Assembly: GCF_000497245.1 (NCBI RefSeq)
Contig: NZ_AWTC01000013.1
Coordinates: 119,085-183,084, forward strand
Direction: 5' to 3'
Source of the DNA: Sporolactobacillus laevolacticus DSM 442
Lineage (GTDB): Bacteria > Bacillota > Bacilli > Bacillales > Sporolactobacillaceae
Length of the DNA: 64,000 nt
Shown one piece after another: positions 1 through 64,000 of the stretch. The notes beneath the pieces were generated by a model. The model had not been told where the DNA came from. It was given only the letters and a program-made list of their open reading frames with translations, and ran no database searches. The position numbers and the translations under genes are program-made. Positions within the stretch are counted from its first letter, which is position 1. Each line of letters begins with the position of its first letter.

Positions 1-160
1 TCAGTTGCTGGCATCAACTGGTGCGACCGCGGGCGATCCGTGAGCCTCCTCAAACAAGCAGTAATCTGCGGGGTCTCACTTGGCTCGCGATTCCCGCAGG
101 AGTTTCGCACTTACGTGTTTGAACCTAAATCATGGCGAAGTAACGCGGAGCATCCTAGTG
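1..160. repeat. Structured intergenic repeat of a kind widespread in Bacillaceae
   Basis: No convincing reading frame is seen here. A 7-bp perfect stem (CTGCGGG at 66-72 with CCCGCAG at 93-99) encloses a GTCTCAC/GCTCGCG core. Read on the minus strand, the segment has the order CTCCTGCGGGA, GTGAGACCCCGCAG, GAGGAGGCTCAC, which I recall as a very common intergenic repeat in Bacillus-like genomes. That assignment is from memory and not from a search. The element lies beyond the end of the mannitol operon and its left edge may be outside the window. Confidence 0.45.
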
Positions 161-195
161 ACTAAGCCCCAAATTTTATACTTTCTTTTCTTGCA

Positions 196-223
196 AAAAA
201 GCATCCACCAAATGATGGATGCT
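196..223 (-). terminator. Rho-independent terminator of mtlD
   Basis: A 9-bp stem (AAGCATCCA / TGGATGCTT) with a short loop is followed, in minus-strand reading, by a run of T. It lies 15 bases after the mtlD stop codon and closes the mtlA-mtlR-mtlD unit. Confidence 0.88.
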
Positions 224-237
224 TCAATGTGCGCCTC

Positions 238-1389
238 TTATTTTTTCAATAAATGACTTTGTTCATACTGATGCACGGCTTCCTGCGTGATCGGATCATC
301 GGCATCAAGGCCGCTTACGTTCTGCAGGACGGCGAGCACACCTTTTTCCTTTAACTGCTGCTGCAGTTTCACTGCTTCCGCATCTTCGGTAACATCAAAG
401 CGAAGGGCCGCTGCGATCACCTTTGCTAGATGAGCGAAGGACAAGCCAAGCTTCTCAGCTTCTCGCGCTGGTTTTACCAGCCGATCTTCCGGTCCGAGCT
501 TACGAAGCGGCGAACGCCCCACGCGGATCACATCATCGTTCAGTTTCGGATTCTGGAATCGGTGCAAAATTTTTTCGATGTATTGTTCATGGACCTCTGG
601 TTTGAACCCATATTGCTTGATTAGGTAAGCGCCGGTCTCCTCAATTGTTGCTTTCACATCCTGATAGATTTCCGGATCACGAAGCGCTTCATGAATCTTC
701 TCTTTTCCTGCTTGATAACCGAGATAAGCGGTCGTCGCATGACCGGTGTTGACGGTGAACAGCTTTCTTTCGATATAAGGTGCGAGATCCGGCACAATCT
801 GCATACCTTTCACTCCAGGTAGTTGTTGGTCGCTTTCAACGATCCATTCATGATAATCCTCCACAAGCACATCCAGAAGTTCATCATTATGTTGAAGCGG
901 TACGATCCGATCAACCGCAGAGTTCAAGAAATAGACTCTGCCATCCAGCTGACTTACAACAGATTTATCAAGCGCTTTCAAAATTTCTTTTTTTAATAGA
1001 TCCGTCGCGTTAATTTGATTTTCACAGGCGATGACATAGAGTTTCTGATCCGACGTTTTCAGTCGTTCGGCGATCCCCTTTGCGATCAGCGGTGCAATAA
1101 AAGGCAGTACCTTTGGCCCGATCGCTGTCGTCACGTACACAGCCTTGCCAATCGCATCAATGACTTCTTCAGGATTCTTTTTACTATTAATTCCCGACAC
1201 ATTGTGAATGGCAATAGTCTCCTGATTTTCCGCAGCTGTTCTCACCACATAGCTTTTCTTTTCGTTCAGCGCGTCAATGATTGGTTCGGCGATATCCACA
1301 AACGTGACATGGTAGCCGGTTTCCGCGAACAATGCACCGATGAATCCTCTTCCAATGTTTCCTGCACCAAAATGTACGACTTCATTCAT
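238..1389 (-). CDS. mtlD: Mannitol-1-phosphate 5-dehydrogenase
   Basis: Cytosolic NAD-dependent enzyme that oxidises mannitol 1-phosphate, the product of the mannitol PTS, to fructose 6-phosphate. The 383-residue length is normal for the family. The N-terminus has the Rossmann signature HFGAGNIGRGF (about residues 6-16), and the C-terminal half keeps the polyol dehydrogenase core, including KLFTVNTGHATTAYLG near residue 211. A GGACTGAG ribosome-binding site sits just upstream of the ATG. It is the last gene of the mannitol operon, 17 bases after mtlR, and a strong terminator follows. Identification is by family resemblance and operon context, both unambiguous. Confidence 0.97.
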   Translation of the reverse strand: MNEVVHFGAGNIGRGFIGALFAETGYHVTFVDIAEPIIDALNEKKSYVVRTAAENQETIAIHNVSGINSKKNPEEVIDAIGKAVYVTTAIGPKVLPFIAPLIAKGIAERLKTSDQKLYVIACENQINATDLLKKEILKALDKSVVSQLDGRVYFLNSAVDRIVPLQHNDELLDVLVEDYHEWIVESDQQLPGVKGMQIVPDLAPYIERKLFTVNTGHATTAYLGYQAGKEKIHEALRDPEIYQDVKATIEETGAYLIKQYGFKPEVHEQYIEKILHRFQNPKLNDDVIRVGRSPLRKLGPEDRLVKPAREAEKLGLSFAHLAKVIAAALRFDVTEDAEAVKLQQQLKEKGVLAVLQNVSGLDADDPITQEAVHQYEQSHLLKK

Positions 1390-1406
1390 AATTCTCAGTC
1401 CTTTTT

Positions 1407-3500
1407 TTAAAATTTATGAATTAAAAACCGATAAAAAATCGCTTCCAACTTTGCACGAATCATCGCTTCGTTTGCCGAAGCAAAAACAAGTGTACTCTCT
1501 CGATCCTCTACCAGCGCTGAACTGATTGTGCTGATGACTTCCTGTTCAATCGGATGCAGGTTGTCTGGCGCAAGCATTAACAAAAAGTTGCTGACTGGAA
1601 GCTTGCTACCGTCCATCGCTGCCAAGTCAAAAGGCTGATCTGAATGGGCAACTTTAAAGCAAAGGTTTCGCACCGATTGATCACGACAATGAAACAGTGC
1701 CATCGTCGTTCCCGGAATGGCAAGACCTGCCATCTGCTCACGTTCCAACAATTTTTGACAGACCGCCTCGGGATTTGAAATAAGCGATTCGTCATACACA
1801 CACTCTGTCAATTGGCGAACCACAGTCTCCATTCTGTCCGCATGACGGATTGGAATCACTGAGAAATGCTGCATGATTTCCCTGATTGCTGTTTGAGCAT
1901 GGTCAATATCACCCATTAAGCTCCATAGGTTACGGTTCGGAGCTTCTTTACTCTCCTTTTGGGCGGTCACCGGCAACACATTCAGCCCTGTTGCATTCTT
2001 TGACAGTTGTTGCGAGACTTGATGGATCGCCTCAATATCTTCCTTGCTTAAAAGTGGATTGACAAATAAGCAGGGAATGATCTGTTTGGGCAAATGGACC
2101 GTTGACAGGATCACGTCATAATCTTTCAGATTCATCTGTCCCATATCATGAATTGACGCGACAGAGACAGAGTAGAGCTCAGGCATTTCTTTTCTCAGCC
2201 GAGCGGCTAGCATTTTCGATGCGCCGATGCCTGTCGGACAGACAATCAATGCGCGGACAGATCTGCTTTGTTTTCTTTGTTCAAGTGCAGAACCGAAATG
2301 CAGGACAATGTACGCAATCTCATCATCTGGAAAACGGATCTGCCCGAAAACTTGATTTAGGCATTTTTCCGTAATCTCAAACAATATAGGAAATTGATCT
2401 TTGATTTGCTGAGTCAACGGATTGAATGATCGCAAATCTTTTCTAATCCGGAACAGCGAAGGTTCAAGATGTGCCATCAAACCCTGAAAAAGTGAAAAAT
2501 CGCTGGTCAGATCAATGTTCAGCTGCTGTGACACATGCTGAATCAATTTCTTGATCGCTTTACCCGTTATCACTTGATCAAAATAAATAGATTCAGCACT
2601 TTGCAGACGTGACCCTTTTAAAATCGTTGCTAAAAATGCCTTTTCTCGTTCCGGCAGTTCAACAGACAATTGTTCAGTTAGAGTGGCACAGATCTTTTCA
2701 ATAAACGGTAACGCTTCTATTTTTTCGGTGCGCTCAGCATCATGTTCTGAATCAGCGTTCAGCGACCATCCCGATTCATAACGCTGAAGTGCGATACAAA
2801 CTTGAATCATAAAACTGATATAATCACTGTCTGCAAGTTCAGCGTACAGGTTTCCGATGTTCTTTTTCATCGCACGTTCAATCTCAGACAAATAGCGAGC
2901 TTTGAAATAATGAAGAACAAGTTGGCTGTTTTCCAGCACTGAATGATTGATTTGAAAAATAGCAGCAATTAAATCTTCATTGAAGTAGAACAGATAAAAG
3001 TTGCCTAATGCCTTTCTTTTTGAGCGCTCCGTACCGATCATGTTGATACCAACGCCCCGTTTTCGATTGATTGTCAGATTAAAATCTTGAATCCAATCGT
3101 CCAGTTCATCTAAATAGCCGCTAAGCGTTGTGGCTGAAATATTGAGTGCCTTGGCCAATGGGCCCGTCTTCAAGGGTTCACCCGAATGAAACAATTTTAG
3201 AAAAAGGAGCAGTTTTCTTTCCTTAGCAGGTAAATCCACGGGCTCGATTTTGGTTAATTCCTGTGCCAACTTAAAAATTGCCTTATCAGGCCCCTGTATG
3301 TGGAGACTCTTATCTTCACTTTGAATCATGTGTAAACCCAACGGTTCTAAGATCTTCTCTACATTTTTTAAGTCGCGGTGAACCGTACGGACACTGACCT
3401 GAAGATATGTCGCGATGGACAAGGATGAGTGCCTGCCGCTCGTTTTGAGCAGCAGTTCTAGTATGGTTTTTTCACGATTGGTCATGAACATAGGATTCAT
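1407..3500 (-). CDS. mtlR: MtlR-type PRD-containing transcriptional activator of mannitol genes
   Basis: Activator of mannitol genes whose activity is set by PTS phosphorylation. The 697 residues follow the Bacillus MtlR plan: an N-terminal DeoR-like helix-turn-helix (SIATYLQVSVRTVHRDL, about 28-44), a second winged-helix region, two PRD domains with conserved histidines (for example YIVLHFGSAL), an EIIB-Gat-like domain with the phosphorylatable cysteine (VCPTGIGAS) and a C-terminal EIIA-like domain (LAIPGTTMALFHCR). It lies between mtlA and mtlD. The annotated ATG directly abuts a weak GGCGG, so an internal ATG at 3491 is also possible. Its likely target is the inverted repeat at 5802-5836. 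In known MtlR proteins, phosphorylation of PRD2 activates, whereas phosphorylation of the EIIB-like and EIIA-like domains inhibits. Confidence 0.93.
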   Translation of the reverse strand: MNPMFMTNREKTILELLLKTSGRHSSLSIATYLQVSVRTVHRDLKNVEKILEPLGLHMIQSEDKSLHIQGPDKAIFKLAQELTKIEPVDLPAKERKLLLFLKLFHSGEPLKTGPLAKALNISATTLSGYLDELDDWIQDFNLTINRKRGVGINMIGTERSKRKALGNFYLFYFNEDLIAAIFQINHSVLENSQLVLHYFKARYLSEIERAMKKNIGNLYAELADSDYISFMIQVCIALQRYESGWSLNADSEHDAERTEKIEALPFIEKICATLTEQLSVELPEREKAFLATILKGSRLQSAESIYFDQVITGKAIKKLIQHVSQQLNIDLTSDFSLFQGLMAHLEPSLFRIRKDLRSFNPLTQQIKDQFPILFEITEKCLNQVFGQIRFPDDEIAYIVLHFGSALEQRKQSRSVRALIVCPTGIGASKMLAARLRKEMPELYSVSVASIHDMGQMNLKDYDVILSTVHLPKQIIPCLFVNPLLSKEDIEAIHQVSQQLSKNATGLNVLPVTAQKESKEAPNRNLWSLMGDIDHAQTAIREIMQHFSVIPIRHADRMETVVRQLTECVYDESLISNPEAVCQKLLEREQMAGLAIPGTTMALFHCRDQSVRNLCFKVAHSDQPFDLAAMDGSKLPVSNFLLMLAPDNLHPIEQEVISTISSALVEDRESTLVFASANEAMIRAKLEAIFYRFLIHKF

Positions 3501-3555
3501 CCGCCTTTTTTCTTCACCTTAGCACAGGTGTTGAAGGATTACTCAATATTTGGCC

Positions 3556-3706
3556 TAAGAGGAGATTCAAAAAATCCGGAAAAAATTTCTGTCGAATCTC
3601 TACGTCAACTTGTTTCTCCGCTCCTCACGTATTCTTTACATACGCTCCGGTGCTTGAAACGGCGTTTCCTTGACCTTCTCGGCCCTTTTTGTCCTCTTTT
3701 TTGAAC
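3556..3706. repeat. MITE-like dispersed repeat, copy A
   Basis: This is the shortest of three copies (the others are at 38936-39281 and 49227-49388). It fills the mtlA-mtlR gap. It begins TAAGAGGAGATTCAAAAAAT and ends with a near complement (TTTTTTGAAC), and the interior is shared with copy C (CTTGTTTCTCCGCTCCTCAC, CGGCGTTTCCTTGACC). It has no coding capacity. This copy is the most diverged at its ends. Confidence 0.8.
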
Positions 3707-3718
3707 TGTTTCTATATA

Positions 3719-5620
3719 TCAAGCATTTTGAGCGATTGCGCCATTGATCACTGCTTTAATGTCTTGCGCTGATTTTGCCTGCACCAATTTTTCTACATTT
3801 CCAATCTCGGCACAAACAACGGCGATTTTTGAAAGCAGCGCCAAATGGCCGTTATTCTTTCCGGCTATCCCAAAAACAAGCCGTACCTTATTTCCGTCAA
3901 AATCAACACCATCAGGAATCTGAATAATCACGACGCCGGAAGCAAGCACTTCTTTTTTCACATTTTCTGTTCCATGAGGGATCGCAATCTCATTTCCCAT
4001 ATACGTTGACATTTCTTTATCACGCTCAATCATGCCGTCAATATAGGAAGGCAGAACATACCCGCCATCGACCAGTGCCTGACCTGCAAAACGAATCACC
4101 TCTTCTTTGCTGGCAAATGATCGACTGATAAAAATATTCTCGTCTCTCAGCACGCCCTCATCTTCAAATGCTTCTTCACGGTTGCTGTGATCTTCCACTT
4201 CAACCTTCACACTATTTTTCAATTGGTTGATTAAAAGATCATAAGCCGGACTGCTCAGAAAATTGTCGACGGACACATGATAGGCGTTCGGGGCTTTGTC
4301 TCTCGCCCGTGGCGTTAACTCGGATTGTGTAACCACAATCTGTGCATCGCTTGGAATCGAACTTACCGCGATATTGGTGACATCAATAGCTAATCCAGCC
4401 GCCTTAACCTTCTTTCTCAATAATGAAGCACCCATTGCGCTGGAACCCATGCCCGCGTCACAAGCGAAAATGATTTTCTTGATTGCTTTGGGATCGAAAC
4501 TTTGCGCTTCGGTTAGGACACTGGAAATGCGGCTCTGTTTGCCTTTCATGCTCTCCATTTTTCTCGTTGCTTCATCCAGATCCTCATTTCCCGCTTTGTC
4601 AGTTTTAAGAATCAAGCTTGAAATCACGAAAGAAACAGTCAGAGAAACAAGTACATCTGCGATATTCGCTGCAAATCCGCTAAATGATTTTGGCGTCACA
4701 GCTAGCACCGCAAGAATGCTGCCAGGTGATGCAGGTCCGACAAGTCCGCCTTTCAAAGCAACTAACGTGAATACACCACTCATCCCACCAAGAATCGTTG
4801 CTACAAATAAAAACGGTTTCATTAAGATGTATGGAAAATAGATTTCATGAATCCCACCAAAGAAATGGATGATCGCTGCACCTGGTGCTGTTTTCTTGGC
4901 GTTTCCTTTTCCAAAAAAGCAGTAGGCAAGCAGGACGCCCATGCCCGGTCCAGGGTTCGCTTCAAGCAAGAAAAGTACGGATTTGCCATATTGTCTTGCT
5001 TGCTCAATTCCGATTGGTGTCAATACACCATGATTAATCGCGTTATTTAAAAACAGCACTTTGCCGGGTTCAATAAACAGGCTGGCAAGGGGTAGGAGAC
5101 CGGCGTGGACAAGCCATTCCACACCAGACGCCAATCCAGCACTGACCAAATCCACTACTGGACTCACACCTAAAAATGCCCCGATTGATAGTAAAGCACC
5201 AAGAATTCCTGCAGAAAAATTATCGACGAGCATTTCAAATCCCGTTTTTATTTTTCCTTCAATGATTTTATCAAACTTCTTAATCAGATAACCGCCAAGA
5301 GGACCCATGATCATCGCACCAAGGAACATGGGAATATTGGCTCCGATAATGACACCGGAAGTCGCAATCGCTCCAACTAGACCTCCACGGTGGCCATAAA
5401 CAATTTTGCCTCCGGTATACCCTATTAATATGGGTAGCAAATAGGTAACTGTAGGCCCGACAAGTTCTGCCAGTGCCTTATTTGGTAACCACCCGGTTGG
5501 AATGAATAAGGCCGTGATCAGTCCCCATGCGAGGAATGCGCCGATGTTTGGAAGAATCATTGAACTAAGCGCGTTCCCGAACTTTTGTACCTTGAGTTTA
5601 ATACCTGTACCACCTGACAT
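3719..5620 (-). CDS. mtlA: Mannitol PTS permease, fused EIICBA
   Basis: Membrane transporter that imports D-mannitol and phosphorylates it to mannitol 1-phosphate. The 633-residue chain has the order EIIC (about residues 1-340, many membrane segments, GITALF/PNIGAFLAWGL start, LFLNNAINHGV loop), EIIB (about 375-470, phosphocysteine in FACDAGMGSS) and EIIA (about 490-633, phosphohistidine in IAIPHGTE). The full CBA fusion is like E. coli MtlA. Many Bacilli instead encode EIIA separately as MtlF, and no mtlF is present here. It is the first gene of the operon. It is preceded by a CRE-like site, a sigma-A-like promoter and a candidate MtlR operator, so catabolite repression plus MtlR activation is likely. 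A MITE copy separates it from mtlR. Confidence 0.96.
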   Translation of the reverse strand: MSGGTGIKLKVQKFGNALSSMILPNIGAFLAWGLITALFIPTGWLPNKALAELVGPTVTYLLPILIGYTGGKIVYGHRGGLVGAIATSGVIIGANIPMFLGAMIMGPLGGYLIKKFDKIIEGKIKTGFEMLVDNFSAGILGALLSIGAFLGVSPVVDLVSAGLASGVEWLVHAGLLPLASLFIEPGKVLFLNNAINHGVLTPIGIEQARQYGKSVLFLLEANPGPGMGVLLAYCFFGKGNAKKTAPGAAIIHFFGGIHEIYFPYILMKPFLFVATILGGMSGVFTLVALKGGLVGPASPGSILAVLAVTPKSFSGFAANIADVLVSLTVSFVISSLILKTDKAGNEDLDEATRKMESMKGKQSRISSVLTEAQSFDPKAIKKIIFACDAGMGSSAMGASLLRKKVKAAGLAIDVTNIAVSSIPSDAQIVVTQSELTPRARDKAPNAYHVSVDNFLSSPAYDLLINQLKNSVKVEVEDHSNREEAFEDEGVLRDENIFISRSFASKEEVIRFAGQALVDGGYVLPSYIDGMIERDKEMSTYMGNEIAIPHGTENVKKEVLASGVVIIQIPDGVDFDGNKVRLVFGIAGKNNGHLALLSKIAVVCAEIGNVEKLVQAKSAQDIKAVINGAIAQNA

Positions 5621-5710
5621 AATTTCTCCTCCTCTTAAAAATCACTTTCTTCGGTTCGGAACCGTTTTTCTATCTTGAAGGGAAAGATCAAAAAGGACCG
5701 CCTTTTGATT

Positions 5711-5724
5711 AAGCGCTTTCATTT
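5711..5724 (-). promoter_or_regulatory. CRE-like catabolite-responsive element of mtlA
   Basis: The minus strand reads TGAAAGCGCTTAAT, matching the CcpA consensus TGWAANCGNTNWCA except at the last two positions. It lies about 30-45 bases downstream of the inferred start site, a position where CcpA would act as a roadblock. Confidence 0.55.
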
Positions 5725-5760
5725 TAGCGATATCCTTACATCCTTTCGCTCTACATTTTT

Positions 5761-5790
5761 ATTATAGTGACCGTTTGTTCACAAAAACAA
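5761..5790 (-). promoter_or_regulatory. Probable sigma-A promoter of the mtl operon
   Basis: On the minus strand a perfect TATAAT (-10, complement of 5761-5766) lies 18 bases from a poor TTGTTT (-35, 5785-5790). A good -10 with a weak -35 is what is expected for an activator-dependent promoter such as those controlled by MtlR. Confidence 0.55.
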
Positions 5791-5801
5791 CACAAACTAA
5801 A

Positions 5802-5836
5802 TACAGTTTTGCCGCAACTGACGTGACAAAACTGTA
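5802..5836. promoter_or_regulatory. Candidate MtlR operator (inverted repeat)
   Basis: Perfect 10-bp inverted repeat TACAGTTTTG / CAAAACTGTA at 5802-5811 and 5827-5836, separated by 15 bases. It sits just upstream of the weak -35 of the mtlA promoter, centred near -65, a typical activator position. MtlR binding is inferred from location and was not tested. Confidence 0.5.
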
Positions 5837-5877
5837 TCAGATGAATTTTAATGAACTCTTTTTCAGAAACATGCCAT

Positions 5878-6552
5878 TTAGAAACTTTTGATCTCATTCA
5901 ACTCATTTATGTTGATAATATAGGCACCGGGACGAAGCAGCTGCATGAGTCGTTTCATGTACTCTGTTGGCAGTGAGACGCACCCCGCCGTCGGACCGAC
6001 ACCAGAGCAATGCACGAAGAATCCTGATCCTGCATAAGGTATTCGTTCCATATTGTAGTTGATGACAATACCATATCGGTACAGTTCAGGATAATCGGCC
6101 ATATGCTCGCTCGGTTCATTGAAGTGGTCGCCTTCCTGCCATGTGTTGTACTGCGGATCTTCCCCATCCTCTACCCACCATGATTGAGGTGTGATGGCAC
6201 GGTAAGTGAGTGCCGTTCCGGGGTTTTCCGTGCCAAATGCGAAACCGAGCGGATAAGCGCCGTAGGGTGTCGTCTGCAAACCTTCACGTGTCGGTCCAAC
6301 ACCATTTGCCCCAACGAAACCATCTGTGATTAAACGTACCGGCCAATCCTGTTCTGCCTTTTCCAAAAGTGTAATTTTTGCTCGGTTTCCATCAGCGACA
6401 ACGACAACGATCTGTTCCGTTTTCTGCGCAATTTTGGACTTTGAAACCAGCATTGATACCTTTTCTTTAAACGCACATGGTGCGACGTTCTTTTCGAGTT
6501 CGTTATTCACGAGATTTTCCATCCAATCTTGGTGTTTCTGTTTGTCCTTCAT
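5878..6552 (-). CDS. L,D-transpeptidase catalytic-domain (YkuD) protein
   Basis: The 224-residue protein carries a YkuD-type L,D-transpeptidase domain, which exchanges peptide cross-links in peptidoglycan through an active-site cysteine. The signature is HCSGVGPTAGCVSLP near residues 182-196, with the histidine and the catalytic cysteine both present. The upstream part (PYGAYPLGFAFG, PQSWWVEDG) matches the ErfK/YbiS-like fold. There is no obvious signal peptide or membrane anchor, which is unusual for an enzyme acting outside the membrane, so the substrate may not be mature wall. The ribosome-binding site is weak. It is probably a single-gene unit, separated from mtlA by the mtl control region and from the small-gene trio by a terminator. 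Confidence 0.82.
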   Translation of the reverse strand: MKDKQKHQDWMENLVNNELEKNVAPCAFKEKVSMLVSKSKIAQKTEQIVVVVADGNRAKITLLEKAEQDWPVRLITDGFVGANGVGPTREGLQTTPYGAYPLGFAFGTENPGTALTYRAITPQSWWVEDGEDPQYNTWQEGDHFNEPSEHMADYPELYRYGIVINYNMERIPYAGSGFFVHCSGVGPTAGCVSLPTEYMKRLMQLLRPGAYIININELNEIKSF

Positions 6553-6613
6553 TTTATCATGGGAACGGAAGATTAAGTAAACAAATCAATTGAAACTTAG
6601 CGCCAAGTTCATA

Positions 6614-6657
6614 GAAAAAAAGCACCCACCTGCTTCATCGAGAGCAGATGGGATGCT
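6614..6657 (-). terminator. Terminator of the small-gene trio
   Basis: A stem AGCATCCCATCTGCT / AGCAGGTGGGTGCT (with one G-T pair) is followed by seven T in minus-strand reading, right after the YvrJ-family gene. Confidence 0.88.
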
Positions 6658-6663
6658 TTACGG

Positions 6664-6834
6664 TTATGCTTGTTTCTTCAGCGGTTCTTCGATCTGGACG
6701 TCAGATTGATCCAATGGCAGTGTGCGCACCGACTGAATCAATTCATCCAGCTTGCCTTCGATACGATACAAGAGGAAGAAGGTAACAACAGCCGGAAAAC
6801 CCACATCCTTAACCATGGAAAACCATACCTCCAT
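6664..6834 (-). CDS. YvrJ family small membrane protein
   Basis: A 56-residue protein with one hydrophobic segment near the N-terminus (VGFPAVVTFFLLYRIEGKL) followed by a charged tail, the layout of the YvrJ family (unknown function). The reading frame extends 28 codons further upstream, but the ATG at 6834 has the only good ribosome-binding site (GGGAGG, 7 bases upstream). It is the third gene of a compact cluster with DUF2922 and DUF1659 genes, and the three are commonly found together in Bacilli. A terminator follows directly. Confidence 0.8.
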   Translation of the reverse strand: MEVWFSMVKDVGFPAVVTFFLLYRIEGKLDELIQSVRTLPLDQSDVQIEEPLKKQA

Positions 6835-6923
6835 GAGAAAACCTCCCTTCATTACAGATAACATACAAAGGCCGAAGAGAAAGGTTGTCCTCATTCTCTC
6901 CGGCCCGGTTTTAATCAATGCAG

Positions 6924-7142
6924 TTATTCAGCCAATTCAATCGGTGTTGTGTTATTTTCCGAGATCCGAGCCGATTTAATTTGAGTCAATTCACCGCCAG
7001 TGGTCACAAACACATTTTGCGCGATGATGGCACTCATTGCATTCTTAATTGCAGCAGGATCCGCCGGTTCAACCGGGTCATTTAAGGAGAGCGTTACACT
7101 TTTCCCTTCACTGTTCAGAAACACGAGATTCAGTTTTTTCAT
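6924..7142 (-). CDS. DUF2922 family protein
   Basis: A 72-residue acidic soluble protein. It looks like a small beta-rich domain (LNLVFLNSEGKSVTLSLNDP at the start, then an alpha segment AAIKNAMSAII and NVFVTTGGEL) typical of DUF2922. The function is unknown. It has a good AGGAGG upstream of the ATG. It is the middle gene of the DUF1659-DUF2922-YvrJ cluster, with gaps of 36 and 89 bases. Confidence 0.8.
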   Translation of the reverse strand: MKKLNLVFLNSEGKSVTLSLNDPVEPADPAAIKNAMSAIIAQNVFVTTGGELTQIKSARISENNTTPIELAE

Positions 7143-7178
7143 GAATCAGAACCTCCTTTCTACATAATAATTGTTTGA

Positions 7179-7397
7179 TCAGCCGGTAATTTCAGCTGTG
7201 TCGTTGCGCTCAATAGAAAGCAGCGCATGTTTCTGCAACGGGGCCAATTGCTGCGCCACTGCCAGCAGGCCATCGTATGAGGCTGCCGGCTTAATGTTTC
7301 TGAATGATTTTGCGAGCAGAATTTGCTCACCTTTCTCATCCAGGCCGCCATCCAAATTCATGACGAAAACGGATGCTGTGATTGTGCTGTTTGCCAT
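7179..7397 (-). CDS. DUF1659 family protein
   Basis: A 72-residue protein (MANSTITASVFVMNLDGG...) recognised as DUF1659. The function is unknown. An in-frame GTG three codons upstream lies inside the Shine-Dalgarno sequence (AGGAGGTGATC), so the ATG at 7397 is chosen. It is the first gene of the trio. Its ribosome-binding site lies in the 3' arm of a perfect 8-bp hairpin (7406-7430), which suggests translational control. Confidence 0.8.
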   Translation of the reverse strand: MANSTITASVFVMNLDGGLDEKGEQILLAKSFRNIKPAASYDGLLAVAQQLAPLQKHALLSIERNDTAEITG

Positions 7398-7405
7398 CTT
7401 GATCA

Positions 7406-7430
7406 CCTCCTACATCTATTAAGTAGGAGG
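7406..7430 (-). promoter_or_regulatory. Hairpin sequestering the DUF1659 ribosome-binding site
   Basis: In the minus-strand transcript CCTCCTAC pairs perfectly with GTAGGAGG across a 9-base loop. The second arm contains the entire GGAGG of the first gene of the trio, 8 bases before its ATG. It could act as a thermosensor or as a protein- or RNA-controlled switch, or simply as a translational damper. Confidence 0.55.
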
Positions 7431-7463
7431 GTGCATACAAAATGGTGGGTTGGAAGGGTACAT

Positions 7464-7501
7464 AAAAAAATAACCCCAGATGCATGACACACCTTAGGGG
7501 T
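7464..7501 (-). terminator. Terminator of fruK-fruA
   Basis: The bulged stem ACCCC-(TA)-AGGTG / CATCT-GGGGT has a 7-base loop and is followed by T-A-T7 on the minus strand, 12 bases after the fruA stop. Confidence 0.8.
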
Positions 7502-7513
7502 ACATAAGAGCAT

Positions 7514-9418
7514 TCAACCGAGAAGATCATAAATCAGATCTGCATTTTCAGCATCGATCAATTGATTAACTGTATTTTTGTTCACCAGCTTCGCCGCCGT
7601 ATCTGACAGATAGTGTAAATGAGCTTCGCTTCCCTTTGGCGGAATCAAGAACGCGATCACGAAAGATACCGGTTTTTGATCGAACGTTTGCCAATCTGAA
7701 ATCGGATCGGCCAGTTTGACGACCAGCATGGTGGCCTCCAAGATCGTATCGGATTGCGCATGAGGAATAGCAAATCCACCTTCCATGCCTGTTGATCCTT
7801 GTTCTTCTCGCTTTTGAAAAGCTTCAATCAGTTTGGCACGATCTTCAATCACGCCATTTTTGTAGGTATTCTCAGCTATAAACTGAAACAGTTTATCCTT
7901 GGTGTTAATATCTTTTTCGAAATAGATGTTTTCTTTTTTCAGCAAGCCTGTCTGCTGGACGGTTGGTGCTGATTCTTCGCGAGCTGCTTTTCCGCTTTGA
8001 ACTTCCGCTTCAGCTGCGAGTCGTGCATTCTGATTCTTAATAAAACGATGCTTCTGATCCAGACCAATCAGATAACCGGACACAAGTGCGCCTGCGAGGA
8101 TGGCGAGCACCCAAAGAAGCGGATGAGTGACAATCGGCAGCACGATGAACCCGCCGTGCGGTGCAGGCACCTGCACCTTCATATAGTAGGTCAGAATCGC
8201 TGCGATTGACGAACCGACCATCAGTGACGGAATGACTGTAAACGGACTCTTCGCCGCAAATGGAATCGCACCTTCAGTAATATGAGTGGAGCCAAGCAGA
8301 AAGTTGACATAACCAGCATTCCGCTCTTCCTTTTGAAAATATTTCCCAGCGAACAACACCGCAAATCCGGTTGCGATTGGTGGTGCGATGCAAGCTGCTG
8401 AAACACCAGCCATAAAGTAAAAGTTGCCTTGGCCAAGCAATGCCACCCCAGTCACATAGGCTGCTTTGTTCACCGGGCCGCCCATGTCAAACGCACACAT
8501 GATGCCGATGATCAGTCCAAGCACTAGGGGACTTTGATTCTGCATATTGCTTAAGAAATGCATCATACCTTCATTAATTGCTGTCATTGGCGAGGAAAGG
8601 AGAATCATCAGATAGCCGCCGATTAACCCGCCTAGCACCGGAAGAAGAAAAATAGATTTCAGACCATCCAGTTGTTTCGGCAATCCCTTCAAACCGTATT
8701 CAAGCAACAAGATCAAATATCCGGATAAGAAGCCGCTGACAATACCCCCAAGGAAGCCGGTTCCGTTTGTGAAAGCGATCATACCGGTGATAAATCCAAT
8801 TACGAGACCTGATCGTTTGCCAATCGCCTGAGCGATGTATGCGGACAGAATCGGCACCATTAATCCAAGGCCTACTTTGCCGATCGCATTTAGATTAGCC
8901 GCGAACACATTGTACTCATTGCTTTTCGGGTCGGCCGAATTAATCCCAAACATAAATGAAATAGCAAGCAGTACACCGCCCGCAACAACCACGGGAAGCA
9001 TATGGGAAACGCCGTTCATCAAATAAACATAGAGCTTATGAACAAATGATTCCTTTTCAACACCTACGTCCGTACTGCCTCCGCTTGGAGCCTGTCCGCT
9101 TTTAAACAGAGGAACGGAACCGTTTACAATTTCTTCAATCAATTTTTCCGGCTCTTTAATTCCTTTTGTTACCGAAACCTTGATCACACGCTTACCTGCA
9201 AAGCGATCCTCATCAACATCCTTGTCAGCTGCAATGATCACGCCATCCGCCTCTGCAATTTCTTTTGGTGTCAAGCCATTTTCAATACCGGATTGTCCAT
9301 GCGCTTCCACTTTTATTTCAATACCTTTTGCCTTTGCTGCATCTTCAAGTGCTTTCTTAGCCATGAACGTATGCGCAATACCCGTTGGGCATCCTGTCGC
9401 CGCAATGATTTTTGTCAT
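7514..9418 (-). CDS. fruA: Fructose PTS permease, EIIBCA order
   Basis: Membrane permease that imports fructose as fructose 1-phosphate. The 634-residue chain is arranged EIIB (about 1-100, phosphocysteine Cys10 in ATGCPTGIAHT), EIIC (about 125-470, Fru-type membrane domain with AFDMGGPVNKAAY) and EIIA (about 490-634, phosphohistidine in FAIPHAQSD). B. subtilis FruA has EIIA at the N-terminus, so the B-C-A order is a different fusion. The start overlaps the end of fruK by 4 bases (ATGA), indicating translational coupling. Pairing with 1-phosphofructokinase supports fructose as the substrate. Confidence 0.94.
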   Translation of the reverse strand: MTKIIAATGCPTGIAHTFMAKKALEDAAKAKGIEIKVEAHGQSGIENGLTPKEIAEADGVIIAADKDVDEDRFAGKRVIKVSVTKGIKEPEKLIEEIVNGSVPLFKSGQAPSGGSTDVGVEKESFVHKLYVYLMNGVSHMLPVVVAGGVLLAISFMFGINSADPKSNEYNVFAANLNAIGKVGLGLMVPILSAYIAQAIGKRSGLVIGFITGMIAFTNGTGFLGGIVSGFLSGYLILLLEYGLKGLPKQLDGLKSIFLLPVLGGLIGGYLMILLSSPMTAINEGMMHFLSNMQNQSPLVLGLIIGIMCAFDMGGPVNKAAYVTGVALLGQGNFYFMAGVSAACIAPPIATGFAVLFAGKYFQKEERNAGYVNFLLGSTHITEGAIPFAAKSPFTVIPSLMVGSSIAAILTYYMKVQVPAPHGGFIVLPIVTHPLLWVLAILAGALVSGYLIGLDQKHRFIKNQNARLAAEAEVQSGKAAREESAPTVQQTGLLKKENIYFEKDINTKDKLFQFIAENTYKNGVIEDRAKLIEAFQKREEQGSTGMEGGFAIPHAQSDTILEATMLVVKLADPISDWQTFDQKPVSFVIAFLIPPKGSEAHLHYLSDTAAKLVNKNTVNQLIDAENADLIYDLLG

Positions 9419-10359
9419 GATTTTCTTGCCCCCTTCACATTGATCGTTAATTTAATTTGTTTCATCAATTCCGGAACATCTTTCAAATCACTCAATCCTG
9501 CGGTAAAGGCCGTCGATGAACCCGCTGCCGTCGCATAAATTAAGGCATCTTCAAGCGTCTCTCCCTGAATAAGCGAACCAACGAAGGTCGCGAGTAGTGT
9601 ATCACCGGCACAAGCGGTGTTCACCACTTGCCCCTTTGGCGCTGTTGTGAACAGCACGCGCTTTCCATCAGCGTACATCGTCCCTTTTTCTCCTCGAGAT
9701 ACGAGCAGACGCTGCGCTCCTTTATGCAGCAATTGGTCTGCGGCCGCAATCAGCTGTTCTTCATCATCGAAGGTTGCCGGATCGACATCTAACCAGGCAG
9801 CTAATTCCTCATCACTAGGCTTAATAAGATAGGGTTCATCGACCAGACAACTGATCAACGTATCCGAACTGACATCCAGAACCAGATCGAAACCAATCTG
9901 CTTTGATAATTCGGAGATTTTCTTTAAAATCGCATCATCTACGCCTCTTGGCAAGCTTCCCGAAACAAATAGCATATCCTTCGAAGATAGCGTTCCGATT
10001 TTTTTTATCAGTTTCTCCTGTGCCTCCATGCTGATTTCAGGTCCGCGATTTACCGCCTTAAACTCTCGCAATCCCGCTTTGATAAATGTATTGATACGGG
10101 TAATGCCGTCAACGCTGACAAAGTCGGTGGCAATGCCAGTCCGTTCGAGTTCTTCTTGTATATACCTCCCAGTGAATCCGCCCAAGAAACCAGTCGCCAC
10201 GCTGTCTATGCCCATTTTTTTCAGCATAAAAGAGATATTTATTGTTTTTCCGTTTGCCTGATAGTCTTCGAAAATACTCCGATTGACCACATGCGGTTCA
10301 AAGTTTTCAAATTCAGTAAATAGATCAATAGCTGGATTCATCGTGCATGTATAGATCAT
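9415..10359 (-). CDS. fruK: 1-phosphofructokinase
   Basis: PfkB-family sugar kinase that phosphorylates fructose 1-phosphate to fructose 1,6-bisphosphate. The 314 residues start with MIYTCTMNPAID, contain the substrate-binding block GKTINIS near residue 37, and end with the PfkB signature NTACAGDTLLATFVG (about 250), whose Asp is the catalytic base. The tagatose-6-phosphate kinase family looks similar, but the overlap with fruA settles the role. It is the first gene of the operon, divergent from the RpiR-type regulator gene across 119 bases. Confidence 0.94.
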   Translation of the reverse strand: MIYTCTMNPAIDLFTEFENFEPHVVNRSIFEDYQANGKTINISFMLKKMGIDSVATGFLGGFTGRYIQEELERTGIATDFVSVDGITRINTFIKAGLREFKAVNRGPEISMEAQEKLIKKIGTLSSKDMLFVSGSLPRGVDDAILKKISELSKQIGFDLVLDVSSDTLISCLVDEPYLIKPSDEELAAWLDVDPATFDDEEQLIAAADQLLHKGAQRLLVSRGEKGTMYADGKRVLFTTAPKGQVVNTACAGDTLLATFVGSLIQGETLEDALIYATAAGSSTAFTAGLSDLKDVPELMKQIKLTINVKGARKS

Positions 10360-10419
10360 GTAGCTTCCCTCACTTTCACTTCTGTCTTCTCTACTCTTCT
10401 ATTTTGCCATGTTTTTCGA

Positions 10420-10433
10420 TGAAAATGTTTTCG
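10420..10433. promoter_or_regulatory. CRE-like palindrome in the fruK/regulator intergenic region
   Basis: TGAAAATGTTTTCG lies between the divergent fruK and RpiR-type genes. It is a short inverted repeat (GAAAA-TG-TTTTC) with two mismatches to the CcpA consensus. It could equally be the operator of the neighbouring regulator. Confidence 0.35.
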
Positions 10434-10478
10434 GAAAAGGCTATACTTAATGTAAAGGTTTTCAAAATGGAGGATTGT

Positions 10479-11258
10479 ATGGACTTTTCTTTTTTTGAAC
10501 GTGTTAATCACTATTTCGATACGTTAAGTGACAGTGAAAAATATTTGCTGAGTTATATACAAGACCACTTAAGCGAGATGCCGGAAATATCAATCGTTCG
10601 ATTAAGCCAGAATGCGAATGTGTCGACGGCGACCATCGTCCGCACGATGAAAAAATTAGGCTATGACGGGTTTACATCCTTCAAAATTCGGTTAAAAGAT
10701 GAGCATCAGCTCGCGCCTGAATTTTCAATTGTTGAACAAGTAGATAACAAGATCAAAGAAGTAATCTTGAAAAATGAACATGAAGTGAGCAAAACCATAC
10801 AGATGCTAGACCGAGGCACTATCGAGGATGTGCTGCAAAAAATCATTTATTCACGCAAAATCGTTCTGTTCGCCCGAGGGTTTTCAGAGCTGATCGCCAA
10901 AGAGATGACCGTTAAATTCCAGCTTGCCGGAAAGTATTGCGAGATGCATGATGACCCCAATATTATAAAAACGATCAGCCAGCGTATTGATAAGAAGGAT
11001 CTGGTCATTTTCATATCCTTGAACGGAAGCACAGAAGAACTGGTAAAGGCTGCAAAAAATTGCAAGGCGAATGGCGTCAGCACAGTCACACTGACTGCAA
11101 ACCGAGAAAGTCCGCTCTATGCGCTTTCTGAGCTTGCGCTTGTCGGCTACAAATCAAAAATTTCTTATTTCCCCGACTATGAGGTGCGGTCGCGTCTTCC
11201 GCTTCAAGTTATGGCGAGAATTATTCTTGACGCTTTTGCCATTCGGACGCGCTCGTAA
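10479..11258 (+). CDS. RpiR-family transcriptional regulator with SIS domain
   Basis: A 259-residue regulator with an N-terminal RpiR-type helix-turn-helix (IVRLSQNANVSTATIVRTMKKL, about 40-60) and a C-terminal SIS domain that binds phosphosugars (ISLNGSTEELVKAAKNCKANG, about 185-205). The ATG at 10479 follows GGAGG by five bases; the frame extends further upstream without a ribosome-binding site. Divergent placement from fruK-fruA suggests it senses fructose 1-phosphate or a related sugar phosphate and controls that operon. Bacilli usually use a DeoR-family FruR here, so this is a different regulator type. Confidence 0.85.
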   Translation: MDFSFFERVNHYFDTLSDSEKYLLSYIQDHLSEMPEISIVRLSQNANVSTATIVRTMKKLGYDGFTSFKIRLKDEHQLAPEFSIVEQVDNKIKEVILKNEHEVSKTIQMLDRGTIEDVLQKIIYSRKIVLFARGFSELIAKEMTVKFQLAGKYCEMHDDPNIIKTISQRIDKKDLVIFISLNGSTEELVKAAKNCKANGVSTVTLTANRESPLYALSELALVGYKSKISYFPDYEVRSRLPLQVMARIILDAFAIRTRS

Positions 11259-11452
11259 ATAGACACGTTACAAGGATATTCCGAAATGGAATCATGGGCT
11301 ATCTTAAAAAGAATAGAGATCAGCAGCTTGATGGTCATGAATACTCTCTCACTATGGTAAAATAATAGATACTATTCATTTGCGGTTTGTTGCGTGATTA
11401 TCTTTGTAGATTGCGCATGTGCCGCCATACATAGATTTGGAGGATTGATTGA

Positions 11453-11836
11453 ATGAAAAAGCAAATCGCAACAAACGCTGCGCCTAAGGCAGTCGGCCCT
11501 TATTCCCAGGCTGTTGCTGCAGGCGACTTTCTGTTCGCATCCGGACAGATCCCCCTGGATCCGGCAACCGGAGAAATCGTTGAAGGCGGTATTGAAGCTC
11601 AGGCTGAACGCGTCTTTCTCAATCTGAAAGCCGTATTAAACGAAGCTGGTCTTGATTTTTCAGATGTCGTGAGTGCAACCGTTTATCTCGCAGATATTAA
11701 TGATTTTGCGACCGTCAACACCATTTACTCGACTCATTTCACAGGCGAAATCTTGCCGGCACGCTGCGCTTTTCAAGTTGCCGCCCTGCCAAAGCAAGCG
11801 AAATTGGAAATTTCCTGTGTCGCATATAGAGGGTAA
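11453..11836 (+). CDS. ridA: RidA/YjgF family 2-iminobutanoate/2-iminopropanoate deaminase
   Basis: A 127-residue protein of the RidA family, which hydrolyses reactive enamine/imine intermediates made by PLP enzymes. The conserved elements are present: GPYSQAV near residue 15, FASGQIPLDPATGE near 30, the key arginine in PARCAFQVAALP near 105, and the terminal EISCVAY. Good ribosome-binding site (GGAGGATTG). It is a single-gene unit with its own terminator. The product would be useful to a cell with many PLP enzymes, such as the diaminopropionate lyase and aminotransferases in this window. Confidence 0.93.
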   Translation: MKKQIATNAAPKAVGPYSQAVAAGDFLFASGQIPLDPATGEIVEGGIEAQAERVFLNLKAVLNEAGLDFSDVVSATVYLADINDFATVNTIYSTHFTGEILPARCAFQVAALPKQAKLEISCVAYRG

Positions 11837-11841
11837 AAAAG

Positions 11842-11868
11842 GATCGGGCAAACGCCTGATCTTTTTTT
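11842..11868 (+). terminator. Terminator of ridA
   Basis: The stem GATCGGGC / GCCTGATC with a 4-base loop is followed by seven T, six bases after the ridA stop. Confidence 0.9.
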
Positions 11869-12039
11869 AATTTGTAGAAAACCCCGACTCTTTTTTTGGT
11901 TTACGTAATTGGAACGTACTGCGCAATAATAAGATGCATGAGTACGAAAGTATTCGTCTTGATTCAGTGCCGTTGTTCCCTAACTCGGAGCGGTTGATGA
12001 TCAGTTCATTGCGCTCAGCTGATTTGGTGCGCCTAGGTA

Positions 12040-12137
12040 CGATTAGTTCTTCTCCTTCATTCTTAGCTTACTGATTCAATAAGTTAACGATTTAATCAGC
12101 AGGTTAGCTGATTATTCAGTAGGTTAGTAATTAAATT
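12040..12137. repeat. Degenerate tandem repeat, about 20-bp period
   Basis: The 391-base gap between ridA and the WYL regulator holds a terminator and this array. Units starting with TTAG or TTAAC begin at about 12043, 12063, 12084, 12104 and 12124, giving spacings of 20, 21, 20 and 20. Units also share GATT and CAGTAGG/CAGCAGG. The rest of the gap, including 11880-12040, shows only looser related motifs and no reading frame. Confidence 0.55.
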
Positions 12138-12227
12138 GCCACGCCGTATCCGTCTTCTATTTAAGATTATAAAACCTAATCCACACCCTCAAAATTAATG
12201 ATATATAATAACTTTGGGTGATGTTTC

Positions 12228-13130
12228 ATGCAAATCAGCAGATTATTTACAACTGTCTATATTTTGCTCAATAAAAAGAAAGTAACCGCGAAAGAGTTAG
12301 CTTCGTATTTTGAAGTTTCTGTGCGGACAATATATCGTGACATAGATACGCTATCAGCGTCTGGAATACCAATATATACAAGCAAAGGAAAAAACGGAGG
12401 AGTTAGTCTCCTTGAAAATTTTGTATTGGATAAATCTCTTCTTTCCGATCAGGAGCAGGATGAAGTATTGATGAGCCTGCAAAGCCTTAGTTCTTTGGAT
12501 GTTCCTGATGTAGATCCATTGCTCAATAAATTAAAAACTCTTTTCAGCAAACAAAGCACAAATTGGATAGATATTGATTTTTCTCACTGGGGCAGCAGTA
12601 ACAATGAACGTCAAAAATTTACTTCGTTAAAAATAGCTATTTTGAATCAAACGCCTGTGACTTTTGACTATTATAGTTCGTACGGCGAAAAGACTGAGAG
12701 GACGGTTGAACCTCTAAAGATTCTTTTTAAAGGACAGAGTTGGTATCTCTATGGTTATTGCCGACTGAAAAAGGATTTGAGGCTTTTCAAGATTACTCGA
12801 ATGAAGGATCTCACTCCATTGAATGAAACCTTTGAAAGAGAAATTTCTGGCGATATTTGGCATAACTTTCAATCCAAACATGCTAGGGACGTCACACTTG
12901 TTATAAAATTTGATAAAAAGATTGCTTACAGAGTCTATGACGAGTTTGATCCAACATGTATTCAGAAACATGAAGATGGGTGTTTTACTGTTACGGTGAC
13001 TTTTCCTGAGAATGAGTGGGTTTACGACTATATCCTGTCATATGGTTGTCATGCCGAGGTATTAGCGCCAATACATATTCGTGACATCATAAAAAGAAAA
13101 TTTGAAGAAGGCTTGAAAAAATATTTATAA
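12228..13130 (+). CDS. WYL-domain transcriptional regulator (YafY/DeoR-like HTH)
   Basis: A 300-residue regulator. The N-terminal HTH_11 domain (KVTAKELASYFEVSVRTIYRDIDTL, about 19-43) is followed by a WYL domain (about 140-220, WYLYGYCRLKKDLRLFKITRM) and a WCX-type C-terminal extension. WYL domains bind small ligands or nucleic acid. The gene is visibly more AT-rich than the neighbouring sugar genes. The GyrI-like protein gene 98 bases downstream on the same strand is a frequent partner of such regulators and may form a sensing pair with it. The target is unknown. Confidence 0.85.
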   Translation: MQISRLFTTVYILLNKKKVTAKELASYFEVSVRTIYRDIDTLSASGIPIYTSKGKNGGVSLLENFVLDKSLLSDQEQDEVLMSLQSLSSLDVPDVDPLLNKLKTLFSKQSTNWIDIDFSHWGSSNNERQKFTSLKIAILNQTPVTFDYYSSYGEKTERTVEPLKILFKGQSWYLYGYCRLKKDLRLFKITRMKDLTPLNETFEREISGDIWHNFQSKHARDVTLVIKFDKKIAYRVYDEFDPTCIQKHEDGCFTVTVTFPENEWVYDYILSYGCHAEVLAPIHIRDIIKRKFEEGLKKYL

Positions 13131-13228
13131 TATGACAGATAGTTGCCATATTATCAGTTCTATACTGAAAACGTCACAATAAGTGAAAGAAAAGTTCATC
13201 CTGCTAAATAATGTGGAGGAATGTGCAT

Positions 13229-13855
13229 ATGGATAAAGTGGATTACAAGAAGAACTTCAAGGATTTATATGTGCCCAAGCAACAACCGGTACTTATAAAC
13301 ATACCTACGATCAATTTTATTTTGATTGAAGGTAATGGTGATCCCAATTGTGAAGCATTTGCTCAAGCCACAGCCGCCATTTACGCTCTCAGTTATGCGG
13401 TGAGAATGTCCTATAAAAGTAAAGATGTTCCCAGAAGCTATTATCATTACACCGTTTTTCCGCTTGAGGGAATTTGGGATCTGGTGGATAAAACCTTGCC
13501 ACCTACTGTTAAAAGTAATTTAAAGTATCAATTGATGATCCGTCAGCCTGACTTTCTGACGGCTGATTTATTTGATCGGTTTTTATCCGAAACAAAAAAG
13601 AAAAAGCCCAATCCTTTTCTGGATGTAGCAAGATTCGTCTCAATAAGTGAAGGTTTATGCTGTCAGATGCTTCATAAGGGAAGTTATGATGACGAGCCAG
13701 CGAGCTTTGAAATAATGTCTAACTTTTGTGTGGAAAATAGGTATAAGAGAATATCTAATACACATCGGGAGATCTATCTGTCAGATCCTCGAAAAATTGA
13801 AGTTGATAAGCGGAGAACAGTTCTTCGGTATCAGGTCATGGCAACAGAGAAGTAA
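13229..13855 (+). CDS. GyrI-like small-molecule-binding protein
   Basis: A 208-residue protein of the GyrI-like family (COG4832 type): the N-terminal strand with INFILIEGNGDPN, the repeated SHS2-like halves and the LEGIWDLVD and QPDFLTADLFDRF segments fit. These proteins bind hydrophobic or cationic small molecules, and some hydrolyse them. The ATG at 13229 is chosen because GGAGG lies just upstream and the longer frame begins inside it. Same strand and base composition as the WYL regulator, so it was probably acquired or is regulated together with it. The ligand is unknown. Confidence 0.78.
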   Translation: MDKVDYKKNFKDLYVPKQQPVLINIPTINFILIEGNGDPNCEAFAQATAAIYALSYAVRMSYKSKDVPRSYYHYTVFPLEGIWDLVDKTLPPTVKSNLKYQLMIRQPDFLTADLFDRFLSETKKKKPNPFLDVARFVSISEGLCCQMLHKGSYDDEPASFEIMSNFCVENRYKRISNTHREIYLSDPRKIEVDKRRTVLRYQVMATEK

Positions 13856-13966
13856 TCTGATTACAATAAAGTTTCTTATTATGATACTGCGTATTATATC
13901 CATCAACCGTCCTTTAACATCCATTGGTGTGTTATCCATACCACACGAATTTTTTCTTAAACAAAA

Positions 13967-14001
13967 ACAATCTGCCGACAATTTTTCTGCTGGCAGATTG
14001 T
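13967..14001. terminator. Bidirectional terminator between convergent genes
   Basis: A perfect 10-bp stem ACAATCTGCC / GGCAGATTGT, with T-runs on both sides, lies between the GyrI-like gene (plus) and the PTS EIIC gene (minus). Confidence 0.85.
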
Positions 14002-14037
14002 TTTCTAGATTTTTTTCACAACAGTTACTACTCTTTA

Positions 14038-15432
14038 TTAAACACTCTGACCTGAATTCTCATCTTCATCGTAATAGTTATTTAATGCGTGTGTCTTGGT
14101 TTTAACTAAGTTTGGAATAAAAAGTGCCAAGAGCGCAATAATCACAATTGCATATACCGCTATGCTACCTAGAAGGCTGTTGCTTTGCCCAAGCAAAATG
14201 CCAATCAGAGTGAAATCGAGATCTCCGAATGTAGTGTTTGCAAAGCCGAGACCCCCGAGTACCGGAAGCAACGCGGCAGGCAGGAAAGCAAGCAATAAGC
14301 CGTAGACAAAGGAACCGGCAATGGCCCCTCTTCGTCCTCCCGTCGCATTTCCGAAGATTCCGGCAGTTGCCCCGCAAAAGAAATGAGGAACAAGTCCGGG
14401 AACAATCAGGACACCGCCAAAGACACCAAGCAGCAGCATACCGATCACACCGCCAATAAAGCTGCAGACAAAGCCAATGATGACTGCTGTCTGTCCGTAG
14501 GTGAAGAATACGGCACAGTCCACTGCCGGAACAGCATTTGGAATTACTTTTTTAGCAATCCCCTGAAATGCAGGAATAAGATCGGCAAGAATCATTCGGA
14601 CTCCTGCATAGACGACCGCCACACCAACCGCAAAGTTTAATCCATTAATAATTGCAAAAATAAATGGCGACTGTCCGTTTGAAATGGTCTCTATATATTT
14701 TGGACCGGCAGCAATTGCAGCTACCAAATAGAAGAAGACCATCGTTATAGCTGTAGCTATTGTAGTGTTCCGTAAAAAACCCCATTTTTCCGGAATTTCT
14801 AGTTTTTCAGTACTTTTTTCCGGATCTCCAACCTTTGATCCGATCCAGGATGACAAGTAATAGCCCAGACTGCCGAAATGCCCCATCGCAATCTCATCAC
14901 CATCGGTCACTTTTAATGTATAGCGTTGTCCGATTGCTGGTGAAATCGCACTCCATGCACCGAGCAATATGCCACCGCACAATACAATCATGAAGCTATT
15001 GATACCGGTTGCGCTAAGTACTGCTGAAAGCAAGCAAGCCATATAAAAGCTATGATGACCGGTGAGAAAGACATATTTATATTTGGTAACTCGAGCAAAA
15101 AACAGATTTAGTAGCAAACCAAGAACCAGAATGAGCATTGTATTCACGCCAAGTACCTTTTGCGCAACAGCAACGATAGCTTCATTGTTTGGGACAACGC
15201 CTCTTATATGGAACCCATGATTGATCATTTTCCCAAGTGGATCAAGACTTGAAACAATGAACGTCGCACCGGCGCTCAACATCAGATAACCAAAAATAGG
15301 CCCCAATGTGCCGGTCAATATTTTATGTGCAGGACTCTTAAGCGCAAGCAGACCGACCATAGACATAAGACCGAGTAACAACGCTGGCTGGGAGATAACG
15401 CTCTGAAAAAAATTAAGAATTTCTTGGATCAT
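14038..15432 (-). CDS. Ascorbate-family PTS EIIC (UlaA/SgaT-like)
   Basis: A polytopic membrane protein of about 464 residues and the translocating subunit of an ascorbate/galactitol-type PTS. Family features are LGLMSMVGLLALKSPAHKI at the start, LTGHHSFYMA (about 125) and the GLVPHFFCGATAGIFGNATGG block near 355. An in-frame GTG three codons upstream lies within the ribosome-binding site (AGAGGGGTG), so the ATG at 15432 is used. The EIIB gene lies 16 bases upstream. The substrate is uncertain: no UlaG, UlaD, UlaE or UlaF enzymes are in the window, so it could be ascorbate or a pentitol-type compound that feeds the neighbouring pentose phosphate genes. Confidence 0.88.
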   Translation of the reverse strand: MIQEILNFFQSVISQPALLLGLMSMVGLLALKSPAHKILTGTLGPIFGYLMLSAGATFIVSSLDPLGKMINHGFHIRGVVPNNEAIVAVAQKVLGVNTMLILVLGLLLNLFFARVTKYKYVFLTGHHSFYMACLLSAVLSATGINSFMIVLCGGILLGAWSAISPAIGQRYTLKVTDGDEIAMGHFGSLGYYLSSWIGSKVGDPEKSTEKLEIPEKWGFLRNTTIATAITMVFFYLVAAIAAGPKYIETISNGQSPFIFAIINGLNFAVGVAVVYAGVRMILADLIPAFQGIAKKVIPNAVPAVDCAVFFTYGQTAVIIGFVCSFIGGVIGMLLLGVFGGVLIVPGLVPHFFCGATAGIFGNATGGRRGAIAGSFVYGLLLAFLPAALLPVLGGLGFANTTFGDLDFTLIGILLGQSNSLLGSIAVYAIVIIALLALFIPNLVKTKTHALNNYYDEDENSGQSV

Positions 15433-15448
15433 GGTTAACACCCCTCTG

Positions 15449-15733
15449 TTAGTGTTGATTCAATTCCTGTAAAACCGGTAAAATGTCTGCAGTTATCTTT
15501 TTCTTGTTAATGTAACTGCGGATGACTGCAACCCGGCGTTTGCCCCCTTCAAGCTGCGAGGCAAGTTCCTTAACAGTCACGAGCAAATCACAGTCTTTAC
15601 CTAAAGCCGCATTAAAATCTGAAGACTCTACCTGGGCCGCAATACCTTGTTCTTCGCAAATTTCCTCAATTTTCATTTTCAGCATTAAACTGCTTCCAAT
15701 CCCATTCCCGCAAACGGTTACAATTTTAATCAT
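15449..15733 (-). CDS. Ascorbate-family PTS EIIB (UlaB/SgaB-like)
   Basis: A 94-residue cytosolic EIIB with the phosphocysteine at residue 8 in TVCGNGIGSSLMLK, typical of Lac/Gat/Ula-type EIIB domains. It passes phosphate from EIIA to the substrate bound by EIIC. It lies between the PRD regulator (12-base gap) and EIIC (16-base gap), so the three form one operon. No free EIIA gene is nearby. The EIIA-like C-terminus of the adjacent regulator might serve, or a distant EIIA. Confidence 0.9.
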   Translation of the reverse strand: MIKIVTVCGNGIGSSLMLKMKIEEICEEQGIAAQVESSDFNAALGKDCDLLVTVKELASQLEGGKRRVAVIRSYINKKKITADILPVLQELNQH

Positions 15734-15745
15734 GATGACTTCCTC

Positions 15746-17839
15746 CTAATGGCTATATTTTTCTATGATCTGTGAAATTTCCTCAACTGAGGACGCCCTT
15801 ATCATCTCATCAATGTTCTCATCATCACCGAGCAGTTCTGTGAGTTGTCTTAAAGCTTTTAGATGGGTTTTATTGTCAACGGCTGCCAGTACAATGATAA
15901 TGCTAGCTGATGTCTCCAGATTACCCTCTACAAATTCGACCGGATGAGCTAAGTGAAGCAAGCTCATGCCCAACTGATTAACTCCTCTTTCTGGCCGTGC
16001 ATGCGGAATCGCAACATGCGGAGTAATCACAATATACGGTCCCACATTTTCTACTGTCTCAATCATTGCATTCACATAACTTGGCTGGATAAAGTCGCGA
16101 TCAAGCAGTGGTTGAGCTGCTACTTGAATAGCCTCTTTCCAATCATTCACATGATCCTTAAACTGTATTTCATCCTTAAAAAGCAAATCATTGAGCATCG
16201 GACTCACTCCTTGGTATATACCAGTAACAGTTGAAATTAATACATTGCCTATCGCTTCATACAGACCTACCTCATCACGTATCTCCGCAAAATTTTTAAC
16301 TACCTGAATGATTTTTTCAATTTGAAAGTGAATGGGAAGTCCTTTTGTTTCCGCATTGACACGTTCCAGCAACTTTACTTTGTTCATGTCTGAAAGGATT
16401 GGCTTAACAACAAACAATGACTTGCTGGTTTTTAGCGGCACCGTTGAAAAAATGAGATCAATAGCTGCCTCATCTATTTGGGAGAATTCCTTAACAGAAA
16501 CAACCGGCGCCCAGTCCATATCCGGAAACAAATCCATCAACTGCTGTTTCAGCATATTTGATATGCCAATCCCTTTAGGGCAGACAATCAAGGCACTTTT
16601 CTTTCCTACTGAAACACCCTCATCTTTTAGAATTGATGCAAAATGCAAGGTTAAAAAACCAATTTCATCATCCGAGATGGTCTTGTGGATCAATTTTTCC
16701 ATATTTTTCAGGCAATACCTAACAATGAAAAATAGATCCAAATATTCTTTTTTAATTGATTTGAGGTAAGGATTATAGACTGGGGTATCGAAAATCAGTC
16801 GATAATAACAAGGTTCCAAATGCATCATTAGATTTTTCTTAAAAAAATCACGATTTTTTAACGGAATAGAGCTTAACTGTTCAAAACGACGAATCATTTG
16901 ATTGGCGATCTCATCTAATTTTTCCCGCTCTTCGGGTAAGGATTGCCGCATAAGATGATCTTCTTTTAATTGCAGACCAAGAAACAATGTGGTGAAATAG
17001 ACATGTTCATCTTGATCACTGGCTACTCCTAGCAACCGTATAAACATCTTGGAAATCTCTGAAGCTTGAGTCTTTTCAATGCAAAGATGTTGGACATAAT
17101 AATGAATGATATGCCTTGGAAAATCTGATTTTGTACAGGCGTTGATTCGAAAAAGAAGAAACACGAGATAGGCCGCCAACTCTTTGGCATTGTCTTCAAC
17201 ATACTTAATTTGATGTGTATCTTCAATCTGAGTCAGTTTTTGATGAATATCGATAAAAACTTCGAAAAATTTCTTACCATGTTGATTTGAATTATATAAT
17301 TGCGCCAGCAGCTCCATTCCGGACGCTAAATGATAAATCTTTGAAACACATTCTCTGGCAAGATTACGAATTTCCCATTCACTCCCAGATAAAAAATACC
17401 CTCTTCTTCGGTCATAATTAATAGAAACTTCGCGATACATGGAGTGGCTGCCGGCACGTTTGATTAGCTCGATCATTGTGTTCCTGCTTAAACGAAGCGT
17501 GCTTATAAACTGCTGAAGAGGTAAATAGTCATTCTGAATGAATATGAGCAGGTAAATAACGCATAGTCTTTCCTCCTCTGAGAGATCGTAGCCTTGATTC
17601 AATACAGTCTTCATTCCATCGATTTTGATTGTGTTAATCTTCCCATCAACGACCAACCCATAGCCCCTTCGATTTCTTATCGGCGCTAGTTGATGGTCAT
17701 CGAGCCAATCGTTTATTTTCTGAAGGTCATACTGGATCATCCTTCTGCTCATTCCTGTAATGCTTTCCAACTGTTTCATCGTAATAAATTTGTACTTTAA
17801 GATTGTCTGAAACAACTGAGCTGCCCTTTGATCCAACAT
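15746..17839 (-). CDS. PRD-containing regulator with EIIB and EIIA domains
   Basis: A 697-residue BglG/MtlR-type activator or antiterminator-like protein. Order: N-terminal helix-turn-helix (MKQLESITGMSRRMIQYDL), a second HTH, PRD1 and PRD2 (YVQHLCIE; FLTLHFASIL), an EIIB-like domain with cysteine (IVCPKGIGISNML) and a C-terminal EIIA of the fructose/mannitol type with phosphohistidine (AIPHARPERG). A GGGAGGATC site precedes the ATG. It is the first gene of the operon with EIIB and EIIC, so it probably activates its own operon in response to the sugar carried by that PTS. A CRE-like sequence with two mismatches lies upstream at 17870-17883. Confidence 0.9.
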   Translation of the reverse strand: MLDQRAAQLFQTILKYKFITMKQLESITGMSRRMIQYDLQKINDWLDDHQLAPIRNRRGYGLVVDGKINTIKIDGMKTVLNQGYDLSEEERLCVIYLLIFIQNDYLPLQQFISTLRLSRNTMIELIKRAGSHSMYREVSINYDRRRGYFLSGSEWEIRNLARECVSKIYHLASGMELLAQLYNSNQHGKKFFEVFIDIHQKLTQIEDTHQIKYVEDNAKELAAYLVFLLFRINACTKSDFPRHIIHYYVQHLCIEKTQASEISKMFIRLLGVASDQDEHVYFTTLFLGLQLKEDHLMRQSLPEEREKLDEIANQMIRRFEQLSSIPLKNRDFFKKNLMMHLEPCYYRLIFDTPVYNPYLKSIKKEYLDLFFIVRYCLKNMEKLIHKTISDDEIGFLTLHFASILKDEGVSVGKKSALIVCPKGIGISNMLKQQLMDLFPDMDWAPVVSVKEFSQIDEAAIDLIFSTVPLKTSKSLFVVKPILSDMNKVKLLERVNAETKGLPIHFQIEKIIQVVKNFAEIRDEVGLYEAIGNVLISTVTGIYQGVSPMLNDLLFKDEIQFKDHVNDWKEAIQVAAQPLLDRDFIQPSYVNAMIETVENVGPYIVITPHVAIPHARPERGVNQLGMSLLHLAHPVEFVEGNLETSASIIIVLAAVDNKTHLKALRQLTELLGDDENIDEMIRASSVEEISQIIEKYSH

Positions 17840-17966
17840 CTCGTTGATCCTCCCTCAATAATCATATAACGAAAGCGGATACATTTTTACACTGGTTGAG
17901 TACAGTTCTTGTGCTAATCTATGCACAATGTTGTATGTTCTTTTTTTTGATAACCATTGACAGCAA

Positions 17967-18002
17967 TAAAAAAGGCCCTTATAAAATCCAGTTATAAGGG
18001 CT
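17967..18002 (-). terminator. Terminator of tal-tkt
   Basis: A perfect 10-bp stem GCCCTTATAA / TTATAAGGGC is followed by six T on the minus strand. It separates tkt from the PTS regulator gene, so the two groups are neighbours but probably separate transcription units. Confidence 0.9.
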
Positions 18003-18018
18003 TAAATAAGGCATGAAT

Positions 18019-20031
18019 TTAGATATGTTGCTTAAGTGACTTCAAACGTTTGAATTGATTTGCCACTTTTTCCGGCGTAAAACCATATTCCTTGGCAACC
18101 GTACTTGCAGGTGCTGATGCGCCGAAACGGTCGATCGTGACGAGTACGCCTTCTGAACCGACAAACTCATGCCAGCCCTGGGATGCGCCCATCTCTACGC
18201 CGACGCGTGCTGTTAGGTGTGCCGGAAGAACAACTTCCTTGTAGGTTGCTGACTGCTCGCGAAACAACTCCCACGATGGCAAGCTGACGACGCGTACATG
18301 GATCTGTTCCGTCTCAAGCAGCTGTTGCGCTTTTACGGCCAGCCCCACTTCTGAGCCGGTTGCGAGTAGAATGCCCTCCGGTTTGCTACCCTTCGCCTCA
18401 CTGACAATATAGCCGCCGCGTTGCACGCCTTCTGTGGCCTGATCCACTTCCCCTTCCACCGTGTCAACGTTCTGGCGGGTTAGGACAAGAACGGTCGGGC
18501 GGTTACGGCTTTCCACCGCTACTTTCCAAGCCTCGCGTACTTCATTGCCATCTGCCGGTCTGAGCACATTCAAATTTGGAATCGCCCTTAGGCCGGCCAG
18601 CTGCTCAATCGGTTCATGCGTCGGACCGTCTTCGCCGACCGCGATCGAGTCATGCGTGAACACAAAGATTGATGGGATGCCCATTAGAGCGGCCAGGCGA
18701 ATCGCCGGTTTGGCATAATCGGAGAAGGTGAAGAACGTTGATCCGTAGGGAATCACACCGCCGTGCAGCGCCATGCCGTTAACTGCGGCACTCATGGCAA
18801 ATTCACGCACCCCGAACCAGATGTTACGGCCGTTGTAGGATTCCGGCAAAAATTCGCCGCCATCCTTGATCGCCGTTTTTGTTGATGATGCGAGATCCGC
18901 TGCACCTCCGAACAACGCTGGCACTGTTTTGGCAAGTGCATTGATTACTTCACCTGACGTCTGACGTGTGGCTTTCTTCGTACCCAATTCGTATTGCGGC
19001 AGCGGATCCGCATAATTCGCTGCGAGTTCCCTGCCGATTGCCGCTCTCAGCTCGGCAGCTAGTTCTGGATATGCTTCGCTATAGGCCTCAAACTGTTTCT
19101 TCCAAGCCTTTTCCGCAGCGGCTTCAGACACATTCAGTGCATTGAAATGGTCGCGCACTTCGTCCGGCACATAGAACGGATCATGTTCCCAGCCATAATT
19201 TTTCTTTGTCGCTTCGGTTTCTTCTGCGCCAAGTGGGTTGCCATGTACCTTGCTGGTGCCAGCGACATTAGGTGCACCAAAGCCAATTGTCGTTCGCACT
19301 TCGATCAGAGTAGGGTGTTTATCATCTGCAGTCGCCTGATCAATTGCTGCCTGGATCGTCGCCACATCATTGCCGTCTTCGATCAGAATCGTCTGCCAGC
19401 CGTACGCATCAAAACGCTGACGCACCTGTTCAGAGAACGACATGCTAAGCTTTCCGTCTAGTGAAATATTATTTGAATCATAGAGCAGAATCAGTTTTCC
19501 TAATTTCAACCGCCCAGCAAGGGATGCGGCTTCCGAAGCCACACCTTCCATCAGGTCACCGTCCCCGCAAAGCGCGTAGGTGTGGTGGTTAATGATCGGG
19601 AAACCGTCGCGGTTATAAGTGGCGGCAAGATGTGCCTCGGCCATCGCCATACCGACCGCCATCGCGATTCCTTGCCCGAGCGGGCCGGTCGTTGCTTCAA
19701 CCCCTACTGTGTGGCCATATTCCGGATGACCCGGTGTCAGGCTGCCCCACTGGCGGAACCGTTTGAGTTCCTCCAACGGTAAGCCGTAATTGAACAAGTG
19801 GAGCAAGCTGTAGAGCAGCATCGAGCCATGCCCTGCTGACAGCACAAACCGATCACGGTCGAACCATTTGGGATCAGCCGGATTGTGCTTCATCTTCTTT
19901 GCCCAGAGGGTGTATGCCATCGGTGCCGCCCCCATCGGCAGTCCAGGATGTCCAGAATTCGCCTTGTCAATCGCATCAATCGATAAGGTACGGATCGTAT
20001 CAATCGACAATTGTTCAATAGCAGTGGTCAT
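18019..20031 (-). CDS. tkt: Transketolase
   Basis: Thiamine-diphosphate enzyme of the non-oxidative pentose phosphate pathway that moves two-carbon units between ketoses and aldoses. The 670 residues are full length. Visible motifs are the N-terminal SGHPGLPMG, the ThDP motif from [13 protein letters not shown] to NNISLDG (about 155-190), and the pyrimidine-binding middle domain with [20 protein letters not shown] near 465. It lies 72 bases downstream of tal, with a CRE-like site between. The catabolic setting beside PTS operons suggests an inducible or second copy for sugar catabolism, which cannot be checked from this window. Confidence 0.97.
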
Positions 20032-20079
20032 TGTTATCCTCCCTATTCATGTAGTGATCGGATCACGTCCCCGCTAATT

Positions 20080-20093
20080 TTTAAACGTTTTCA
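20080..20093 (-). promoter_or_regulatory. CRE-like site between tal and tkt
   Basis: The minus strand reads TGAAAACGTTTAAA, one mismatch from TGWAANCGNTNWCA. It lies 11 bases after the tal stop and 49 before the tkt start, so it could control tkt by roadblock or an internal promoter. Confidence 0.5.
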
Positions 20094-20103
20094 CTGATTC
20101 AGC

Positions 20104-20823
20104 TTACAAAATTGAATAGCCGAGTGACTCGATATCTTTGTTAAATCCTTTGACGGTATCCAGCGATACCTCTTCCAGTGGTTTGCCAACTTTTTTCAGT
20201 TTCGAGATGATTTCTGGCGTACAAGTAATAATGTCAACGCCTAAACGATCAGCCTCATACACATTGAACACTTCACGAGAGCTGGCCCAAAGCAGATTTG
20301 CCCCTTTTTTTGTCTTGCAAATCTCAACCGATTTCTTCATATACGGAATCGGATCGACACCAACATCAGCAATGCGTCCGGCGAATACGGAGACGATGTT
20401 TTCGACATTCGGATTCAGGGCTGCTACCGTTTCTTCCACTTGCTTCAAGGTCAGGATTGCCGTCACATTCAGAGAATAACCCTTATCTTCAAGTTTCTTA
20501 ATCAGAGGAATCGAAGATTCACCCTTGGTGTTGGTGATTGGAATCTTGATAAAAACATTATCTCCGAAAGAATGGATCTTTTCCGCTTCCTTTTCCATTG
20601 TTTCAAAATCGTCTGCGAAAACTTCAAAGGACAACGGCAAATCCGGAATTTTTTCAACGACTTCCTTGGCAAAAGCTACATAATCTTTTACGCCGGCCTT
20701 TTTCATTAGACTCGGATTAGTCGTAAACCCGGAAACAATTCCAGATTCATAAGCTGAAAGCATATCGTCAAGTACCGCACCGTCCGCATAAATTTTCACG
20801 TTCAAATTTACCACTTCAGTCAC
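20104..20823 (-). CDS. tal: Transaldolase (short, decameric type)
   Basis: A Schiff-base aldolase of 239 residues that transfers dihydroxyacetone units in the pentose phosphate pathway. The active-site lysine is in VFIKIPITN (about residue 93). Other family landmarks are SGFTTNPSLMKKAG near 33 and SVFAGRIADVGVDP near 148. It is longer than fructose-6-phosphate aldolase and lies in the short TalC-like transaldolase group. First gene of the tal-tkt unit. The 365 bases upstream hold AT-rich probable promoter sequence and the terminator of the hydantoinase operon, with no gene. Confidence 0.93.
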   Translation of the reverse strand: MTEVVNLNVKIYADGAVLDDMLSAYESGIVSGFTTNPSLMKKAGVKDYVAFAKEVVEKIPDLPLSFEVFADDFETMEKEAEKIHSFGDNVFIKIPITNTKGESSIPLIKKLEDKGYSLNVTAILTLKQVEETVAALNPNVENIVSVFAGRIADVGVDPIPYMKKSVEICKTKKGANLLWASSREVFNVYEADRLGVDIITCTPEIISKLKKVGKPLEEVSLDTVKGFNKDIESLGYSIL

Positions 20824-21071
20824 TCCCTATTAAAATGACATCAAAAAGACACGATTAATAAAACTTATTATTATCCAAAAATAAAAATTCAACTTTTCGC
20901 AGAATTTTTTTCATAAAGTGGGAAGTAAAATAAATGAAAAAAAAGATTTGCAACCATATTAATTTATATGATCATTTTTGACAGGATTTCAATGATTATT
21001 ATCGCCGCAATGAAAATACTCAGAAAATCCCGAAACCCTTAACTCGTCTATTAATAAAGCTCGTCAATGCA

Positions 21072-21133
21072 TAAAAATACCTTCCACGATGCACGATTAT
21101 GAAAGTGAACATACATCATGAGAAGGTATTTTG
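21072..21133 (-). terminator. Long hairpin terminator of the hydantoinase operon
   Basis: Outer arms AAAATACCTTC / GAAGGTATTTT are perfect (11 bp). The inner arms CATGATGTATG / CGTGCATCGTG pair fully only in minus-strand RNA, where three G-U pairs replace the A-C mismatches of the other strand. Five T then follow. The strand asymmetry supports function in the transcript that ends the 21189-32350 operon. Confidence 0.8.
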
Positions 21134-21188
21134 TTTTCGTTCTTATAGTGACAATAACACTATTTTTTCCCATCCATTTACATTCTTT

Positions 21189-22589
21189 TCAGTTCCAGAT
21201 CCGAACACCATCATTAACCTTTTTCCTTTTCAGGAATTGTCCCCGACCTTCATGTCCGATAAACGCTCCATCTTTGCAGATTACTTCTCCTCTAGATAAC
21301 GTCATCACAGGATAGCCTTGTAGCTCAAAGCCTTCATAACATGTGTAATCAACATGTTCATGGAGAAAATCGCTTCTGAGCGTCACTTTCTTTTTTGGAT
21401 CGATCATTACAAGATCGGCATCTGCACCTACAGTGATGTCTCCCTTTTTTGGATAAAGGCCCATCAGCTTTGCCGGATTCGTGCTGATGATCTTTACAAA
21501 ATCTTGCAGACTAATTCTTTTTTTCATCACGCCTTCTGAAAAAAGAAGTGGAATTCGGGTTTCAATCCCTGGTGCGCCATTTGGGCATTTGCTGAAATCA
21601 TCTCTTCCAGCCTGTTTGTCACCATGAAAATTAAACGGACAATGATCGGTTCCGATCACATCCAGTGTACCTTCACTTATGTAGTTCCAAAGCAGATTTT
21701 GATTGGATTTTCTCCGCAGCGGAGGACTCATGATGTACTTCAGTCCTCCATTATCCGGCTCACGATAACATTCCTGGTCCAGGAATAAATATTGCGGGCA
21801 AGTCTCACCGTGCACATTGCGCTTTTTCTGTTTCGCTTCGGCAATGATTTTCGCCGCTTTCGCTGTAGAAACATGAACAATATAAATCGGCGCATCTCCA
21901 GCAATTTCGGACAGAGTGATCATTCGGCCGACTGCTTCGGCTTCAGCTTCTTCCGGCCTGCTGAGTGCGTGAAAAATTGGCGATTTCTGATTATGTTCGA
22001 GATAGTGTTTCTTAAAAAAGCTAAGTATACCGTCATTTTCACAGTGAATGGCGGTGACAGCGCCAAGATCGCCTAGCCGTTTCATTACTCTCAGAGCAGC
22101 TTCATCATCTAATTTGTAGTCATAAGTCAGATAAATTTTGAAGCTTGTAATGCCCTCGTTTTCAATGATGCTCGCCATTTCATCTAAAATTGCCTCATCG
22201 ACATGCTGAATCACACCGTGAAAACTGTAGTCAATCACCGCTTTTCCGTAGGCGTAGCCATGATAGACGTCTACCCGGTTTTTCAAGCTGCAACCCGCTG
22301 GACCGAATTCCATATGATCCACGATACATGTTGTACCGCCACAGGCTGCGGCAACCGTTCCGGTATAAAAGTCATCGGTTGCTACATAGTTACCTTGATG
22401 AAGATTCAGGTGGGTGTGCACATCGACACCGCCGGGCAGAATATACAGTCCGGACGCGTCGATGACTTCATCCGTCACCAAGCCTTCACAGTTACCGATC
22501 ATCTGAATGATTCCCTCAGACATATACAAATCGCCTTGCACGACTCTCTCAGAAGTGACAATGGTTCCATTTTTAATCAAACCCTTCAT
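21189..22589 (-). CDS. D-hydantoinase / dihydropyrimidinase family amidohydrolase (copy 1)
   Basis: A cyclic amidohydrolase of 466 residues that opens hydantoin or dihydropyrimidine rings to N-carbamoyl amino acids. Metal ligands are visible: HTHLN (HxH, about 58), the bridging carboxylated lysine in TSFKIYLTYDYK (about 150), IHCEND (about 183), VHVSTAKAA (about 239) and the aspartate in GTDHCPF (about 316). An upstream in-frame GTG lies inside the Shine-Dalgarno sequence, so the ATG at 22589 is chosen. It is the last gene of the ten-gene operon, separated from the racemase gene by 259 bases containing a 21-bp tandem array. Substrate specificity is not known. Confidence 0.92.
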   Translation of the reverse strand: MKGLIKNGTIVTSERVVQGDLYMSEGIIQMIGNCEGLVTDEVIDASGLYILPGGVDVHTHLNLHQGNYVATDDFYTGTVAAACGGTTCIVDHMEFGPAGCSLKNRVDVYHGYAYGKAVIDYSFHGVIQHVDEAILDEMASIIENEGITSFKIYLTYDYKLDDEAALRVMKRLGDLGAVTAIHCENDGILSFFKKHYLEHNQKSPIFHALSRPEEAEAEAVGRMITLSEIAGDAPIYIVHVSTAKAAKIIAEAKQKKRNVHGETCPQYLFLDQECYREPDNGGLKYIMSPPLRRKSNQNLLWNYISEGTLDVIGTDHCPFNFHGDKQAGRDDFSKCPNGAPGIETRIPLLFSEGVMKKRISLQDFVKIISTNPAKLMGLYPKKGDITVGADADLVMIDPKKKVTLRSDFLHEHVDYTCYEGFELQGYPVMTLSRGEVICKDGAFIGHEGRGQFLKRKKVNDGVRIWN

Positions 22590-22624
22590 AGATAAAGGCA
22601 CCTCTTCAATCGTTTATTTTCACA

Positions 22625-22808
22625 CTTTTTCGGCTCAATTTATGCTTGATCCGGTTGTACTTCAGGATTTCGGTTTCACTTCCGCTTGTTTCGGCTCTAC
22701 TTTCACAGGTTTCGGTCTAACTACTTCCTGATTCGGCTCTACTTTTTCGGGGTTCGGTCTAAGTTTGCTCTTGTTCTGTCTAACCTTTACTCTGCCTAAC
22801 TGTCTGCT
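22625..22808. repeat. 21-bp tandem repeat array between racemase and hydantoinase genes
   Basis: Units beginning TTCGGCTCTAC or TTCGGTCTAAC (or close variants) start at about 22629, 22650, 22669, 22690, 22711, 22732, 22753 and 22774. The last five starts are exactly 21 bases apart, and the two unit types alternate to give a 42-bp higher-order repeat. It fills an intra-operon gap and has no open frame. Twenty-one bases equal two turns of B-DNA. Confidence 0.75.
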
Positions 22809-22848
22809 GCCAATCACTAGGCCAACCTGCTCTGAAAGTAATACTTTC

Positions 22849-23553
22849 TTACAAAGGAAACAGCCCTTTCGGCGGTTCTTGATAAAGCCCTGCTTTTGAT
22901 GTGTTCAGCCCAGTATCCACGATCATCTTCAGCATTTTAATACCCGTGACAACCGGATCAATAACCGGGATATGGAGACTGTCCTCCATTTTTTCTTTCA
23001 ATCCGGTCATGCTGGCGCAACCAAGGATTAGTACCTCTGCACCATCCGCCACACATGAGCGGCCCACTTCAATAAAACGAGCATATTTGCTGCCTCGGTC
23101 CTGTTCAATTGCCAGTACATCAAGATTAATGGCGCGTACAGTGGCGCAGCGCTTTTCTAAGCCGTACTGGTCGATCAGATCCTCCATCATCGGAACGGCT
23201 TTCTGCAAAGCCGTAATAACCACAAATTTTTTCCCGAGCAGAAGTGCAGCAGAAAAAGATGCTTCTGCAATACCAATGACCGGACAAGAGCAGATTTCCT
23301 TAAGTGCATAGAGTCCCGGATCTCCAAAACATGCAATCAGAATACCATCATAAGTTTGTTGATCCTTCTGAACCATCTTTATGAGTTCATAGGCAGCGAT
23401 TTGGTAATCATAGAACGATTCCAGTGATTCGGGTCCAGTGGTTGGGCGGACAACACGCACATCCACATGTGGAAGAACGCCTGTAATTACCTCGTGAATC
23501 GAAGCCGTCATATCTTCACTCGTGTTTGGATTAATCACAAGTAGTTTTTTCAT
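22849..23553 (-). CDS. Hydantoin racemase (Asp/Glu racemase family)
   Basis: A 234-residue racemase that interconverts D- and L-5-substituted hydantoins, letting a stereospecific hydantoinase use both forms. Family motifs are VINPNTSEDM (about 5-14) and the two catalytic cysteines in IACFGDPGLY (about 76) and LGCASMTGL (about 180). The start at 23553 is preferred because it leaves a 5-base gap to the ABC ATPase gene and has GCAGGTGATC upstream. Operon context with two hydantoinases and a D-aminoacylase supports hydantoin over aspartate or glutamate as the substrate. Confidence 0.87.
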   Translation of the reverse strand: MKKLLVINPNTSEDMTASIHEVITGVLPHVDVRVVRPTTGPESLESFYDYQIAAYELIKMVQKDQQTYDGILIACFGDPGLYALKEICSCPVIGIAEASFSAALLLGKKFVVITALQKAVPMMEDLIDQYGLEKRCATVRAINLDVLAIEQDRGSKYARFIEVGRSCVADGAEVLILGCASMTGLKEKMEDSLHIPVIDPVVTGIKMLKMIVDTGLNTSKAGLYQEPPKGLFPL

Positions 23554-23558
23554 ACCGA

Positions 23559-24392
23559 TCACCTGCTGATCGCCGATTGAAATTGATCCCAAAGCTCATC
23601 GGAGGACAGCACATCCCGGCTGATTCCAAATCTGTTCAACGCCTGAGCGATCCGCGTCGCCTCCGGTACCTTCACATAAGCTTTTGCCAATACATCCGGT
23701 TGTGAAAACACTTCTTTTGTGTCGCCGTCGAGCAGGATTTTCCCCTGACAGAGCACAATCACACGCTTAGCAAATTTGGCAACGATATCCATTTCATGGG
23801 TAATAATGATGATGGTATGGCCCCGCTCTTCGTTCAGCTTTTTCAGAAATTCCATAATCTCCACGGACTGACGGTAATCCTGTCCTGTCGTCGGCTCATC
23901 AACAATAATCACTTTCGGCCGCAGCGCAAGAATCGAAGCGATCGACACGCGCTGTCTCAAACCCTTGGGCAGGAAAAAGGGATGCATTGATAGATAGTCT
24001 TCTTTAATCCCTGCGACGGCGGCAGCTTCAGTCACCCGCTCTTCGATTTCTTCTTCCGACAGACCAACGTTTTTCGGCGCATAGGCAATCTCTTTCCTTA
24101 CCTCATTGTTGAACAGCTGGTGATCCGGATTCTGGAAAACATAACCGACTTCCTTGACCAGTTTCTTAATCACTCGCTTTTGGCTCGTGTCGATACCGCC
24201 GCACTTTACATAGCCCTGTGAAGGTTTTAACAGCCCATTCAAGGTTTTCGCGAAGGTCGTTTTTCCAGCACCGTTCTGACCGATCAAGGCAATAAATTCC
24301 CCGCTCTTGATAGTCAAATCGATTCCTTTCAGAGCTTCTGTTCCATCACGATAGGCAAAATGCATATCTTTCACTTCAATGACATCGGTCAT
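23559..24392 (-). CDS. ECF transporter ATP-binding subunit with degenerate signature motif
   Basis: A 277-residue ABC ATPase. Walker A is GQNGAGKTT (about 38-46), the Q-loop lies in YVFQNPDHQL and Walker B is VIIVDEPTTGQD with the catalytic Glu. The family signature LSGGQ is replaced by LPKGL (in FFLPKGLRQRVS), while the partner ATPase keeps LSGGQ. It overlaps that partner gene by 4 bases. Together with EcfT and the S component it forms an energy-coupling-factor importer. One degenerate nucleotide site is common in heterodimeric ABC pairs but unusual for ECF ATPases. Confidence 0.88.
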   Translation of the reverse strand: MTDVIEVKDMHFAYRDGTEALKGIDLTIKSGEFIALIGQNGAGKTTFAKTLNGLLKPSQGYVKCGGIDTSQKRVIKKLVKEVGYVFQNPDHQLFNNEVRKEIAYAPKNVGLSEEEIEERVTEAAAVAGIKEDYLSMHPFFLPKGLRQRVSIASILALRPKVIIVDEPTTGQDYRQSVEIMEFLKKLNEERGHTIIIITHEMDIVAKFAKRVIVLCQGKILLDGDTKEVFSQPDVLAKAYVKVPEATRIAQALNRFGISRDVLSSDELWDQFQSAISR

Positions 24393-25255
24393 TTGATCGC
24401 CTCCTTACGCGCACAAATTGATTGTGCGATTTCAATCGTTTCTTCAACTGAGGTCGTCATGGGGCCGTCATACAATCCTGCCTGTTTCAGCTGATCGAGA
24501 AAAACAATAGAAGCCGGCGGATTGAGTCCGAGTTCCAGCAATTCCCCGACATTTTCAAAAAAGCGTTCCGGCTCTGCATATCGTGCGATCTTCCCCTGAT
24601 GGACTAGAATTAGGCGATCCGACAGTCGGGCGAGCCGATCCAATGTGTGCTCAACCATGATAATCGTCATGTGCAGCTCTTCTTTCATCCGCGCGCAAAT
24701 GTTGAAGATGCTATCCTTACCAATTGGATCAAGCATCGACGTCGGCTCATCTAAAATGATAACTCTTGGCTGCATCGCAAGGACAGAAGCAATCGCAACG
24801 CGCTGCTTCTGTCCGCCTGACAGATCATAAGGCGATTTATCGAGCAGGCTTTCAAGTCCGGTAATATCCGCCACCCATTGAATTCTTTCTTTAATTTCAT
24901 CGCTGCCCAGCCCGATATTTTCCATGCCGAACGCCAGCTCCTCTTCAACACTCATTGAGGTAAACTGTGCTTCGGGATCGGCGAAAACAAAGCCCACATA
25001 CTTCGCAAGTTCTTGCGCGTTTAAATCACGGATATTTTTTCCGAATAACCGAACCTCGCCTTTGTAACTGCCAATAAAATTATGCGGAATCAATCCTTTG
25101 ATACAAGAAACAAGCGTCGTCTTCCCCGATTCATTTGGTCCGCACACGCCAATAAACATGTTTTCTTCGATCTCCAGACTCACATCTTCGAGGGCAGGAT
25201 GATCGGTATCGGTATATTGCCAAGTTAATTGATTGATTTCAATAATTTTTTCCAT
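24389..25255 (-). CDS. ECF transporter ATP-binding subunit (canonical)
   Basis: A 288-residue ABC ATPase with Walker A GPNESGKTT (about 40), Q-loop VGFVFADPEAQF (in which the usual Gln is replaced by Ala, the motif being FADPEAQ), intact signature [10 protein letters not shown] (about 143) and Walker B VIILDEPTSMLD. Dimerises with the product of the overlapping next gene and drives EcfT. EcfT ends 21 bases upstream. Its presence in this operon marks the importer as dedicated to the substrate of the hydantoinases and not shared with vitamin transporters. Confidence 0.88.
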   Translation of the reverse strand: MEKIIEINQLTWQYTDTDHPALEDVSLEIEENMFIGVCGPNESGKTTLVSCIKGLIPHNFIGSYKGEVRLFGKNIRDLNAQELAKYVGFVFADPEAQFTSMSVEEELAFGMENIGLGSDEIKERIQWVADITGLESLLDKSPYDLSGGQKQRVAIASVLAMQPRVIILDEPTSMLDPIGKDSIFNICARMKEELHMTIIMVEHTLDRLARLSDRLILVHQGKIARYAEPERFFENVGELLELGLNPPASIVFLDQLKQAGLYDGPMTTSVEETIEIAQSICARKEAIK

Positions 25256-25276
25256 AAATGATTCTCCTGTAAAGCT

Positions 25277-26140
25277 TTATTTTAACAAGGTTTGAAGAAG
25301 TGAGTGATTCGCGTCAAACCATTGGTATCGGTACTTAAAATAGATAATCAGAAAAAGCAGCAGGACCAAAATCACACAGGAAACAACATCTGCGGCAGAA
25401 AAATGGTATTTTGTCAGAATATAGTCCGCCCGCTTACCTGAATTCTTCATCGAATAACCCTTAACATACAGTGCATTGCTAATCTCATCGCTTCGTCTCA
25501 GTGCTAGCGACAGCAGAGGAATAATGTACATACTGTACAACTTCACCTTGTCCGTGAACTTCAATGCTGCATAATCCAGTCCTCTTGCTTGCTCCGCTTC
25601 GCGGACTGTGTGCAGATCTTCAAGAAACATCCCCGCCGATCTTAGTGACAGGCCGAGCACATAGCTGGCAACGAATGGCATTTTCAAGGTACGTAGCGCA
25701 GCAAGTATGTCACGCTCACGGTTTGTTGAAAAATAGAAAATTGATGAGAGCAGCAGTGCGAGAATTTTGCTGTAAGCAATGCACGCATTCATTATCGGTT
25801 GATCATATAACGGAAGCCCGAAAATGTGGCCGATCACTTGATAGTTCGGATCTTTTCCCGGGAAAAAGATAAAGGTCAGGAACGTAAAGATACCGGCACA
25901 GATAATCACCGGGAGATACATTTTCAAGCTACTAAGTGCGACTTTTGAATAGATAAATAAAAGCAGCACAAGAACTGCAAACATAAAATTAAGTTCCGGC
26001 ATGTTGATAAACAAAGGAATAAAACCGGTGATGACAAATAGCAGTAGCCGTGACACCGGATGAAATGAATAAAGTGGAGACTCCACTGGTATTAAAGCCA
26101 GCAGAGTCTTCATCATTTTTTTATTTTGAGCCCCTTCCAT
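25277..26140 (-). CDS. ECF transporter transmembrane subunit EcfT
   Basis: A 287-residue membrane protein with about six hydrophobic segments and the two cytosolic coupling motifs of EcfT: EAEQARGLD near residue 180 and ALYVKGYS near 230 (Ala-Arg-Gly-type motifs that contact the ATPases). An upstream in-frame ATG overlaps the Shine-Dalgarno sequence GGAGG, so the ATG at 26140 is used. Located between the S-component and ATPase genes, completing a group-I-like ECF module. Confidence 0.88.
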   Translation of the reverse strand: MEGAQNKKMMKTLLALIPVESPLYSFHPVSRLLLFVITGFIPLFINMPELNFMFAVLVLLLFIYSKVALSSLKMYLPVIICAGIFTFLTFIFFPGKDPNYQVIGHIFGLPLYDQPIMNACIAYSKILALLLSSIFYFSTNRERDILAALRTLKMPFVASYVLGLSLRSAGMFLEDLHTVREAEQARGLDYAALKFTDKVKLYSMYIIPLLSLALRRSDEISNALYVKGYSMKNSGKRADYILTKYHFSAADVVSCVILVLLLFLIIYFKYRYQWFDANHSLLQTLLK

Positions 26141-26160
26141 GATTACCTCCATGTTTTCTC

Positions 26161-26183
26161 AGAGGATCAAGTCCTCTTTTTTT
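26161..26183 (+). terminator. Plus-strand terminator-like hairpin inside a minus-strand operon
   Basis: AGAGGA / TCCTCT with a 5-base loop and seven T reads as a terminator only on the plus strand, opposite to all genes here. It lies between EcfS and EcfT and may stop antisense transcription. Confidence 0.45.
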
Positions 26184-26204
26184 AGGCAAGCAGCGGTTCA
26201 ATGA

Positions 26205-26819
26205 TTAAGCCCAATATTTTTTGCAGAATGATTTTGACTTAACGATCAGCGGTGAAACGAATTTCAGCAGGATTGCGCCAAGAATAAAGGATGGTACCGA
26301 GTTGCCGATCGACCAACCGAAGAAGACAGTGATTGTTGAAGATGGCGAAATCATCCCGAACATTCTAAGTACAGTCACGCCCCAAGCTGCGCCGATCGCG
26401 TTGCAAAGGATTACACCAAATACAGTGAATACAGCCCAGTCTTTGCCACTTGTAAGACGCGGGTCACATTTGAAAAAGCGGAATGCCCAGCCGGCCATGA
26501 TACCTTGGAGAAAGTTGCCCGGTGCGTAAGCCAGTGATACAGCAATCGATGCGCTTCCTGCGATCGCGTTGGAAATGAGCGGGAAGACAATGCTAGCGAT
26601 ACCGCCCCACATGCCAAACCAAATGCATCCGACACTCTGAATCGCCTGGCCCGGCCAGAACGCAGAGACAAATCCAAGCGGTACTGCTAAGCTGCCGAAT
26701 GTTCCAACAACAACGCCGACACCGATAAAAAGAGCCATCATGATAATGTGATTCATTTGCGGTGTTCTTAATTCACCTTCATTGAGACTCCAAACATTTG
26801 CATTCATTTTCATATTCAT
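26205..26819 (-). CDS. ECF transporter substrate-binding S component
   Basis: A 204-residue membrane protein with about six hydrophobic segments. An AxxxA-like pattern is less clear than in vitamin S components. Features include GVGVVVGTFGSLAVPLG, FGMWGGIASIVFPLIS and a conserved-looking PGNFLQGIMAGWAF stretch. It is adjacent to EcfT (64 bases) and both ATPases, so it is assigned as the substrate-specific subunit. The ligand cannot be read from the sequence. The flanking enzymes suggest a hydantoin, ureide, dihydropyrimidine or related heterocycle. ATG at 26819 follows GGGAGG. Confidence 0.75.
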   Translation of the reverse strand: MNMKMNANVWSLNEGELRTPQMNHIIMMALFIGVGVVVGTFGSLAVPLGFVSAFWPGQAIQSVGCIWFGMWGGIASIVFPLISNAIAGSASIAVSLAYAPGNFLQGIMAGWAFRFFKCDPRLTSGKDWAVFTVFGVILCNAIGAAWGVTVLRMFGMISPSSTITVFFGWSIGNSVPSFILGAILLKFVSPLIVKSKSFCKKYWA

Positions 26820-26912
26820 AGGTAATCCTCCCAATTGTTTGTATTGTTTTATTTTTCAGATATTATTGCTCAAGCATGTCTTTTCATTGTAAAAAATCAT
26901 CAGCAGTCGGCA

Positions 26913-28277
26913 CTATTTACTGAGAAGGAGTCTGCCCTCCCCTTTCTCACCTAAAAATATATCTCCATCAACAATCAATTTTCCGTTTGTGTAGACTTTT
27001 ACCGGACTCCCGGTCACTTGCTCGCTTTTATAGGGGCAAAAATCAGAAGACATATGATGATTCCGGTCATCCAGCACTTTGGTTGGTTTTGGATCAAAAA
27101 GAAATAGATCTGCGTCCATCCCAATGTCAATTTTTCCTTTTCTGTCGGCGATTCCGAATACCTTGGCAGGGTTTTCCGATAACCAGCCGACAACTTTTTC
27201 AATCGGAATGTCGCGGCGCGCAACCGCATGCTCATACATCAGCGGCCAAAGCCATTCGATTCCATGAAGCCCCGGCGATATTTTTGTAAAATTGGTTTTC
27301 GCGGCTATTTTTTTATCCGTACTATAATCACAATGATCACTGCTGACAATCGAAAGTGTGCCATCTAATAATCCGGCCCACAACGCCTCAATGTCCTTTT
27401 CCTTGCGCAGTGGCGGCGCCATCACATATTTGTAACCGTCATTCCGCTGGTAGCAGCAGTCGTCTAAAATAAGATAATGTGTGCACGTTTCAGCCGTGAC
27501 ATCAACTCCTTCGCGTTTTGCTTGTCTGATCAATTCCACGCTTTCAGCGGTTGTTACATGAACGATATAGAGTTTAGCACCTGTTACTTTTGCGAAAAGC
27601 AGCAGTCTGGAAATGCATTCTATTTCTGCCATCGGTGGGCGGCTTTGCGCATAATGCACAACATCCGCTTGATCTTTGGCAAGCAGCCTGCCCGTCAGTT
27701 CTTCACAAAACGAGTCATTCTCGGCGTGAACCATTGAAAATCCGCCGTGTTCCGTGATCACGTTCATCAAGGTAAGCATATCCGGATCTTCAATTTTAAA
27801 GCCGGCGCTTTTGTAAGTTGTAAACATCTTGAATGAAGTAAATCCATCAGCAATCAGTTCCGGTATCAACTCAATTGTTGTTTTTGAACTGTCGGTGACA
27901 TGGGCGTGCACACCATAATCAATGCAGCTTTCGTTTTCGATCTGACGGATTCGACGTGTAACCGCCGTTCGCACATTTTCCTCAGGCCGCTGCACAGCAA
28001 AATCAATGAATGTTGTCGTTCCGCCGAATGCTGCCGCACGGCTTCCAGTAAAAAAGGTATCTTCTGTGTTTGCGGTACCGCCCCAATGATCAATGTGCGT
28101 GTGTACATCAATAATACCGGGCAATACATAGCAGCCCTCCGCATCTACAATCTCAGAAGCGTCTTGTTCTAAGCGTTCGGCAAGTACCACTATTTTTCCG
28201 GCACGCACGCCAATATCCATTTTTCGAGTTGATTTTGCCGAACAAACGCGACCATTTTTAATAAGAAGATCAAGCAA
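26913..28277 (-). CDS. Hydantoinase / dihydropyrimidinase family amidohydrolase (copy 2)
   Basis: A second cyclic amidohydrolase, about 454 residues. It keeps HTHID (about 57), the carboxylated lysine in TSFKMFTTYK (about 148), HAENDS, VHVTTAES and the aspartate in SSDHCDY. The frame is open upstream to 28364, but that would overlap the D-aminoacylase gene by 86 bases. A TTG at 28277, preceded by AGAAGG and one base from the upstream stop, is the better start. It is closer to the allantoinase/HyuA-like subgroup than copy 1 (for example DHWGGTANTED), so the two may act on different rings or different steps. Confidence 0.85.
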   Translation of the reverse strand: MLDLLIKNGRVCSAKSTRKMDIGVRAGKIVVLAERLEQDASEIVDAEGCYVLPGIIDVHTHIDHWGGTANTEDTFFTGSRAAAFGGTTTFIDFAVQRPEENVRTAVTRRIRQIENESCIDYGVHAHVTDSSKTTIELIPELIADGFTSFKMFTTYKSAGFKIEDPDMLTLMNVITEHGGFSMVHAENDSFCEELTGRLLAKDQADVVHYAQSRPPMAEIECISRLLLFAKVTGAKLYIVHVTTAESVELIRQAKREGVDVTAETCTHYLILDDCCYQRNDGYKYVMAPPLRKEKDIEALWAGLLDGTLSIVSSDHCDYSTDKKIAAKTNFTKISPGLHGIEWLWPLMYEHAVARRDIPIEKVVGWLSENPAKVFGIADRKGKIDIGMDADLFLFDPKPTKVLDDRNHHMSSDFCPYKSEQVTGSPVKVYTNGKLIVDGDIFLGEKGEGRLLLSK

Positions 28278-28278
28278 C

Positions 28279-29913
28279 TTAACAGCCTTCTTTCTGAGAA
28301 AGCGGTAAACAGCTGTACTTTCTGCGGAACACAATGCCGGCCGGCTTTCGGTATGCCTCTTCACCGTCGATAACTACCTCACCATTGACAATCACCTTGT
28401 CAATACCGATGTTATATTGACGCGGATTCTCAAAAGTTGCTTGATCAATAATTGTGTCCGGATCAAAAATAACAATATCTGCTGCGAGTCCCTCGCGCAG
28501 GATGCCACGATCCTGAAGACCGATAATCCGAGCCGGCTGCGATGTGAAACGACGGATCATTTGTTCAAGCGGCAATACATTTTCTTCGCGGACAAATCGC
28601 CCGAGCACACGCGGAAAAGATCCATATGCACGCGGATGCGGTTCGCCGCCTAGCAGACCGTCTGTTCCAAGTGTTCCAGCCGGATGGCGGACAATCATCT
28701 TGATGTCGTCCTCATTGATGACAAAATCAATCATCCCAACTGCGTTTTTTTCTTCATAGATGAGATCAAGTGCGATCTGTGCGTAATCGGTCCTGTTCTT
28801 TATCTTGCCTATTTCCGCAATGGTTTTGCCCACGCAGTCTTGATTTTTCTCGCTCTCAACAGAAGTAACGATAATCCCGTTCCAGCCGGCCCACTTAGAA
28901 ATGCTGTCCCAGCCCTCAAGCGCGGTCTCCATTTCCTTAATCATCCGCTTAGACAGGGCCGGATCCTCGAGCCGCTTCAACATCATTTCAGTCCCGCCGT
29001 CATGTGCCCATGGCGGCAAGGTCGCGCTGAGCATTGTACTGCCTGCGGGGTACGGGTACTGATCAAAAGTAACTTCAAGACCATCTGCTCGCGCTTGATC
29101 AATTTTTCCAAGAACCTCAGGCGTTTTATGCCAGTTGAATTGACCGCAATTTTTCAAATGCGAGAAATGCAAATGGGCGCCGCATCGCTTCATCATCTCA
29201 ATCAGTTCATCCATCGATTCAATAATTTCGTCCCCTTCGCTGCGCTGATGAATGACAAGCGGCACACCGTATTCGCCAAGCACCATGCATAAAGCTTCTA
29301 GTTCTTTCATCTCGGCGAAACAGCAAGGCGGGTAGATCAGCCCGGTTGACATGCCAACCGCGCCTTCATCTAGACAGCGTCGCAGCACCTTTTGCATCTG
29401 ACCAATTTCTTCGTCAGTCGCCGGCCGATCATCCAAACCCATCACTTCCATCCGAATATTGCCATGCGGTGCCAGAACAGCTAGATTGTAACTTGGATGG
29501 ATGTCTTCAATCTTTTTCAAGTACTCATCTATCGTATTCCAGTCCCAAGAAATATCGGGGTTACCGTCTAGACCAGACAAGTTGCCGCGCCAGTCTTCCT
29601 TATAAGCATCAGGGAGCGGAGCGGCTGCGATCCCGTCTTGACCGAGCAGCTCGGTTGTGATCCCCTGGCGTACTTTCGCTTCAACAAGCGGATCCGCTAA
29701 GATAAACAAATCAGTATGCACATGCATATCAATGAATCCAGGACAGACAATCTGATGATAGGCGTCAATTTCTGTTTTTCCAGTCTCACCAGTCAGCTTG
29801 CCAATTTTGCTGATCTTGCCCAAATCGACTGCAATATCACCATAAAACCATGGAGAACCTGTACCATCGATAATTCTTCCGTTTCTGATTACTAGATCAT
29901 GCAAATCGTTCAT
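28279..29913 (-). CDS. N-acyl-D-amino-acid deacylase family amidohydrolase (D-aminoacylase)
   Basis: A 544-residue zinc amidohydrolase of the D-aminoacylase type, which removes acyl or similar groups from N-substituted D-amino acids. Visible motifs are the N-terminal HVHTD metal site (about 67), GQDGIAAAP, the cysteine-containing STGLIYPPCCF region near 200, and HFSHLKNCG near 265. With hydantoin racemase and hydantoinases in the same operon it could process N-carbamoyl-D- or formyl-amino acids, but this family is not a proven carbamoylase. It begins 12 bases after the M20 gene and ends one base before the TTG of hydantoinase copy 2. Confidence 0.87.
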   Translation of the reverse strand: MNDLHDLVIRNGRIIDGTGSPWFYGDIAVDLGKISKIGKLTGETGKTEIDAYHQIVCPGFIDMHVHTDLFILADPLVEAKVRQGITTELLGQDGIAAAPLPDAYKEDWRGNLSGLDGNPDISWDWNTIDEYLKKIEDIHPSYNLAVLAPHGNIRMEVMGLDDRPATDEEIGQMQKVLRRCLDEGAVGMSTGLIYPPCCFAEMKELEALCMVLGEYGVPLVIHQRSEGDEIIESMDELIEMMKRCGAHLHFSHLKNCGQFNWHKTPEVLGKIDQARADGLEVTFDQYPYPAGSTMLSATLPPWAHDGGTEMMLKRLEDPALSKRMIKEMETALEGWDSISKWAGWNGIIVTSVESEKNQDCVGKTIAEIGKIKNRTDYAQIALDLIYEEKNAVGMIDFVINEDDIKMIVRHPAGTLGTDGLLGGEPHPRAYGSFPRVLGRFVREENVLPLEQMIRRFTSQPARIIGLQDRGILREGLAADIVIFDPDTIIDQATFENPRQYNIGIDKVIVNGEVVIDGEEAYRKPAGIVFRRKYSCLPLSQKEGC

Positions 29914-29925
29914 CTTCTTTCACCT

Positions 29926-31113
29926 TCATTTTTCAATAAGCAGCGCATGCATGATTGCTGCAAATCCTTTAACTGCTTGTGTCAGCTGTTCAATTTCAAT
30001 GTACTCGTTATCCGTGTGTGCCAAATTTTCTCTTGAAGGACCGAATCCGATCGTCGGAATTCCTGCCTCACCAGCAAAATGACTGCCATTAGTGCAGAAG
30101 GAATAGTGGGAAAGTTGTGCTGGAATGCCAATCTCCCTCAGTGCCTGCTGTGTCCTTGACACAAAATCCTCGTGCTCATCAAATAACCAAGCGGGGAAGA
30201 AACGCTCTGCCTCAATGGTTTTGCCGGTATAGCATGTATCCGTTCCTTTTGAGTAGTACACTGTTGCCTCAAAGGTTGGATCCTCTTCGCTTAACCTTTC
30301 AATCAGCTGCTGAATGGGCTGCAGAACGGATGCTTTCGTCTCATTCACCAAAGTGCGTCGATCAAAAGTCGCCCGGCACGAAGCCGGAAGAACAGATTTC
30401 CCCGGATAAGGCGATGACACAATGTCAGTCAGAACAAGAATTCCTTTACCCAACACCGGATCCTCCGTCACCGGCAATCTTTCAATTTCGACAAGCAGTT
30501 TCATCATTTGCGTAACGGCGTTTACGCCTTTTTCTGGATTGGCAGAATGGACGGATACGCCAGTTGTTTCAACCACAATCTCCGCTCTGCCACGCTGTCC
30601 TCGATTCAGGTTTAGTTCGGTCGCCTCGCCAATGATGACAAAATCAGGTTTAAAATGTTCACTTACTGATCTCGTAGCTATGCCTTCGAACGTTTCCTCA
30701 TGGACACTGCAGGAAATAACGATCTTTCCGGGAAAGTTTTTTCCTGTTTCTCGCGTGAACTGATCAGCGGCAATAATCATCGCACTGACGGATCCCTTCA
30801 TGTCCGAACTGCCGCGGCCATAAAGTTTACCATCGATTTCAACCGGTTGAAAAGGGTCAATCTCCCAATGATCTTTGTTCACAGGAACGGTATCGATGTG
30901 TCCGTCTAAAAGCAGCGTCGGTCCATCAGGCGTTCCATTGATCACAAGTGCGACATTGCCCAATTCATCAACGGAAATTTCATCAAATTGCTTTTTCTCC
31001 GCAAAATCGGTGATTACACGGGCTGTTTTGTCTTCTTCACCTGAATAGCTCTTCTCTCTAATCAACGCTTTGCAGAGCGACACAACTTGACTTTTCATCT
31101 CATTAGCCAACAT
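29926..31113 (-). CDS. M20 family amidohydrolase (YgeY/ArgE/DapE-like)
   Basis: A 395-residue di-zinc peptidase-like hydrolase. Conserved positions are DGHIDTVP (first metal His and Asp, about 79), GRGSSDMKGS (bridging Asp, about 108), HEETFEG (catalytic and metal Glu) and the C-terminal HTDNEYI (metal His). It resembles E. coli YgeY, whose gene sits next to ygeX, the diaminopropionate lyase gene. It overlaps the lyase gene by 11 bases here, so the two are translationally coupled. Likely job: releasing 2,3-diaminopropionate or a related amino acid from an N-substituted precursor (inference). Confidence 0.87.
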   Translation of the reverse strand: MLANEMKSQVVSLCKALIREKSYSGEEDKTARVITDFAEKKQFDEISVDELGNVALVINGTPDGPTLLLDGHIDTVPVNKDHWEIDPFQPVEIDGKLYGRGSSDMKGSVSAMIIAADQFTRETGKNFPGKIVISCSVHEETFEGIATRSVSEHFKPDFVIIGEATELNLNRGQRGRAEIVVETTGVSVHSANPEKGVNAVTQMMKLLVEIERLPVTEDPVLGKGILVLTDIVSSPYPGKSVLPASCRATFDRRTLVNETKASVLQPIQQLIERLSEEDPTFEATVYYSKGTDTCYTGKTIEAERFFPAWLFDEHEDFVSRTQQALREIGIPAQLSHYSFCTNGSHFAGEAGIPTIGFGPSRENLAHTDNEYIEIEQLTQAVKGFAAIMHALLIEK

Positions 31114-32341
31114 TTAACTCGCCTCTCAGATCTCTTTTCAGATTTGGATAACCGCCTTTCCAAACAATCTCTCGGTAGGATTGTGGATCCGTATCCCCTT
31201 CTGTGCTGATCAACAAAATTCTCGACGATTCATTGATCCCTAGCTCTTTCCTTCCGTTTTCCAGGCTCACTTCTGTACAAAGCAAGTACAGAACGCCCAT
31301 TGTTACCGCACCTGATTCACCAGAGACAACCTGTGGATCACCGTAAAGCGGATTTCCATAAATACGCATACCGAGCGCGGTCACTTCATCCGGGCACGAT
31401 ACTGCGCCATAGGTGTACCGGCTTAAAATTTCGAAGGCCGTGTGGTTCGGTTCACCGCAGGCAAGCCCTGCCATGATCGTCGCCATATCACCGCCAACCG
31501 ACTGCATCGCACCGTCTTCTCGGGCAAACGATTGAAAGTAACAGTCTGCTTGATCAGGTTCTACGAGTACAATTTTTGGCGGTGCATCGGGATATTTGTG
31601 CAGAAAGTAAGCAGCAATACCTCCAGCGTACGAACCAACACCTGCCTGAAGAAAAATGTGGGTAGGCGGCTCAGGGATTTGTTCTGAAATCTCTTTTGCA
31701 ATCGCTGCATACCCTTGCATAATCCAGAGCGGGATTTTCTCATAACCCGGCCATGCGGTATCTTGAATCATCAAATAGTCGTTTTTGCGAGCGATCTGTT
31801 CACAAAGCCGAACCGTTTCGTCATAATTAACATCACAGATTTCCGCGTCGGCGCCTTCCGCCCGAATAGCAGCCAGCCTTTTTAGTGACGAGCCTTTTGG
31901 CATTCGAATGACTGATTTCAACCCCAATTCACGAGCTACCCAAGCGATTCCTCTGCCATGATTGCCATCAGTCGCCGAAATAAAAGTCAGATCGCCAAGC
32001 TCTTTCTTCACTTCTCCCGTTTTCAGCATATCAAACGAAAGCTTTTCAATCGGGAGCTGGAGCTTTTCCGCCAGGCAGCAGGCAATGGAATAAATGCCGC
32101 CCATAACTTTGAAAGCATTCAAGCCGAACCGATAGGATTCATCCTTGACATACACCTTTGAAACATTCAAATGCTCTGCCATGGCATCAAGACTTTTTAG
32201 AGGCGTTTCTTTATATGCTTCATGCGTTTTTTGAAACGAGAGCACCTTCTCAATCTCCGAATCCGAAAACTCATGCACATCTGTTAAATCAACGTTTGCG
32301 TATAACCTTCTATTGCTTTCTATTTTTAAAACATCACTCAA
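31103..32341 (-). CDS. dpaL: Diaminopropionate ammonia-lyase (YgeX-like)
   Basis: PLP enzyme that converts 2,3-diaminopropionate to pyruvate and two ammonia. The 412 residues match E. coli YgeX: the PLP-lysine motif LNAFKVMGG (about 74-82), SATDGNHGRGIAW (about 122), the glycine-rich AGVGSYAGG (about 230) and GESGAVTMG. The start is unusual. The TTG at 32341 lies 17 bases after GGGAGG, whereas an in-frame ATT at 32348-32350 is at the ideal 8-base distance. It is the first gene of the operon, downstream of a sigma-A-like promoter and divergent from the YgeV-like regulator. Pyruvate and ammonia as end products explain the value of the operon. Confidence 0.92.
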   Translation of the reverse strand: MSDVLKIESNRRLYANVDLTDVHEFSDSEIEKVLSFQKTHEAYKETPLKSLDAMAEHLNVSKVYVKDESYRFGLNAFKVMGGIYSIACCLAEKLQLPIEKLSFDMLKTGEVKKELGDLTFISATDGNHGRGIAWVARELGLKSVIRMPKGSSLKRLAAIRAEGADAEICDVNYDETVRLCEQIARKNDYLMIQDTAWPGYEKIPLWIMQGYAAIAKEISEQIPEPPTHIFLQAGVGSYAGGIAAYFLHKYPDAPPKIVLVEPDQADCYFQSFAREDGAMQSVGGDMATIMAGLACGEPNHTAFEILSRYTYGAVSCPDEVTALGMRIYGNPLYGDPQVVSGESGAVTMGVLYLLCTEVSLENGRKELGINESSRILLISTEGDTDPQSYREIVWKGGYPNLKRDLRGELNVG

Positions 32342-32474
32342 GGAACTAATGACGACGTCCTCCCTTATTGATCACTCTGGCAAAATCGCAATTTTTTTGG
32401 ATGATCCGGCCTCCTTTTATTTGCCGATTTATCGTTTTCTCTTTGCTCATGAGTGCTTTATTAAGCTTAACTTG

Positions 32475-32503
32475 ACTATAATTTCAATTGTCTGTCTATT
32501 CAA
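32475..32503 (-). promoter_or_regulatory. Sigma-A-like promoter of the dpaL operon
   Basis: The minus strand reads TTGAAT (32498-32503), a 17-base spacer, then TATAGT (32475-32480). No -24/-12 (GG-N10-GC) element was found in the 380-base intergenic region. The -35 overlaps the edge of operator A by two bases. Confidence 0.55.
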
Positions 32504-32520
32504 GTATCGAAATGATACTT
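32502..32520. promoter_or_regulatory. Operator A, candidate site of the YgeV-like regulator
   Basis: Perfect palindrome AAGTATC-N5-GATACTT, immediately upstream of the -35 of the dpaL promoter, the position of a class II activator site. Same motif as operators B and C. Confidence 0.65.
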
Positions 32521-32675
32521 ATAAAAACCATAGACTCCAAGTCTCTGTCATAATTTCTGACAAGTTCATTGTTTTATAAACATCGGTCTGATATAGTGTA
32601 ACCACAATAATCATAGCCTTTTGAAGTAAAATGTATCATTTGAATTTCAGCGATTCCTGTTTTCAAAATAATCAT

Positions 32676-32713
32676 AAGTATCAAATTGATACTAGTGTAT
32701 CAATTTGATACTT
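32676..32713. promoter_or_regulatory. Operators B and C, double palindrome before the YgeV-like gene
   Basis: Two sites of the form (A/T)GTATC-N5-GATACT lie back to back at 32676-32694 and 32695-32713. Together they form a 17-bp perfect inverted repeat around TAGT. The right edge is 17 bases before the ATG, so binding would cover the regulator's own promoter or ribosome-binding site, suggesting autoregulation. Confidence 0.7.
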
Positions 32714-32729
32714 AGCAAGGAGCGCACCT

Positions 32730-34457
32730 ATGTACGTTGAATTACGAGAGGTTCAGTCAACAATTCAGCAAATTGTTATGGCAATATCGGCTGTCCTGAA
32801 AATTGAGGTGGAGGTGGCCGATGCCGATTTATTCCGTATTGCCGGAACCGGATTGATTAAACAAAAAATATGGAAAGAAATGAGCGGCGAGGACGCCGTT
32901 TACAGGCAATGTGTTGAAAGAGGACAAACAATCGTAATCGATCGGCCAGGCTTTAACGATATTTGTACAAGCTGTCCGCATTTTGGAAACTGCGCCGAAC
33001 ACGGAGAAATATGCACACCGATTAAAATTAATCAGCAAGTAATCGGAGTTATTGGATTGATCGCCTTCAGCGTTGAACAGAGAGAAAAACTATTCGGCGA
33101 TATAGATGCTAATATTTACTTTTTGAAAAAGATGGCCGATGTGATCGCTACCAAAGTAAACGAAAACATTATTTTCAGGCAACAACTGATTGCAGAAAAA
33201 AAGATCTCCACTTTAGTCAATTGCATCGATATGGGTCTTCTGATGCTAAATCAAGGCGAGTGCGAGTTTATCAGTAAAACTGCTAGAAAAATGCTTCAAT
33301 TAGGAGAAAATGAAGCGGCTAACCCTAAGCTAGTTGCACAGTTCACAGGAAGAAAGCACATAGATCCAAATGGAGCTATTGTCTGGATTGATCTCGGCTC
33401 CTACCGGAAGAAATTTTTCATAACTGTCCACCAAATTGACGTTCTGGAAAAAGATGAAGCAGAAGTTGTTCTGATCGAAGATCCAGAGCATATCACTCAG
33501 ATCGCTACACATATCACAATTGATAAGCAAAATCATGCGACCGGCTTAATCGGATCATCCACGGCGATCCTCAATATCAAGCAAATTCTATTGAAAATCA
33601 AGGATGAATCGATTCCGATCCTGATTACAGGAGAAGATGGAACAGGCAAAACCTTTGCAGCCCATTTCGTTCATACAACCGCAAATAAGCCTGAAGATAT
33701 GTACCGAAAAATCAATGTTTCATACTACTCAGAAGACGACCTGAATCAATTACTGTTCGGTGATCGGACAAATCCGTCAAAAAAAGGATATTTAGAGAAG
33801 CTAGACGGCGGGACTCTTGTGCTGGATGAAATTGATCGCATCGGCCAGTCCACACAGTTGCTGCTCAATAAATTTCTCAGTGATAAACTGATCGAGAAAA
33901 ACGGTCAGGCGATGAAAGTCAATGTGCGTTTGATCAGTGTCACAAATAAAAATCTCATGGATTTTGTGCAGAGGGGCCGTTTCCGTCAAGACCTTTATTA
34001 TAAAATTGGTGTTGTTCCTATATTTATGCCACCACTGAGAGAGAGAAAAAGCGACATCATGATGCTTGCCGACTACTTTTTAAATCTGCTTAATCTAAAT
34101 GCGGAATCGGTCCGAAAAACATTTGCTAGACAAATTCAGGATGTTGTAGGTGCCTATGATTGGCCGGGAAATATCCAAGAATTGTATAATGCGTTTGCAT
34201 ACGCATTCAGTGTCTCCGACGAACCCGTCATTCGCGTTGAACATTTTCCTGACTATCTGCTTGAGAAATATCACTCGCGCATTAAACAATCCAGTCAGAA
34301 TTTTAATCTGCAGACAATTGAACGAGACACAATAAAAAAAGCCCTGATCAAAGTGAAAAGCGAAGGAAAGAAAAAAGAAGAAGCTGCCGCCCTGCTCGGT
34401 ATTGGACGGGCAACCTTGTTTCGCAAGATTTCTGAGTATCGGTTAAACAACCAATAA
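32730..34457 (+). CDS. YgeV-like AAA+ regulator lacking the GAFTGA loop
   Basis: A 575-residue regulator with the sigma-54-activator domain order. N-terminal GAF-like sensor with a cysteine cluster (Cys79, 82, 88, 95 in CTSCPHFGNCAEHGEICTPI), a PAS-like middle part, an AAA+ domain (Walker A GEDGTGKT at 301-308, Walker B LVLDEID near 363, arginine-finger region RFRQDLYYKI) and a C-terminal Fis-type helix-turn-helix (EEAAALLGIGRATLFRKI). The segment that should read GAFTGA is DRTNPSKKG (about 345-353), so sigma-54 contact is not expected. TyrR-like proteins with this loss act on sigma-70 promoters. It is divergent from the dpaL operon, as ygeV is near ygeWXY in E. coli. Cysteines suggest metal, Fe-S or redox sensing (inference). 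Confidence 0.88.
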   Translation: MYVELREVQSTIQQIVMAISAVLKIEVEVADADLFRIAGTGLIKQKIWKEMSGEDAVYRQCVERGQTIVIDRPGFNDICTSCPHFGNCAEHGEICTPIKINQQVIGVIGLIAFSVEQREKLFGDIDANIYFLKKMADVIATKVNENIIFRQQLIAEKKISTLVNCIDMGLLMLNQGECEFISKTARKMLQLGENEAANPKLVAQFTGRKHIDPNGAIVWIDLGSYRKKFFITVHQIDVLEKDEAEVVLIEDPEHITQIATHITIDKQNHATGLIGSSTAILNIKQILLKIKDESIPILITGEDGTGKTFAAHFVHTTANKPEDMYRKINVSYYSEDDLNQLLFGDRTNPSKKGYLEKLDGGTLVLDEIDRIGQSTQLLLNKFLSDKLIEKNGQAMKVNVRLISVTNKNLMDFVQRGRFRQDLYYKIGVVPIFMPPLRERKSDIMMLADYFLNLLNLNAESVRKTFARQIQDVVGAYDWPGNIQELYNAFAYAFSVSDEPVIRVEHFPDYLLEKYHSRIKQSSQNFNLQTIERDTIKKALIKVKSEGKKKEEAAALLGIGRATLFRKISEYRLNNQ

Positions 34458-34495
34458 TAGTTGTACAGAAGGGCCATAAATATCGATAAAAAGCG

Positions 34496-34522
34496 AAAAA
34501 GAGAGGCTCTCCTCTCTTTTTT
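34496..34522. terminator. Bidirectional terminator between the YgeV-like gene and gabD
   Basis: AGAGAGG / CCTCTCT around CTCT, with A-run and T-run on the two sides. It serves both convergent genes. Confidence 0.92.
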
Positions 34523-34540
34523 CCTGCCCATCGAAACTAT

Positions 34541-35968
34541 TTAGTCGGCTATGTTTATCGACACGTATTTCGTCTCCAAATAAGGTTCAATGCCTTCAAT
34601 TCCGCCTTCTCTGCCCATTCCACTTTCTTTCATCCCGCCGAATGGGGCTTGAACCGTAGAAGGTCCGCCATCATTCCAGCCAATAATGCCGTATTTCAGA
34701 TGCTCGGATAAATAAATGCCGCGCTTCATATTTTCAGTAAAGAAGTATGCAGCCAGGCCATATGGTGTGTCATTTGCAAGCCGCACTGCGTCTTCAATTT
34801 CTGTGAATGTAATCACCGGTGCGATTGGTCCAAATGTCTCTTCATGCATGATCCGCATTGACTCGTCAACGTTGGTCAAGATTGTTGGCCAGACAAAATA
34901 GGTGCCGGCTTCGTCATCTCCATGATGGCTGCCTCCAAGCGCAACGACTGCCCCACGCGAACACGCATCTTCAAGCTGACCGATAATTTTCTCATAACCC
35001 TGTTTGTTAATGATCGGTCCGATTGCAATACCGTCCTCCATACCATTTCCGACCTTCAATGTGCTGGCGGCTTGCACAAGTTTTTCAACGAAGCGCTCTG
35101 CAATGGATTGATGAACAATCAACCGGTTGGCGCAGATACAGGTCTGGCCAGCGTTACGAAATTTGGATACAAGTGTTTGCTGAACTGCTAGATCAAGATT
35201 CGCATCTTTATCGATTATAAGCGGTGCGTGGCCACCCAATTCCATCGACGTGTGTTTGACTGTACTTGCGCTGTTTTTTAATAATTGCTTGCCAACAGCC
35301 GTTGATCCTGTGAACGTAATTTTTCGAATCAATGGGCTTGCTGTAAAAAGTTCCCCAACCACTTTGCCTTCAGCAAGCACGCAGCACATCACATCTTTTG
35401 GGATGCCTGCTTCATAACCGAGTCGAAACATTTCGAAAGCAGTTAGCGGTGTTTCAGGAGCCGGTTTTACGATGAACGTGCATCCAGCCGCAAGAGCAGG
35501 GCCAACCTTGCGTGTGATCATTGCTGCCGGAAAGTTCCATGGTGTAATTGCAGCAACGACACCAATCGGTTTACGAGTGATGACAATCCGTTTTTTTGTC
35601 GATGAAGCCGGAATTGTCCGTCCGTATATGCGTTTTGCCTCTTCCGAATACCACTGCAAATATTTAGCAGCGTATGCGACTTCCCCAAGCGCTTCGCTAT
35701 AGGGCTTACCATTCTCAAGGGTGATCAGTTTTGCAAGTTCGTGCTGGTGATCCATGATCTTCTCGTACCATTTGTACAGCAGTCCTGATCTTTCTTCAGC
35801 AGATGTCTTTGACCAAGTCTGAAAGCCTTTATGTAATGCCATTATTTTTTCTTCAATAGATTCTAATGAATCAAGTGTTAATGTATCTACAATTTCTCCG
35901 GTTGCAGGATTGAACACATCAAAGGTTTTTTCTTCTCCTGGAACCCCATCTCTATCGATCGTCTCCAT
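34541..35968 (-). CDS. gabD: Succinate-semialdehyde dehydrogenase
   Basis: NAD(P)-dependent aldehyde dehydrogenase (475 residues from the chosen ATG) that oxidises succinate semialdehyde to succinate, the last step of GABA catabolism. Motifs are TPWNFPAAM (about 140), the coenzyme fold FTGSTAVGK (about 216), the general base Glu in [10 protein letters not shown] (about 240) and the catalytic cysteine in [11 protein letters not shown] (about 275). A frame extension of 11 codons upstream lacks a ribosome-binding site; GAGGAG precedes the ATG at 35968. It ends the GABA gene group on this strand. A related semialdehyde substrate such as glutarate semialdehyde is possible. Confidence 0.92.
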
Positions 35969-36060
35969 GATCGCTCTCCTCTGTAAAATAAAATTGATCA
36001 CAAAAATGGAAAATCCAGATCTGTTTTGCCCTAACTTTTCTAGTTTCTATAAAACAACGA

Positions 36061-37404
36061 TCAGAACTCAGAAAATACTTTTTCAATAACGTTCAATGTT
36101 CTTTGGATATCTTCCTCTGTATGTTCGGTAGAAAGGTAGATTCTGCCGCGATTCGGGGTAAAGCGCACGCCGAGCTCAAGGCAACGCATGACAAAACGGT
36201 CATAAAGTTCTTGATCAATTGACGTCAGGCATTCTCTAAAGTCATTCAGTGGATGATCCACGCCTAGTTCGAGCAGGCAAATGGCTCCGGCATGATCGCA
36301 GTGAAGCGTGACTTGGTATTTTTCTCCCAGCTTTCTGATACCCTCCGTCAGTACCCTACCCAAATGGTCAAATCGTTCATACACGCCGGGCTGTTCAAGC
36401 TGGTTGATTGTCGCTAGTGCAGCGGCAACCGATACAGCATTCCCATTGAACGTCCCCGATGCGTGAACGCCGCATTCCATCACCTGCCGCTTTCCCGTAA
36501 CAACGGAAATTGGAAATCCTCCGGAGATCGCCTTAGCAAACACAGCAACATCGGGCGTGACGCCAAAATATTCCTGTGCACCGCCCAAAGCCATTCTAAA
36601 GCCTGTGATCACTTCGTCGAAAATAAGTAAAATCCCATGTTCCGTTGCCAACTGCCGAAGACCCTCAAGATAGCCTTTTTTCGGAAGGATCGGCCCGGAA
36701 TCACACATAAAGGGTTCAGTGATGATTGCCGCAATATCATGACCCTCTTTGTCTATAATACGTCTGATCGCGTCCAGATCATTCCATGGCGCAAGCATGA
36801 TATTCTCCGTTGCGCTCGGCAGCTGCCCAAGTGATTCCCGCCTTTTCCATGGATCATTTCTCGGGCCCAATTCTTCTATAGATCTAGCGTCGGTACTAAT
36901 TTTTTCCTCATCCGACCAGCCATGATACTGGCCCTCAAACTTAATAATTTTTGATTTTCCGGTATACGCCCTTGCTAACCTGAACACGAACATATTCGCT
37001 TCGGTCCCGGTATTTTGAAAAACAATTTTCTCCGCACAAGGAATGATTTCTACCAGTTTTTTAGAAAGCTTGAACAAATCATAGGTTGGTGAGCAAAACT
37101 GGGTTCCGATCTCGAGTTGCCTGCTGACCGCCTCATTCACCGTATCGGGACTGTAACCCAAAATGAGCGGACCCATACCAGCTACATAATCGATGTACGC
37201 GTTGCCATCAACATCATACAGGTGCGACCCTTTCCCTTTTTCGAAACAGATTGGGTATTCTTGAAAAGACGCTTTATGAAAAGAACTGGCAACGCCGTCT
37301 AATAAGTACGTTTTGGATTGTTGGAACAGCTTTTTGGAATTGCTCGTGTTGACCGCATAATCGTTCAGTCTTGCCACCCCACTTTCTCGTTGATGTTCCA
37401 GCAT
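36061..37404 (-). CDS. Class-III aminotransferase, glutamate-1-semialdehyde aminomutase-like
   Basis: PLP enzyme of 447 residues in the HemL/omega-aminotransferase group. The PLP lysine is in VAVFAKAISGGFP (about 285), preceded by LIFDEVITGFR (about 255); FQNTGTEANM near 130 binds cofactor phosphate. Its place between an amino-acid ABC transporter and gabD suggests deamination of an omega- or beta-amino acid to a semialdehyde, not heme synthesis. No clear ribosome-binding site is seen before the ATG, so a later start is possible. Together with GabT this gives the cluster two class-III aminotransferases. Confidence 0.8.
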   Translation of the reverse strand: MLEHQRESGVARLNDYAVNTSNSKKLFQQSKTYLLDGVASSFHKASFQEYPICFEKGKGSHLYDVDGNAYIDYVAGMGPLILGYSPDTVNEAVSRQLEIGTQFCSPTYDLFKLSKKLVEIIPCAEKIVFQNTGTEANMFVFRLARAYTGKSKIIKFEGQYHGWSDEEKISTDARSIEELGPRNDPWKRRESLGQLPSATENIMLAPWNDLDAIRRIIDKEGHDIAAIITEPFMCDSGPILPKKGYLEGLRQLATEHGILLIFDEVITGFRMALGGAQEYFGVTPDVAVFAKAISGGFPISVVTGKRQVMECGVHASGTFNGNAVSVAAALATINQLEQPGVYERFDHLGRVLTEGIRKLGEKYQVTLHCDHAGAICLLELGVDHPLNDFRECLTSIDQELYDRFVMRCLELGVRFTPNRGRIYLSTEHTEEDIQRTLNVIEKVFSEF

Positions 37405-37436
37405 GTTTCGAAAGTGTTTACAGCAGAATTAACAGA

Positions 37437-38207
37437 TTAAACTTTTTCAGATTCAGGATGCAGCACCTGATTTATAAAGAGCTTGGTCCGCTGATGCTTT
37501 GGCGCGTTAAAAATGTCACTCGGCTTACCTTCCTCCACAATGACACCTTTGTCCATAAAGATGATCCGGTCGCCGACTTCCTCAGCAAAGCGCATTTCGT
37601 GCGTAACAAGAACCATTGTCATTCCTTCATCCGCCAGTTCGCGGATAACCTTGAGTACTTCACCGACCAATTCAGGATCCAAAGCCGATGTCGCTTCATC
37701 AAAAAGCATGATATTCGGTTCCATAGCTAGCGCCCGGGCAATTGCGACTCGTTGTTTCTGTCCGCCTGAAAGCTGGTTCGGGTAATGATTCATCCGTTCA
37801 GCAAGGCCTACTTTAGTTAAATATTTCTCTGCCGTCTTTTTTGCTTCTTCTGCCGATTTTTTCCTAATCTTAATCTGAGCCGCCATAACATTTTGAATGG
37901 CCGTCATCATCGGGAACAGATTAAAGCCTTGAAACACCATGCCAATCTCCGTTCGAAGCCTAGCGACACGTTTCTCATTATAGCGGCCGGATTCATCCGA
38001 AAAGCTCGTTCCTTCGACCTTCACCGTGCCTGAGGATGGCAATTCCAAGCAATTCAGACATCGAAGCAATGTTGATTTTCCTGATCCGGAAGGTCCAATT
38101 ATGACCACAATTTCGCCTTGATGGACAGTCAGATCAATGCCTTTCAAAATTTCATGAACACCAAAGGATTTATGCAATTGAGCGACTTCAATCATCGGTT
38201 TAGACAT
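37437..38207 (-). CDS. Polar amino-acid ABC transporter ATP-binding protein
   Basis: A 256-residue ATPase of the GlnQ/HisP family. Walker [10 protein letters not shown] (about 37-45), Q-loop [11 protein letters not shown], signature [15 protein letters not shown] (about 144) and Walker [15 protein letters not shown] are intact. It powers uptake of an amino acid with the overlapping permease (8 bases) and the lipoprotein encoded at 39373. Position in the gab cluster suggests GABA, beta-alanine or a similar omega-amino acid as the substrate (inference). Confidence 0.93.
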
Positions 38208-38907
38208 GTGTGGACAACCTCTTCTCTAACAGACGTACAACTTGAGACAGCGGTAGGCTTAGAATTAAATAAGCGATCGCAAGTATAGTATAAGATTCAA
38301 TGGTTAAAAAGGTCTGCGAAGCATAGGCCTGCGTGCGGAGCAGCAATTCATTAACCGTGATGAAAGCGAGCAGCGACGTGTCTTTAATCATCATGATCAA
38401 GTAGTTTCCAAATACCGGGATGGCTTGCCTTGTCGCCTGCGGGATGACAATCGACCACAATGCCTGACGATGTGTATAGCCGAGCGCAAGGGCTGCCTCA
38501 GTCTGCCCCTTGTCAATCGACAGGATGGACGCGCGCACCACTTCAGACAAATAACATCCATAGTTGATTCCCAGTCCGAGTATCCCTGCAAGCAGTGGAT
38601 TCAGCTGGAATTGATAACCCGGGATCATGAACTGAACAACAAGGGAAATGAGCAGCGGCGCAACATAAAACATGTAGACGAGTTGAACAAGCAAAGGTGT
38701 GCCTCTCACAATCTCCAGGATGACAACCAAGATTCCTCTTATTATTTTTGAATTTGATAAACGGCCGACAGCGATTAGCACGCTTAAAATAACCGCGAGT
38801 AAGAATCCACCAAGCGTCGCCTCAAGCGCAATCAGCAATCCTTGTCCTAATTCAGGCGAAAGTTCTCTGAAGGCAGTAGCAAAATCTAAATGATTCAGAA
38901 TATCCAT
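38200..38907 (-). CDS. Polar amino-acid ABC transporter permease
   Basis: A 235-residue membrane protein of the HisM/GlnP family with about five hydrophobic segments. The EAA-type coupling motif is seen as [22 protein letters not shown] (about 155-176), and [14 protein letters not shown] is the family signature near residue 67. It overlaps the ATPase gene by 8 bases. A 346-base MITE copy separates it from the binding-protein gene upstream, so the transporter operon may be weakly coupled or have an extra promoter. Confidence 0.92.
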
Positions 38908-38978
38908 TCAATACACCTCATTAATCAAACGATTCTCTTAGAGGATGTTCAAAAAGTCCGGGAAAAAGGTTAAGAAGG

Positions 38979-39041
38979 ATCTTCTGCTAATTACATGCAC
39001 GTCCTGTGCATAACGCAGAAGTCACCGCATCCTGCGGAAGT
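38979..39041. repeat. Three-stem 63-bp module 1
   Basis: Stem 1 CTTCTGC / GCAGAAG encloses stem 2 ATGCAC-GTCCT-GTGCAT, followed by stem 3 CCGC-ATCCT-GCGG. All 12 positions differing from module 2 are paired and compensated. Confidence 0.8.
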
Positions 39042-39084
39042 TCTGTGTCAACTTGCTTCTACGCTCCTCACGTATTACAGGGGG

Positions 39085-39147
39085 ATCTTCGACTAATTAC
39101 ACTCACGTCCTGTGAGTAACGTCGAAGTCACTACATCCTGTAGAAGT
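39085..39147. repeat. Three-stem 63-bp module 2
   Basis: Stem 1 CTTCGAC / GTCGAAG encloses stem 2 ACTCAC-GTCCT-GTGAGT, followed by stem 3 CTAC-ATCCT-GTAG. Loops and linkers are identical to module 1. Confidence 0.8.
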
Positions 39148-39372
39148 ACGCTCCGGTGCTCGAAACTGCGTTTCCTTGATCTTCGACGCTCAGGACGAGC
39201 TAGTGTCACGCATGCCATAGGACGTGGCGTTCTGCCTGCCCTCGGCCCTTTTTGTCCTCCTTTTTGAACAGACTCTCTTAGTTTTCAGGATTGACCTTCA
39301 CCATCGTTTTCCTCTGACAATAGCAGAAATCAGAGTTCTCTTTAGGAAAGAATAACTCTGATTCAACATTCA

Positions 39373-40218
39373 TCACTTTTGAACAGGCACGTAATAATTA
39401 TCAGGCATTCCGTATTTCTTCAAAGCTTTTTTGATAAACCCGTTTTCTTTTAAGATATTTATTTGCTTATTGATCGCGTTGACTAATTTCGTATCGCTTT
39501 TTCTTGCCGCTGCTCCAATCACACCGGAAGCCTGTGGTGTATATGGATCAAGCATTTTTAATTTCAAGGAAGGATCCTGTTTCAAGCTGTATGCCGCAAC
39601 TGCTCCATCAGTAACCAAAGCATCGATTTTGCCCGTGTTCGCAGCAAGAAGTAAATCTGCTTGAGAGCCAAATACATTGACTTGTTTAATTTTCCCTTCT
39701 TTTTTCAGCTTGTTCGCGAAATCAAAGAATGCAGTCCCTTTCTGAGCACCGACTACCTTGTCTTTCAAGTCGTCAACGCTTTTAATCGGAGAATTTTTCG
39801 GGATGATAAACGCTTCGCCTTCTGTATACCATACTGTTGTAAACTTCGCGATCTTTTGTCTTTGCGGATTAATGTACATGCCGTCTGTTACAAGATCCAC
39901 ATTCTTATTATTCAATTCCAGAAGGAGGTTTTCGAATTTGGTTTGCTTCATTTCTACTTTGGGAATTCCGAGACGTCTGGCTACTTCTTTGATAATCTCA
40001 GCGTCAATGCCGGAAAACTTTTTCGTTTTCTGATCAATAAACGCAAACGGCGCGTCATTTGAGGAGCCGACAACCAGCACGCCTTTTTTCTTTGCGGCTG
40101 CTAACGTATCGGTAGTTTTACCGGATGAACTTCCTGAACTTGAATTGCTCGAACCGCAGGCGGAGAGAATACCGACAAGTAAAACGAGAATCAGTGCAGA
40201 CATAAACCAACGTTTCAT
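39373..40218 (-). CDS. Amino-acid ABC transporter substrate-binding lipoprotein
   Basis: A 281-residue exported lipoprotein of the family-3 extracellular solute-binding type. N-terminal signal peptide with lipobox (VGILSAC, Cys21), a serine-rich linker, then the domain starting KKKGVLVVGSSNDAPFAFID and the family signature DAEIIKEVARRLGI near residue 72. Tethered outside the membrane, it delivers ligand to the downstream permease and ATPase. It lies 147 bases after gabT, so GABA-related ligands are likely, though a glutamine- or arginine-type ligand cannot be excluded. Confidence 0.92.
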   Translation of the reverse strand: MKRWFMSALILVLLVGILSACGSSNSSSGSSSGKTTDTLAAAKKKGVLVVGSSNDAPFAFIDQKTKKFSGIDAEIIKEVARRLGIPKVEMKQTKFENLLLELNNKNVDLVTDGMYINPQRQKIAKFTTVWYTEGEAFIIPKNSPIKSVDDLKDKVVGAQKGTAFFDFANKLKKEGKIKQVNVFGSQADLLLAANTGKIDALVTDGAVAAYSLKQDPSLKLKMLDPYTPQASGVIGAAARKSDTKLVNAINKQINILKENGFIKKALKKYGMPDNYYVPVQK

Positions 40219-40364
40219 GAAAAGTGCCCCCTTATATGGATGAATTTATAAAATCATAAGACTAAATGAAATTTTCAGTTATTTATGAATAGAATTCTAC
40301 TAGCTTCACGAATAAAAAGCTAGAGTCAGCCTATGGGAATACTTGTCCTTCCAAAAAAATTCGA

Positions 40365-41687
40365 TCATTTAGCAAACTCAAGTGCTTCTTCAATAATAGC
40401 TAATCCTTTTGCAAGCTCTTCATCTTTAATTGTCAATGGTGATAAGAAGCGAATGCAATTCCCCTTTAAACCTGCATTCAGAAGAAGCAGACCATGCTGA
40501 TTGGCATAAGCGACGACCTTACTTGTCCGTTCCTTATTCGGCTCTTTTGTTTGTTTGTCTTTTACGAATTCAATCGCCGCCATTGCACCGAGCCGTCTAA
40601 TATCACCAATGAACGTGTATGTTTTTGCCCATTCTTTCGCACGTTCCTCAATAACTGTACCAATCTTCTCCGCCTGTTCTGTAAGATGCTCGTCTTTAAT
40701 AATGTCGAGCACGGCCAGTGCTGCTGCGCAGGCAATTGGGCTACCGCAGTAGGTTCCACCCAAAGAGCCATTAAGCTTGCATGCGTCAATCATCTCTGCT
40801 TTGCCCACAACACCGCTTAATGGGAATCCTGCCGCTAATGATTTAGAAACCGTCATCAGATCCGGTGTAACATCGAAATTTTCAATGGCGAACATTTTTC
40901 CGGTTCGAGCAAAACCTGCCTGAATTTCATCCGCTATAAAAACAATCCCATGCTCTGTACAGAAATCGCGAACATAAGTCACAAAACGCTTCGACGGAAT
41001 AATAAACCCGCCTTCGCCTTGAACAGGTTCCATAACAAGACATGCGACCATTTCCGGCGCGACATTGCTCAGGAAGAAATAATTGAACTGTTCGATGATT
41101 TCTACATCATATTCCTCATCAGTCATGCCTTCCGGTTTGCGATAGTAATAAGGATAAGGTGCCTGATAAGTCTCCGGTGCAAATGGTCCAAAGCCCATCT
41201 TATAAGGTTTAACCTTACTCGTCATGCCCATCGTTAAATTCGTCCGTCCATGGAAGGCGCGATCAAAGGTGACGACCGCTTGACGGCCTGTATAACTTCT
41301 AGCGATCTTTACTGCATTTTCAACAGCTTCCGCCCCGGAATTTAACAAAATCGCTTTTTTCGCAAAATTGCCCGGCGCGACCTCGCATAGCTTCTCACAA
41401 AGCTCAATGTACTCAGGATACATAATAACATTGAATCCGGGATGAATGTATTGATCCAGCTGCTTCTTTACCGCTTCAAGCACTTTAGGATGACGATGAC
41501 CGACATTTTGGACACCGATCGCCCCTGCAAAGTCGATAAATTCATTCCCATCAATATCTGTAATCACTGCCCCTTCCGCTTTCGTCGCAAGATGACGATT
41601 GCCGTTTCCGACCGCCGATGCCACATAGCGATCGCGTTTCGCCTGCCATTCTTCTGTCAGATTTCCTTCCAAAAGTTCCTTACCCAT
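40365..41687 (-). CDS. gabT: 4-aminobutyrate aminotransferase
   Basis: PLP-dependent class-III aminotransferase (440 residues) that converts GABA and 2-oxoglutarate to succinate semialdehyde and glutamate. Motifs are NSGAEAVENAVKIAR (about 110), FIADEIQAGFARTG (about 237, cofactor Asp) and the PLP lysine in MTVSKSLAAGFPLSG (about 268). The GTG used by a longer frame lies within the Shine-Dalgarno region AAGGAG, so the ATG at 41687 is chosen. It is divergent from gabR across 92 bases containing two TGGTAT boxes, the arrangement known for GabR-controlled gabT in B. subtilis. Confidence 0.94.
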   Translation of the reverse strand: MGKELLEGNLTEEWQAKRDRYVASAVGNGNRHLATKAEGAVITDIDGNEFIDFAGAIGVQNVGHRHPKVLEAVKKQLDQYIHPGFNVIMYPEYIELCEKLCEVAPGNFAKKAILLNSGAEAVENAVKIARSYTGRQAVVTFDRAFHGRTNLTMGMTSKVKPYKMGFGPFAPETYQAPYPYYYRKPEGMTDEEYDVEIIEQFNYFFLSNVAPEMVACLVMEPVQGEGGFIIPSKRFVTYVRDFCTEHGIVFIADEIQAGFARTGKMFAIENFDVTPDLMTVSKSLAAGFPLSGVVGKAEMIDACKLNGSLGGTYCGSPIACAAALAVLDIIKDEHLTEQAEKIGTVIEERAKEWAKTYTFIGDIRRLGAMAAIEFVKDKQTKEPNKERTSKVVAYANQHGLLLLNAGLKGNCIRFLSPLTIKDEELAKGLAIIEEALEFAK

Positions 41688-41727
41688 TTTTTCTCTCACT
41701 CCTTTAATAGATATTTTGCTAATTTTT

Positions 41728-41768
41728 TGGTATTATGTATAGTATCAAAATTCAAATAATTATGGTAT
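41728..41768. promoter_or_regulatory. Candidate GabR operator (two TGGTAT direct repeats)
   Basis: TGGTAT occurs at 41728-41733 and 41763-41768 in the same orientation, 35 bases start to start, within the gabT-gabR intergenic region. B. subtilis GabR is known to bind two ATACCA direct repeats (the complement of TGGTAT) in the equivalent place. Confidence 0.7.
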
Positions 41769-41779
41769 CAGAGGTACCT

Positions 41780-43195
41780 ATGATCTCATTAAACATTAAA
41801 CCTGATGCTAAAAAAGACTATATCTACAGGCAAATTTATAAACAATTGAAACGAGAGATTCTGCTGCATCATTTCTTGCCACATGAAAAATTACCTTCAA
41901 AACGCGAACTATCGAAAACCTTACGCGTAAGCGTCAATTCAGTTAACAGTGCCTATCAGCAGCTTCTTGAGGAAGGCTATATTTATGCGGTAGAGCGAAG
42001 CGGCTTTTTTGTTGAAAAGCTGGATACTATTCCTTTGTCGCAGAGTGTACCAAAGACCCTTGATCTTGATCTCATCGAGGAGCAGGATTCAAAGAAAAAT
42101 TGGATTTCCTTTTCACATATGTCAGTTGATCGTTCTATTTTTCCATTTGACAGCTGGTTCGCCTGTGAACATAAGGCACTTAAGCTTAGCCGATTGGAAT
42201 TAAATGATGATTCTTCCCGCTTTCCGCAAGGCATTTATGCCGTTCGCGAGACCATTGCGCGGTTTCTTTCAATCGCTCGTGGTGTCACATGTTTTCCGGA
42301 ACAAATTGTTTTGGGAGGAGGCACCCAATTTCTTATATACCTCTTACGCAACTTATTTCCTGAAAACGCATTGTACGCGGTGGAAAATCCAGGATACCGG
42401 CGAATCTATGAATTGCTTAAAATGGAGCATGCCCGGCTTCAAACCATTCCACTGGACAGAAAAGGTATTTCTTTCGACCTCTTGAAACAAGTCAATCCGA
42501 ATGTAGTGTACGTCACTCCTTCCCACCAATTTCCTTCAGGTGTCGTCATGCCGATTTCTAGACGGATCCAGCTATTAAATTGGGCTGCGCAAAAAGAAGA
42601 TCGTTACATTATTGAGGATGATTATGATAGTGAGTTTAAATACGCGAGTGATACAATCCCTTCGCTTCAAGGTCTGGACAGCTATGATCGAGTGATTTAT
42701 TTTGGCACTTTTTCAAAATCTCTGCTCCCGGGGTTGCGCATCAGTTATATGATCCTCCCCCAAAAGCTTCTCAAAAAATATAGAGAAAAGTGCAGTTTCA
42801 TCATGTCAACCAGCAACGCTTTAGGGCAGCTGACATTAAAACAATTTATTGACTCCGGCGAATACCGTAAACACATCAAACACATGAAACAGGTGTATGT
42901 AGAGCGTCAAAAAAAGCTTATCGGCGAGCTAAAAAAACGTTTTGGAGCATCAATTAAAATGCATGGTGCAAATGCCGGGCTCCATTTTACGGCTGAATTT
43001 GATACACATCGACCCGTTGACGAAATCATGGTCCGTGCCGCAAAGGAGAAGTTGGAATTGTACAACATGGAGCCTTACTGTCTGGATGGACCGTACATTT
43101 ATCAAAAGCCCGCATTCATCCTTGGTTTCGCAAATCTATCTGTTGAAAAAATTGAAGAAGGTGTTGACCGGCTTTATCGCGCAATCGTACACTGA
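41780..43195 (+). CDS. gabR: GabR-type MocR regulator (GntR HTH fused to aminotransferase fold)
   Basis: A 471-residue regulator: N-terminal winged helix of the GntR family (DYIYRQIYKQLKREIL, KLPSKRELSKTLRVSVNSVN, about 12-55) joined to a fold-type-I aminotransferase domain that binds PLP. The PLP lysine is in FGTFSKSLLPGLRIS (about 310), preceded by EDDYDSEF. GabR activates gabTD and represses itself when PLP-GABA forms. The ATG at 41780 aligns best with B. subtilis GabR and follows AGAGG; two upstream in-frame ATGs lie in the operator. The divergent gabT supports the assignment. Confidence 0.92.
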   Translation: MISLNIKPDAKKDYIYRQIYKQLKREILLHHFLPHEKLPSKRELSKTLRVSVNSVNSAYQQLLEEGYIYAVERSGFFVEKLDTIPLSQSVPKTLDLDLIEEQDSKKNWISFSHMSVDRSIFPFDSWFACEHKALKLSRLELNDDSSRFPQGIYAVRETIARFLSIARGVTCFPEQIVLGGGTQFLIYLLRNLFPENALYAVENPGYRRIYELLKMEHARLQTIPLDRKGISFDLLKQVNPNVVYVTPSHQFPSGVVMPISRRIQLLNWAAQKEDRYIIEDDYDSEFKYASDTIPSLQGLDSYDRVIYFGTFSKSLLPGLRISYMILPQKLLKKYREKCSFIMSTSNALGQLTLKQFIDSGEYRKHIKHMKQVYVERQKKLIGELKKRFGASIKMHGANAGLHFTAEFDTHRPVDEIMVRAAKEKLELYNMEPYCLDGPYIYQKPAFILGFANLSVEKIEEGVDRLYRAIVH

Positions 43196-43261
43196 ACCTT
43201 AACAACACTGTTTTATAACCTAACCGCTTTTTCAACAAGAAGTGCAGAAAGAAGGACCGGA

Positions 43262-44221
43262 ATGAAAAAACAAAGGATCCGTGACATTCTCCATCGTTTT
43301 CGACCAATCATTCTTGATGGTGCAATCGCAACGGAGATTGAAAAACAAGGCATTTCAATAAACAACAAACTCTGGTCGGCTGCCGCAATTCGTGAACACC
43401 CTGACAGCATGAAAAAAGTTCATCTGGATTATTTCAGAGCCGGGGCTGATGTAGCGACAACGAACACTTACCAAGCGACAATCCCCGGATTTCAACAATG
43501 CGCGTACACGAAGAGAGAAGCGGAAGAGTTAATTGGGAAGGCTGTGACGATTGCAGTAAGAGCAAGAGCAGAATTTTGGGACAGCCTATCACCTGAACAG
43601 CAGAAAATTCGCCCCTTCCCTTTAATTGCCGGAAGCATTGGCCCTTACGGCGCCTATCTTGCAGACGGATCGGAATATACAGGGAACTATTCGCTTTCTG
43701 ATGCCGAATATAAGGCATTTCATTTGCCCAGGATGCAACTTGTAAAGCATGCAGGTGCTGATGTATTCGCGTTTGAAACCATGCCCAATTTTCACGAAAC
43801 CCAAGTTCTAGCCAAAGTACTCGAAGACGAATTTCCAGATGATGAAGCTTGGCTTTCGTTCAGTCTGGGTGATGAGCAGCATCTTTGCGACGGCACCCCG
43901 CTTTTGGATGCAGCCGCTTACTTCAACACCTCGCCACAAATCGCGGCGATTGGTGTTAACTGTATAGCTACGGCAATGGTCCTGCCTGCTATCGAACAGA
44001 TAAAGCAGGTAACTGACAAACCGATTCTCGTGTACCCGAATTCAGGCGAAATCTATGATCCTGTAACCAAAACATGGCAGGATTCCGAAACAAGACAAGA
44101 CTTCGGGTCCGCATCCAAAGCATGGTTTCATACAGGTGCTTCGCTGATCGGCGGATGCTGCCGGACAACACCGGAAGAGATCCGGCAAATTGCACAATGG
44201 GCGCGATCGGAAAAGCGGTAA
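43262..44221 (+). CDS. mmuM: Homocysteine S-methyltransferase
   Basis: Zinc-dependent methyltransferase (319 residues) that uses S-methylmethionine (or SAM) to methylate homocysteine, giving methionine. Zinc ligands are the cysteine in IGVNCIA (about 228) and the pair in IGGCCRTTPEEI (about 299). N-terminal ILDGAIATEIEKQG and NTYQAT are typical. No S-methylmethionine permease gene is adjacent. It lies 66 bases after gabR on the same strand and may be read through from it. A shared hairpin with the ATPase gene ends the unit. Confidence 0.92.
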   Translation: MKKQRIRDILHRFRPIILDGAIATEIEKQGISINNKLWSAAAIREHPDSMKKVHLDYFRAGADVATTNTYQATIPGFQQCAYTKREAEELIGKAVTIAVRARAEFWDSLSPEQQKIRPFPLIAGSIGPYGAYLADGSEYTGNYSLSDAEYKAFHLPRMQLVKHAGADVFAFETMPNFHETQVLAKVLEDEFPDDEAWLSFSLGDEQHLCDGTPLLDAAAYFNTSPQIAAIGVNCIATAMVLPAIEQIKQVTDKPILVYPNSGEIYDPVTKTWQDSETRQDFGSASKAWFHTGASLIGGCCRTTPEEIRQIAQWARSEKR

Positions 44222-44224
44222 AGT

Positions 44225-44266
44225 TAAAAAAGCAGCACGGATCCTGAACCGAATCCAGTGCTGCTT
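44225..44266 (-). terminator. Terminator of the Ca2+ ATPase gene (and possibly mmuM)
   Basis: A 9-bp stem AAGCAGCAC / GTGCTGCTT with inner GAT/ATC pairing is followed by a T-run on the minus strand. On the plus strand the tail is CTTAAT, so termination of mmuM would be weaker. Confidence 0.82.
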
Positions 44267-44278
44267 CTTAATATGCCT

Positions 44279-46951
44279 TTATTCTTCTCTGCTTCTCATT
44301 CTGAAGCCACCCTTAATAATTTCGTTCACGACAAGTGGAACCAGACCAAATCCAATTACAATCATCCAGTCACGCAGCGACAGCATCTGGACATGGAAAG
44401 CGGATGCCAGAAACGGTACGGAAATGACAATAAATTGCAGGATAATCCCTAGCAAGATTGCGCCGATCAAATATTTATTCGAAAACAAGCCTACTCGGAA
44501 AATGGTATGCGTTGCGCTCCTCATGGACAGCGCATAAAAGAGCTGGGAGACAGCGAGTACAACAAAAGCCATTGTTTCCGCATAAGTGAGCACATCTTGC
44601 GGAATTAACTTGGATCCAAGCTGATAGCCGTGTTCACTAAGCCCAAAGTAAAACGCAGTCAAAGTAAGAATACCGATTAACAACCCGCCGATGATGGCGC
44701 GAGTTGCGGCACCGCCTGCAAAGAAGCTTTCCTTTGGATTTCGCGGAGGCCTTTTCATGACATCTTTATCTCCAGGATCAACACCAAGGGCAATCGCTGG
44801 GAAGGTGTCTGTGATGAGATTGATCCACAGAATTTGAGTGGGCAGGAGCGGCACCGGCCAATAAAAGAGAACGGAAGCAAGAATAGCAACAATTTCACCT
44901 AAGTTGCAGGAAAGCAGAAAAACGACTGCTTTCTTAATATTGTTATAGATATTTCGCCCTTCTTCAATCGCAGAAACGATCGTTGTAAAGTTGTCATCCG
45001 TCAGGATCATATCGCTAGCGCCTTTTGAGACATCCGTTCCGGTGATCCCCATTGCTACACCAATATCTGCATTTTTCAGAGATGGCGCATCATTGACGCC
45101 ATCACCAGTCATTGAAACGATATTCCCATGTGATTGAAAAGCCTTTACAATTTTCACCTTGTGTTCCGGAGAAACACGAGAAAACACGCGGTATTGATCA
45201 ATTTTCGCAGAGAGCTCTTCATCAGGTAAAGCGTCAATCTCACTGCCGGAGATGGTTTGCTCAAGTGAGGTCGCCATGCCGAGTTCCATGGCAATGGCAG
45301 CGGCCGTATGCTGATGATCTCCTGTAATCATGACCGGCCTAATGCCCGCCCGTTTTGCTTCATGAATGGCGTCCTTCACTTCAAGCCGCGGAGGATCGAT
45401 CATGCCAACCAATCCGAGTACTATAAGATCTTTTTCCATGTCATCCGGATCAATGATTTCATCGGTATCTTTATAAGCCGCCCCAAGTACACGAAGCGCC
45501 TGATCAGACATTTCTTTGGCTGCCCCCAAATAATCTGCTTTGATCTCATCAGTCAGGGGAATTTTCTTCCCCTCAACCAACGCATGCGTCGCGATTTTCA
45601 GAATACTGTCAAATGCGCCTTTGGTGTGCAGACGGTAGTGGCTTCCTTCCTTATTCAGTGTCGACATCAGCTTCCGATCCGAATCAAACGGTTTTTCCGC
45701 AACCCGTTCATGCCCGTCTTCCAACGTTTTTTTCGATGAATGGTATTTCTCGCCAAGCTCAAGCAAGGCGATTTCAGTTGGATCACCGGTACTTTCCCCA
45801 TCGACAAGTGTCGCGTCCGTACAAAGCACCAAGGTCTGTATCAACTTCTTTTGGGTACCTTCGGTCGCAGTCGCTGTACCTTCACTTGGCACATCCAGAA
45901 AATTACGCTGCGTATAAAGATGAAGCACAGTCATTTTGTTTTGCGTCAGTGTACCTGTCTTATCCGAACAAATAATATTTACGGACCCCAACGTTTCAAC
46001 AGCCGGCAGCCGTTTAACGATCGCGTTAATCCGAGACATTCTCGTGACACCGAGTGCGAGGACAATCGCAACAATTGCCGGCAAGCCTTCGGGAATTGCA
46101 GCAACGGCCAGACTAATCGCGGTCAGGAACATCTCAAAGAGGTCCCTCTTCTGAATCAAGGCAACAATAAAAATCAGTGCACAAATGGCAATCGCAATAT
46201 AGCCCAGAACTTTCCCGAGCTCCGCCAGCCGTTTCTGCAGCGGTGTCATATCCGTTTGATGCTCTTCAAGCCCTTTAGCGATTTTGCCAATTTCCGTGTT
46301 CATTCCGGTGCCAACCACAACACCCTCGGCTCGGCCGTAAGTGACCAATGTAGACATGAACGCCATGTTGGCCAGATCACCAAGCGGTGTTTTCGGATCT
46401 TCAAAGACGCGGGCGGCATTCTTTTCAGAAGGTACGGATTCTCCTGTCAGCGCCGACTCTTCGATCTGCAAGTTGACACTTTCAATCAAGCGTAGATCTG
46501 CGGGTATGTAGCGTCCGGCGTCAAGCACAACGATGTCACCCGGTACAATCATTTTTGAATCAATTTCAATAACCTCGCCGTCACGCCGGACAAGCGCTTT
46601 CGGTGTCGTCATTTTTTGAAGGGCTTCAATAGCCTTTTCTGCTTTATATTCCTGAAAGACGCCAATCACAGCATTTAAGATAACAACGAGCAAGATGATG
46701 ATCGAATCTGTATATTCCCCGATAAGCAGCGTAATCACCGCAGCCCCGAGCAAAACATAGATCAGCATATCTTTTAACTGCGCAAAAAATAAGACCAACA
46801 CATTCTTTTTAGGTTTTCCCTTTAATTTGTTCTCCCCATATTGCTCAAGCCTTGAATTCGCTTGCTCCGCCGATAACCCATGTGTGCGATCTACGTCCAA
46901 CTCTTTCAGAGCACGCTCAGCGTCACTTGAAAACCAAATCAAATTATTCAC
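44279..46951 (-). CDS. P-type Ca2+-transporting ATPase
   Basis: An 890-residue P2A-type ATPase that pumps Ca2+ out of the cytosol. Landmarks are the phosphorylation site SDKTGTLTQNKM (about 331), actuator motif LTGESVPSEK (about 173), TM4 ion-site VAAIPEGLPAIVA (about 287), nucleotide-domain KGAFDSIL, hinge MTGDGVNDAPSLK (about 602) and TM6 NLITDTFPA. The PEGLP and NLITD elements are those of SERCA/YloB-like calcium pumps. Single gene with its own terminator. Mn2+ transport is possible in some relatives. Confidence 0.92.
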   Translation of the reverse strand: MNNLIWFSSDAERALKELDVDRTHGLSAEQANSRLEQYGENKLKGKPKKNVLVLFFAQLKDMLIYVLLGAAVITLLIGEYTDSIIILLVVILNAVIGVFQEYKAEKAIEALQKMTTPKALVRRDGEVIEIDSKMIVPGDIVVLDAGRYIPADLRLIESVNLQIEESALTGESVPSEKNAARVFEDPKTPLGDLANMAFMSTLVTYGRAEGVVVGTGMNTEIGKIAKGLEEHQTDMTPLQKRLAELGKVLGYIAIAICALIFIVALIQKRDLFEMFLTAISLAVAAIPEGLPAIVAIVLALGVTRMSRINAIVKRLPAVETLGSVNIICSDKTGTLTQNKMTVLHLYTQRNFLDVPSEGTATATEGTQKKLIQTLVLCTDATLVDGESTGDPTEIALLELGEKYHSSKKTLEDGHERVAEKPFDSDRKLMSTLNKEGSHYRLHTKGAFDSILKIATHALVEGKKIPLTDEIKADYLGAAKEMSDQALRVLGAAYKDTDEIIDPDDMEKDLIVLGLVGMIDPPRLEVKDAIHEAKRAGIRPVMITGDHQHTAAAIAMELGMATSLEQTISGSEIDALPDEELSAKIDQYRVFSRVSPEHKVKIVKAFQSHGNIVSMTGDGVNDAPSLKNADIGVAMGITGTDVSKGASDMILTDDNFTTIVSAIEEGRNIYNNIKKAVVFLLSCNLGEIVAILASVLFYWPVPLLPTQILWINLITDTFPAIALGVDPGDKDVMKRPPRNPKESFFAGGAATRAIIGGLLIGILTLTAFYFGLSEHGYQLGSKLIPQDVLTYAETMAFVVLAVSQLFYALSMRSATHTIFRVGLFSNKYLIGAILLGIILQFIVISVPFLASAFHVQMLSLRDWMIVIGFGLVPLVVNEIIKGGFRMRSREE

Positions 46952-47102
46952 CCCATCCTTATCACACAGTCACCAATACCTTTTCTATTATCTTTACCCC
47001 TTTTTCCATTATCACAACCGAATCATTCAATTTTTAAAAGAATGAATTTTCCGTCATTTTTTTCATGTGAAGTGACACGCACTTCTACACCTAATAAAAT
47101 AG

Positions 47103-48914
47103 TCACTTCAATACAGTAAAGAACTGTTGCGGGCTCAGGTTTCCCGCCTTATCTCTTGCATAAGCTGCCAATTTTGTTCCAGACTTCTGTATCTTTCTAA
47201 TTTTAATTGTAAAAATGCCTTTACTGTTTGCATGTGCTGAACCAAGTACTTTATCACCTAATAGAATCGTTACAAAAGCAGCCGGTTCAGATGCCCCATG
47301 AATCATTATCTGCCCATGATAAAAACTGCGAATGACCGGTTTTTCCGGTGGTGTCTGATCAGCAACGGTTATTTTTTTTGCTCGTCCGGCATTGCCTGAC
47401 GCGTCCACCGCAAAAATGGCGAATACCGTTCCTGCCTTCTGTTGTTCAATTGTAAAATGGAATTGTCCGGAATTGTCCGCAGCACCCTTTATGAACATGT
47501 GCCCGTCTTTTGTGACGATGAGCGCGGCACCCGGTTCGGTTGATCCACTGATCACCGTATCCTTTTCACCAACCGTTTGAACCTGAGGCTTTTCCGGTGC
47601 TTCCTTGTCTTCCTGTCGTTCAGACAGATTCGTAAACGTGATATCTGCGCCTTTTTCATCAGGCAAGGCTGAAAGATTGTCAGTGACAATGGCACCGCCG
47701 CCTTTGAGATTAGGATCTTGTGTCTTCCCAGTATATAATTTAGGTTTCAAGTCCTGAAAACCAGTTTCTCCATGAAATCCATACGGACCTGAACTTTGAT
47801 TCAGGTAAAGCGCTTTGCGAAAATTACTCAGGAAGCTGCCAAAAGAAAGCTGCGGACTGATATAGTGATGAATAACATCTTGAATTGCTTTGTAATCATT
47901 ATGTTTGTCCTGAATGATTCGTTTGTACAAGTCTTCCGGATGGCCGCATTGAATTGCCAAATATTGGATAAACAAATAGGAGAGTGAATAATTAGCTAAA
48001 TTATCACCAAAATCATCCCAGTAGAGAAGTGATTTTCCGTTACTGATTGATGAAGCTTCATTGTAATAGTCTATTCTGTCATTCAGAGGTTTTCCGGAAA
48101 GCAGCTGCTCTGCCGCAAGGGACAGCCCTTCATCCAGCCATGTGTCCATCTCATCATGCTTCTCAACCAATACACTTTGGTTGTAATTAATTAAATGCTG
48201 AAATTCATGAACGAGCGTGGAATAGGCCATCGATACTTTTTTATTCTTACGCAAACCCAAGGAAGGATAGGTATCAACATAGAGAAGCTCACTATAATTT
48301 GATTTCTTTACGGCATAAAGGTCGTTCGGATCAAAATAGCCGGATGCAAAACCGCCATCCTGTTCAGCAGACCCATCCTTAATATCAAAGCAAAGCAAAT
48401 TGACTTTTCCGTCGTGATCAACATCTGAGGGAGCACCAAAGTATCGTTTGTCCAGTGGAAAAATTGTTTTGTCAAACTTCTCTCCTAAGGTTTTTGCGCT
48501 CCTATTTGAGAGCTGGCTGCCATTAACCCAGACTTTTGTATGCTTGCCAACGTATTTGAGTACAGCTGTTATTTGATACCTTTTGTCATTCGACAAGTTA
48601 GAAACCCAGAACTTTTTCCTTATACCCACTTTGACACTTTTTTTCTGTTGCTTGGGCTGCTGTGAAAGCTTTGGTTGATCCTGTTTTACCAGCGGCTTGA
48701 CCTCATCGAGACGATAAGCGGATCTTTGTATCTTTCTACTTTTCACGTAACTCTTATTATTGACACGGAAAGCACCTGAATTTTCTGCTTGATAACCGTT
48801 TGCGGATTCATTACTGATCAGAACAGGACCGCTAGCCGCTGCTGCGTTTCCTGATGGGATCAGCAGAAGGATTGCCATAAATAAAAGACAGATTTTATCA
48901 CGCATGTGGTTCAT
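47103..48914 (-). CDS. Secreted zinc metalloprotease (M30 hyicolysin-like) with C-terminal Ig-like repeats
   Basis: A protein of about 603 residues exported by an N-terminal signal peptide (ICLLFMAILLLIPSGNAAAA). The catalytic region has VHEFQHLIN (HExxH zinc motif, about 235-243) and WLDEGLSLAAEQ downstream, which may supply the third ligand. A calcium-loop-like DVDHDGKVN lies near 165. The C-terminal 150 residues contain two Ig-like repeats (each with SGSTEPG/HGASEPA and DASGNAG/DKAGNLS), often used for surface or matrix attachment. The ATG at 48914 has GGGAGG seven bases upstream. The family assignment to M30 is moderate. Target proteins are unknown. Confidence 0.8.
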   Translation of the reverse strand: MNHMRDKICLLFMAILLLIPSGNAAAASGPVLISNESANGYQAENSGAFRVNNKSYVKSRKIQRSAYRLDEVKPLVKQDQPKLSQQPKQQKKSVKVGIRKKFWVSNLSNDKRYQITAVLKYVGKHTKVWVNGSQLSNRSAKTLGEKFDKTIFPLDKRYFGAPSDVDHDGKVNLLCFDIKDGSAEQDGGFASGYFDPNDLYAVKKSNYSELLYVDTYPSLGLRKNKKVSMAYSTLVHEFQHLINYNQSVLVEKHDEMDTWLDEGLSLAAEQLLSGKPLNDRIDYYNEASSISNGKSLLYWDDFGDNLANYSLSYLFIQYLAIQCGHPEDLYKRIIQDKHNDYKAIQDVIHHYISPQLSFGSFLSNFRKALYLNQSSGPYGFHGETGFQDLKPKLYTGKTQDPNLKGGGAIVTDNLSALPDEKGADITFTNLSERQEDKEAPEKPQVQTVGEKDTVISGSTEPGAALIVTKDGHMFIKGAADNSGQFHFTIEQQKAGTVFAIFAVDASGNAGRAKKITVADQTPPEKPVIRSFYHGQIMIHGASEPAAFVTILLGDKVLGSAHANSKGIFTIKIRKIQKSGTKLAAYARDKAGNLSPQQFFTVLK

Positions 48915-49088
48915 CGAATGGCCTCCCATTGACAGATTGCTAGTGAGCTAATTTTTTCCATCAATATACTTTATTGTTTAGGCTTTGTTGAATTTCCTGT
49001 TGACTTCTGCTCCATGCACTCCAATTAACCGAGTAAATAATCTAGCACTAACATAGCCACTGTTTAAAGTGTAGCGAATCCCATGTAC

Positions 49089-49121
49089 GAACTCAACTGT
49101 GAGCAGATTACAGTTGAGTTC
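49089..49121. other. Perfect 12-bp inverted repeat
   Basis: GAACTCAACTGT / ACAGTTGAGTTC are separated by 9 bases. There is no T-run on either side, so it does not look like a terminator. It lies in the 575-base gap between the metalloprotease and MATE genes, which otherwise holds the MITE copy C and a mini-ORF. It could be an operator or the remains of an element end. Confidence 0.5.
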
Positions 49122-49226
49122 CATTTACGTCTCAGTAAAATAAGAAGATTAGAAATTTCATATAAGCTGTGAGAAAGTTGGTAGTATGGCTTACAGAATA
49201 GATATAAGATGAATGAGTATTTTCAC

Positions 49227-49388
49227 TTAAGAAGGTGTTCAAAAAGTCCGGGAAAAATTGCTGTCGAATCTCTGTGTCAACTTGTTTCTCCGCTCCTCAC
49301 ATATTGTTTGCATACGCTCTGGTGCTCGAAACGGCGTTTCCTTGACCTTCTCGGCCCTTTTTGTCCTCCTTTTTGAACAGACTCTTAA
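49227..49388. repeat. MITE-like dispersed repeat, copy C
   Basis: Copy of 162 bases with terminal inverted repeats TTAAGAAGGTGTTCAAAAAG and, as complement at the other end, TTAAGAGTCTGTTCAAAAAG. The interior is nearly the same as copy A. It contains no modules of the kind seen in copy B. Located upstream of the mini-ORF and MATE gene. Confidence 0.85.
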
Positions 49389-49410
49389 AAAATTTAGGAG
49401 GTGATTCACC

Positions 49411-49470
49411 ATGGGTGAAGCACAGTATGTTTTCCCGTCGACTTTTGCGGAAGCTGATGGGAAATCATAA
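49411..49470 (+). CDS. Possible 19-codon small ORF before the MATE gene
   Basis: A very strong ribosome-binding site (AGGAGGTGATTC) precedes ATG and 18 further sense codons (MGEAQYVFPSTFAEADGKS). It ends 19 bases before the MATE start and begins just after MITE copy C. It may be a leader peptide, a small protein, or the remnant of a gene cut by the repeat. I do not recognise the peptide. Confidence 0.35.
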   Translation: MGEAQYVFPSTFAEADGKS

Positions 49471-49489
49471 TCAAATTGGAGTCCTCTGA

Positions 49490-50824
49490 ATGACAAATAC
49501 TTTTCAACTGCATATCAAGCCGCTTAACCAATTGGCGGTTCCTTTAATTGCCAACTCGATTTTCGGCTTATCTATAGAACTGATCGACCAGGCTATGGTC
49601 GGTCATCTTTCCGTATCCGCCTATGCGTCGGTCGGTGCGGTGGGCAATTTCTTGTATACCATCGCGGGCATTGTTGGCGCCATTGCCATTACGCTTAATA
49701 TCTATGGTTCCAAAGCGATTGGTGAACACCGGCAGGACAAGTATCTCAATTGCCTTTCATCGTCACTCATTCTCGATTTGCTGCTCGGACTAAGCTTTGG
49801 CGTGCTCTGTTTCTTGTGCAAAGATCCACTTTTGAGAACAATTTACGGATTTTCCGGATCAGCACTTCGCAACGGAACGACTTATCTGTCTCTGATGAGC
49901 GGATACCTGTTCCTTCAGCTCGTAATTTTTACCCTCACGAACTGCTTGAAAATAAAAAAACGTACCCAATGGATCTTGATTGTTTCAACAACGACCACCT
50001 TACTTCATACAGGATTAAATTATATGCTGATTTTCGGAAAATTCGGCTTCCCTCGATTAGGGGTAAGTGGCGCAGCACTCTCAAGTACGGTCACGCTTTG
50101 TCTGGATGTCCTCATTTATGCTTTTATTCTAAGAAAGGACATCCAATTAGCACTCGCTATGCACCCAAACAAAGTTCTGTTCATAGCAGGTAAAAGTCTG
50201 CCCTTAATGGGGCAAGAGCTCCTTCAAGGAAGTCTGTTTGTCATCGCACTTAATGCGATGCTTGCCCACCTGAGTCCACTTGTGTTATCAGGATATTTAC
50301 TTGTAGGACAGTTCCTGCAAATCGGATTAATTCCCGCATTCATGTACAGTTCAGCATTGTTAACACTAGTCAGTGAGAGTCATGGCTCAGGCCATGCAAC
50401 CGATCTAGTTGACTATCCAAAAGTCGCTGCTGTCCTGACGATGGCGCTATTCGCTTTAGCCGGCTTCCTCTTTTACGAATTTAGAGTGCCTCTTGCCGGA
50501 TTGATCACAAATAATCAAAATCTCGTCACCTATTCATCGAGCATTTTTCTTGTTCTTTGGCTTGCGAATCTGTTCAACCCGTTGTTCGAGATTTTCAAAG
50601 CGGCCATGCAATCGGTCGGACGAAGTACCTACGTTCTGATCATTACCTTTATCATTCATGCAGCCGCCTTAATTCTTATGCTCATTCTGACCTTTGCGTT
50701 TCAACTGGGGATCTACGGAATCGCAATAAGCCTAATGATCGATTATTTAGCGATTTTTGTTTCTCTCAATGTTTCGTATTTGAAAGTGGTTCAGCATATT
50801 GAAGAAGTAAGAATGAATGGTTGA
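49490..50824 (+). CDS. MATE family multidrug/metabolite efflux transporter
   Basis: A 444-residue inner-membrane protein with about 12 hydrophobic segments in two related halves, as in MatE (NorM/DinF-like) Na+- or H+-coupled exporters. Typical features are PLIANSIFGLSIELIDQAMVGHL in TM1 and LGVSGAALSSTV near residue 185. A weak GGAG lies upstream; possible coupling to the mini-ORF at 49411. A terminator follows. The substrate is unknown. Confidence 0.9.
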   Translation: MTNTFQLHIKPLNQLAVPLIANSIFGLSIELIDQAMVGHLSVSAYASVGAVGNFLYTIAGIVGAIAITLNIYGSKAIGEHRQDKYLNCLSSSLILDLLLGLSFGVLCFLCKDPLLRTIYGFSGSALRNGTTYLSLMSGYLFLQLVIFTLTNCLKIKKRTQWILIVSTTTTLLHTGLNYMLIFGKFGFPRLGVSGAALSSTVTLCLDVLIYAFILRKDIQLALAMHPNKVLFIAGKSLPLMGQELLQGSLFVIALNAMLAHLSPLVLSGYLLVGQFLQIGLIPAFMYSSALLTLVSESHGSGHATDLVDYPKVAAVLTMALFALAGFLFYEFRVPLAGLITNNQNLVTYSSSIFLVLWLANLFNPLFEIFKAAMQSVGRSTYVLIITFIIHAAALILMLILTFAFQLGIYGIAISLMIDYLAIFVSLNVSYLKVVQHIEEVRMNG

Positions 50825-50828
50825 TCAG

Positions 50829-50875
50829 AACCCCATGGCGAAAAACGAAGAATCGTTTTCGATCATGGGGTTTTA
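50829..50875 (+). terminator. Terminator of the MATE gene
   Basis: Outer stem AACCCCATG / CATGGGGTT with inner CGAAAA / TTTTCG, followed by T4, immediately after the stop. Confidence 0.87.
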
Positions 50876-50964
50876 ATAGATGCAGTGATACGTACAAAGC
50901 GAATGGATCAAAGGAAACGCTCCTGCTTGTTAATCTTGATTCCTGATTCACCTCTATATTGAAA

Positions 50965-51018
50965 TTAAAGACTCTGTACAGCACCAATACTTTTAAGTAC
51001 TGGCATCGTACAGAGTCT
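50965..51018 (-). terminator. Terminator of the mannose-PTS/glucosidase operon
   Basis: Perfect 11-bp outer stem AGACTCTGTAC / GTACAGAGTCT with further inner pairing (CCAATACTT / AAGTACTGG, one mismatch). The minus-strand tail is TTTAATTTC. Confidence 0.75.
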
Positions 51019-51025
51019 CTTTCGT

Positions 51026-52708
<1,683 letters not shown>

Positions 52709-52743
52709 CTATCTTCCTTTCATCGATCATAATTAGCTTTGAT

Positions 52744-53568
52744 TTACGCAATTTGTAATACTGAAAGCAGAATACTCAAACCGATAACACCAAAAATCAG
52801 GTAATTGATGCTGACTTTTTTATTGAGCAAATAGAAACAGAGCAATGTCAAAAGAAGCGGTACGATGCCAACAAAAATTTGATCCAGCATATTTTGCAGT
52901 TTCAGAACTGAAGCTCCTTGCATACTCATGGATATCTTCGTCTGAAACTTAACCATCTGGCTAGACATTCCTCCGACCATGATCAATCCGACAATGCCTG
53001 CCGCCTTTGTCAAAATATGAATCAATCCGCTTTGATAAACACGTTCAATATACGTCGATCCCAGTGTGTAACCGAGAAAAGTTCCATAATAGCGCACTAA
53101 AATTGTTGGAATATTAAAGATGAGCAGGAAAACGATTGGTGCAAGAATATTTCCTGTACTTCCCATGCTTACTGCAATTCCGGCTGCAATAACGCGCAGT
53201 ACCCCCCAGAAAAATGAATCACCAATGCCGGCAAGCGGTCCCATTAGACTTGATTTAATAGCATTGATTGAATTCGCATCAAAATCTTTGTTCTTACTGT
53301 TTTGTTTTTCCATTGAAGCAGCAATGCCCATAATAAATGTAGACAATGGAATGGTCGTATTAAAGTAGGCCATATGTCTGACCAATGCTTCTTTCTTTTT
53401 TTCAGGATCTTTTTTATAGAAATGATCAATAAAAGGCATCATTGAATAACAGAATCCAGAAGCACCTTGTTTCGCAGGAGTAACAGCTGTATACAAGGTA
53501 AACGCACGCCAGAACATTTTTCGCAGCATCTTTTTTTCATCTTTAGTAACGTTTGTCAGTTTACTCAT
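52744..53568 (-). CDS. Mannose-family PTS EIID
   Basis: A 274-residue membrane subunit of a mannose/fructose/sorbose-type PTS (ManZ-like). Family landmarks: QGASGFCYSMMPFI near residue 35, MGPLAGIGDSFFWGVLR near 110 and the C-terminal hydrophobic helix. It forms the translocation complex with EIIC, overlapping its gene by 4 bases. Confidence 0.93.
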   Translation of the reverse strand: MSKLTNVTKDEKKMLRKMFWRAFTLYTAVTPAKQGASGFCYSMMPFIDHFYKKDPEKKKEALVRHMAYFNTTIPLSTFIMGIAASMEKQNSKNKDFDANSINAIKSSLMGPLAGIGDSFFWGVLRVIAAGIAVSMGSTGNILAPIVFLLIFNIPTILVRYYGTFLGYTLGSTYIERVYQSGLIHILTKAAGIVGLIMVGGMSSQMVKFQTKISMSMQGASVLKLQNMLDQIFVGIVPLLLTLLCFYLLNKKVSINYLIFGVIGLSILLSVLQIA

Positions 53569-54395
53569 TGAAAAAAGTCCTCCTCTTCTGAATCCATTTC
53601 ATTTACACTTCCCGATGGGGTGGCCAAAGCCGGTGCATTTTCCATTTTTTTCGTTAATTGGCTGATCTGATAGTCTCTTTGAGCGATTGTTACAGCGATA
53701 ATAGCGCCTAAAACAGCCAGAGCAACTAATGGCAGTTTCAAATAAGCGACAAGAACAAAACCAAGGAAGAAGAACAAGTAAATTTTCTTATCCCAAAGCA
53801 GTTTCAACAGCATCGCCATACCTACTGCCGGAAGCAAGCCTCCGCAAATGTTCAGTCCATTCATAATTACCGGAGGAATTGCTTTTACAAAAGCATTAAT
53901 CGCACTGGAACCTGCCAAAATACCGATAAAAGGAAGCAAACCGTAAATTCCCCACTGCAGGCACCAGGCACCGTAATGCAGCCCTATAATCGCTCGTTCT
54001 TTTCCCTCTGCAGCAAGTCTGTCGAATACAGGTGCGAAGAATCCAATAACACCAACATATAAAAGCGTTTTCACTTGAAGTCCGAGAATACCGATGGGTA
54101 TCGCTAAAGGTAAGGCGATTGCGGCTCCTCCACCAAGATTAATTGCGAAAGCAGTGCCTACGGCAGTGGCAAGTCCTGGTTCTGCGGCACTCGCTCCACC
54201 AATATTGACAACACCCATAAAAACAGCTTCCAAGGACGCACCGATAATCACCCCGGACTGGACATCTCCTAGTGCCAGACCGACTAATGGCCCAATGACG
54301 ATCGGACGGTTAAGCATGGTTAAACCTAGAAGTTCAGCTCCGCCGACAGTAGCAATAACAATCAATGAAACAACGATTGCTTCATACAGCATCAT
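53565..54395 (-). CDS. Mannose-family PTS EIIC
   Basis: A 276-residue polytopic protein, ManY/SorA-like (LTMLNRPIVIGPLVGLALGD near residue 25, GASLEAVFMGVVNIG near 52). It contains the substrate channel together with EIID. Lies 17 bases after EIIB. The hydrophilic tail (SVNEMDSEEED) is typical. Confidence 0.93.
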   Translation of the reverse strand: MMLYEAIVVSLIVIATVGGAELLGLTMLNRPIVIGPLVGLALGDVQSGVIIGASLEAVFMGVVNIGGASAAEPGLATAVGTAFAINLGGGAAIALPLAIPIGILGLQVKTLLYVGVIGFFAPVFDRLAAEGKERAIIGLHYGAWCLQWGIYGLLPFIGILAGSSAINAFVKAIPPVIMNGLNICGGLLPAVGMAMLLKLLWDKKIYLFFFLGFVLVAYLKLPLVALAVLGAIIAVTIAQRDYQISQLTKKMENAPALATPSGSVNEMDSEEEDFFQ

Positions 54396-54412
54396 TCAAA
54401 CACCTCGCCCAT

Positions 54413-54904
54413 TTATTTTTTTAACTGTCCCAACAGATCAGCAGCTAGCTTCTTCTCAGCAGAAGGAACGACCTGAAGTGCTGTCTTTGGTTCGAGTTCA
54501 ACAAGTCTTTTCAAATTTTCAAGTTCTTCATCCGTCAGAAGCACAAAGCTGCTTAGTTCGGTTTTGTTTCCGCCTACAGATTTACCAACATTTCCGATGT
54601 TTACATATTGGATGTCGGGAACATTTTGAACAATCGTGAGTGCATCCTTTATCGTCTTTACAATGACCAACATTCTCATGCTCGCGGCTTTTGGATTGTT
54701 CAGCACCTTAATCGCTTCTTCAACCGGCTTAATTAATACTTTGATCTCACTTGGCACGGCCATTTTCAGCGCCATTTTCTGCATTTCGTTGCCCGCTGCT
54801 TCATCATTTGGCACGACAATACCTTTAACCTTTAATTCCTTTGACCATGTCATTGCAATCTGGCCGTGAATCAGCCGTTCATCAACTCTTAATGCTACGA
54901 TCAT
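54413..54904 (-). CDS. Mannose-family PTS EIIB
   Basis: A 163-residue cytosolic subunit with the phosphohistidine in VDERLIHGQIAM (His14 in this numbering), the hallmark of mannose-class EIIB. This class carries phosphate on histidine and not on cysteine. The gene lies between EIIA and EIIC in the operon. Confidence 0.94.
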   Translation of the reverse strand: MIVALRVDERLIHGQIAMTWSKELKVKGIVVPNDEAAGNEMQKMALKMAVPSEIKVLIKPVEEAIKVLNNPKAASMRMLVIVKTIKDALTIVQNVPDIQYVNIGNVGKSVGGNKTELSSFVLLTDEELENLKRLVELEPKTALQVVPSAEKKLAADLLGQLKK

Positions 54905-54964
54905 TTAAATCAGCTCCATTTCATTAATTGTTCTAACGTACATCCTGCGCCCCGTTCTTACCCA

Positions 54965-55387
54965 TCAGCTTAAGAATTCTTCTTCTGTATCCTCAGATGG
55001 ATCGGGAAGTTTCTGTTCCACAAGCAGCAACGCATTTCTACTTGATTCAATCTTCTTCTTCAGTGATTCGCTGGTCACAGGCTCTGTCATAAGCAGAACC
55101 TCCAGAATAATAGGCAGGTTAAAACCCGCAATGATGAATGCATGATGATTTTGCGCGTACAGTGTAACTTTTTGATTCACACTGCCGCCGAGGAGATCGG
55201 TAAAGATTACTGCCTGATCGTCTTCCCCTAATTCAGAAAAAAAGTGTTCAAGTGTTTCATCAACGTCTTCTTTATCTACATAAGCGTTTAAAAAAGTAAT
55301 CGAATCGGTGTTGCCGATTAAAATGGATAAGCTGCTTTTCACCCCGTCGGCAAAGTTGCCATGAGAAGCAACTAATAGTTTCTTCAT
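54965..55387 (-). CDS. Mannose-family PTS EIIA
   Basis: A 140-residue cytosolic subunit with phosphohistidine at residue 9 (LLVASHGNFADG) and IFTDLLGGSVNQ near 61, as in ManX/LevD EIIA domains. It is the first gene of the operon, about 20 bases downstream of the predicted start site of a sigma-54 promoter. EIIA and EIIB also phosphorylate the LevR-type activator in known systems, giving substrate feedback. Confidence 0.94.
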   Translation of the reverse strand: MKKLLVASHGNFADGVKSSLSILIGNTDSITFLNAYVDKEDVDETLEHFFSELGEDDQAVIFTDLLGGSVNQKVTLYAQNHHAFIIAGFNLPIILEVLLMTEPVTSESLKKKIESSRNALLLVEQKLPDPSEDTEEEFLS

Positions 55388-55417
55388 TTTTCTTCACCTC
55401 GCCTTCTCTTTTTACAA

Positions 55418-55434
55418 AGCAACTTTCATGCCAA
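55418..55434 (-). promoter_or_regulatory. Sigma-54 (-24/-12) promoter of the mannose-family PTS operon
   Basis: The minus strand reads TTGGCATGAAAGTTGCT against the consensus TTGGCACNNNNNTTGCW (one mismatch). It is 31 bases before the EIIA start codon and downstream of a LevR-type activator gene, which is the expected arrangement. Confidence 0.85.
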
Positions 55435-55456
55435 CTTTTTTAAACACATAAAAAAC

Positions 55457-55509
55457 GATCAATAGTGACCACCAGACGCCATAAAACGCCAAATTGTGAC
55501 CTATTGACC
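55457..55509. promoter_or_regulatory. Candidate upstream activating region for the LevR-type regulator
   Basis: GATCAATAG (55457-55465) and the inverted CTATTGACC (55501-55509), plus two GTGACC repeats, lie 25-90 bases upstream of the sigma-54 promoter. The position fits an enhancer for a PRD/AAA+ activator. Confidence 0.45.
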
Positions 55510-55601
55510 GTTCATAAATTTTGCTTTCTTCCTTTTTTTAGACACATTCAATACATGCCAATATAAACTTAAACACTTTGAAAGGTCTATTAAACCCATC
55601 A

Positions 55602-58259
55602 TCACTCAATCGGTAATTTTTTGATAAACGGTTTCAACAATTCATAAAGTAGGGAAAGTTCATAGCCGTTGATTCGAACATTATATTTCGATTCAATGTC
55701 GTGAAAAATCTCTTTGGTTACGGCTGTAAATTCCTGTTCTTTATCTGAAAGCTGAACACTCGTATTATCTCGTGCGCTATTTTCCTTAGTAATAATCAGC
55801 CTTTCGACCATAAGCGCAATGTGCATGTACAAATTCAGCTTTACCTTGCCGTCGAGCTGTATCTCATAATACTTTTCATACAGCGAGATGACATGCTCCA
55901 CTTCATTAATAATGACATTTGGATTTAAAAAGCTTAGACGATTCGATACCCCTTCAATGGTAAAGTTCTTTAAGAAATCCTGAATCATCAATTCAAAATG
56001 CGGCCTACCGATATAAGACTTTAACCCATGCCAAAGATGGTTCTTACCCTTTTCTTCCAGTATTTCGTAAATGTTGATGTTTGGCACATCAAGTGTAGCA
56101 GGCAGTTCCGTCGTCGTGATGATAAAAAGCGTCTGCTTAAAATAAGACTCATCATTGCGTTCAATCGCATCTCTTAGTTCCTTGTATTCAATCGTGAGTA
56201 CATCTAGTCGCTCCCGTGGAATATAGTGTTCAATCATCTCTTTGACTTTATTAGAAATACCAACTCCGGACATACATGAGATGATGATATTTTTTCCTTG
56301 CGTCAGTCCTTCAAAATATCGTGCTTCAATAATATAGTTGGACTTCGCTTGCTCGGCGATCTTTTTAAAAGGGATATTTTGAACCATTTTCATGCCGATG
56401 TCCAAGGCAACGGCAGTTGTCAAATTATTGATAACCAGCAAATCCCCATTCAGCAGATTTTTAATTGATGAATACAGCCTATTTAACGAGCCCATATCCA
56501 CCAGTAGAACCAGACCGTCGCTCGTGTCCGTCTTTTTTAAATAATCCTTGACCTTCTCAATAATTTCGCCAATATCAGTGGACATGGGCATATCAATCGA
56601 TTCGAAAACAAAGGTATGGCATAGCTGATTGGCGACCGCCTGAATACTGCTCGCCGTATGCCGCCCATGCGCCACGATAAGACCGTGCAGCCTGATGTTC
56701 TCCTCAACATATTCTTGCAGATAAAAAGTATTGATGAGCGTCAAAACATCGCTCCGTTCATCAACAATGAGCGAATTCTTCTCTGCTAGTTTCTCAGAGA
56801 TATAGTATGCTTTTGGAAAAAGCCGAGCGACACAATTAATCAGCTGATGATCAAAGTTACTTAATTCAACACTTTGAAAATAGACAAAAGTATCATACAT
56901 AGCATCTATTATTTCATTGGGACAATTTACACCGTATCGTTCTTTTAACCATTGAACATGAGCGCCATATTGCTCTCTAATTGCCCCAATATGATCGAAG
57001 AAAAAATATGAATTTTCCTTGCCTTGGCGAATAAATTGCATCAATTTCTTAAATGTAAGGACTAATTCGGATCGATCACGTGCCGAATCTTCTTCCGGGT
57101 AATCCGCTAAAAGAGAAAAAAAGTCCGTTGTGCTTTGCCTAATCTGATCCGTTGTCTCACGCTCAGGAATTTTGGTCTCTTCATGATAACGAATATGCAA
57201 GGGTGCTAATTCTCGGTCAAAGACAACATGCTCCTGACTCTGTTTTTTAACAGGAGGCAGATGGGAATGATCAATCTTCAAGACTTCTGTGCTTTGTTGC
57301 GCAGTAAACGCGTGTGCGCAGCTCAATTGAATCATGTTTCTTAACATGCCTACATTGCCTTCCATCGGCTGAAAACATAATTGATTTAAAGCTCCACTGC
57401 TCACATCAATATCTTTCTTAATCTTCTTTGCTTCCTGCAAAAAACTGTGATACACCAATCGCAGACGTTCGTTGAATGGCCGTGCGTCCAGATTACTGAT
57501 ATGAATCTTTAATGGAATTCTTCTTCGGAATGTGGCGAGCAATACTTGATCATTCTCTTCTGTTGTCGCAAAAATAAGGCGCACGTTCGCTGTATGCCAG
57601 ATTTTATTCTCTCCAATTGGGCGGAATTGGCCTTTATCCATAAAGATAAAGAGCTTTTCCTGGTTTTCAAACGATAGTCGATGGATTTCATCAAAGAACA
57701 GATAGCCTCCGTCTGCTTGTTTGAGTAACCCTTGCTTGTCCTTGTCCGCTCCTGTAAACGCACCTTTTTTATAGCCAAACAATGTTGTCGAAAGCAATTC
57801 AGGGTTATTTGCATAATCGGCGCAATTTAAGATTATGAAAGGCGCATCAGGACCAACCGCACCACGATCCACAGCATAGCGAAAGATCAGGCTGGCGAGA
57901 AAGCTCTTTCCAACGCCGCTTTTCCCATTAATAATCAGAGGCAAACCATTTGGCGGATAATTGACAGCCGCTTTACATTGTTCAACGATCGTACGCTGAC
58001 TACCCTCATAACCAACAAAGTTCTGGAAAGCATCCGTTTCTTTCGTCCGATTTGCTTTCTCATTTGTGATTGCGTGCCAGTAAACAGGTTTTGTTCCCGC
58101 TTTTTGTGCGCGCCCGTCTTTCAATAAACCGGTGAGATAATGACTGGTTACCTGCCGACTCAGATTCAAACGTTCAGCTAACTCTGTTGCCGTAATACCT
58201 GCCTTTGATTCATCAGCGAGCTGAATCAATGCCTCGAATACTTTATCTTGTGCTTTCAT
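55602..58259 (-). CDS. LevR-type sigma-54-dependent activator with PRD and EII domains
   Basis: An 885-residue activator. N-terminal winged HTH (ITATELAERLNLSRQVTSHYL, about 21-41), AAA+ domain (Walker A NGKSGVGKS near 113, GAFTGA in LFGYKKGAFTGADK near 162, Walker B GGYLFFDEIH), PRD1, an EIIA-Man-like domain (LIVAHGRHTASS, His phosphorylation site), an EIIB-Gat-like domain (IISCMSGVGIS, Cys) and PRD2. All elements of LevR/ManR are there. It is encoded just upstream of the mannose-family PTS genes on the same strand and very likely activates the sigma-54 promoter at 55418. Phosphorylation by HPr and by the EII proteins should tune its activity. Confidence 0.93.
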   Translation of the reverse strand: MKAQDKVFEALIQLADESKAGITATELAERLNLSRQVTSHYLTGLLKDGRAQKAGTKPVYWHAITNEKANRTKETDAFQNFVGYEGSQRTIVEQCKAAVNYPPNGLPLIINGKSGVGKSFLASLIFRYAVDRGAVGPDAPFIILNCADYANNPELLSTTLFGYKKGAFTGADKDKQGLLKQADGGYLFFDEIHRLSFENQEKLFIFMDKGQFRPIGENKIWHTANVRLIFATTEENDQVLLATFRRRIPLKIHISNLDARPFNERLRLVYHSFLQEAKKIKKDIDVSSGALNQLCFQPMEGNVGMLRNMIQLSCAHAFTAQQSTEVLKIDHSHLPPVKKQSQEHVVFDRELAPLHIRYHEETKIPERETTDQIRQSTTDFFSLLADYPEEDSARDRSELVLTFKKLMQFIRQGKENSYFFFDHIGAIREQYGAHVQWLKERYGVNCPNEIIDAMYDTFVYFQSVELSNFDHQLINCVARLFPKAYYISEKLAEKNSLIVDERSDVLTLINTFYLQEYVEENIRLHGLIVAHGRHTASSIQAVANQLCHTFVFESIDMPMSTDIGEIIEKVKDYLKKTDTSDGLVLLVDMGSLNRLYSSIKNLLNGDLLVINNLTTAVALDIGMKMVQNIPFKKIAEQAKSNYIIEARYFEGLTQGKNIIISCMSGVGISNKVKEMIEHYIPRERLDVLTIEYKELRDAIERNDESYFKQTLFIITTTELPATLDVPNINIYEILEEKGKNHLWHGLKSYIGRPHFELMIQDFLKNFTIEGVSNRLSFLNPNVIINEVEHVISLYEKYYEIQLDGKVKLNLYMHIALMVERLIITKENSARDNTSVQLSDKEQEFTAVTKEIFHDIESKYNVRINGYELSLLYELLKPFIKKLPIE

Positions 58260-58445
58260 GAAGGCATTTCTTCCTTCCGTTTATCACTTAACTGCCCTCA
58301 TTATAGCAAAGTTGGTTGAATTTCTGCATCCGTTTTCATATCAGAAACTATTGCTATTCAGCACTTTTCTTGCTTTTCCCATATAAAAATTGGCGAAGCT
58401 GTGACATCCATTTATGCACCTTTTTATGATGACTTTTGCTGATGC

Positions 58446-58475
58446 TTGACCTGCCCTGCAAAAGCATTGTACAAT
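58446..58475 (+). promoter_or_regulatory. Promoter of tRNA-Ala
   Basis: TTGACC (58446) and TACAAT (58470) are 18 bases apart. The -10 lies in the centre of a perfect 22-bp palindrome (58460-58481). Confidence 0.6.
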
Positions 58476-58520
58476 GCTTTTTGTGACGATCTTTGTTTAC
58501 CACTTAGCTTTTTGTTTTAA

Positions 58521-58593
58521 GGGGCATTAGCTCAGCTGGGAGAGCGTTGCGCTGGCAGCGCAAAGGTCAGGGGTTCGAGCCCCCTATGCTCCA
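58521..58593 (+). tRNA. tRNA-Ala (anticodon GGC)
   Basis: A full cloverleaf of 73 bases folds: acceptor stem 7 bp with the G3-U70 pair that identifies tRNA-Ala, D-arm AGCTCAGCTGGGAGAGC, anticodon stem TTGCG/CGCAA with loop CTGGCAG, and T-arm CAGGGGTTCGAGCCCCCT. The 3' CCA is not encoded. It is followed by a strong terminator and is not part of an rRNA operon here. Confidence 0.98.
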
Positions 58594-58603
58594 TAAAAAT
58601 GAT

Positions 58604-58648
58604 AACAGCAAGGGTTTTCGGTGTATTCGAACCCTTGCTGTTTTCTTT
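58604..58648 (+). terminator. Terminator of tRNA-Ala
   Basis: Perfect 13-bp stem AACAGCAAGGGTT / AACCCTTGCTGTT followed by a T-rich run, 11 bases after the tRNA. Confidence 0.93.
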
Positions 58649-58741
58649 ATTTAGCCTAATTGGTCACCATAGATGGTTTCTACTCTATCATCTATTTTGC
58701 GCTTATTGGCATATATTTTTCTATATTGGGATTGAATTATA

Positions 58742-59572
58742 TTATTTTATAAGCATCTGGGTTATCAATAGACAAATAATTATAATTAGCAATGACTTAG
58801 CTATTTTCAAAGGAACTTTAGGCAAAACAAGAAGACCAATTTGCGAACCAATAATGGAACCTAAAGCCATTGCTACTGCATAGGACCATTGAAGAAAACC
58901 AGTCTGATAATAAACAATAAATCCTCCTGCACAACTACCAAAAATCAAAACCCTTGTCAGTTGGACAGCTTTAAAATATGTATGCTGTTTCTTCATGTAA
59001 TATAAAATGCAAAATGTAGAAGAGCCAGGACCGAATCCCCCATCATATGCAGCTATAAAAAAAGGAACTAAAGAATGCCAAACTGTATCTGAAGATTTAT
59101 TTTGATCTACTTGAATCGTCTTTGTCCATTTAATATTTTTTAGGGTAACGATTAATGCGAAAAATAGGAGTATTAATGCAATCTTATTCATTGCTTTTTC
59201 TGAAACTTGAGCTGTAAATATCGCTCCTCCAATCCCTCCCATAAATGCCACAAATAAGTTTTTTATTATCGTTTTCTTACTTAGCTGCTTACGATGTATA
59301 AGATAGAATACACTCGAAAAAGCAGCGATGCCTGAAGAAAATTTATTAGTAGCAATGCTTGTTTGAATGGGAATACCCGTTAACATCATAGCTGGAAGTG
59401 TAATGAGTCCTCCACCGCCAGCTAGAGTACCAACAAATGAAGACACAATTCCAATTAAGCACAGAACGATAAGATGATTGTTAAAGGATAACGTACTCAC
59501 TAAAAACAAGACTAAGCTCATAAAAAAAATGATGGTAACAAGGTTAAAAACAGTAATGAGTTGTTTTTTCAT
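58742..59572 (-). CDS. TauE/SafE family membrane transporter
   Basis: A 276-residue polytopic membrane protein of the TauE/SafE (DUF81) family, often anion or sulfonate/sulfite exporters. It has two related halves, with GTLAGGGGLITLPAMM (about 50) and DGGFGPGSSTFCIL (about 180) as the paired glycine-rich motifs. More AT-rich than most of the window. Divergent from the LysR-type gene across 108 bases, which suggests LysR-controlled export or import of a small anion. The substrate is unknown. Confidence 0.88.
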   Translation of the reverse strand: MKKQLITVFNLVTIIFFMSLVLFLVSTLSFNNHLIVLCLIGIVSSFVGTLAGGGGLITLPAMMLTGIPIQTSIATNKFSSGIAAFSSVFYLIHRKQLSKKTIIKNLFVAFMGGIGGAIFTAQVSEKAMNKIALILLFFALIVTLKNIKWTKTIQVDQNKSSDTVWHSLVPFFIAAYDGGFGPGSSTFCILYYMKKQHTYFKAVQLTRVLIFGSCAGGFIVYYQTGFLQWSYAVAMALGSIIGSQIGLLVLPKVPLKIAKSLLIIIICLLITQMLIK

Positions 59573-59680
59573 AAATAACTCCTTTTTATCAGTTAATAAA
59601 AGGATATATAATGAATATTGATAAATCTAATATATGTTTTTCTATCATTTATAAATAAAATTTATGAAAGGGATCTATTT

Positions 59681-60583
59681 ATGAATCTTCATGCCTTACG
59701 CATATTTACTAAATTAGCTGCTATGAAAAGTGTTACCAAGGCTGCTGAAGCCCTTTCGATAAGTCAGCCGGCTGTAACCGTTCAAATACGAAATTTAGAG
59801 AAAGAAACAGGATTGAAACTCATAGAAACAGAAGGCAGAGGTATAAAACTAACTAAAGAAGGAGTATTTTTAGTTGTACATGCGGAAAGCTTGTTCGATA
59901 TGGAAAAAGCTATTGAAAATAAGCTGATTCAACTAAAGCATGGAGAATTGCAAGAACTGCGAATATCCTCTACCTATTTACCAGCTAATTTTTTATTACC
60001 TGCTTGCTTAGCAAAATTCAAGAACGATTTTCCTTCAGTAAAGGTAAACCTTTATTGTGGTAATTCAAATGAAGTTATTGAAAATTTACTACACTTCAAG
60101 TCTGATATAGCTTTTGTAGTGAAAGAGGAGTGGAATAACCCGGATATAAAACGTGATCACTTAATGGATATAGATTTTTGGTTTATTGTCCCAAAAGGGC
60201 ACAAATATGATGGAAAAGAAGTTTCATTAAGGGAAATCATGTCGGAACCCTTTTTATTAAGAGAAGAAGGGAGTTCAACAAGAGAAATACTCTTTTCTTT
60301 ATGCAAAATTCATAACGTACCTATTCCCAATGTAGGCTTGCAATTTCATGGATTGAATGAATCGATCCATTCTGTTATTGCGGGATATGGTACAATGCTG
60401 GCTCCAGCACCTGCAGTCATAGACTATTTGAAACGTAAGGAAGTAGGTAGAGTACTAGTAAAAGATATTGAGATAAGACGGCCTGTATATATTTGTAGCC
60501 GCAAGGGAGATAAACAAATGATCACTTCTTTAAATAAATTTGTTAACTTTGTAAAAAGTTATTCAACAGTAGAATGGAATTAG
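59681..60583 (+). CDS. LysR-family transcriptional regulator
   Basis: A 300-residue regulator with the classic N-terminal HTH (LRIFTKLAAMKSVTKAAEALSISQPAVTVQI; about 5-36) and a periplasmic-binding-protein-like effector domain. The frame extends 21 codons upstream, but MNLHALRIF is the normal LysR start and AAAGGGATC precedes it. It probably controls the divergent TauE/SafE gene. It shares that gene's high AT content. The effector is unknown, perhaps an organosulfur or other anion. Confidence 0.9.
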   Translation: MNLHALRIFTKLAAMKSVTKAAEALSISQPAVTVQIRNLEKETGLKLIETEGRGIKLTKEGVFLVVHAESLFDMEKAIENKLIQLKHGELQELRISSTYLPANFLLPACLAKFKNDFPSVKVNLYCGNSNEVIENLLHFKSDIAFVVKEEWNNPDIKRDHLMDIDFWFIVPKGHKYDGKEVSLREIMSEPFLLREEGSSTREILFSLCKIHNVPIPNVGLQFHGLNESIHSVIAGYGTMLAPAPAVIDYLKRKEVGRVLVKDIEIRRPVYICSRKGDKQMITSLNKFVNFVKSYSTVEWN

Positions 60584-60746
60584 AAAAAGTTCTTTTAATA
60601 ATCAACACCTATGTTTTAATCGATACTTTTGTTATTTCTCCAGTGCGCAATACTTGTATTGGATTTTTTTTTAAGGGTTTCCTCTATCCAATTGCCCACA
60701 ATCTTATTCCTTGAGCTTACTCATTACGCTTTTAAGTAAATATAAA

Positions 60747-61682
60747 TTAAGCTTCAAATCTTCCAAAAGCTTGAAGCAACAATGTATTTTTAATAACGAC
60801 ATTGGCTTTCCACCAATTTTCACTTATAGCAAATTCTTTGTTAAAGCTGCTCCATTTCCACGTTATATCCCAAACACCATCCGCGTTTCTTGTATTGAGA
60901 AGATAATCAAGTTCTCGGTCAACAATTTCTTTGTTTTCCTTATAAGCAGGATTATCAGGAGATTTAATGAATGTAGTTGGCCTACACCCATAATCGTTCC
61001 AATGATCTGCGTCTCTATTAATTAGGTGAGTTATTTGCTGATCAAGCAGTTTACATAGACTGTAATACTCAAAATGGTTTTGTATCTCTGCCTTTTTGAT
61101 ATATGCAAGCATATGTTGTACACACAAAAGGGGGTGCATGTCTAGCTGCGGTTGGAGTAGAAATGATTTTGAGAGCTCTTGAGAAAGATTAAAGCCTTCT
61201 GAAAAAAGATCACTGCCTTTGTCGGAAAATGCTAGTATAAATCCCGCCAATATAGCTGTTGGGTTATATTCCCTTCGGCTATTGCTATCTGAATCCGTGT
61301 GCCACCATGGAGCATGGGGATAATGGTTATTGGACGAAACAGTGTTTTGCCATCTACCCTCTTCAAAATCAGTACCGCTTTCCAGAAAGTTGAGTATTTG
61401 CTGGATTAATAGATGCTGCTTATCATCAAAATGAATCTCTTCAAGAATTTCTATAGCTGTGGTGGTTTGAATAGGTGTCGAATTGGGATTCCAAGAGTCC
61501 GGCTCAAGTGCATGACCAAAACCACCATCTTGATTTTGATATGCTTGTAAGTAAGTCAGCACATTTTCTCCAGAGCCATTTTCAAAATGATAGTTCCATC
61601 TCGCCAGATCCAATGGGCGGGCGTTGCGATGCATCCATGTTTTAATTGAATTAAAGTCAGATTTCAATAGTTTCATAGTCAA
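60747..61682 (-). CDS. Prenyltransferase/squalene-oxidase-like repeat protein of unknown function
   Basis: A 311-residue soluble protein with QNQDGGFG (about 48) and related NADGVWD near the end, typical of the alpha/alpha-barrel repeat fold of terpenoid cyclases and prenyltransferases. The DxDD or other catalytic motifs of true cyclases are not visible, so an enzyme role is not claimed. A TTG at 61682 is at ideal distance from GAGGAG; an ATG follows two codons later. Located beside the IS-disrupted SH3 gene in an AT-rich accessory segment. Confidence 0.6.
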   Translation of the reverse strand: MTMKLLKSDFNSIKTWMHRNARPLDLARWNYHFENGSGENVLTYLQAYQNQDGGFGHALEPDSWNPNSTPIQTTTAIEILEEIHFDDKQHLLIQQILNFLESGTDFEEGRWQNTVSSNNHYPHAPWWHTDSDSNSRREYNPTAILAGFILAFSDKGSDLFSEGFNLSQELSKSFLLQPQLDMHPLLCVQHMLAYIKKAEIQNHFEYYSLCKLLDQQITHLINRDADHWNDYGCRPTTFIKSPDNPAYKENKEIVDRELDYLLNTRNADGVWDITWKWSSFNKEFAISENWWKANVVIKNTLLLQAFGRFEA

Positions 61683-61767
61683 TCCGAATCTCCTCGTATT
61701 GAAAAATCATCATCCATTATGCATTTTCAAATCATTACAAAGAAAACACATACACTGCGGCCATTTA

Positions 61768-61910
61768 TCATCGGTTAATAGCTATATGGTCTGTCGGAAT
61801 CCAGCCCTTTTCACCGGCTCTAGTTTCACAGTATGTCCACTCGTTTAGATTTTTGAATCCACGCAGCAGCTCGCCTTTTTTAACGGTCAGTTCGTGAGCC
61901 GAATAGTCCT
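61768..61910 (-). pseudogene. 3' part of a tandem-SH3 protein gene interrupted by an IS
   Basis: Minus-strand translation in the original frame gives DYSAHELTVKKGELL, then NEWTYCETRAGEKGWIPTDH and a TGA stop at 61768. This is an SH3-like domain matching the one in the 5' part (63475-63682). The IS lies exactly between them, and joining the flanks restores the frame as VLQ-DYSAHE. Confidence 0.8.
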
Positions 61911-63474
61911 CTCAACTACCACTGACTAAAGTCAGTGGATTGAGTGCAGTAGTACCAAGTTAACGATCCTCAGATTTTTCCATGTCTTTTTGGCATCCTT
62001 AAATTGGTATTCGTCTACTTAACCCTCTCAATTTGCTTAGATACGGCACTGCCTTACGCATAAGGTACGTAAGGTCTTACACGCTAATGACCAAAGCCAT
62101 TTTAGGATTCCGAAGTTGCTACGGCACCTGTTTTTGATAGGATCAACAATCCTTTTCGCTTGATGTTGATCGCTGCATTGTGATCGCGAATATGAAATGT
62201 ACAACAGTGAGGACACATCCATTCTTCCATACCAAGCTTGACATTGTGGTTAATTTCACCGCAAACATGGCATGTTTTGGTTGTGTATGCTGGATTGACT
62301 GGTAGATATATTCGACCATATAATTTGGCTTTGTAATCCAATTGGTTAATTAACGTTCTCCAACCAACATCACTTATGGACATTGCAAGGGCATGATTTT
62401 TAAGCAAATTCTTTCCACGCAATTCTTCTGAAACAACCACATCGTGGTTCTTGATGAGTGTTGTCGAAACATTGTGTAAAAAGTCAAGACGCTGACGAGC
62501 GACTTTATTTTGCAGTTCAGATAATCGAAGGCGTGCTTTTTGATAATTTTTGCTGTTACGTAACGCGCGTTTTTCTTTTTTAGCACGTACTGCTCGTTTA
62601 GACACAACACGTTGGGCTTTGGCTATTTGACCTTTGATCCGTTTGTAGAAATGTGGGTTTTCGACGACCTTGCCATCACTTTGTGTTAAGAAATTAGATA
62701 GGTTTAAGTCAATACCAACTGCTTTGTTTGTTTTAACTAGTTTTTCTTTAAATGGATGATCCGATTTCACTTGAAAAGAAATAAACCAATTTCCATTAGG
62801 TTCTTGTTTGATTGTTGTGATGCCAATCCGAATACCTTTTTCACGAGGCAAGTGTTTAATGTTGTTTGCTGACGCTTTCAGCACATTAACTTTGGGAATC
62901 TGGATATGATGCGAATCGACCACGCGTACTTTTGATCCATTGAAAATGTCGTAACCTGCAATACGTGCTTTAGCAACGTAACTATTCTTGGTTTGGTACG
63001 ACAAACGATAACTGTCTTTACGTTTCGGTTTAGGCGTTCCGGCGTTATTGACTTTACGCCACCTGTTCCAGGCAGATTGATACGCAGCATTTGCAAGACT
63101 CGGCATATTTGTATCTAATCGCTTGTCATTATTAAGCCACTTAGCATGTTTTTTTGTGCTCCATTCGCGAAAAACAAGGGCGTTATAGATATAGCGAGAA
63201 GTGTTTGCGTTAAAACGCATAATATCTGCTTGTTGTGCACTTGGATATACGCGAACTCGAAACCCAGATACATACTTAAATTGTTCTTTAACTTCAGCCA
63301 TACGTTCTTTAATTGCGATTTTCTGTTTGTCTGGCATTTTCCCCTTCAATGGATTATCCTCCTTTCTTAGTTGTTACTATTATTATATCTTTATTTAGAA
63401 TTTTAGGGATATTTTAGTAGTTACTATGGCTTACAGCCACGGATTTCAATCCGTGGCTGTAAGCCACTTTTTTT
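61911..63474 (-). mobile_element. IS1341-type (IS200/IS605 superfamily) element carrying only tnpB
   Basis: The element is about 1,564 bases. The right end (low coordinates) has the hairpin CCACTGACT / AGTCAGTGG (61919-61938), and the left end has a perfect 19-bp hairpin (63427-63466). There are no terminal inverted repeats and no target duplication, as expected for this superfamily. No tnpA is present, so movement needs a TnpA in trans. The insertion point follows TTTTAC on the minus strand. It interrupts a tandem-SH3 gene. Confidence 0.85.
62102..63349 (-). CDS. tnpB: TnpB RNA-guided nuclease (OrfB) of the IS element
   Basis: A 415-residue TnpB. RuvC-like catalytic acids are Asp214 (VGIDLNL), Glu308 or 309 (VVVSEELRGK) and Asp389 (HIRDHNAAINI). 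The zinc ribbon is CHVC (360-363) with CPHC (379-382), and the N-terminal OrfB_IS605 region is complete. The TTG at 63349 follows AAAGGAGG at good spacing. TnpB proteins are guided by a right-end RNA, cut the donor joint, and so favour element retention. All catalytic residues are present, so this copy may be active. Confidence 0.94.
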   Translation of the reverse strand: MKGKMPDKQKIAIKERMAEVKEQFKYVSGFRVRVYPSAQQADIMRFNANTSRYIYNALVFREWSTKKHAKWLNNDKRLDTNMPSLANAAYQSAWNRWRKVNNAGTPKPKRKDSYRLSYQTKNSYVAKARIAGYDIFNGSKVRVVDSHHIQIPKVNVLKASANNIKHLPREKGIRIGITTIKQEPNGNWFISFQVKSDHPFKEKLVKTNKAVGIDLNLSNFLTQSDGKVVENPHFYKRIKGQIAKAQRVVSKRAVRAKKEKRALRNSKNYQKARLRLSELQNKVARQRLDFLHNVSTTLIKNHDVVVSEELRGKNLLKNHALAMSISDVGWRTLINQLDYKAKLYGRIYLPVNPAYTTKTCHVCGEINHNVKLGMEEWMCPHCCTFHIRDHNAAINIKRKGLLILSKTGAVATSES

Positions 63475-63682
63475 GTAAAACCTTTGCATGTGAATAAAGA
63501 TCGGGCAAAGTTAGGATCTGTTTAGGCACCCAACCTTCTTTTTCTGAAATTACTGATTTGCAAAAGATCCAATTTGGGTACTGGGTATCTTCTTTTCCAT
63601 AGACTACTTCTTCATCCTTTTTTAGAACAATTGGGTCCGGATAGCAGGACTGATAGTCCTTAATAACAATATATTTATTCAC
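63475..63682 (-). pseudogene. 5' part of a tandem-SH3 protein gene interrupted by an IS
   Basis: Starts at a GTG (63682) preceded by GGAG. It encodes one SH3-like domain (YIVIKDYQSCYPDPIVL, NWIFCKSVISEKEGWVPKQIL) and then AKVLQ before the element. The frame runs into the IS end and stops there at 63446. The product was probably a small two-SH3-domain protein. Its remaining half is at 61768-61910. Confidence 0.8.
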
Positions 63683-63741
63683 AAGAAAACACTCCAATCA
63701 TCAAATGTTGCTGGACCACTGCAGAACATTGTGAAAAGTTT

Positions 63742-63999
63742 TTATTCCGTGGTTTCTGCCACTCGATCCAACCATTCACTGATGAGCGAATTAAAGAGCT
63801 GAGGTTGTTCTATTTGTAAATTGTGACCGGCTATATCCATTACAGCAAAGGTGCCTCTCGGGTATTTGTCTATGATTTTAAGTGCGTCCTTATAGCCAAC
63901 CGCAGAGTCTTGTCTTCCCAAAAGAAACAAGCTTGGTTTGTTAAATTCGGATTGATCGATCTTAAAGGAAAATGCGTATTTATTTTTCACCTTTTCCAA
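63742..63999 (-). CDS. Alpha/beta hydrolase, C-terminal part (runs off the window)
   Basis: About 85 residues of the C-terminal region of an alpha/beta-hydrolase-fold protein. KPSLFLLGRQDSAVGY carries the usual acid position (Asp) and MDIAGHNLQIEQP the catalytic histidine. The N-terminal part with the nucleophile lies beyond base 64000. The substrate cannot be inferred. Confidence 0.8.
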   Translation of the reverse strand: MEKVKNKYAFSFKIDQSEFNKPSLFLLGRQDSAVGYKDALKIIDKYPRGTFAVMDIAGHNLQIEQPQLFNSLISEWLDRVAETTE

Positions 64000-64000
64000 A

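Follow-up and report, generated by a model that had tools for sequence, protein, structure and literature searches.

A Sporolactobacillus operon that seems to hold the lower arm of oxygen-free uric-acid degradation without its first half

What is broken down by an operon in which a 2,3-diaminopropionate ammonia-lyase (DAL), two hydantoinases and a hydantoin racemase-family enzyme stand beside an ECF importer? The sequence-only reading of this locus had proposed ring opening, deacylation and conversion by DAL to pyruvate and ammonia, and had left the substrate as not known and perhaps new. It was not until 2025 that the reductive uric-acid pathway was elucidated. Its C. difficile form uses XdhD, UacX, SsnA, HyuA, UacY, YgeY and YgeX; UacY takes the place of YgeW, and both ring compounds are cleaved by HyuA alone (Li et al. 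2025, PMC12507026). In Sporolactobacillus laevolacticus DSM 442, the lower arm of this pathway seems to occur without the first half and to import a late intermediate.

Organization and conservation of the operon

As had been proposed, ten genes, presumably transcribed together, form one minus-strand run (21189-32341) divergent from a regulator gene, and all were found in the 64-kb window, the whole stretch of DNA that was analysed. Read along the minus strand, their order is dal, ygeY, uacY, hyd2, the gene for S, ecfT, ecfA1, ecfA2, the racemase gene and hyd1. The overlaps and gaps of 1-90 bases reported earlier required correction. The racemase gene and hyd1 are separated by 247 bases (22602-22848), a gap that is short in L042 and L043 and that here contains a degenerate 21-base repeat absent from these two Sporolactobacillus relatives. 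Apparent gene overlaps of 34 and 86 bases arise because starts were called over-long; the likelier starts are 23553 for the racemase gene and, with a ribosome-binding site, 28277 for hyd2, whose longer open frame extends to 28364.

Both S. nakayamae (L042; 69-94% identity) and Sporolactobacillus sp. THM7-4 (L043; 60-86%) keep the ten genes with identical content, order and orientation, so the set goes beyond a chance association. The operon is not genus-wide, since searches with S, UacY and DAL drew no match in congener G129 at the thresholds applied. Rfam searches at gathering scores revealed no riboswitch within the operon.

Enzymes and predicted pathway

DAL (31103-32341; minus strand, like the other operon genes) scored 546 bits against TIGR03528 (cut-off 532), matched the solved DAL 5ygr with an E value of 4.5e-113 and is 50% identical to E. 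coli YgeX. It keeps the FGLNAFK, TDGNHGRG and QDTAW motifs, whose residues we take to serve PLP binding and catalysis. The adjoining M20 hydrolase (29926-31113) exceeded the cut-off of NF009555 (451 against 321) and fell below that of TIGR03526 (263 against 321.5). Only 31% identical to E. coli YgeY, it clusters with the YgeY proteins of L237 and L242 at 100/99 in the tree and is thereby assigned to the C. difficile type.

The product of the next gene (28279-29913) had been called a D-aminoacylase. The protein is D-aminoacylase-like (PF07969 above cut-off; NF006560 at 215, below the cut-off of 340; N-acyl-D-glutamate deacylase 3gip as nearest solved structure), and its identity is revised. In a tree using 47 of 106 rows, it clusters at 100/99 with the UacY proteins of uricolytic L237 and of the SsnA-positive genome G018, and it is probably UacY, a 2-ureido hydrolase and hydrolytic stand-in for YgeW. 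The protein keeps HxH, H, HxK, Y, D and PHPR, presumably the metal ligands and the residues that bind the D-acyl amino acid. The GNCG cysteine motif of D-aminoacylases reads GQDG here, in the UacY of L237 and in many relatives; GQDG was dropped as a UacY marker because other Bacilli D-aminoacylases have it too.

Two different hydantoinases and a hydantoin racemase had also been named, and these assignments were upheld at the level of family. Hyd1 (21189-22601) and Hyd2 (26913-28277), the latter a second enzyme of the D-hydantoinase/dihydropyrimidinase family, both exceed the TIGR02033 cut-off of 393 (577 and 429 bits) and share 33% identity. Hyd1, which shares 51% of its residues with E. coli HyuA, clusters with it and L264 (100/99), while Hyd2 keeps the metal-ligand motifs and occupies a separate branch of the hydantoinase tree. 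A possible equivalence of Hyd2 with the second hydantoinases found in L311 and L312 was rejected, as those sit on another branch. The remaining enzyme (22849-23553) matches PF01177 and the hydantoin racemase 3qvj (E 2.1e-42), and its cysteines at CFGDPG and LGC are present in five relatives as well; PF01177 and these two predicted catalytic cysteines place it in the hydantoin/allantoin racemase family.

By gene content, HyuA, UacY, YgeY and YgeX equivalents occur together, matching the UacY-type lower arm of the published pathway, with activities that are predicted. Because UacY groups as it does, dal-ygeY-uacY have the same order in L237 and Hyd1 is HyuA-like, we consider it probable that the operon is a C. 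difficile-type hydrolytic lower arm, split from the upper arm and with its own importer added. Recognition of the D-aminoacylase as UacY points to this type of lower arm and would narrow the substrate to intermediates of the reductive uric-acid pathway.

In the proposed pathway, the ECF complex would take up a ureide ring compound, likeliest 5-(ureidomethyl)hydantoin and/or 5-ureido-dihydrouracil, and the racemase may convert whichever hydantoin enantiomer cannot be used into the one that can. Hyd1 and Hyd2 would, judging by family, open the rings to 2,3-diureidopropionate, the pairing of enzyme with ring being a guess; as HyuA alone cleaves both rings, the lower-arm reading does not call for a second hydantoinase, a point that counts against it. 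By homology to the enzymes whose activities Li et al. (2025) measured, UacY would take the 2-ureido group off 2,3-diureidopropionate to give albizziin, YgeY would take the 3-ureido group off albizziin to give 2,3-diaminopropionate, and DAL would convert the latter to pyruvate and ammonia. The enzyme families support the succession of steps first suggested, and UacY with YgeY would determine, with no YgeW involved, which ureido group leaves first. Either other bacteria would reduce and open the purine, or the ureide would come from another source.

The absent upper arm, related loci and the importer

The absence of ygeW, carbamate kinase, ygfK, ssnA and xanthine dehydrogenase from the locus was confirmed, and the operon holds no UacX either. 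Across the genome, the best SsnA match reached 191.8 bits (cut-off 455.5), with GuaD as its closest reference, and MoCoBD_1, the molybdenum hydroxylase domain, had no match, the E. coli control being positive. With no match to an XdhD-type hydroxylase and no SsnA above cut-off, the genome does not show the complete reductive uric-acid pathway, and a full purine pathway within this genome was rejected. Among the eight cassette genomes searched, SsnA above cut-off was found in none and a MoCoBD_1 molybdenum hydroxylase in one.

The operon resembles the C. difficile-type cluster (PMC12507026) in its HyuA, UacY, YgeY and YgeX equivalents, with dal-ygeY-uacY arranged as in L237. It differs from that cluster in the lack of an SsnA above cut-off and of a molybdenum hydroxylase in the genome, in the added ECF importer, racemase and second hydantoinase, and in a DAL of another clade. 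L237 itself carries dal-ygeY-uacY together with ssnA, a UacX-like gene, hyuA and xdh and is, by gene content, a complete uricolytic cluster. The suggested kinship to the E. coli locus ygeV-ygeWXY-hyuA-yqeA is borne out by the YgeX and HyuA equivalents (50% and 51%) and the divergent AAA+ regulator; however, the operon has UacY in place of YgeW and YqeA, a YgeY of 31% identity, and a regulator of 28% identity without GAFTGA.

Neighbourhoods were fetched for 40 of 46 DAL places (all except the operon's own genome, G253, G366, G154, G169 and G258), and 40 of 86 SsnA places; for the 38 UacY places, 18 regions were fetched. In all nine cassettes with UacY of the operon's type, dal and ygeY accompany it. 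Six relatives (Lysinibacillus antri, Psychrobacillus antarcticus, Oceanobacillus neutriphilus, Edaphobacillus lindanitolerans, G366 and G253) have stand-alone cassettes with these genes in the operon's order and no SsnA above cut-off; they differ in that the carrier is SSF (five) or MFS (one) instead of ECF, and the retrieved stretches contain neither hydantoinase nor racemase. In G253, a hydantoinase relative lies about 15 kb off on the same contig. Genome G552 (L312) carries an S-T-A1-A2-racemase block (S about 61% identical) divergent from dal-ygeY-ygeW-yqeA and a HyuA-type gene, as well as a second hydantoinase, and SsnA on another contig; it differs from the operon in its YgeW and YqeA, its E. 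coli-type YgeY and the divergent placement of the importer. At L311 the ECF-racemase block adjoins a hydantoinase.

Some of these data count against the lower-arm reading: UacY occurs in only 1 of the 40 SsnA neighbourhoods read, G018, uricolytic by gene content, has no DAL at E<=1e-60, and the operon's DAL belongs to a clade of Bacilli sequences that does not include the uricolytic DALs. Uricolytic descent is thus supported for UacY and YgeY, which cluster with proteins of uricolytic loci, and not for DAL. This different history, the missing upper arm and the relatives with just dal-ygeY-uacY and an SSF or MFS carrier would fit an operon that degrades plant or soil N-substituted 2,3-diaminopropionates (albizziin, its hydantoin, N-acyl-D-diaminopropionates) unrelated to uric acid, with enzymes recruited from uricolytic relatives for a different natural ligand. 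Albizziin, an amino acid, is known from legumes (PMC12990295). We nevertheless find this rather unlikely, as the UacY and YgeY clades also contain proteins of uricolytic clusters and an SsnA-positive genome has the ECF-racemase block next to a lower arm of YgeW type.

Industrial D-amino acid production employs an arrangement of hydantoinase, hydantoin racemase and D-carbamoylase. The operon resembles it, and the divergence of its two hydantoinases would also suit broad hydantoin and ureide scavenging, in which many 5-substituted hydantoins become D-N-carbamoyl amino acids, UacY decarbamoylates these and DAL takes one product only. However, dal and ygeY are constant partners of UacY, which argues for diaminopropionate as the product, and scavenging of this kind appears improbable. 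Hydantoinases also went unmatched in three of the cassette genomes, so that a ring substrate is not common to all cassettes, which weighs against both scavenging and the lower-arm reading.

A complete private ECF importer had been described and, with the racemase, viewed as an addition to a ygeWXY-hyuA locus. Candidates for its parts are present: EcfT (25277-26152) exceeds the PF02361 cut-off, and EcfA1 (24389-25255) and EcfA2 (23559-24392) are ECF-like ATPases whose best NCBIfam matches, TIGR04520 (253 bits) and TIGR04521 (285 bits), lie below the cut-offs of 315 and 330. The putative substrate-binding component S (26205-26819), a 209-aa membrane protein with no Pfam match, is assigned by position and linkage, and its relatives adjoin T/A/A genes in L311-L314. 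The importer is not unique to this locus, as the block at L312 shows. Prediction of the S ligand from structure was dropped (pLDDT 44, from three near-identical sequences).

At E<=1e-8, the single S protein found only its own genome among 398 class genomes, and a three-row profile recovered relatives among 373 phylum genomes. Apart from the operon's own genome, nine genomes have an S relative at E<1e-10; all nine have an SsnA match at E<=1e-120 (eight above cut-off), against 86 of 398 genomes overall. This co-occurrence is inflated because related genomes were counted, and it omits G442 and G710 (E about 5e-4), neither SsnA-positive. Among the nine S relatives, five are distant (24-31%), and two of the five adjoin methyltransferase-type genes, which also counts against the lower-arm reading. 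Most characterised S components bind vitamins or metals, and the ligand is not readable from this sequence or its low-confidence model; still, import of a vitamin or other cofactor by an ECF complex in the operon by accident, with the enzyme substrate entering by another route, is highly improbable, given that the block is kept inside the operon in three Sporolactobacillus and, in two further lineages, adjoins genes of a lower arm or for a hydantoinase.

Within the lower-arm reading, we tentatively propose an entry by cross-feeding. Lacking purine-opening enzymes, the bacterium may import racemic ureidomethyl-hydantoin, together with 5-ureido-dihydrouracil, through a ureide-dedicated ECF importer, feed D-specific enzymes by means of the racemase and live on pyruvate and ammonia. 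The pathway's missing stereochemical step would then be supplied by the racemase, also in G552-like lineages. Which step sets stereochemistry, and whether albizziin is a real intermediate, are open questions according to a recent review (PMC12990295). The racemase bears on the former, and a self-standing lower arm with racemase and importer makes both directly testable. The operon suggests that some bacteria live on the leftovers of uric-acid degraders or on other ureide sources; if true, this would be an example of purine breakdown shared between organisms and of a ureide imported by an ECF complex.

Regulator and control region

The regulator (32730-34457, plus strand) had been likened to YgeV. 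It is divergent, of the AAA+ sigma-54 activator family and has a Fis-type HTH, but its identity to E. coli YgeV is only 28%, and GAFTGA, the loop that contacts sigma-54, is missing. GAFTGA is absent from the regulators of the window, L042 and L043, and present in YgeV, L044 and L045, with GSFTGA in L123. The S. laevolacticus DSM 442 genome contains rpoN; sigma-54 control was dropped because of the missing GAFTGA. A scan for sigma-54 sites found none ahead of dal in any of nine cassettes (those of the window, L042 and L043 and six others), a scan without positive control because none occurred in the whole 64 kb either. The divergent control region (32342-32729) has a promoter-like TTGAAT-N17-TATAGT site oriented toward dal; promoter and terminator counts were near chance (25 against 22.4 and 16 against 12.6). 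It also contains three GTATCN5GATAC palindromes, against 0.03 expected in the window, and this palindrome block is kept in three Sporolactobacillus.

Layout of the operon and its probable place in uric-acid reduction

The ten-gene set, on the minus strand from 32341 down to 21189, reads dal, ygeY, uacY, hyd2 (a second hydantoinase), S (a putative ECF substrate-binding component), ecfT, ecfA1, ecfA2, racemase and hyd1 (HyuA-type), and the regulator gene (32730-34457, plus strand) diverges from it. We assigned families using Pfam and NCBIfam plus solved relatives; gene content, order, clades and conserved motifs are direct observations, and the enzyme steps are assigned by homology. The nearest named relatives at the locus, Sporolactobacillus nakayamae (90% in UacY) and Sporolactobacillus sp. 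THM7-4 (86%), have identical gene content and order, with the regulator divergent in both. Only short gaps separate the genes, with one exception: racemase and hyd1 stand 247 bases apart, a gap not common to these relatives. Degenerate 21-base repeats lie in it (22602-22848) and are absent from both relatives.

Li et al. 2025 (PMC12507026) describe an assayed reductive uric-acid pathway in which HyuA ring-opens ureidomethyl-hydantoin and 5-ureido-dihydrouracil; the step to albizziin falls to UacY, a relative of D-aminoacylases (PF07969) that substitutes for YgeW in C. difficile; and YgeY, then YgeX, lead to pyruvate. All four of these enzymes have equivalents in the window, and the operon would be a variant of this known pathway. 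We infer an imported substrate, a role for the racemase, co-transcription, a division of work between the hydantoinases, and cross-feeding. The Percudani review (PMC12990295) lists as open questions which step sets the stereochemistry and in what order the ureido groups are cleaved. Since D-aminoacylase relatives act on D-forms, the racemase encoded beside UacY is a candidate for the stereochemical step. The titles and abstract openings of the papers listed in our searches, with most subscription papers beyond reach, gave no description of a stand-alone lower arm (the steps from HyuA to YgeX) or of a ureide ECF importer.

Uricolytic clusters and the stand-alone cassettes

The uric-acid link was tested by searching 398 phylum genomes for SsnA, which gave 86 matches at E<=1e-120, 85 of them over the cut-off. 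Among the 40 of 86 neighbourhoods that were read, YgeW occurred in 18, DAL in nine and UacY in one. The latter locus, L237, is ordered dal-ygeY-uacY-ssnA-xanQ-UacX-like-hyuA-xdh, its UacX-like protein being a dihydroorotate/dihydropyrimidine dehydrogenase relative that scores below curated cut-offs. A second locus, L242, resembles it, with UacY not in the stretch fetched. In genome G018 the contig with uacY also bears xanQ, xdh and ssnA, together with a UacX relative and a window-type ygeY; the genome gave no DAL at E<=1e-60, and a 23% relative adjoins its ygeY.

In midpoint-rooted trees, as all were drawn, the UacY proteins of nine dal-ygeY-uacY cassettes formed one group (100/99) with proteins from L237, G018 and G039, separate from 12 other Bacilli D-aminoacylases. 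The YgeY proteins of L237 and L242 joined the nine cassettes (100/99), unresolved from them inside the shared group, and 20 E. coli-type YgeY stood separate. Hyd1 grouped with E. coli HyuA and a protein of locus L264 (100/99), while hyd2 formed a branch of its own. Against a simple uricolytic derivation, the cassette DALs belong to a clade of Bacilli apart from the DALs found in uricolytic clusters, so the set combines parts of different history.

No upper arm of the pathway turned up: the genome of DSM 442 (32 contigs, 3.59 Mb) has no SsnA over the cut-off and no molybdenum hydroxylase. Across eight cassette genomes (THM7-4 left out; five reached through loci, their completeness not stated), SsnA exceeded the cut-off in none and MoCoBD_1 was found in one, G253; three (G366, Lysinibacillus antri and Edaphobacillus) gave no hyd1 match at E<=1e-40. 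Outside Sporolactobacillus, an SSF symporter (five cassettes) or an MFS carrier (one) comes after the enzymes, and none of the six cassettes has a hydantoinase in the fetched stretch, two stretches stopping about 3 kb or less from the cassette; G253 has a hydantoinase relative on the same contig, about 15 kb off. Common to all cassettes is a core of dal-ygeY-uacY and an importer, consistent with an open-chain diureide or an acyl-diaminopropionate outside Sporolactobacillus and a ring form within it.

Co-occurrence of the importer and racemase

When 373 phylum genomes were searched with a three-row profile of S, 12 had relatives, DSM 442 counted. All nine other genomes with an S relative at E<1e-10 had an SsnA match, eight over the cut-off and one (G546) partial; a blind hypergeometric gives 7e-7, which is not a probability because the genomes are related. 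Four carry closer S proteins (48-66%), and all four exceed the SsnA cut-off. In G552 an S-T-A1-A2-racemase block diverges from dal-ygeY-ygeW-yqeA together with nitrilase-family and HyuA-type genes, one of each, with SsnA on a different contig; in G494 the same block precedes a hydantoinase; and G627 and G526 have S-T-A1-A2 with no racemase adjoining. The other five have distant S proteins only (24-31%), two of them beside methyltransferase-type genes: at L318 the S relative and ECF genes lie near an MtmB-like methyltransferase, and at L319 near pterin-binding and formyltransferase-family genes.

In the class, 40 DAL neighbourhoods all lacked UacY, S and the racemase; the combination therefore does not usually accompany DAL. 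Nine of these (L191, L195, L197-L200, L203, L205 and L206), all of family f37, pair DAL with a regulator relative and with an M20 relative about 30% identical to YgeY of the window, and have no UacY or SsnA.

Regulator and control region

The 388-base divergent region holds three perfect GTATCN5GATAC palindromes, and the 64 kb holds none elsewhere (expected count 0.03; three reached in 0 of 100 shuffles). The dal-side palindrome directly adjoins a TTGAAT-N17-TATAGT site, and all three Sporolactobacillus keep the block. A promoter-like match by itself is no evidence, since 25 were found against 22.4 expected. The regulator retains its AAA+ domain and Fis-type HTH, but the GAFTGA loop, still there in YgeV and in the regulators of L044 and L045, is lost. 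The genome carries rpoN. The regulator would control a sigma-70 promoter, as TyrR does.

Neighbouring the regulator (34541-40218) are genes for an aldehyde dehydrogenase, a class-III aminotransferase and a polar amino-acid ABC transporter; the latter two also occur at the S. nakayamae locus and not at that of THM7-4, where the regulator has a hydantoinase B/oxoprolinase gene on its upstream side (L043, 2233-3882). A tandem pair of Bacillaceae-1 RNAs (RF01690), spaced by 38 bases, lies at 38971-39144 on the plus strand.
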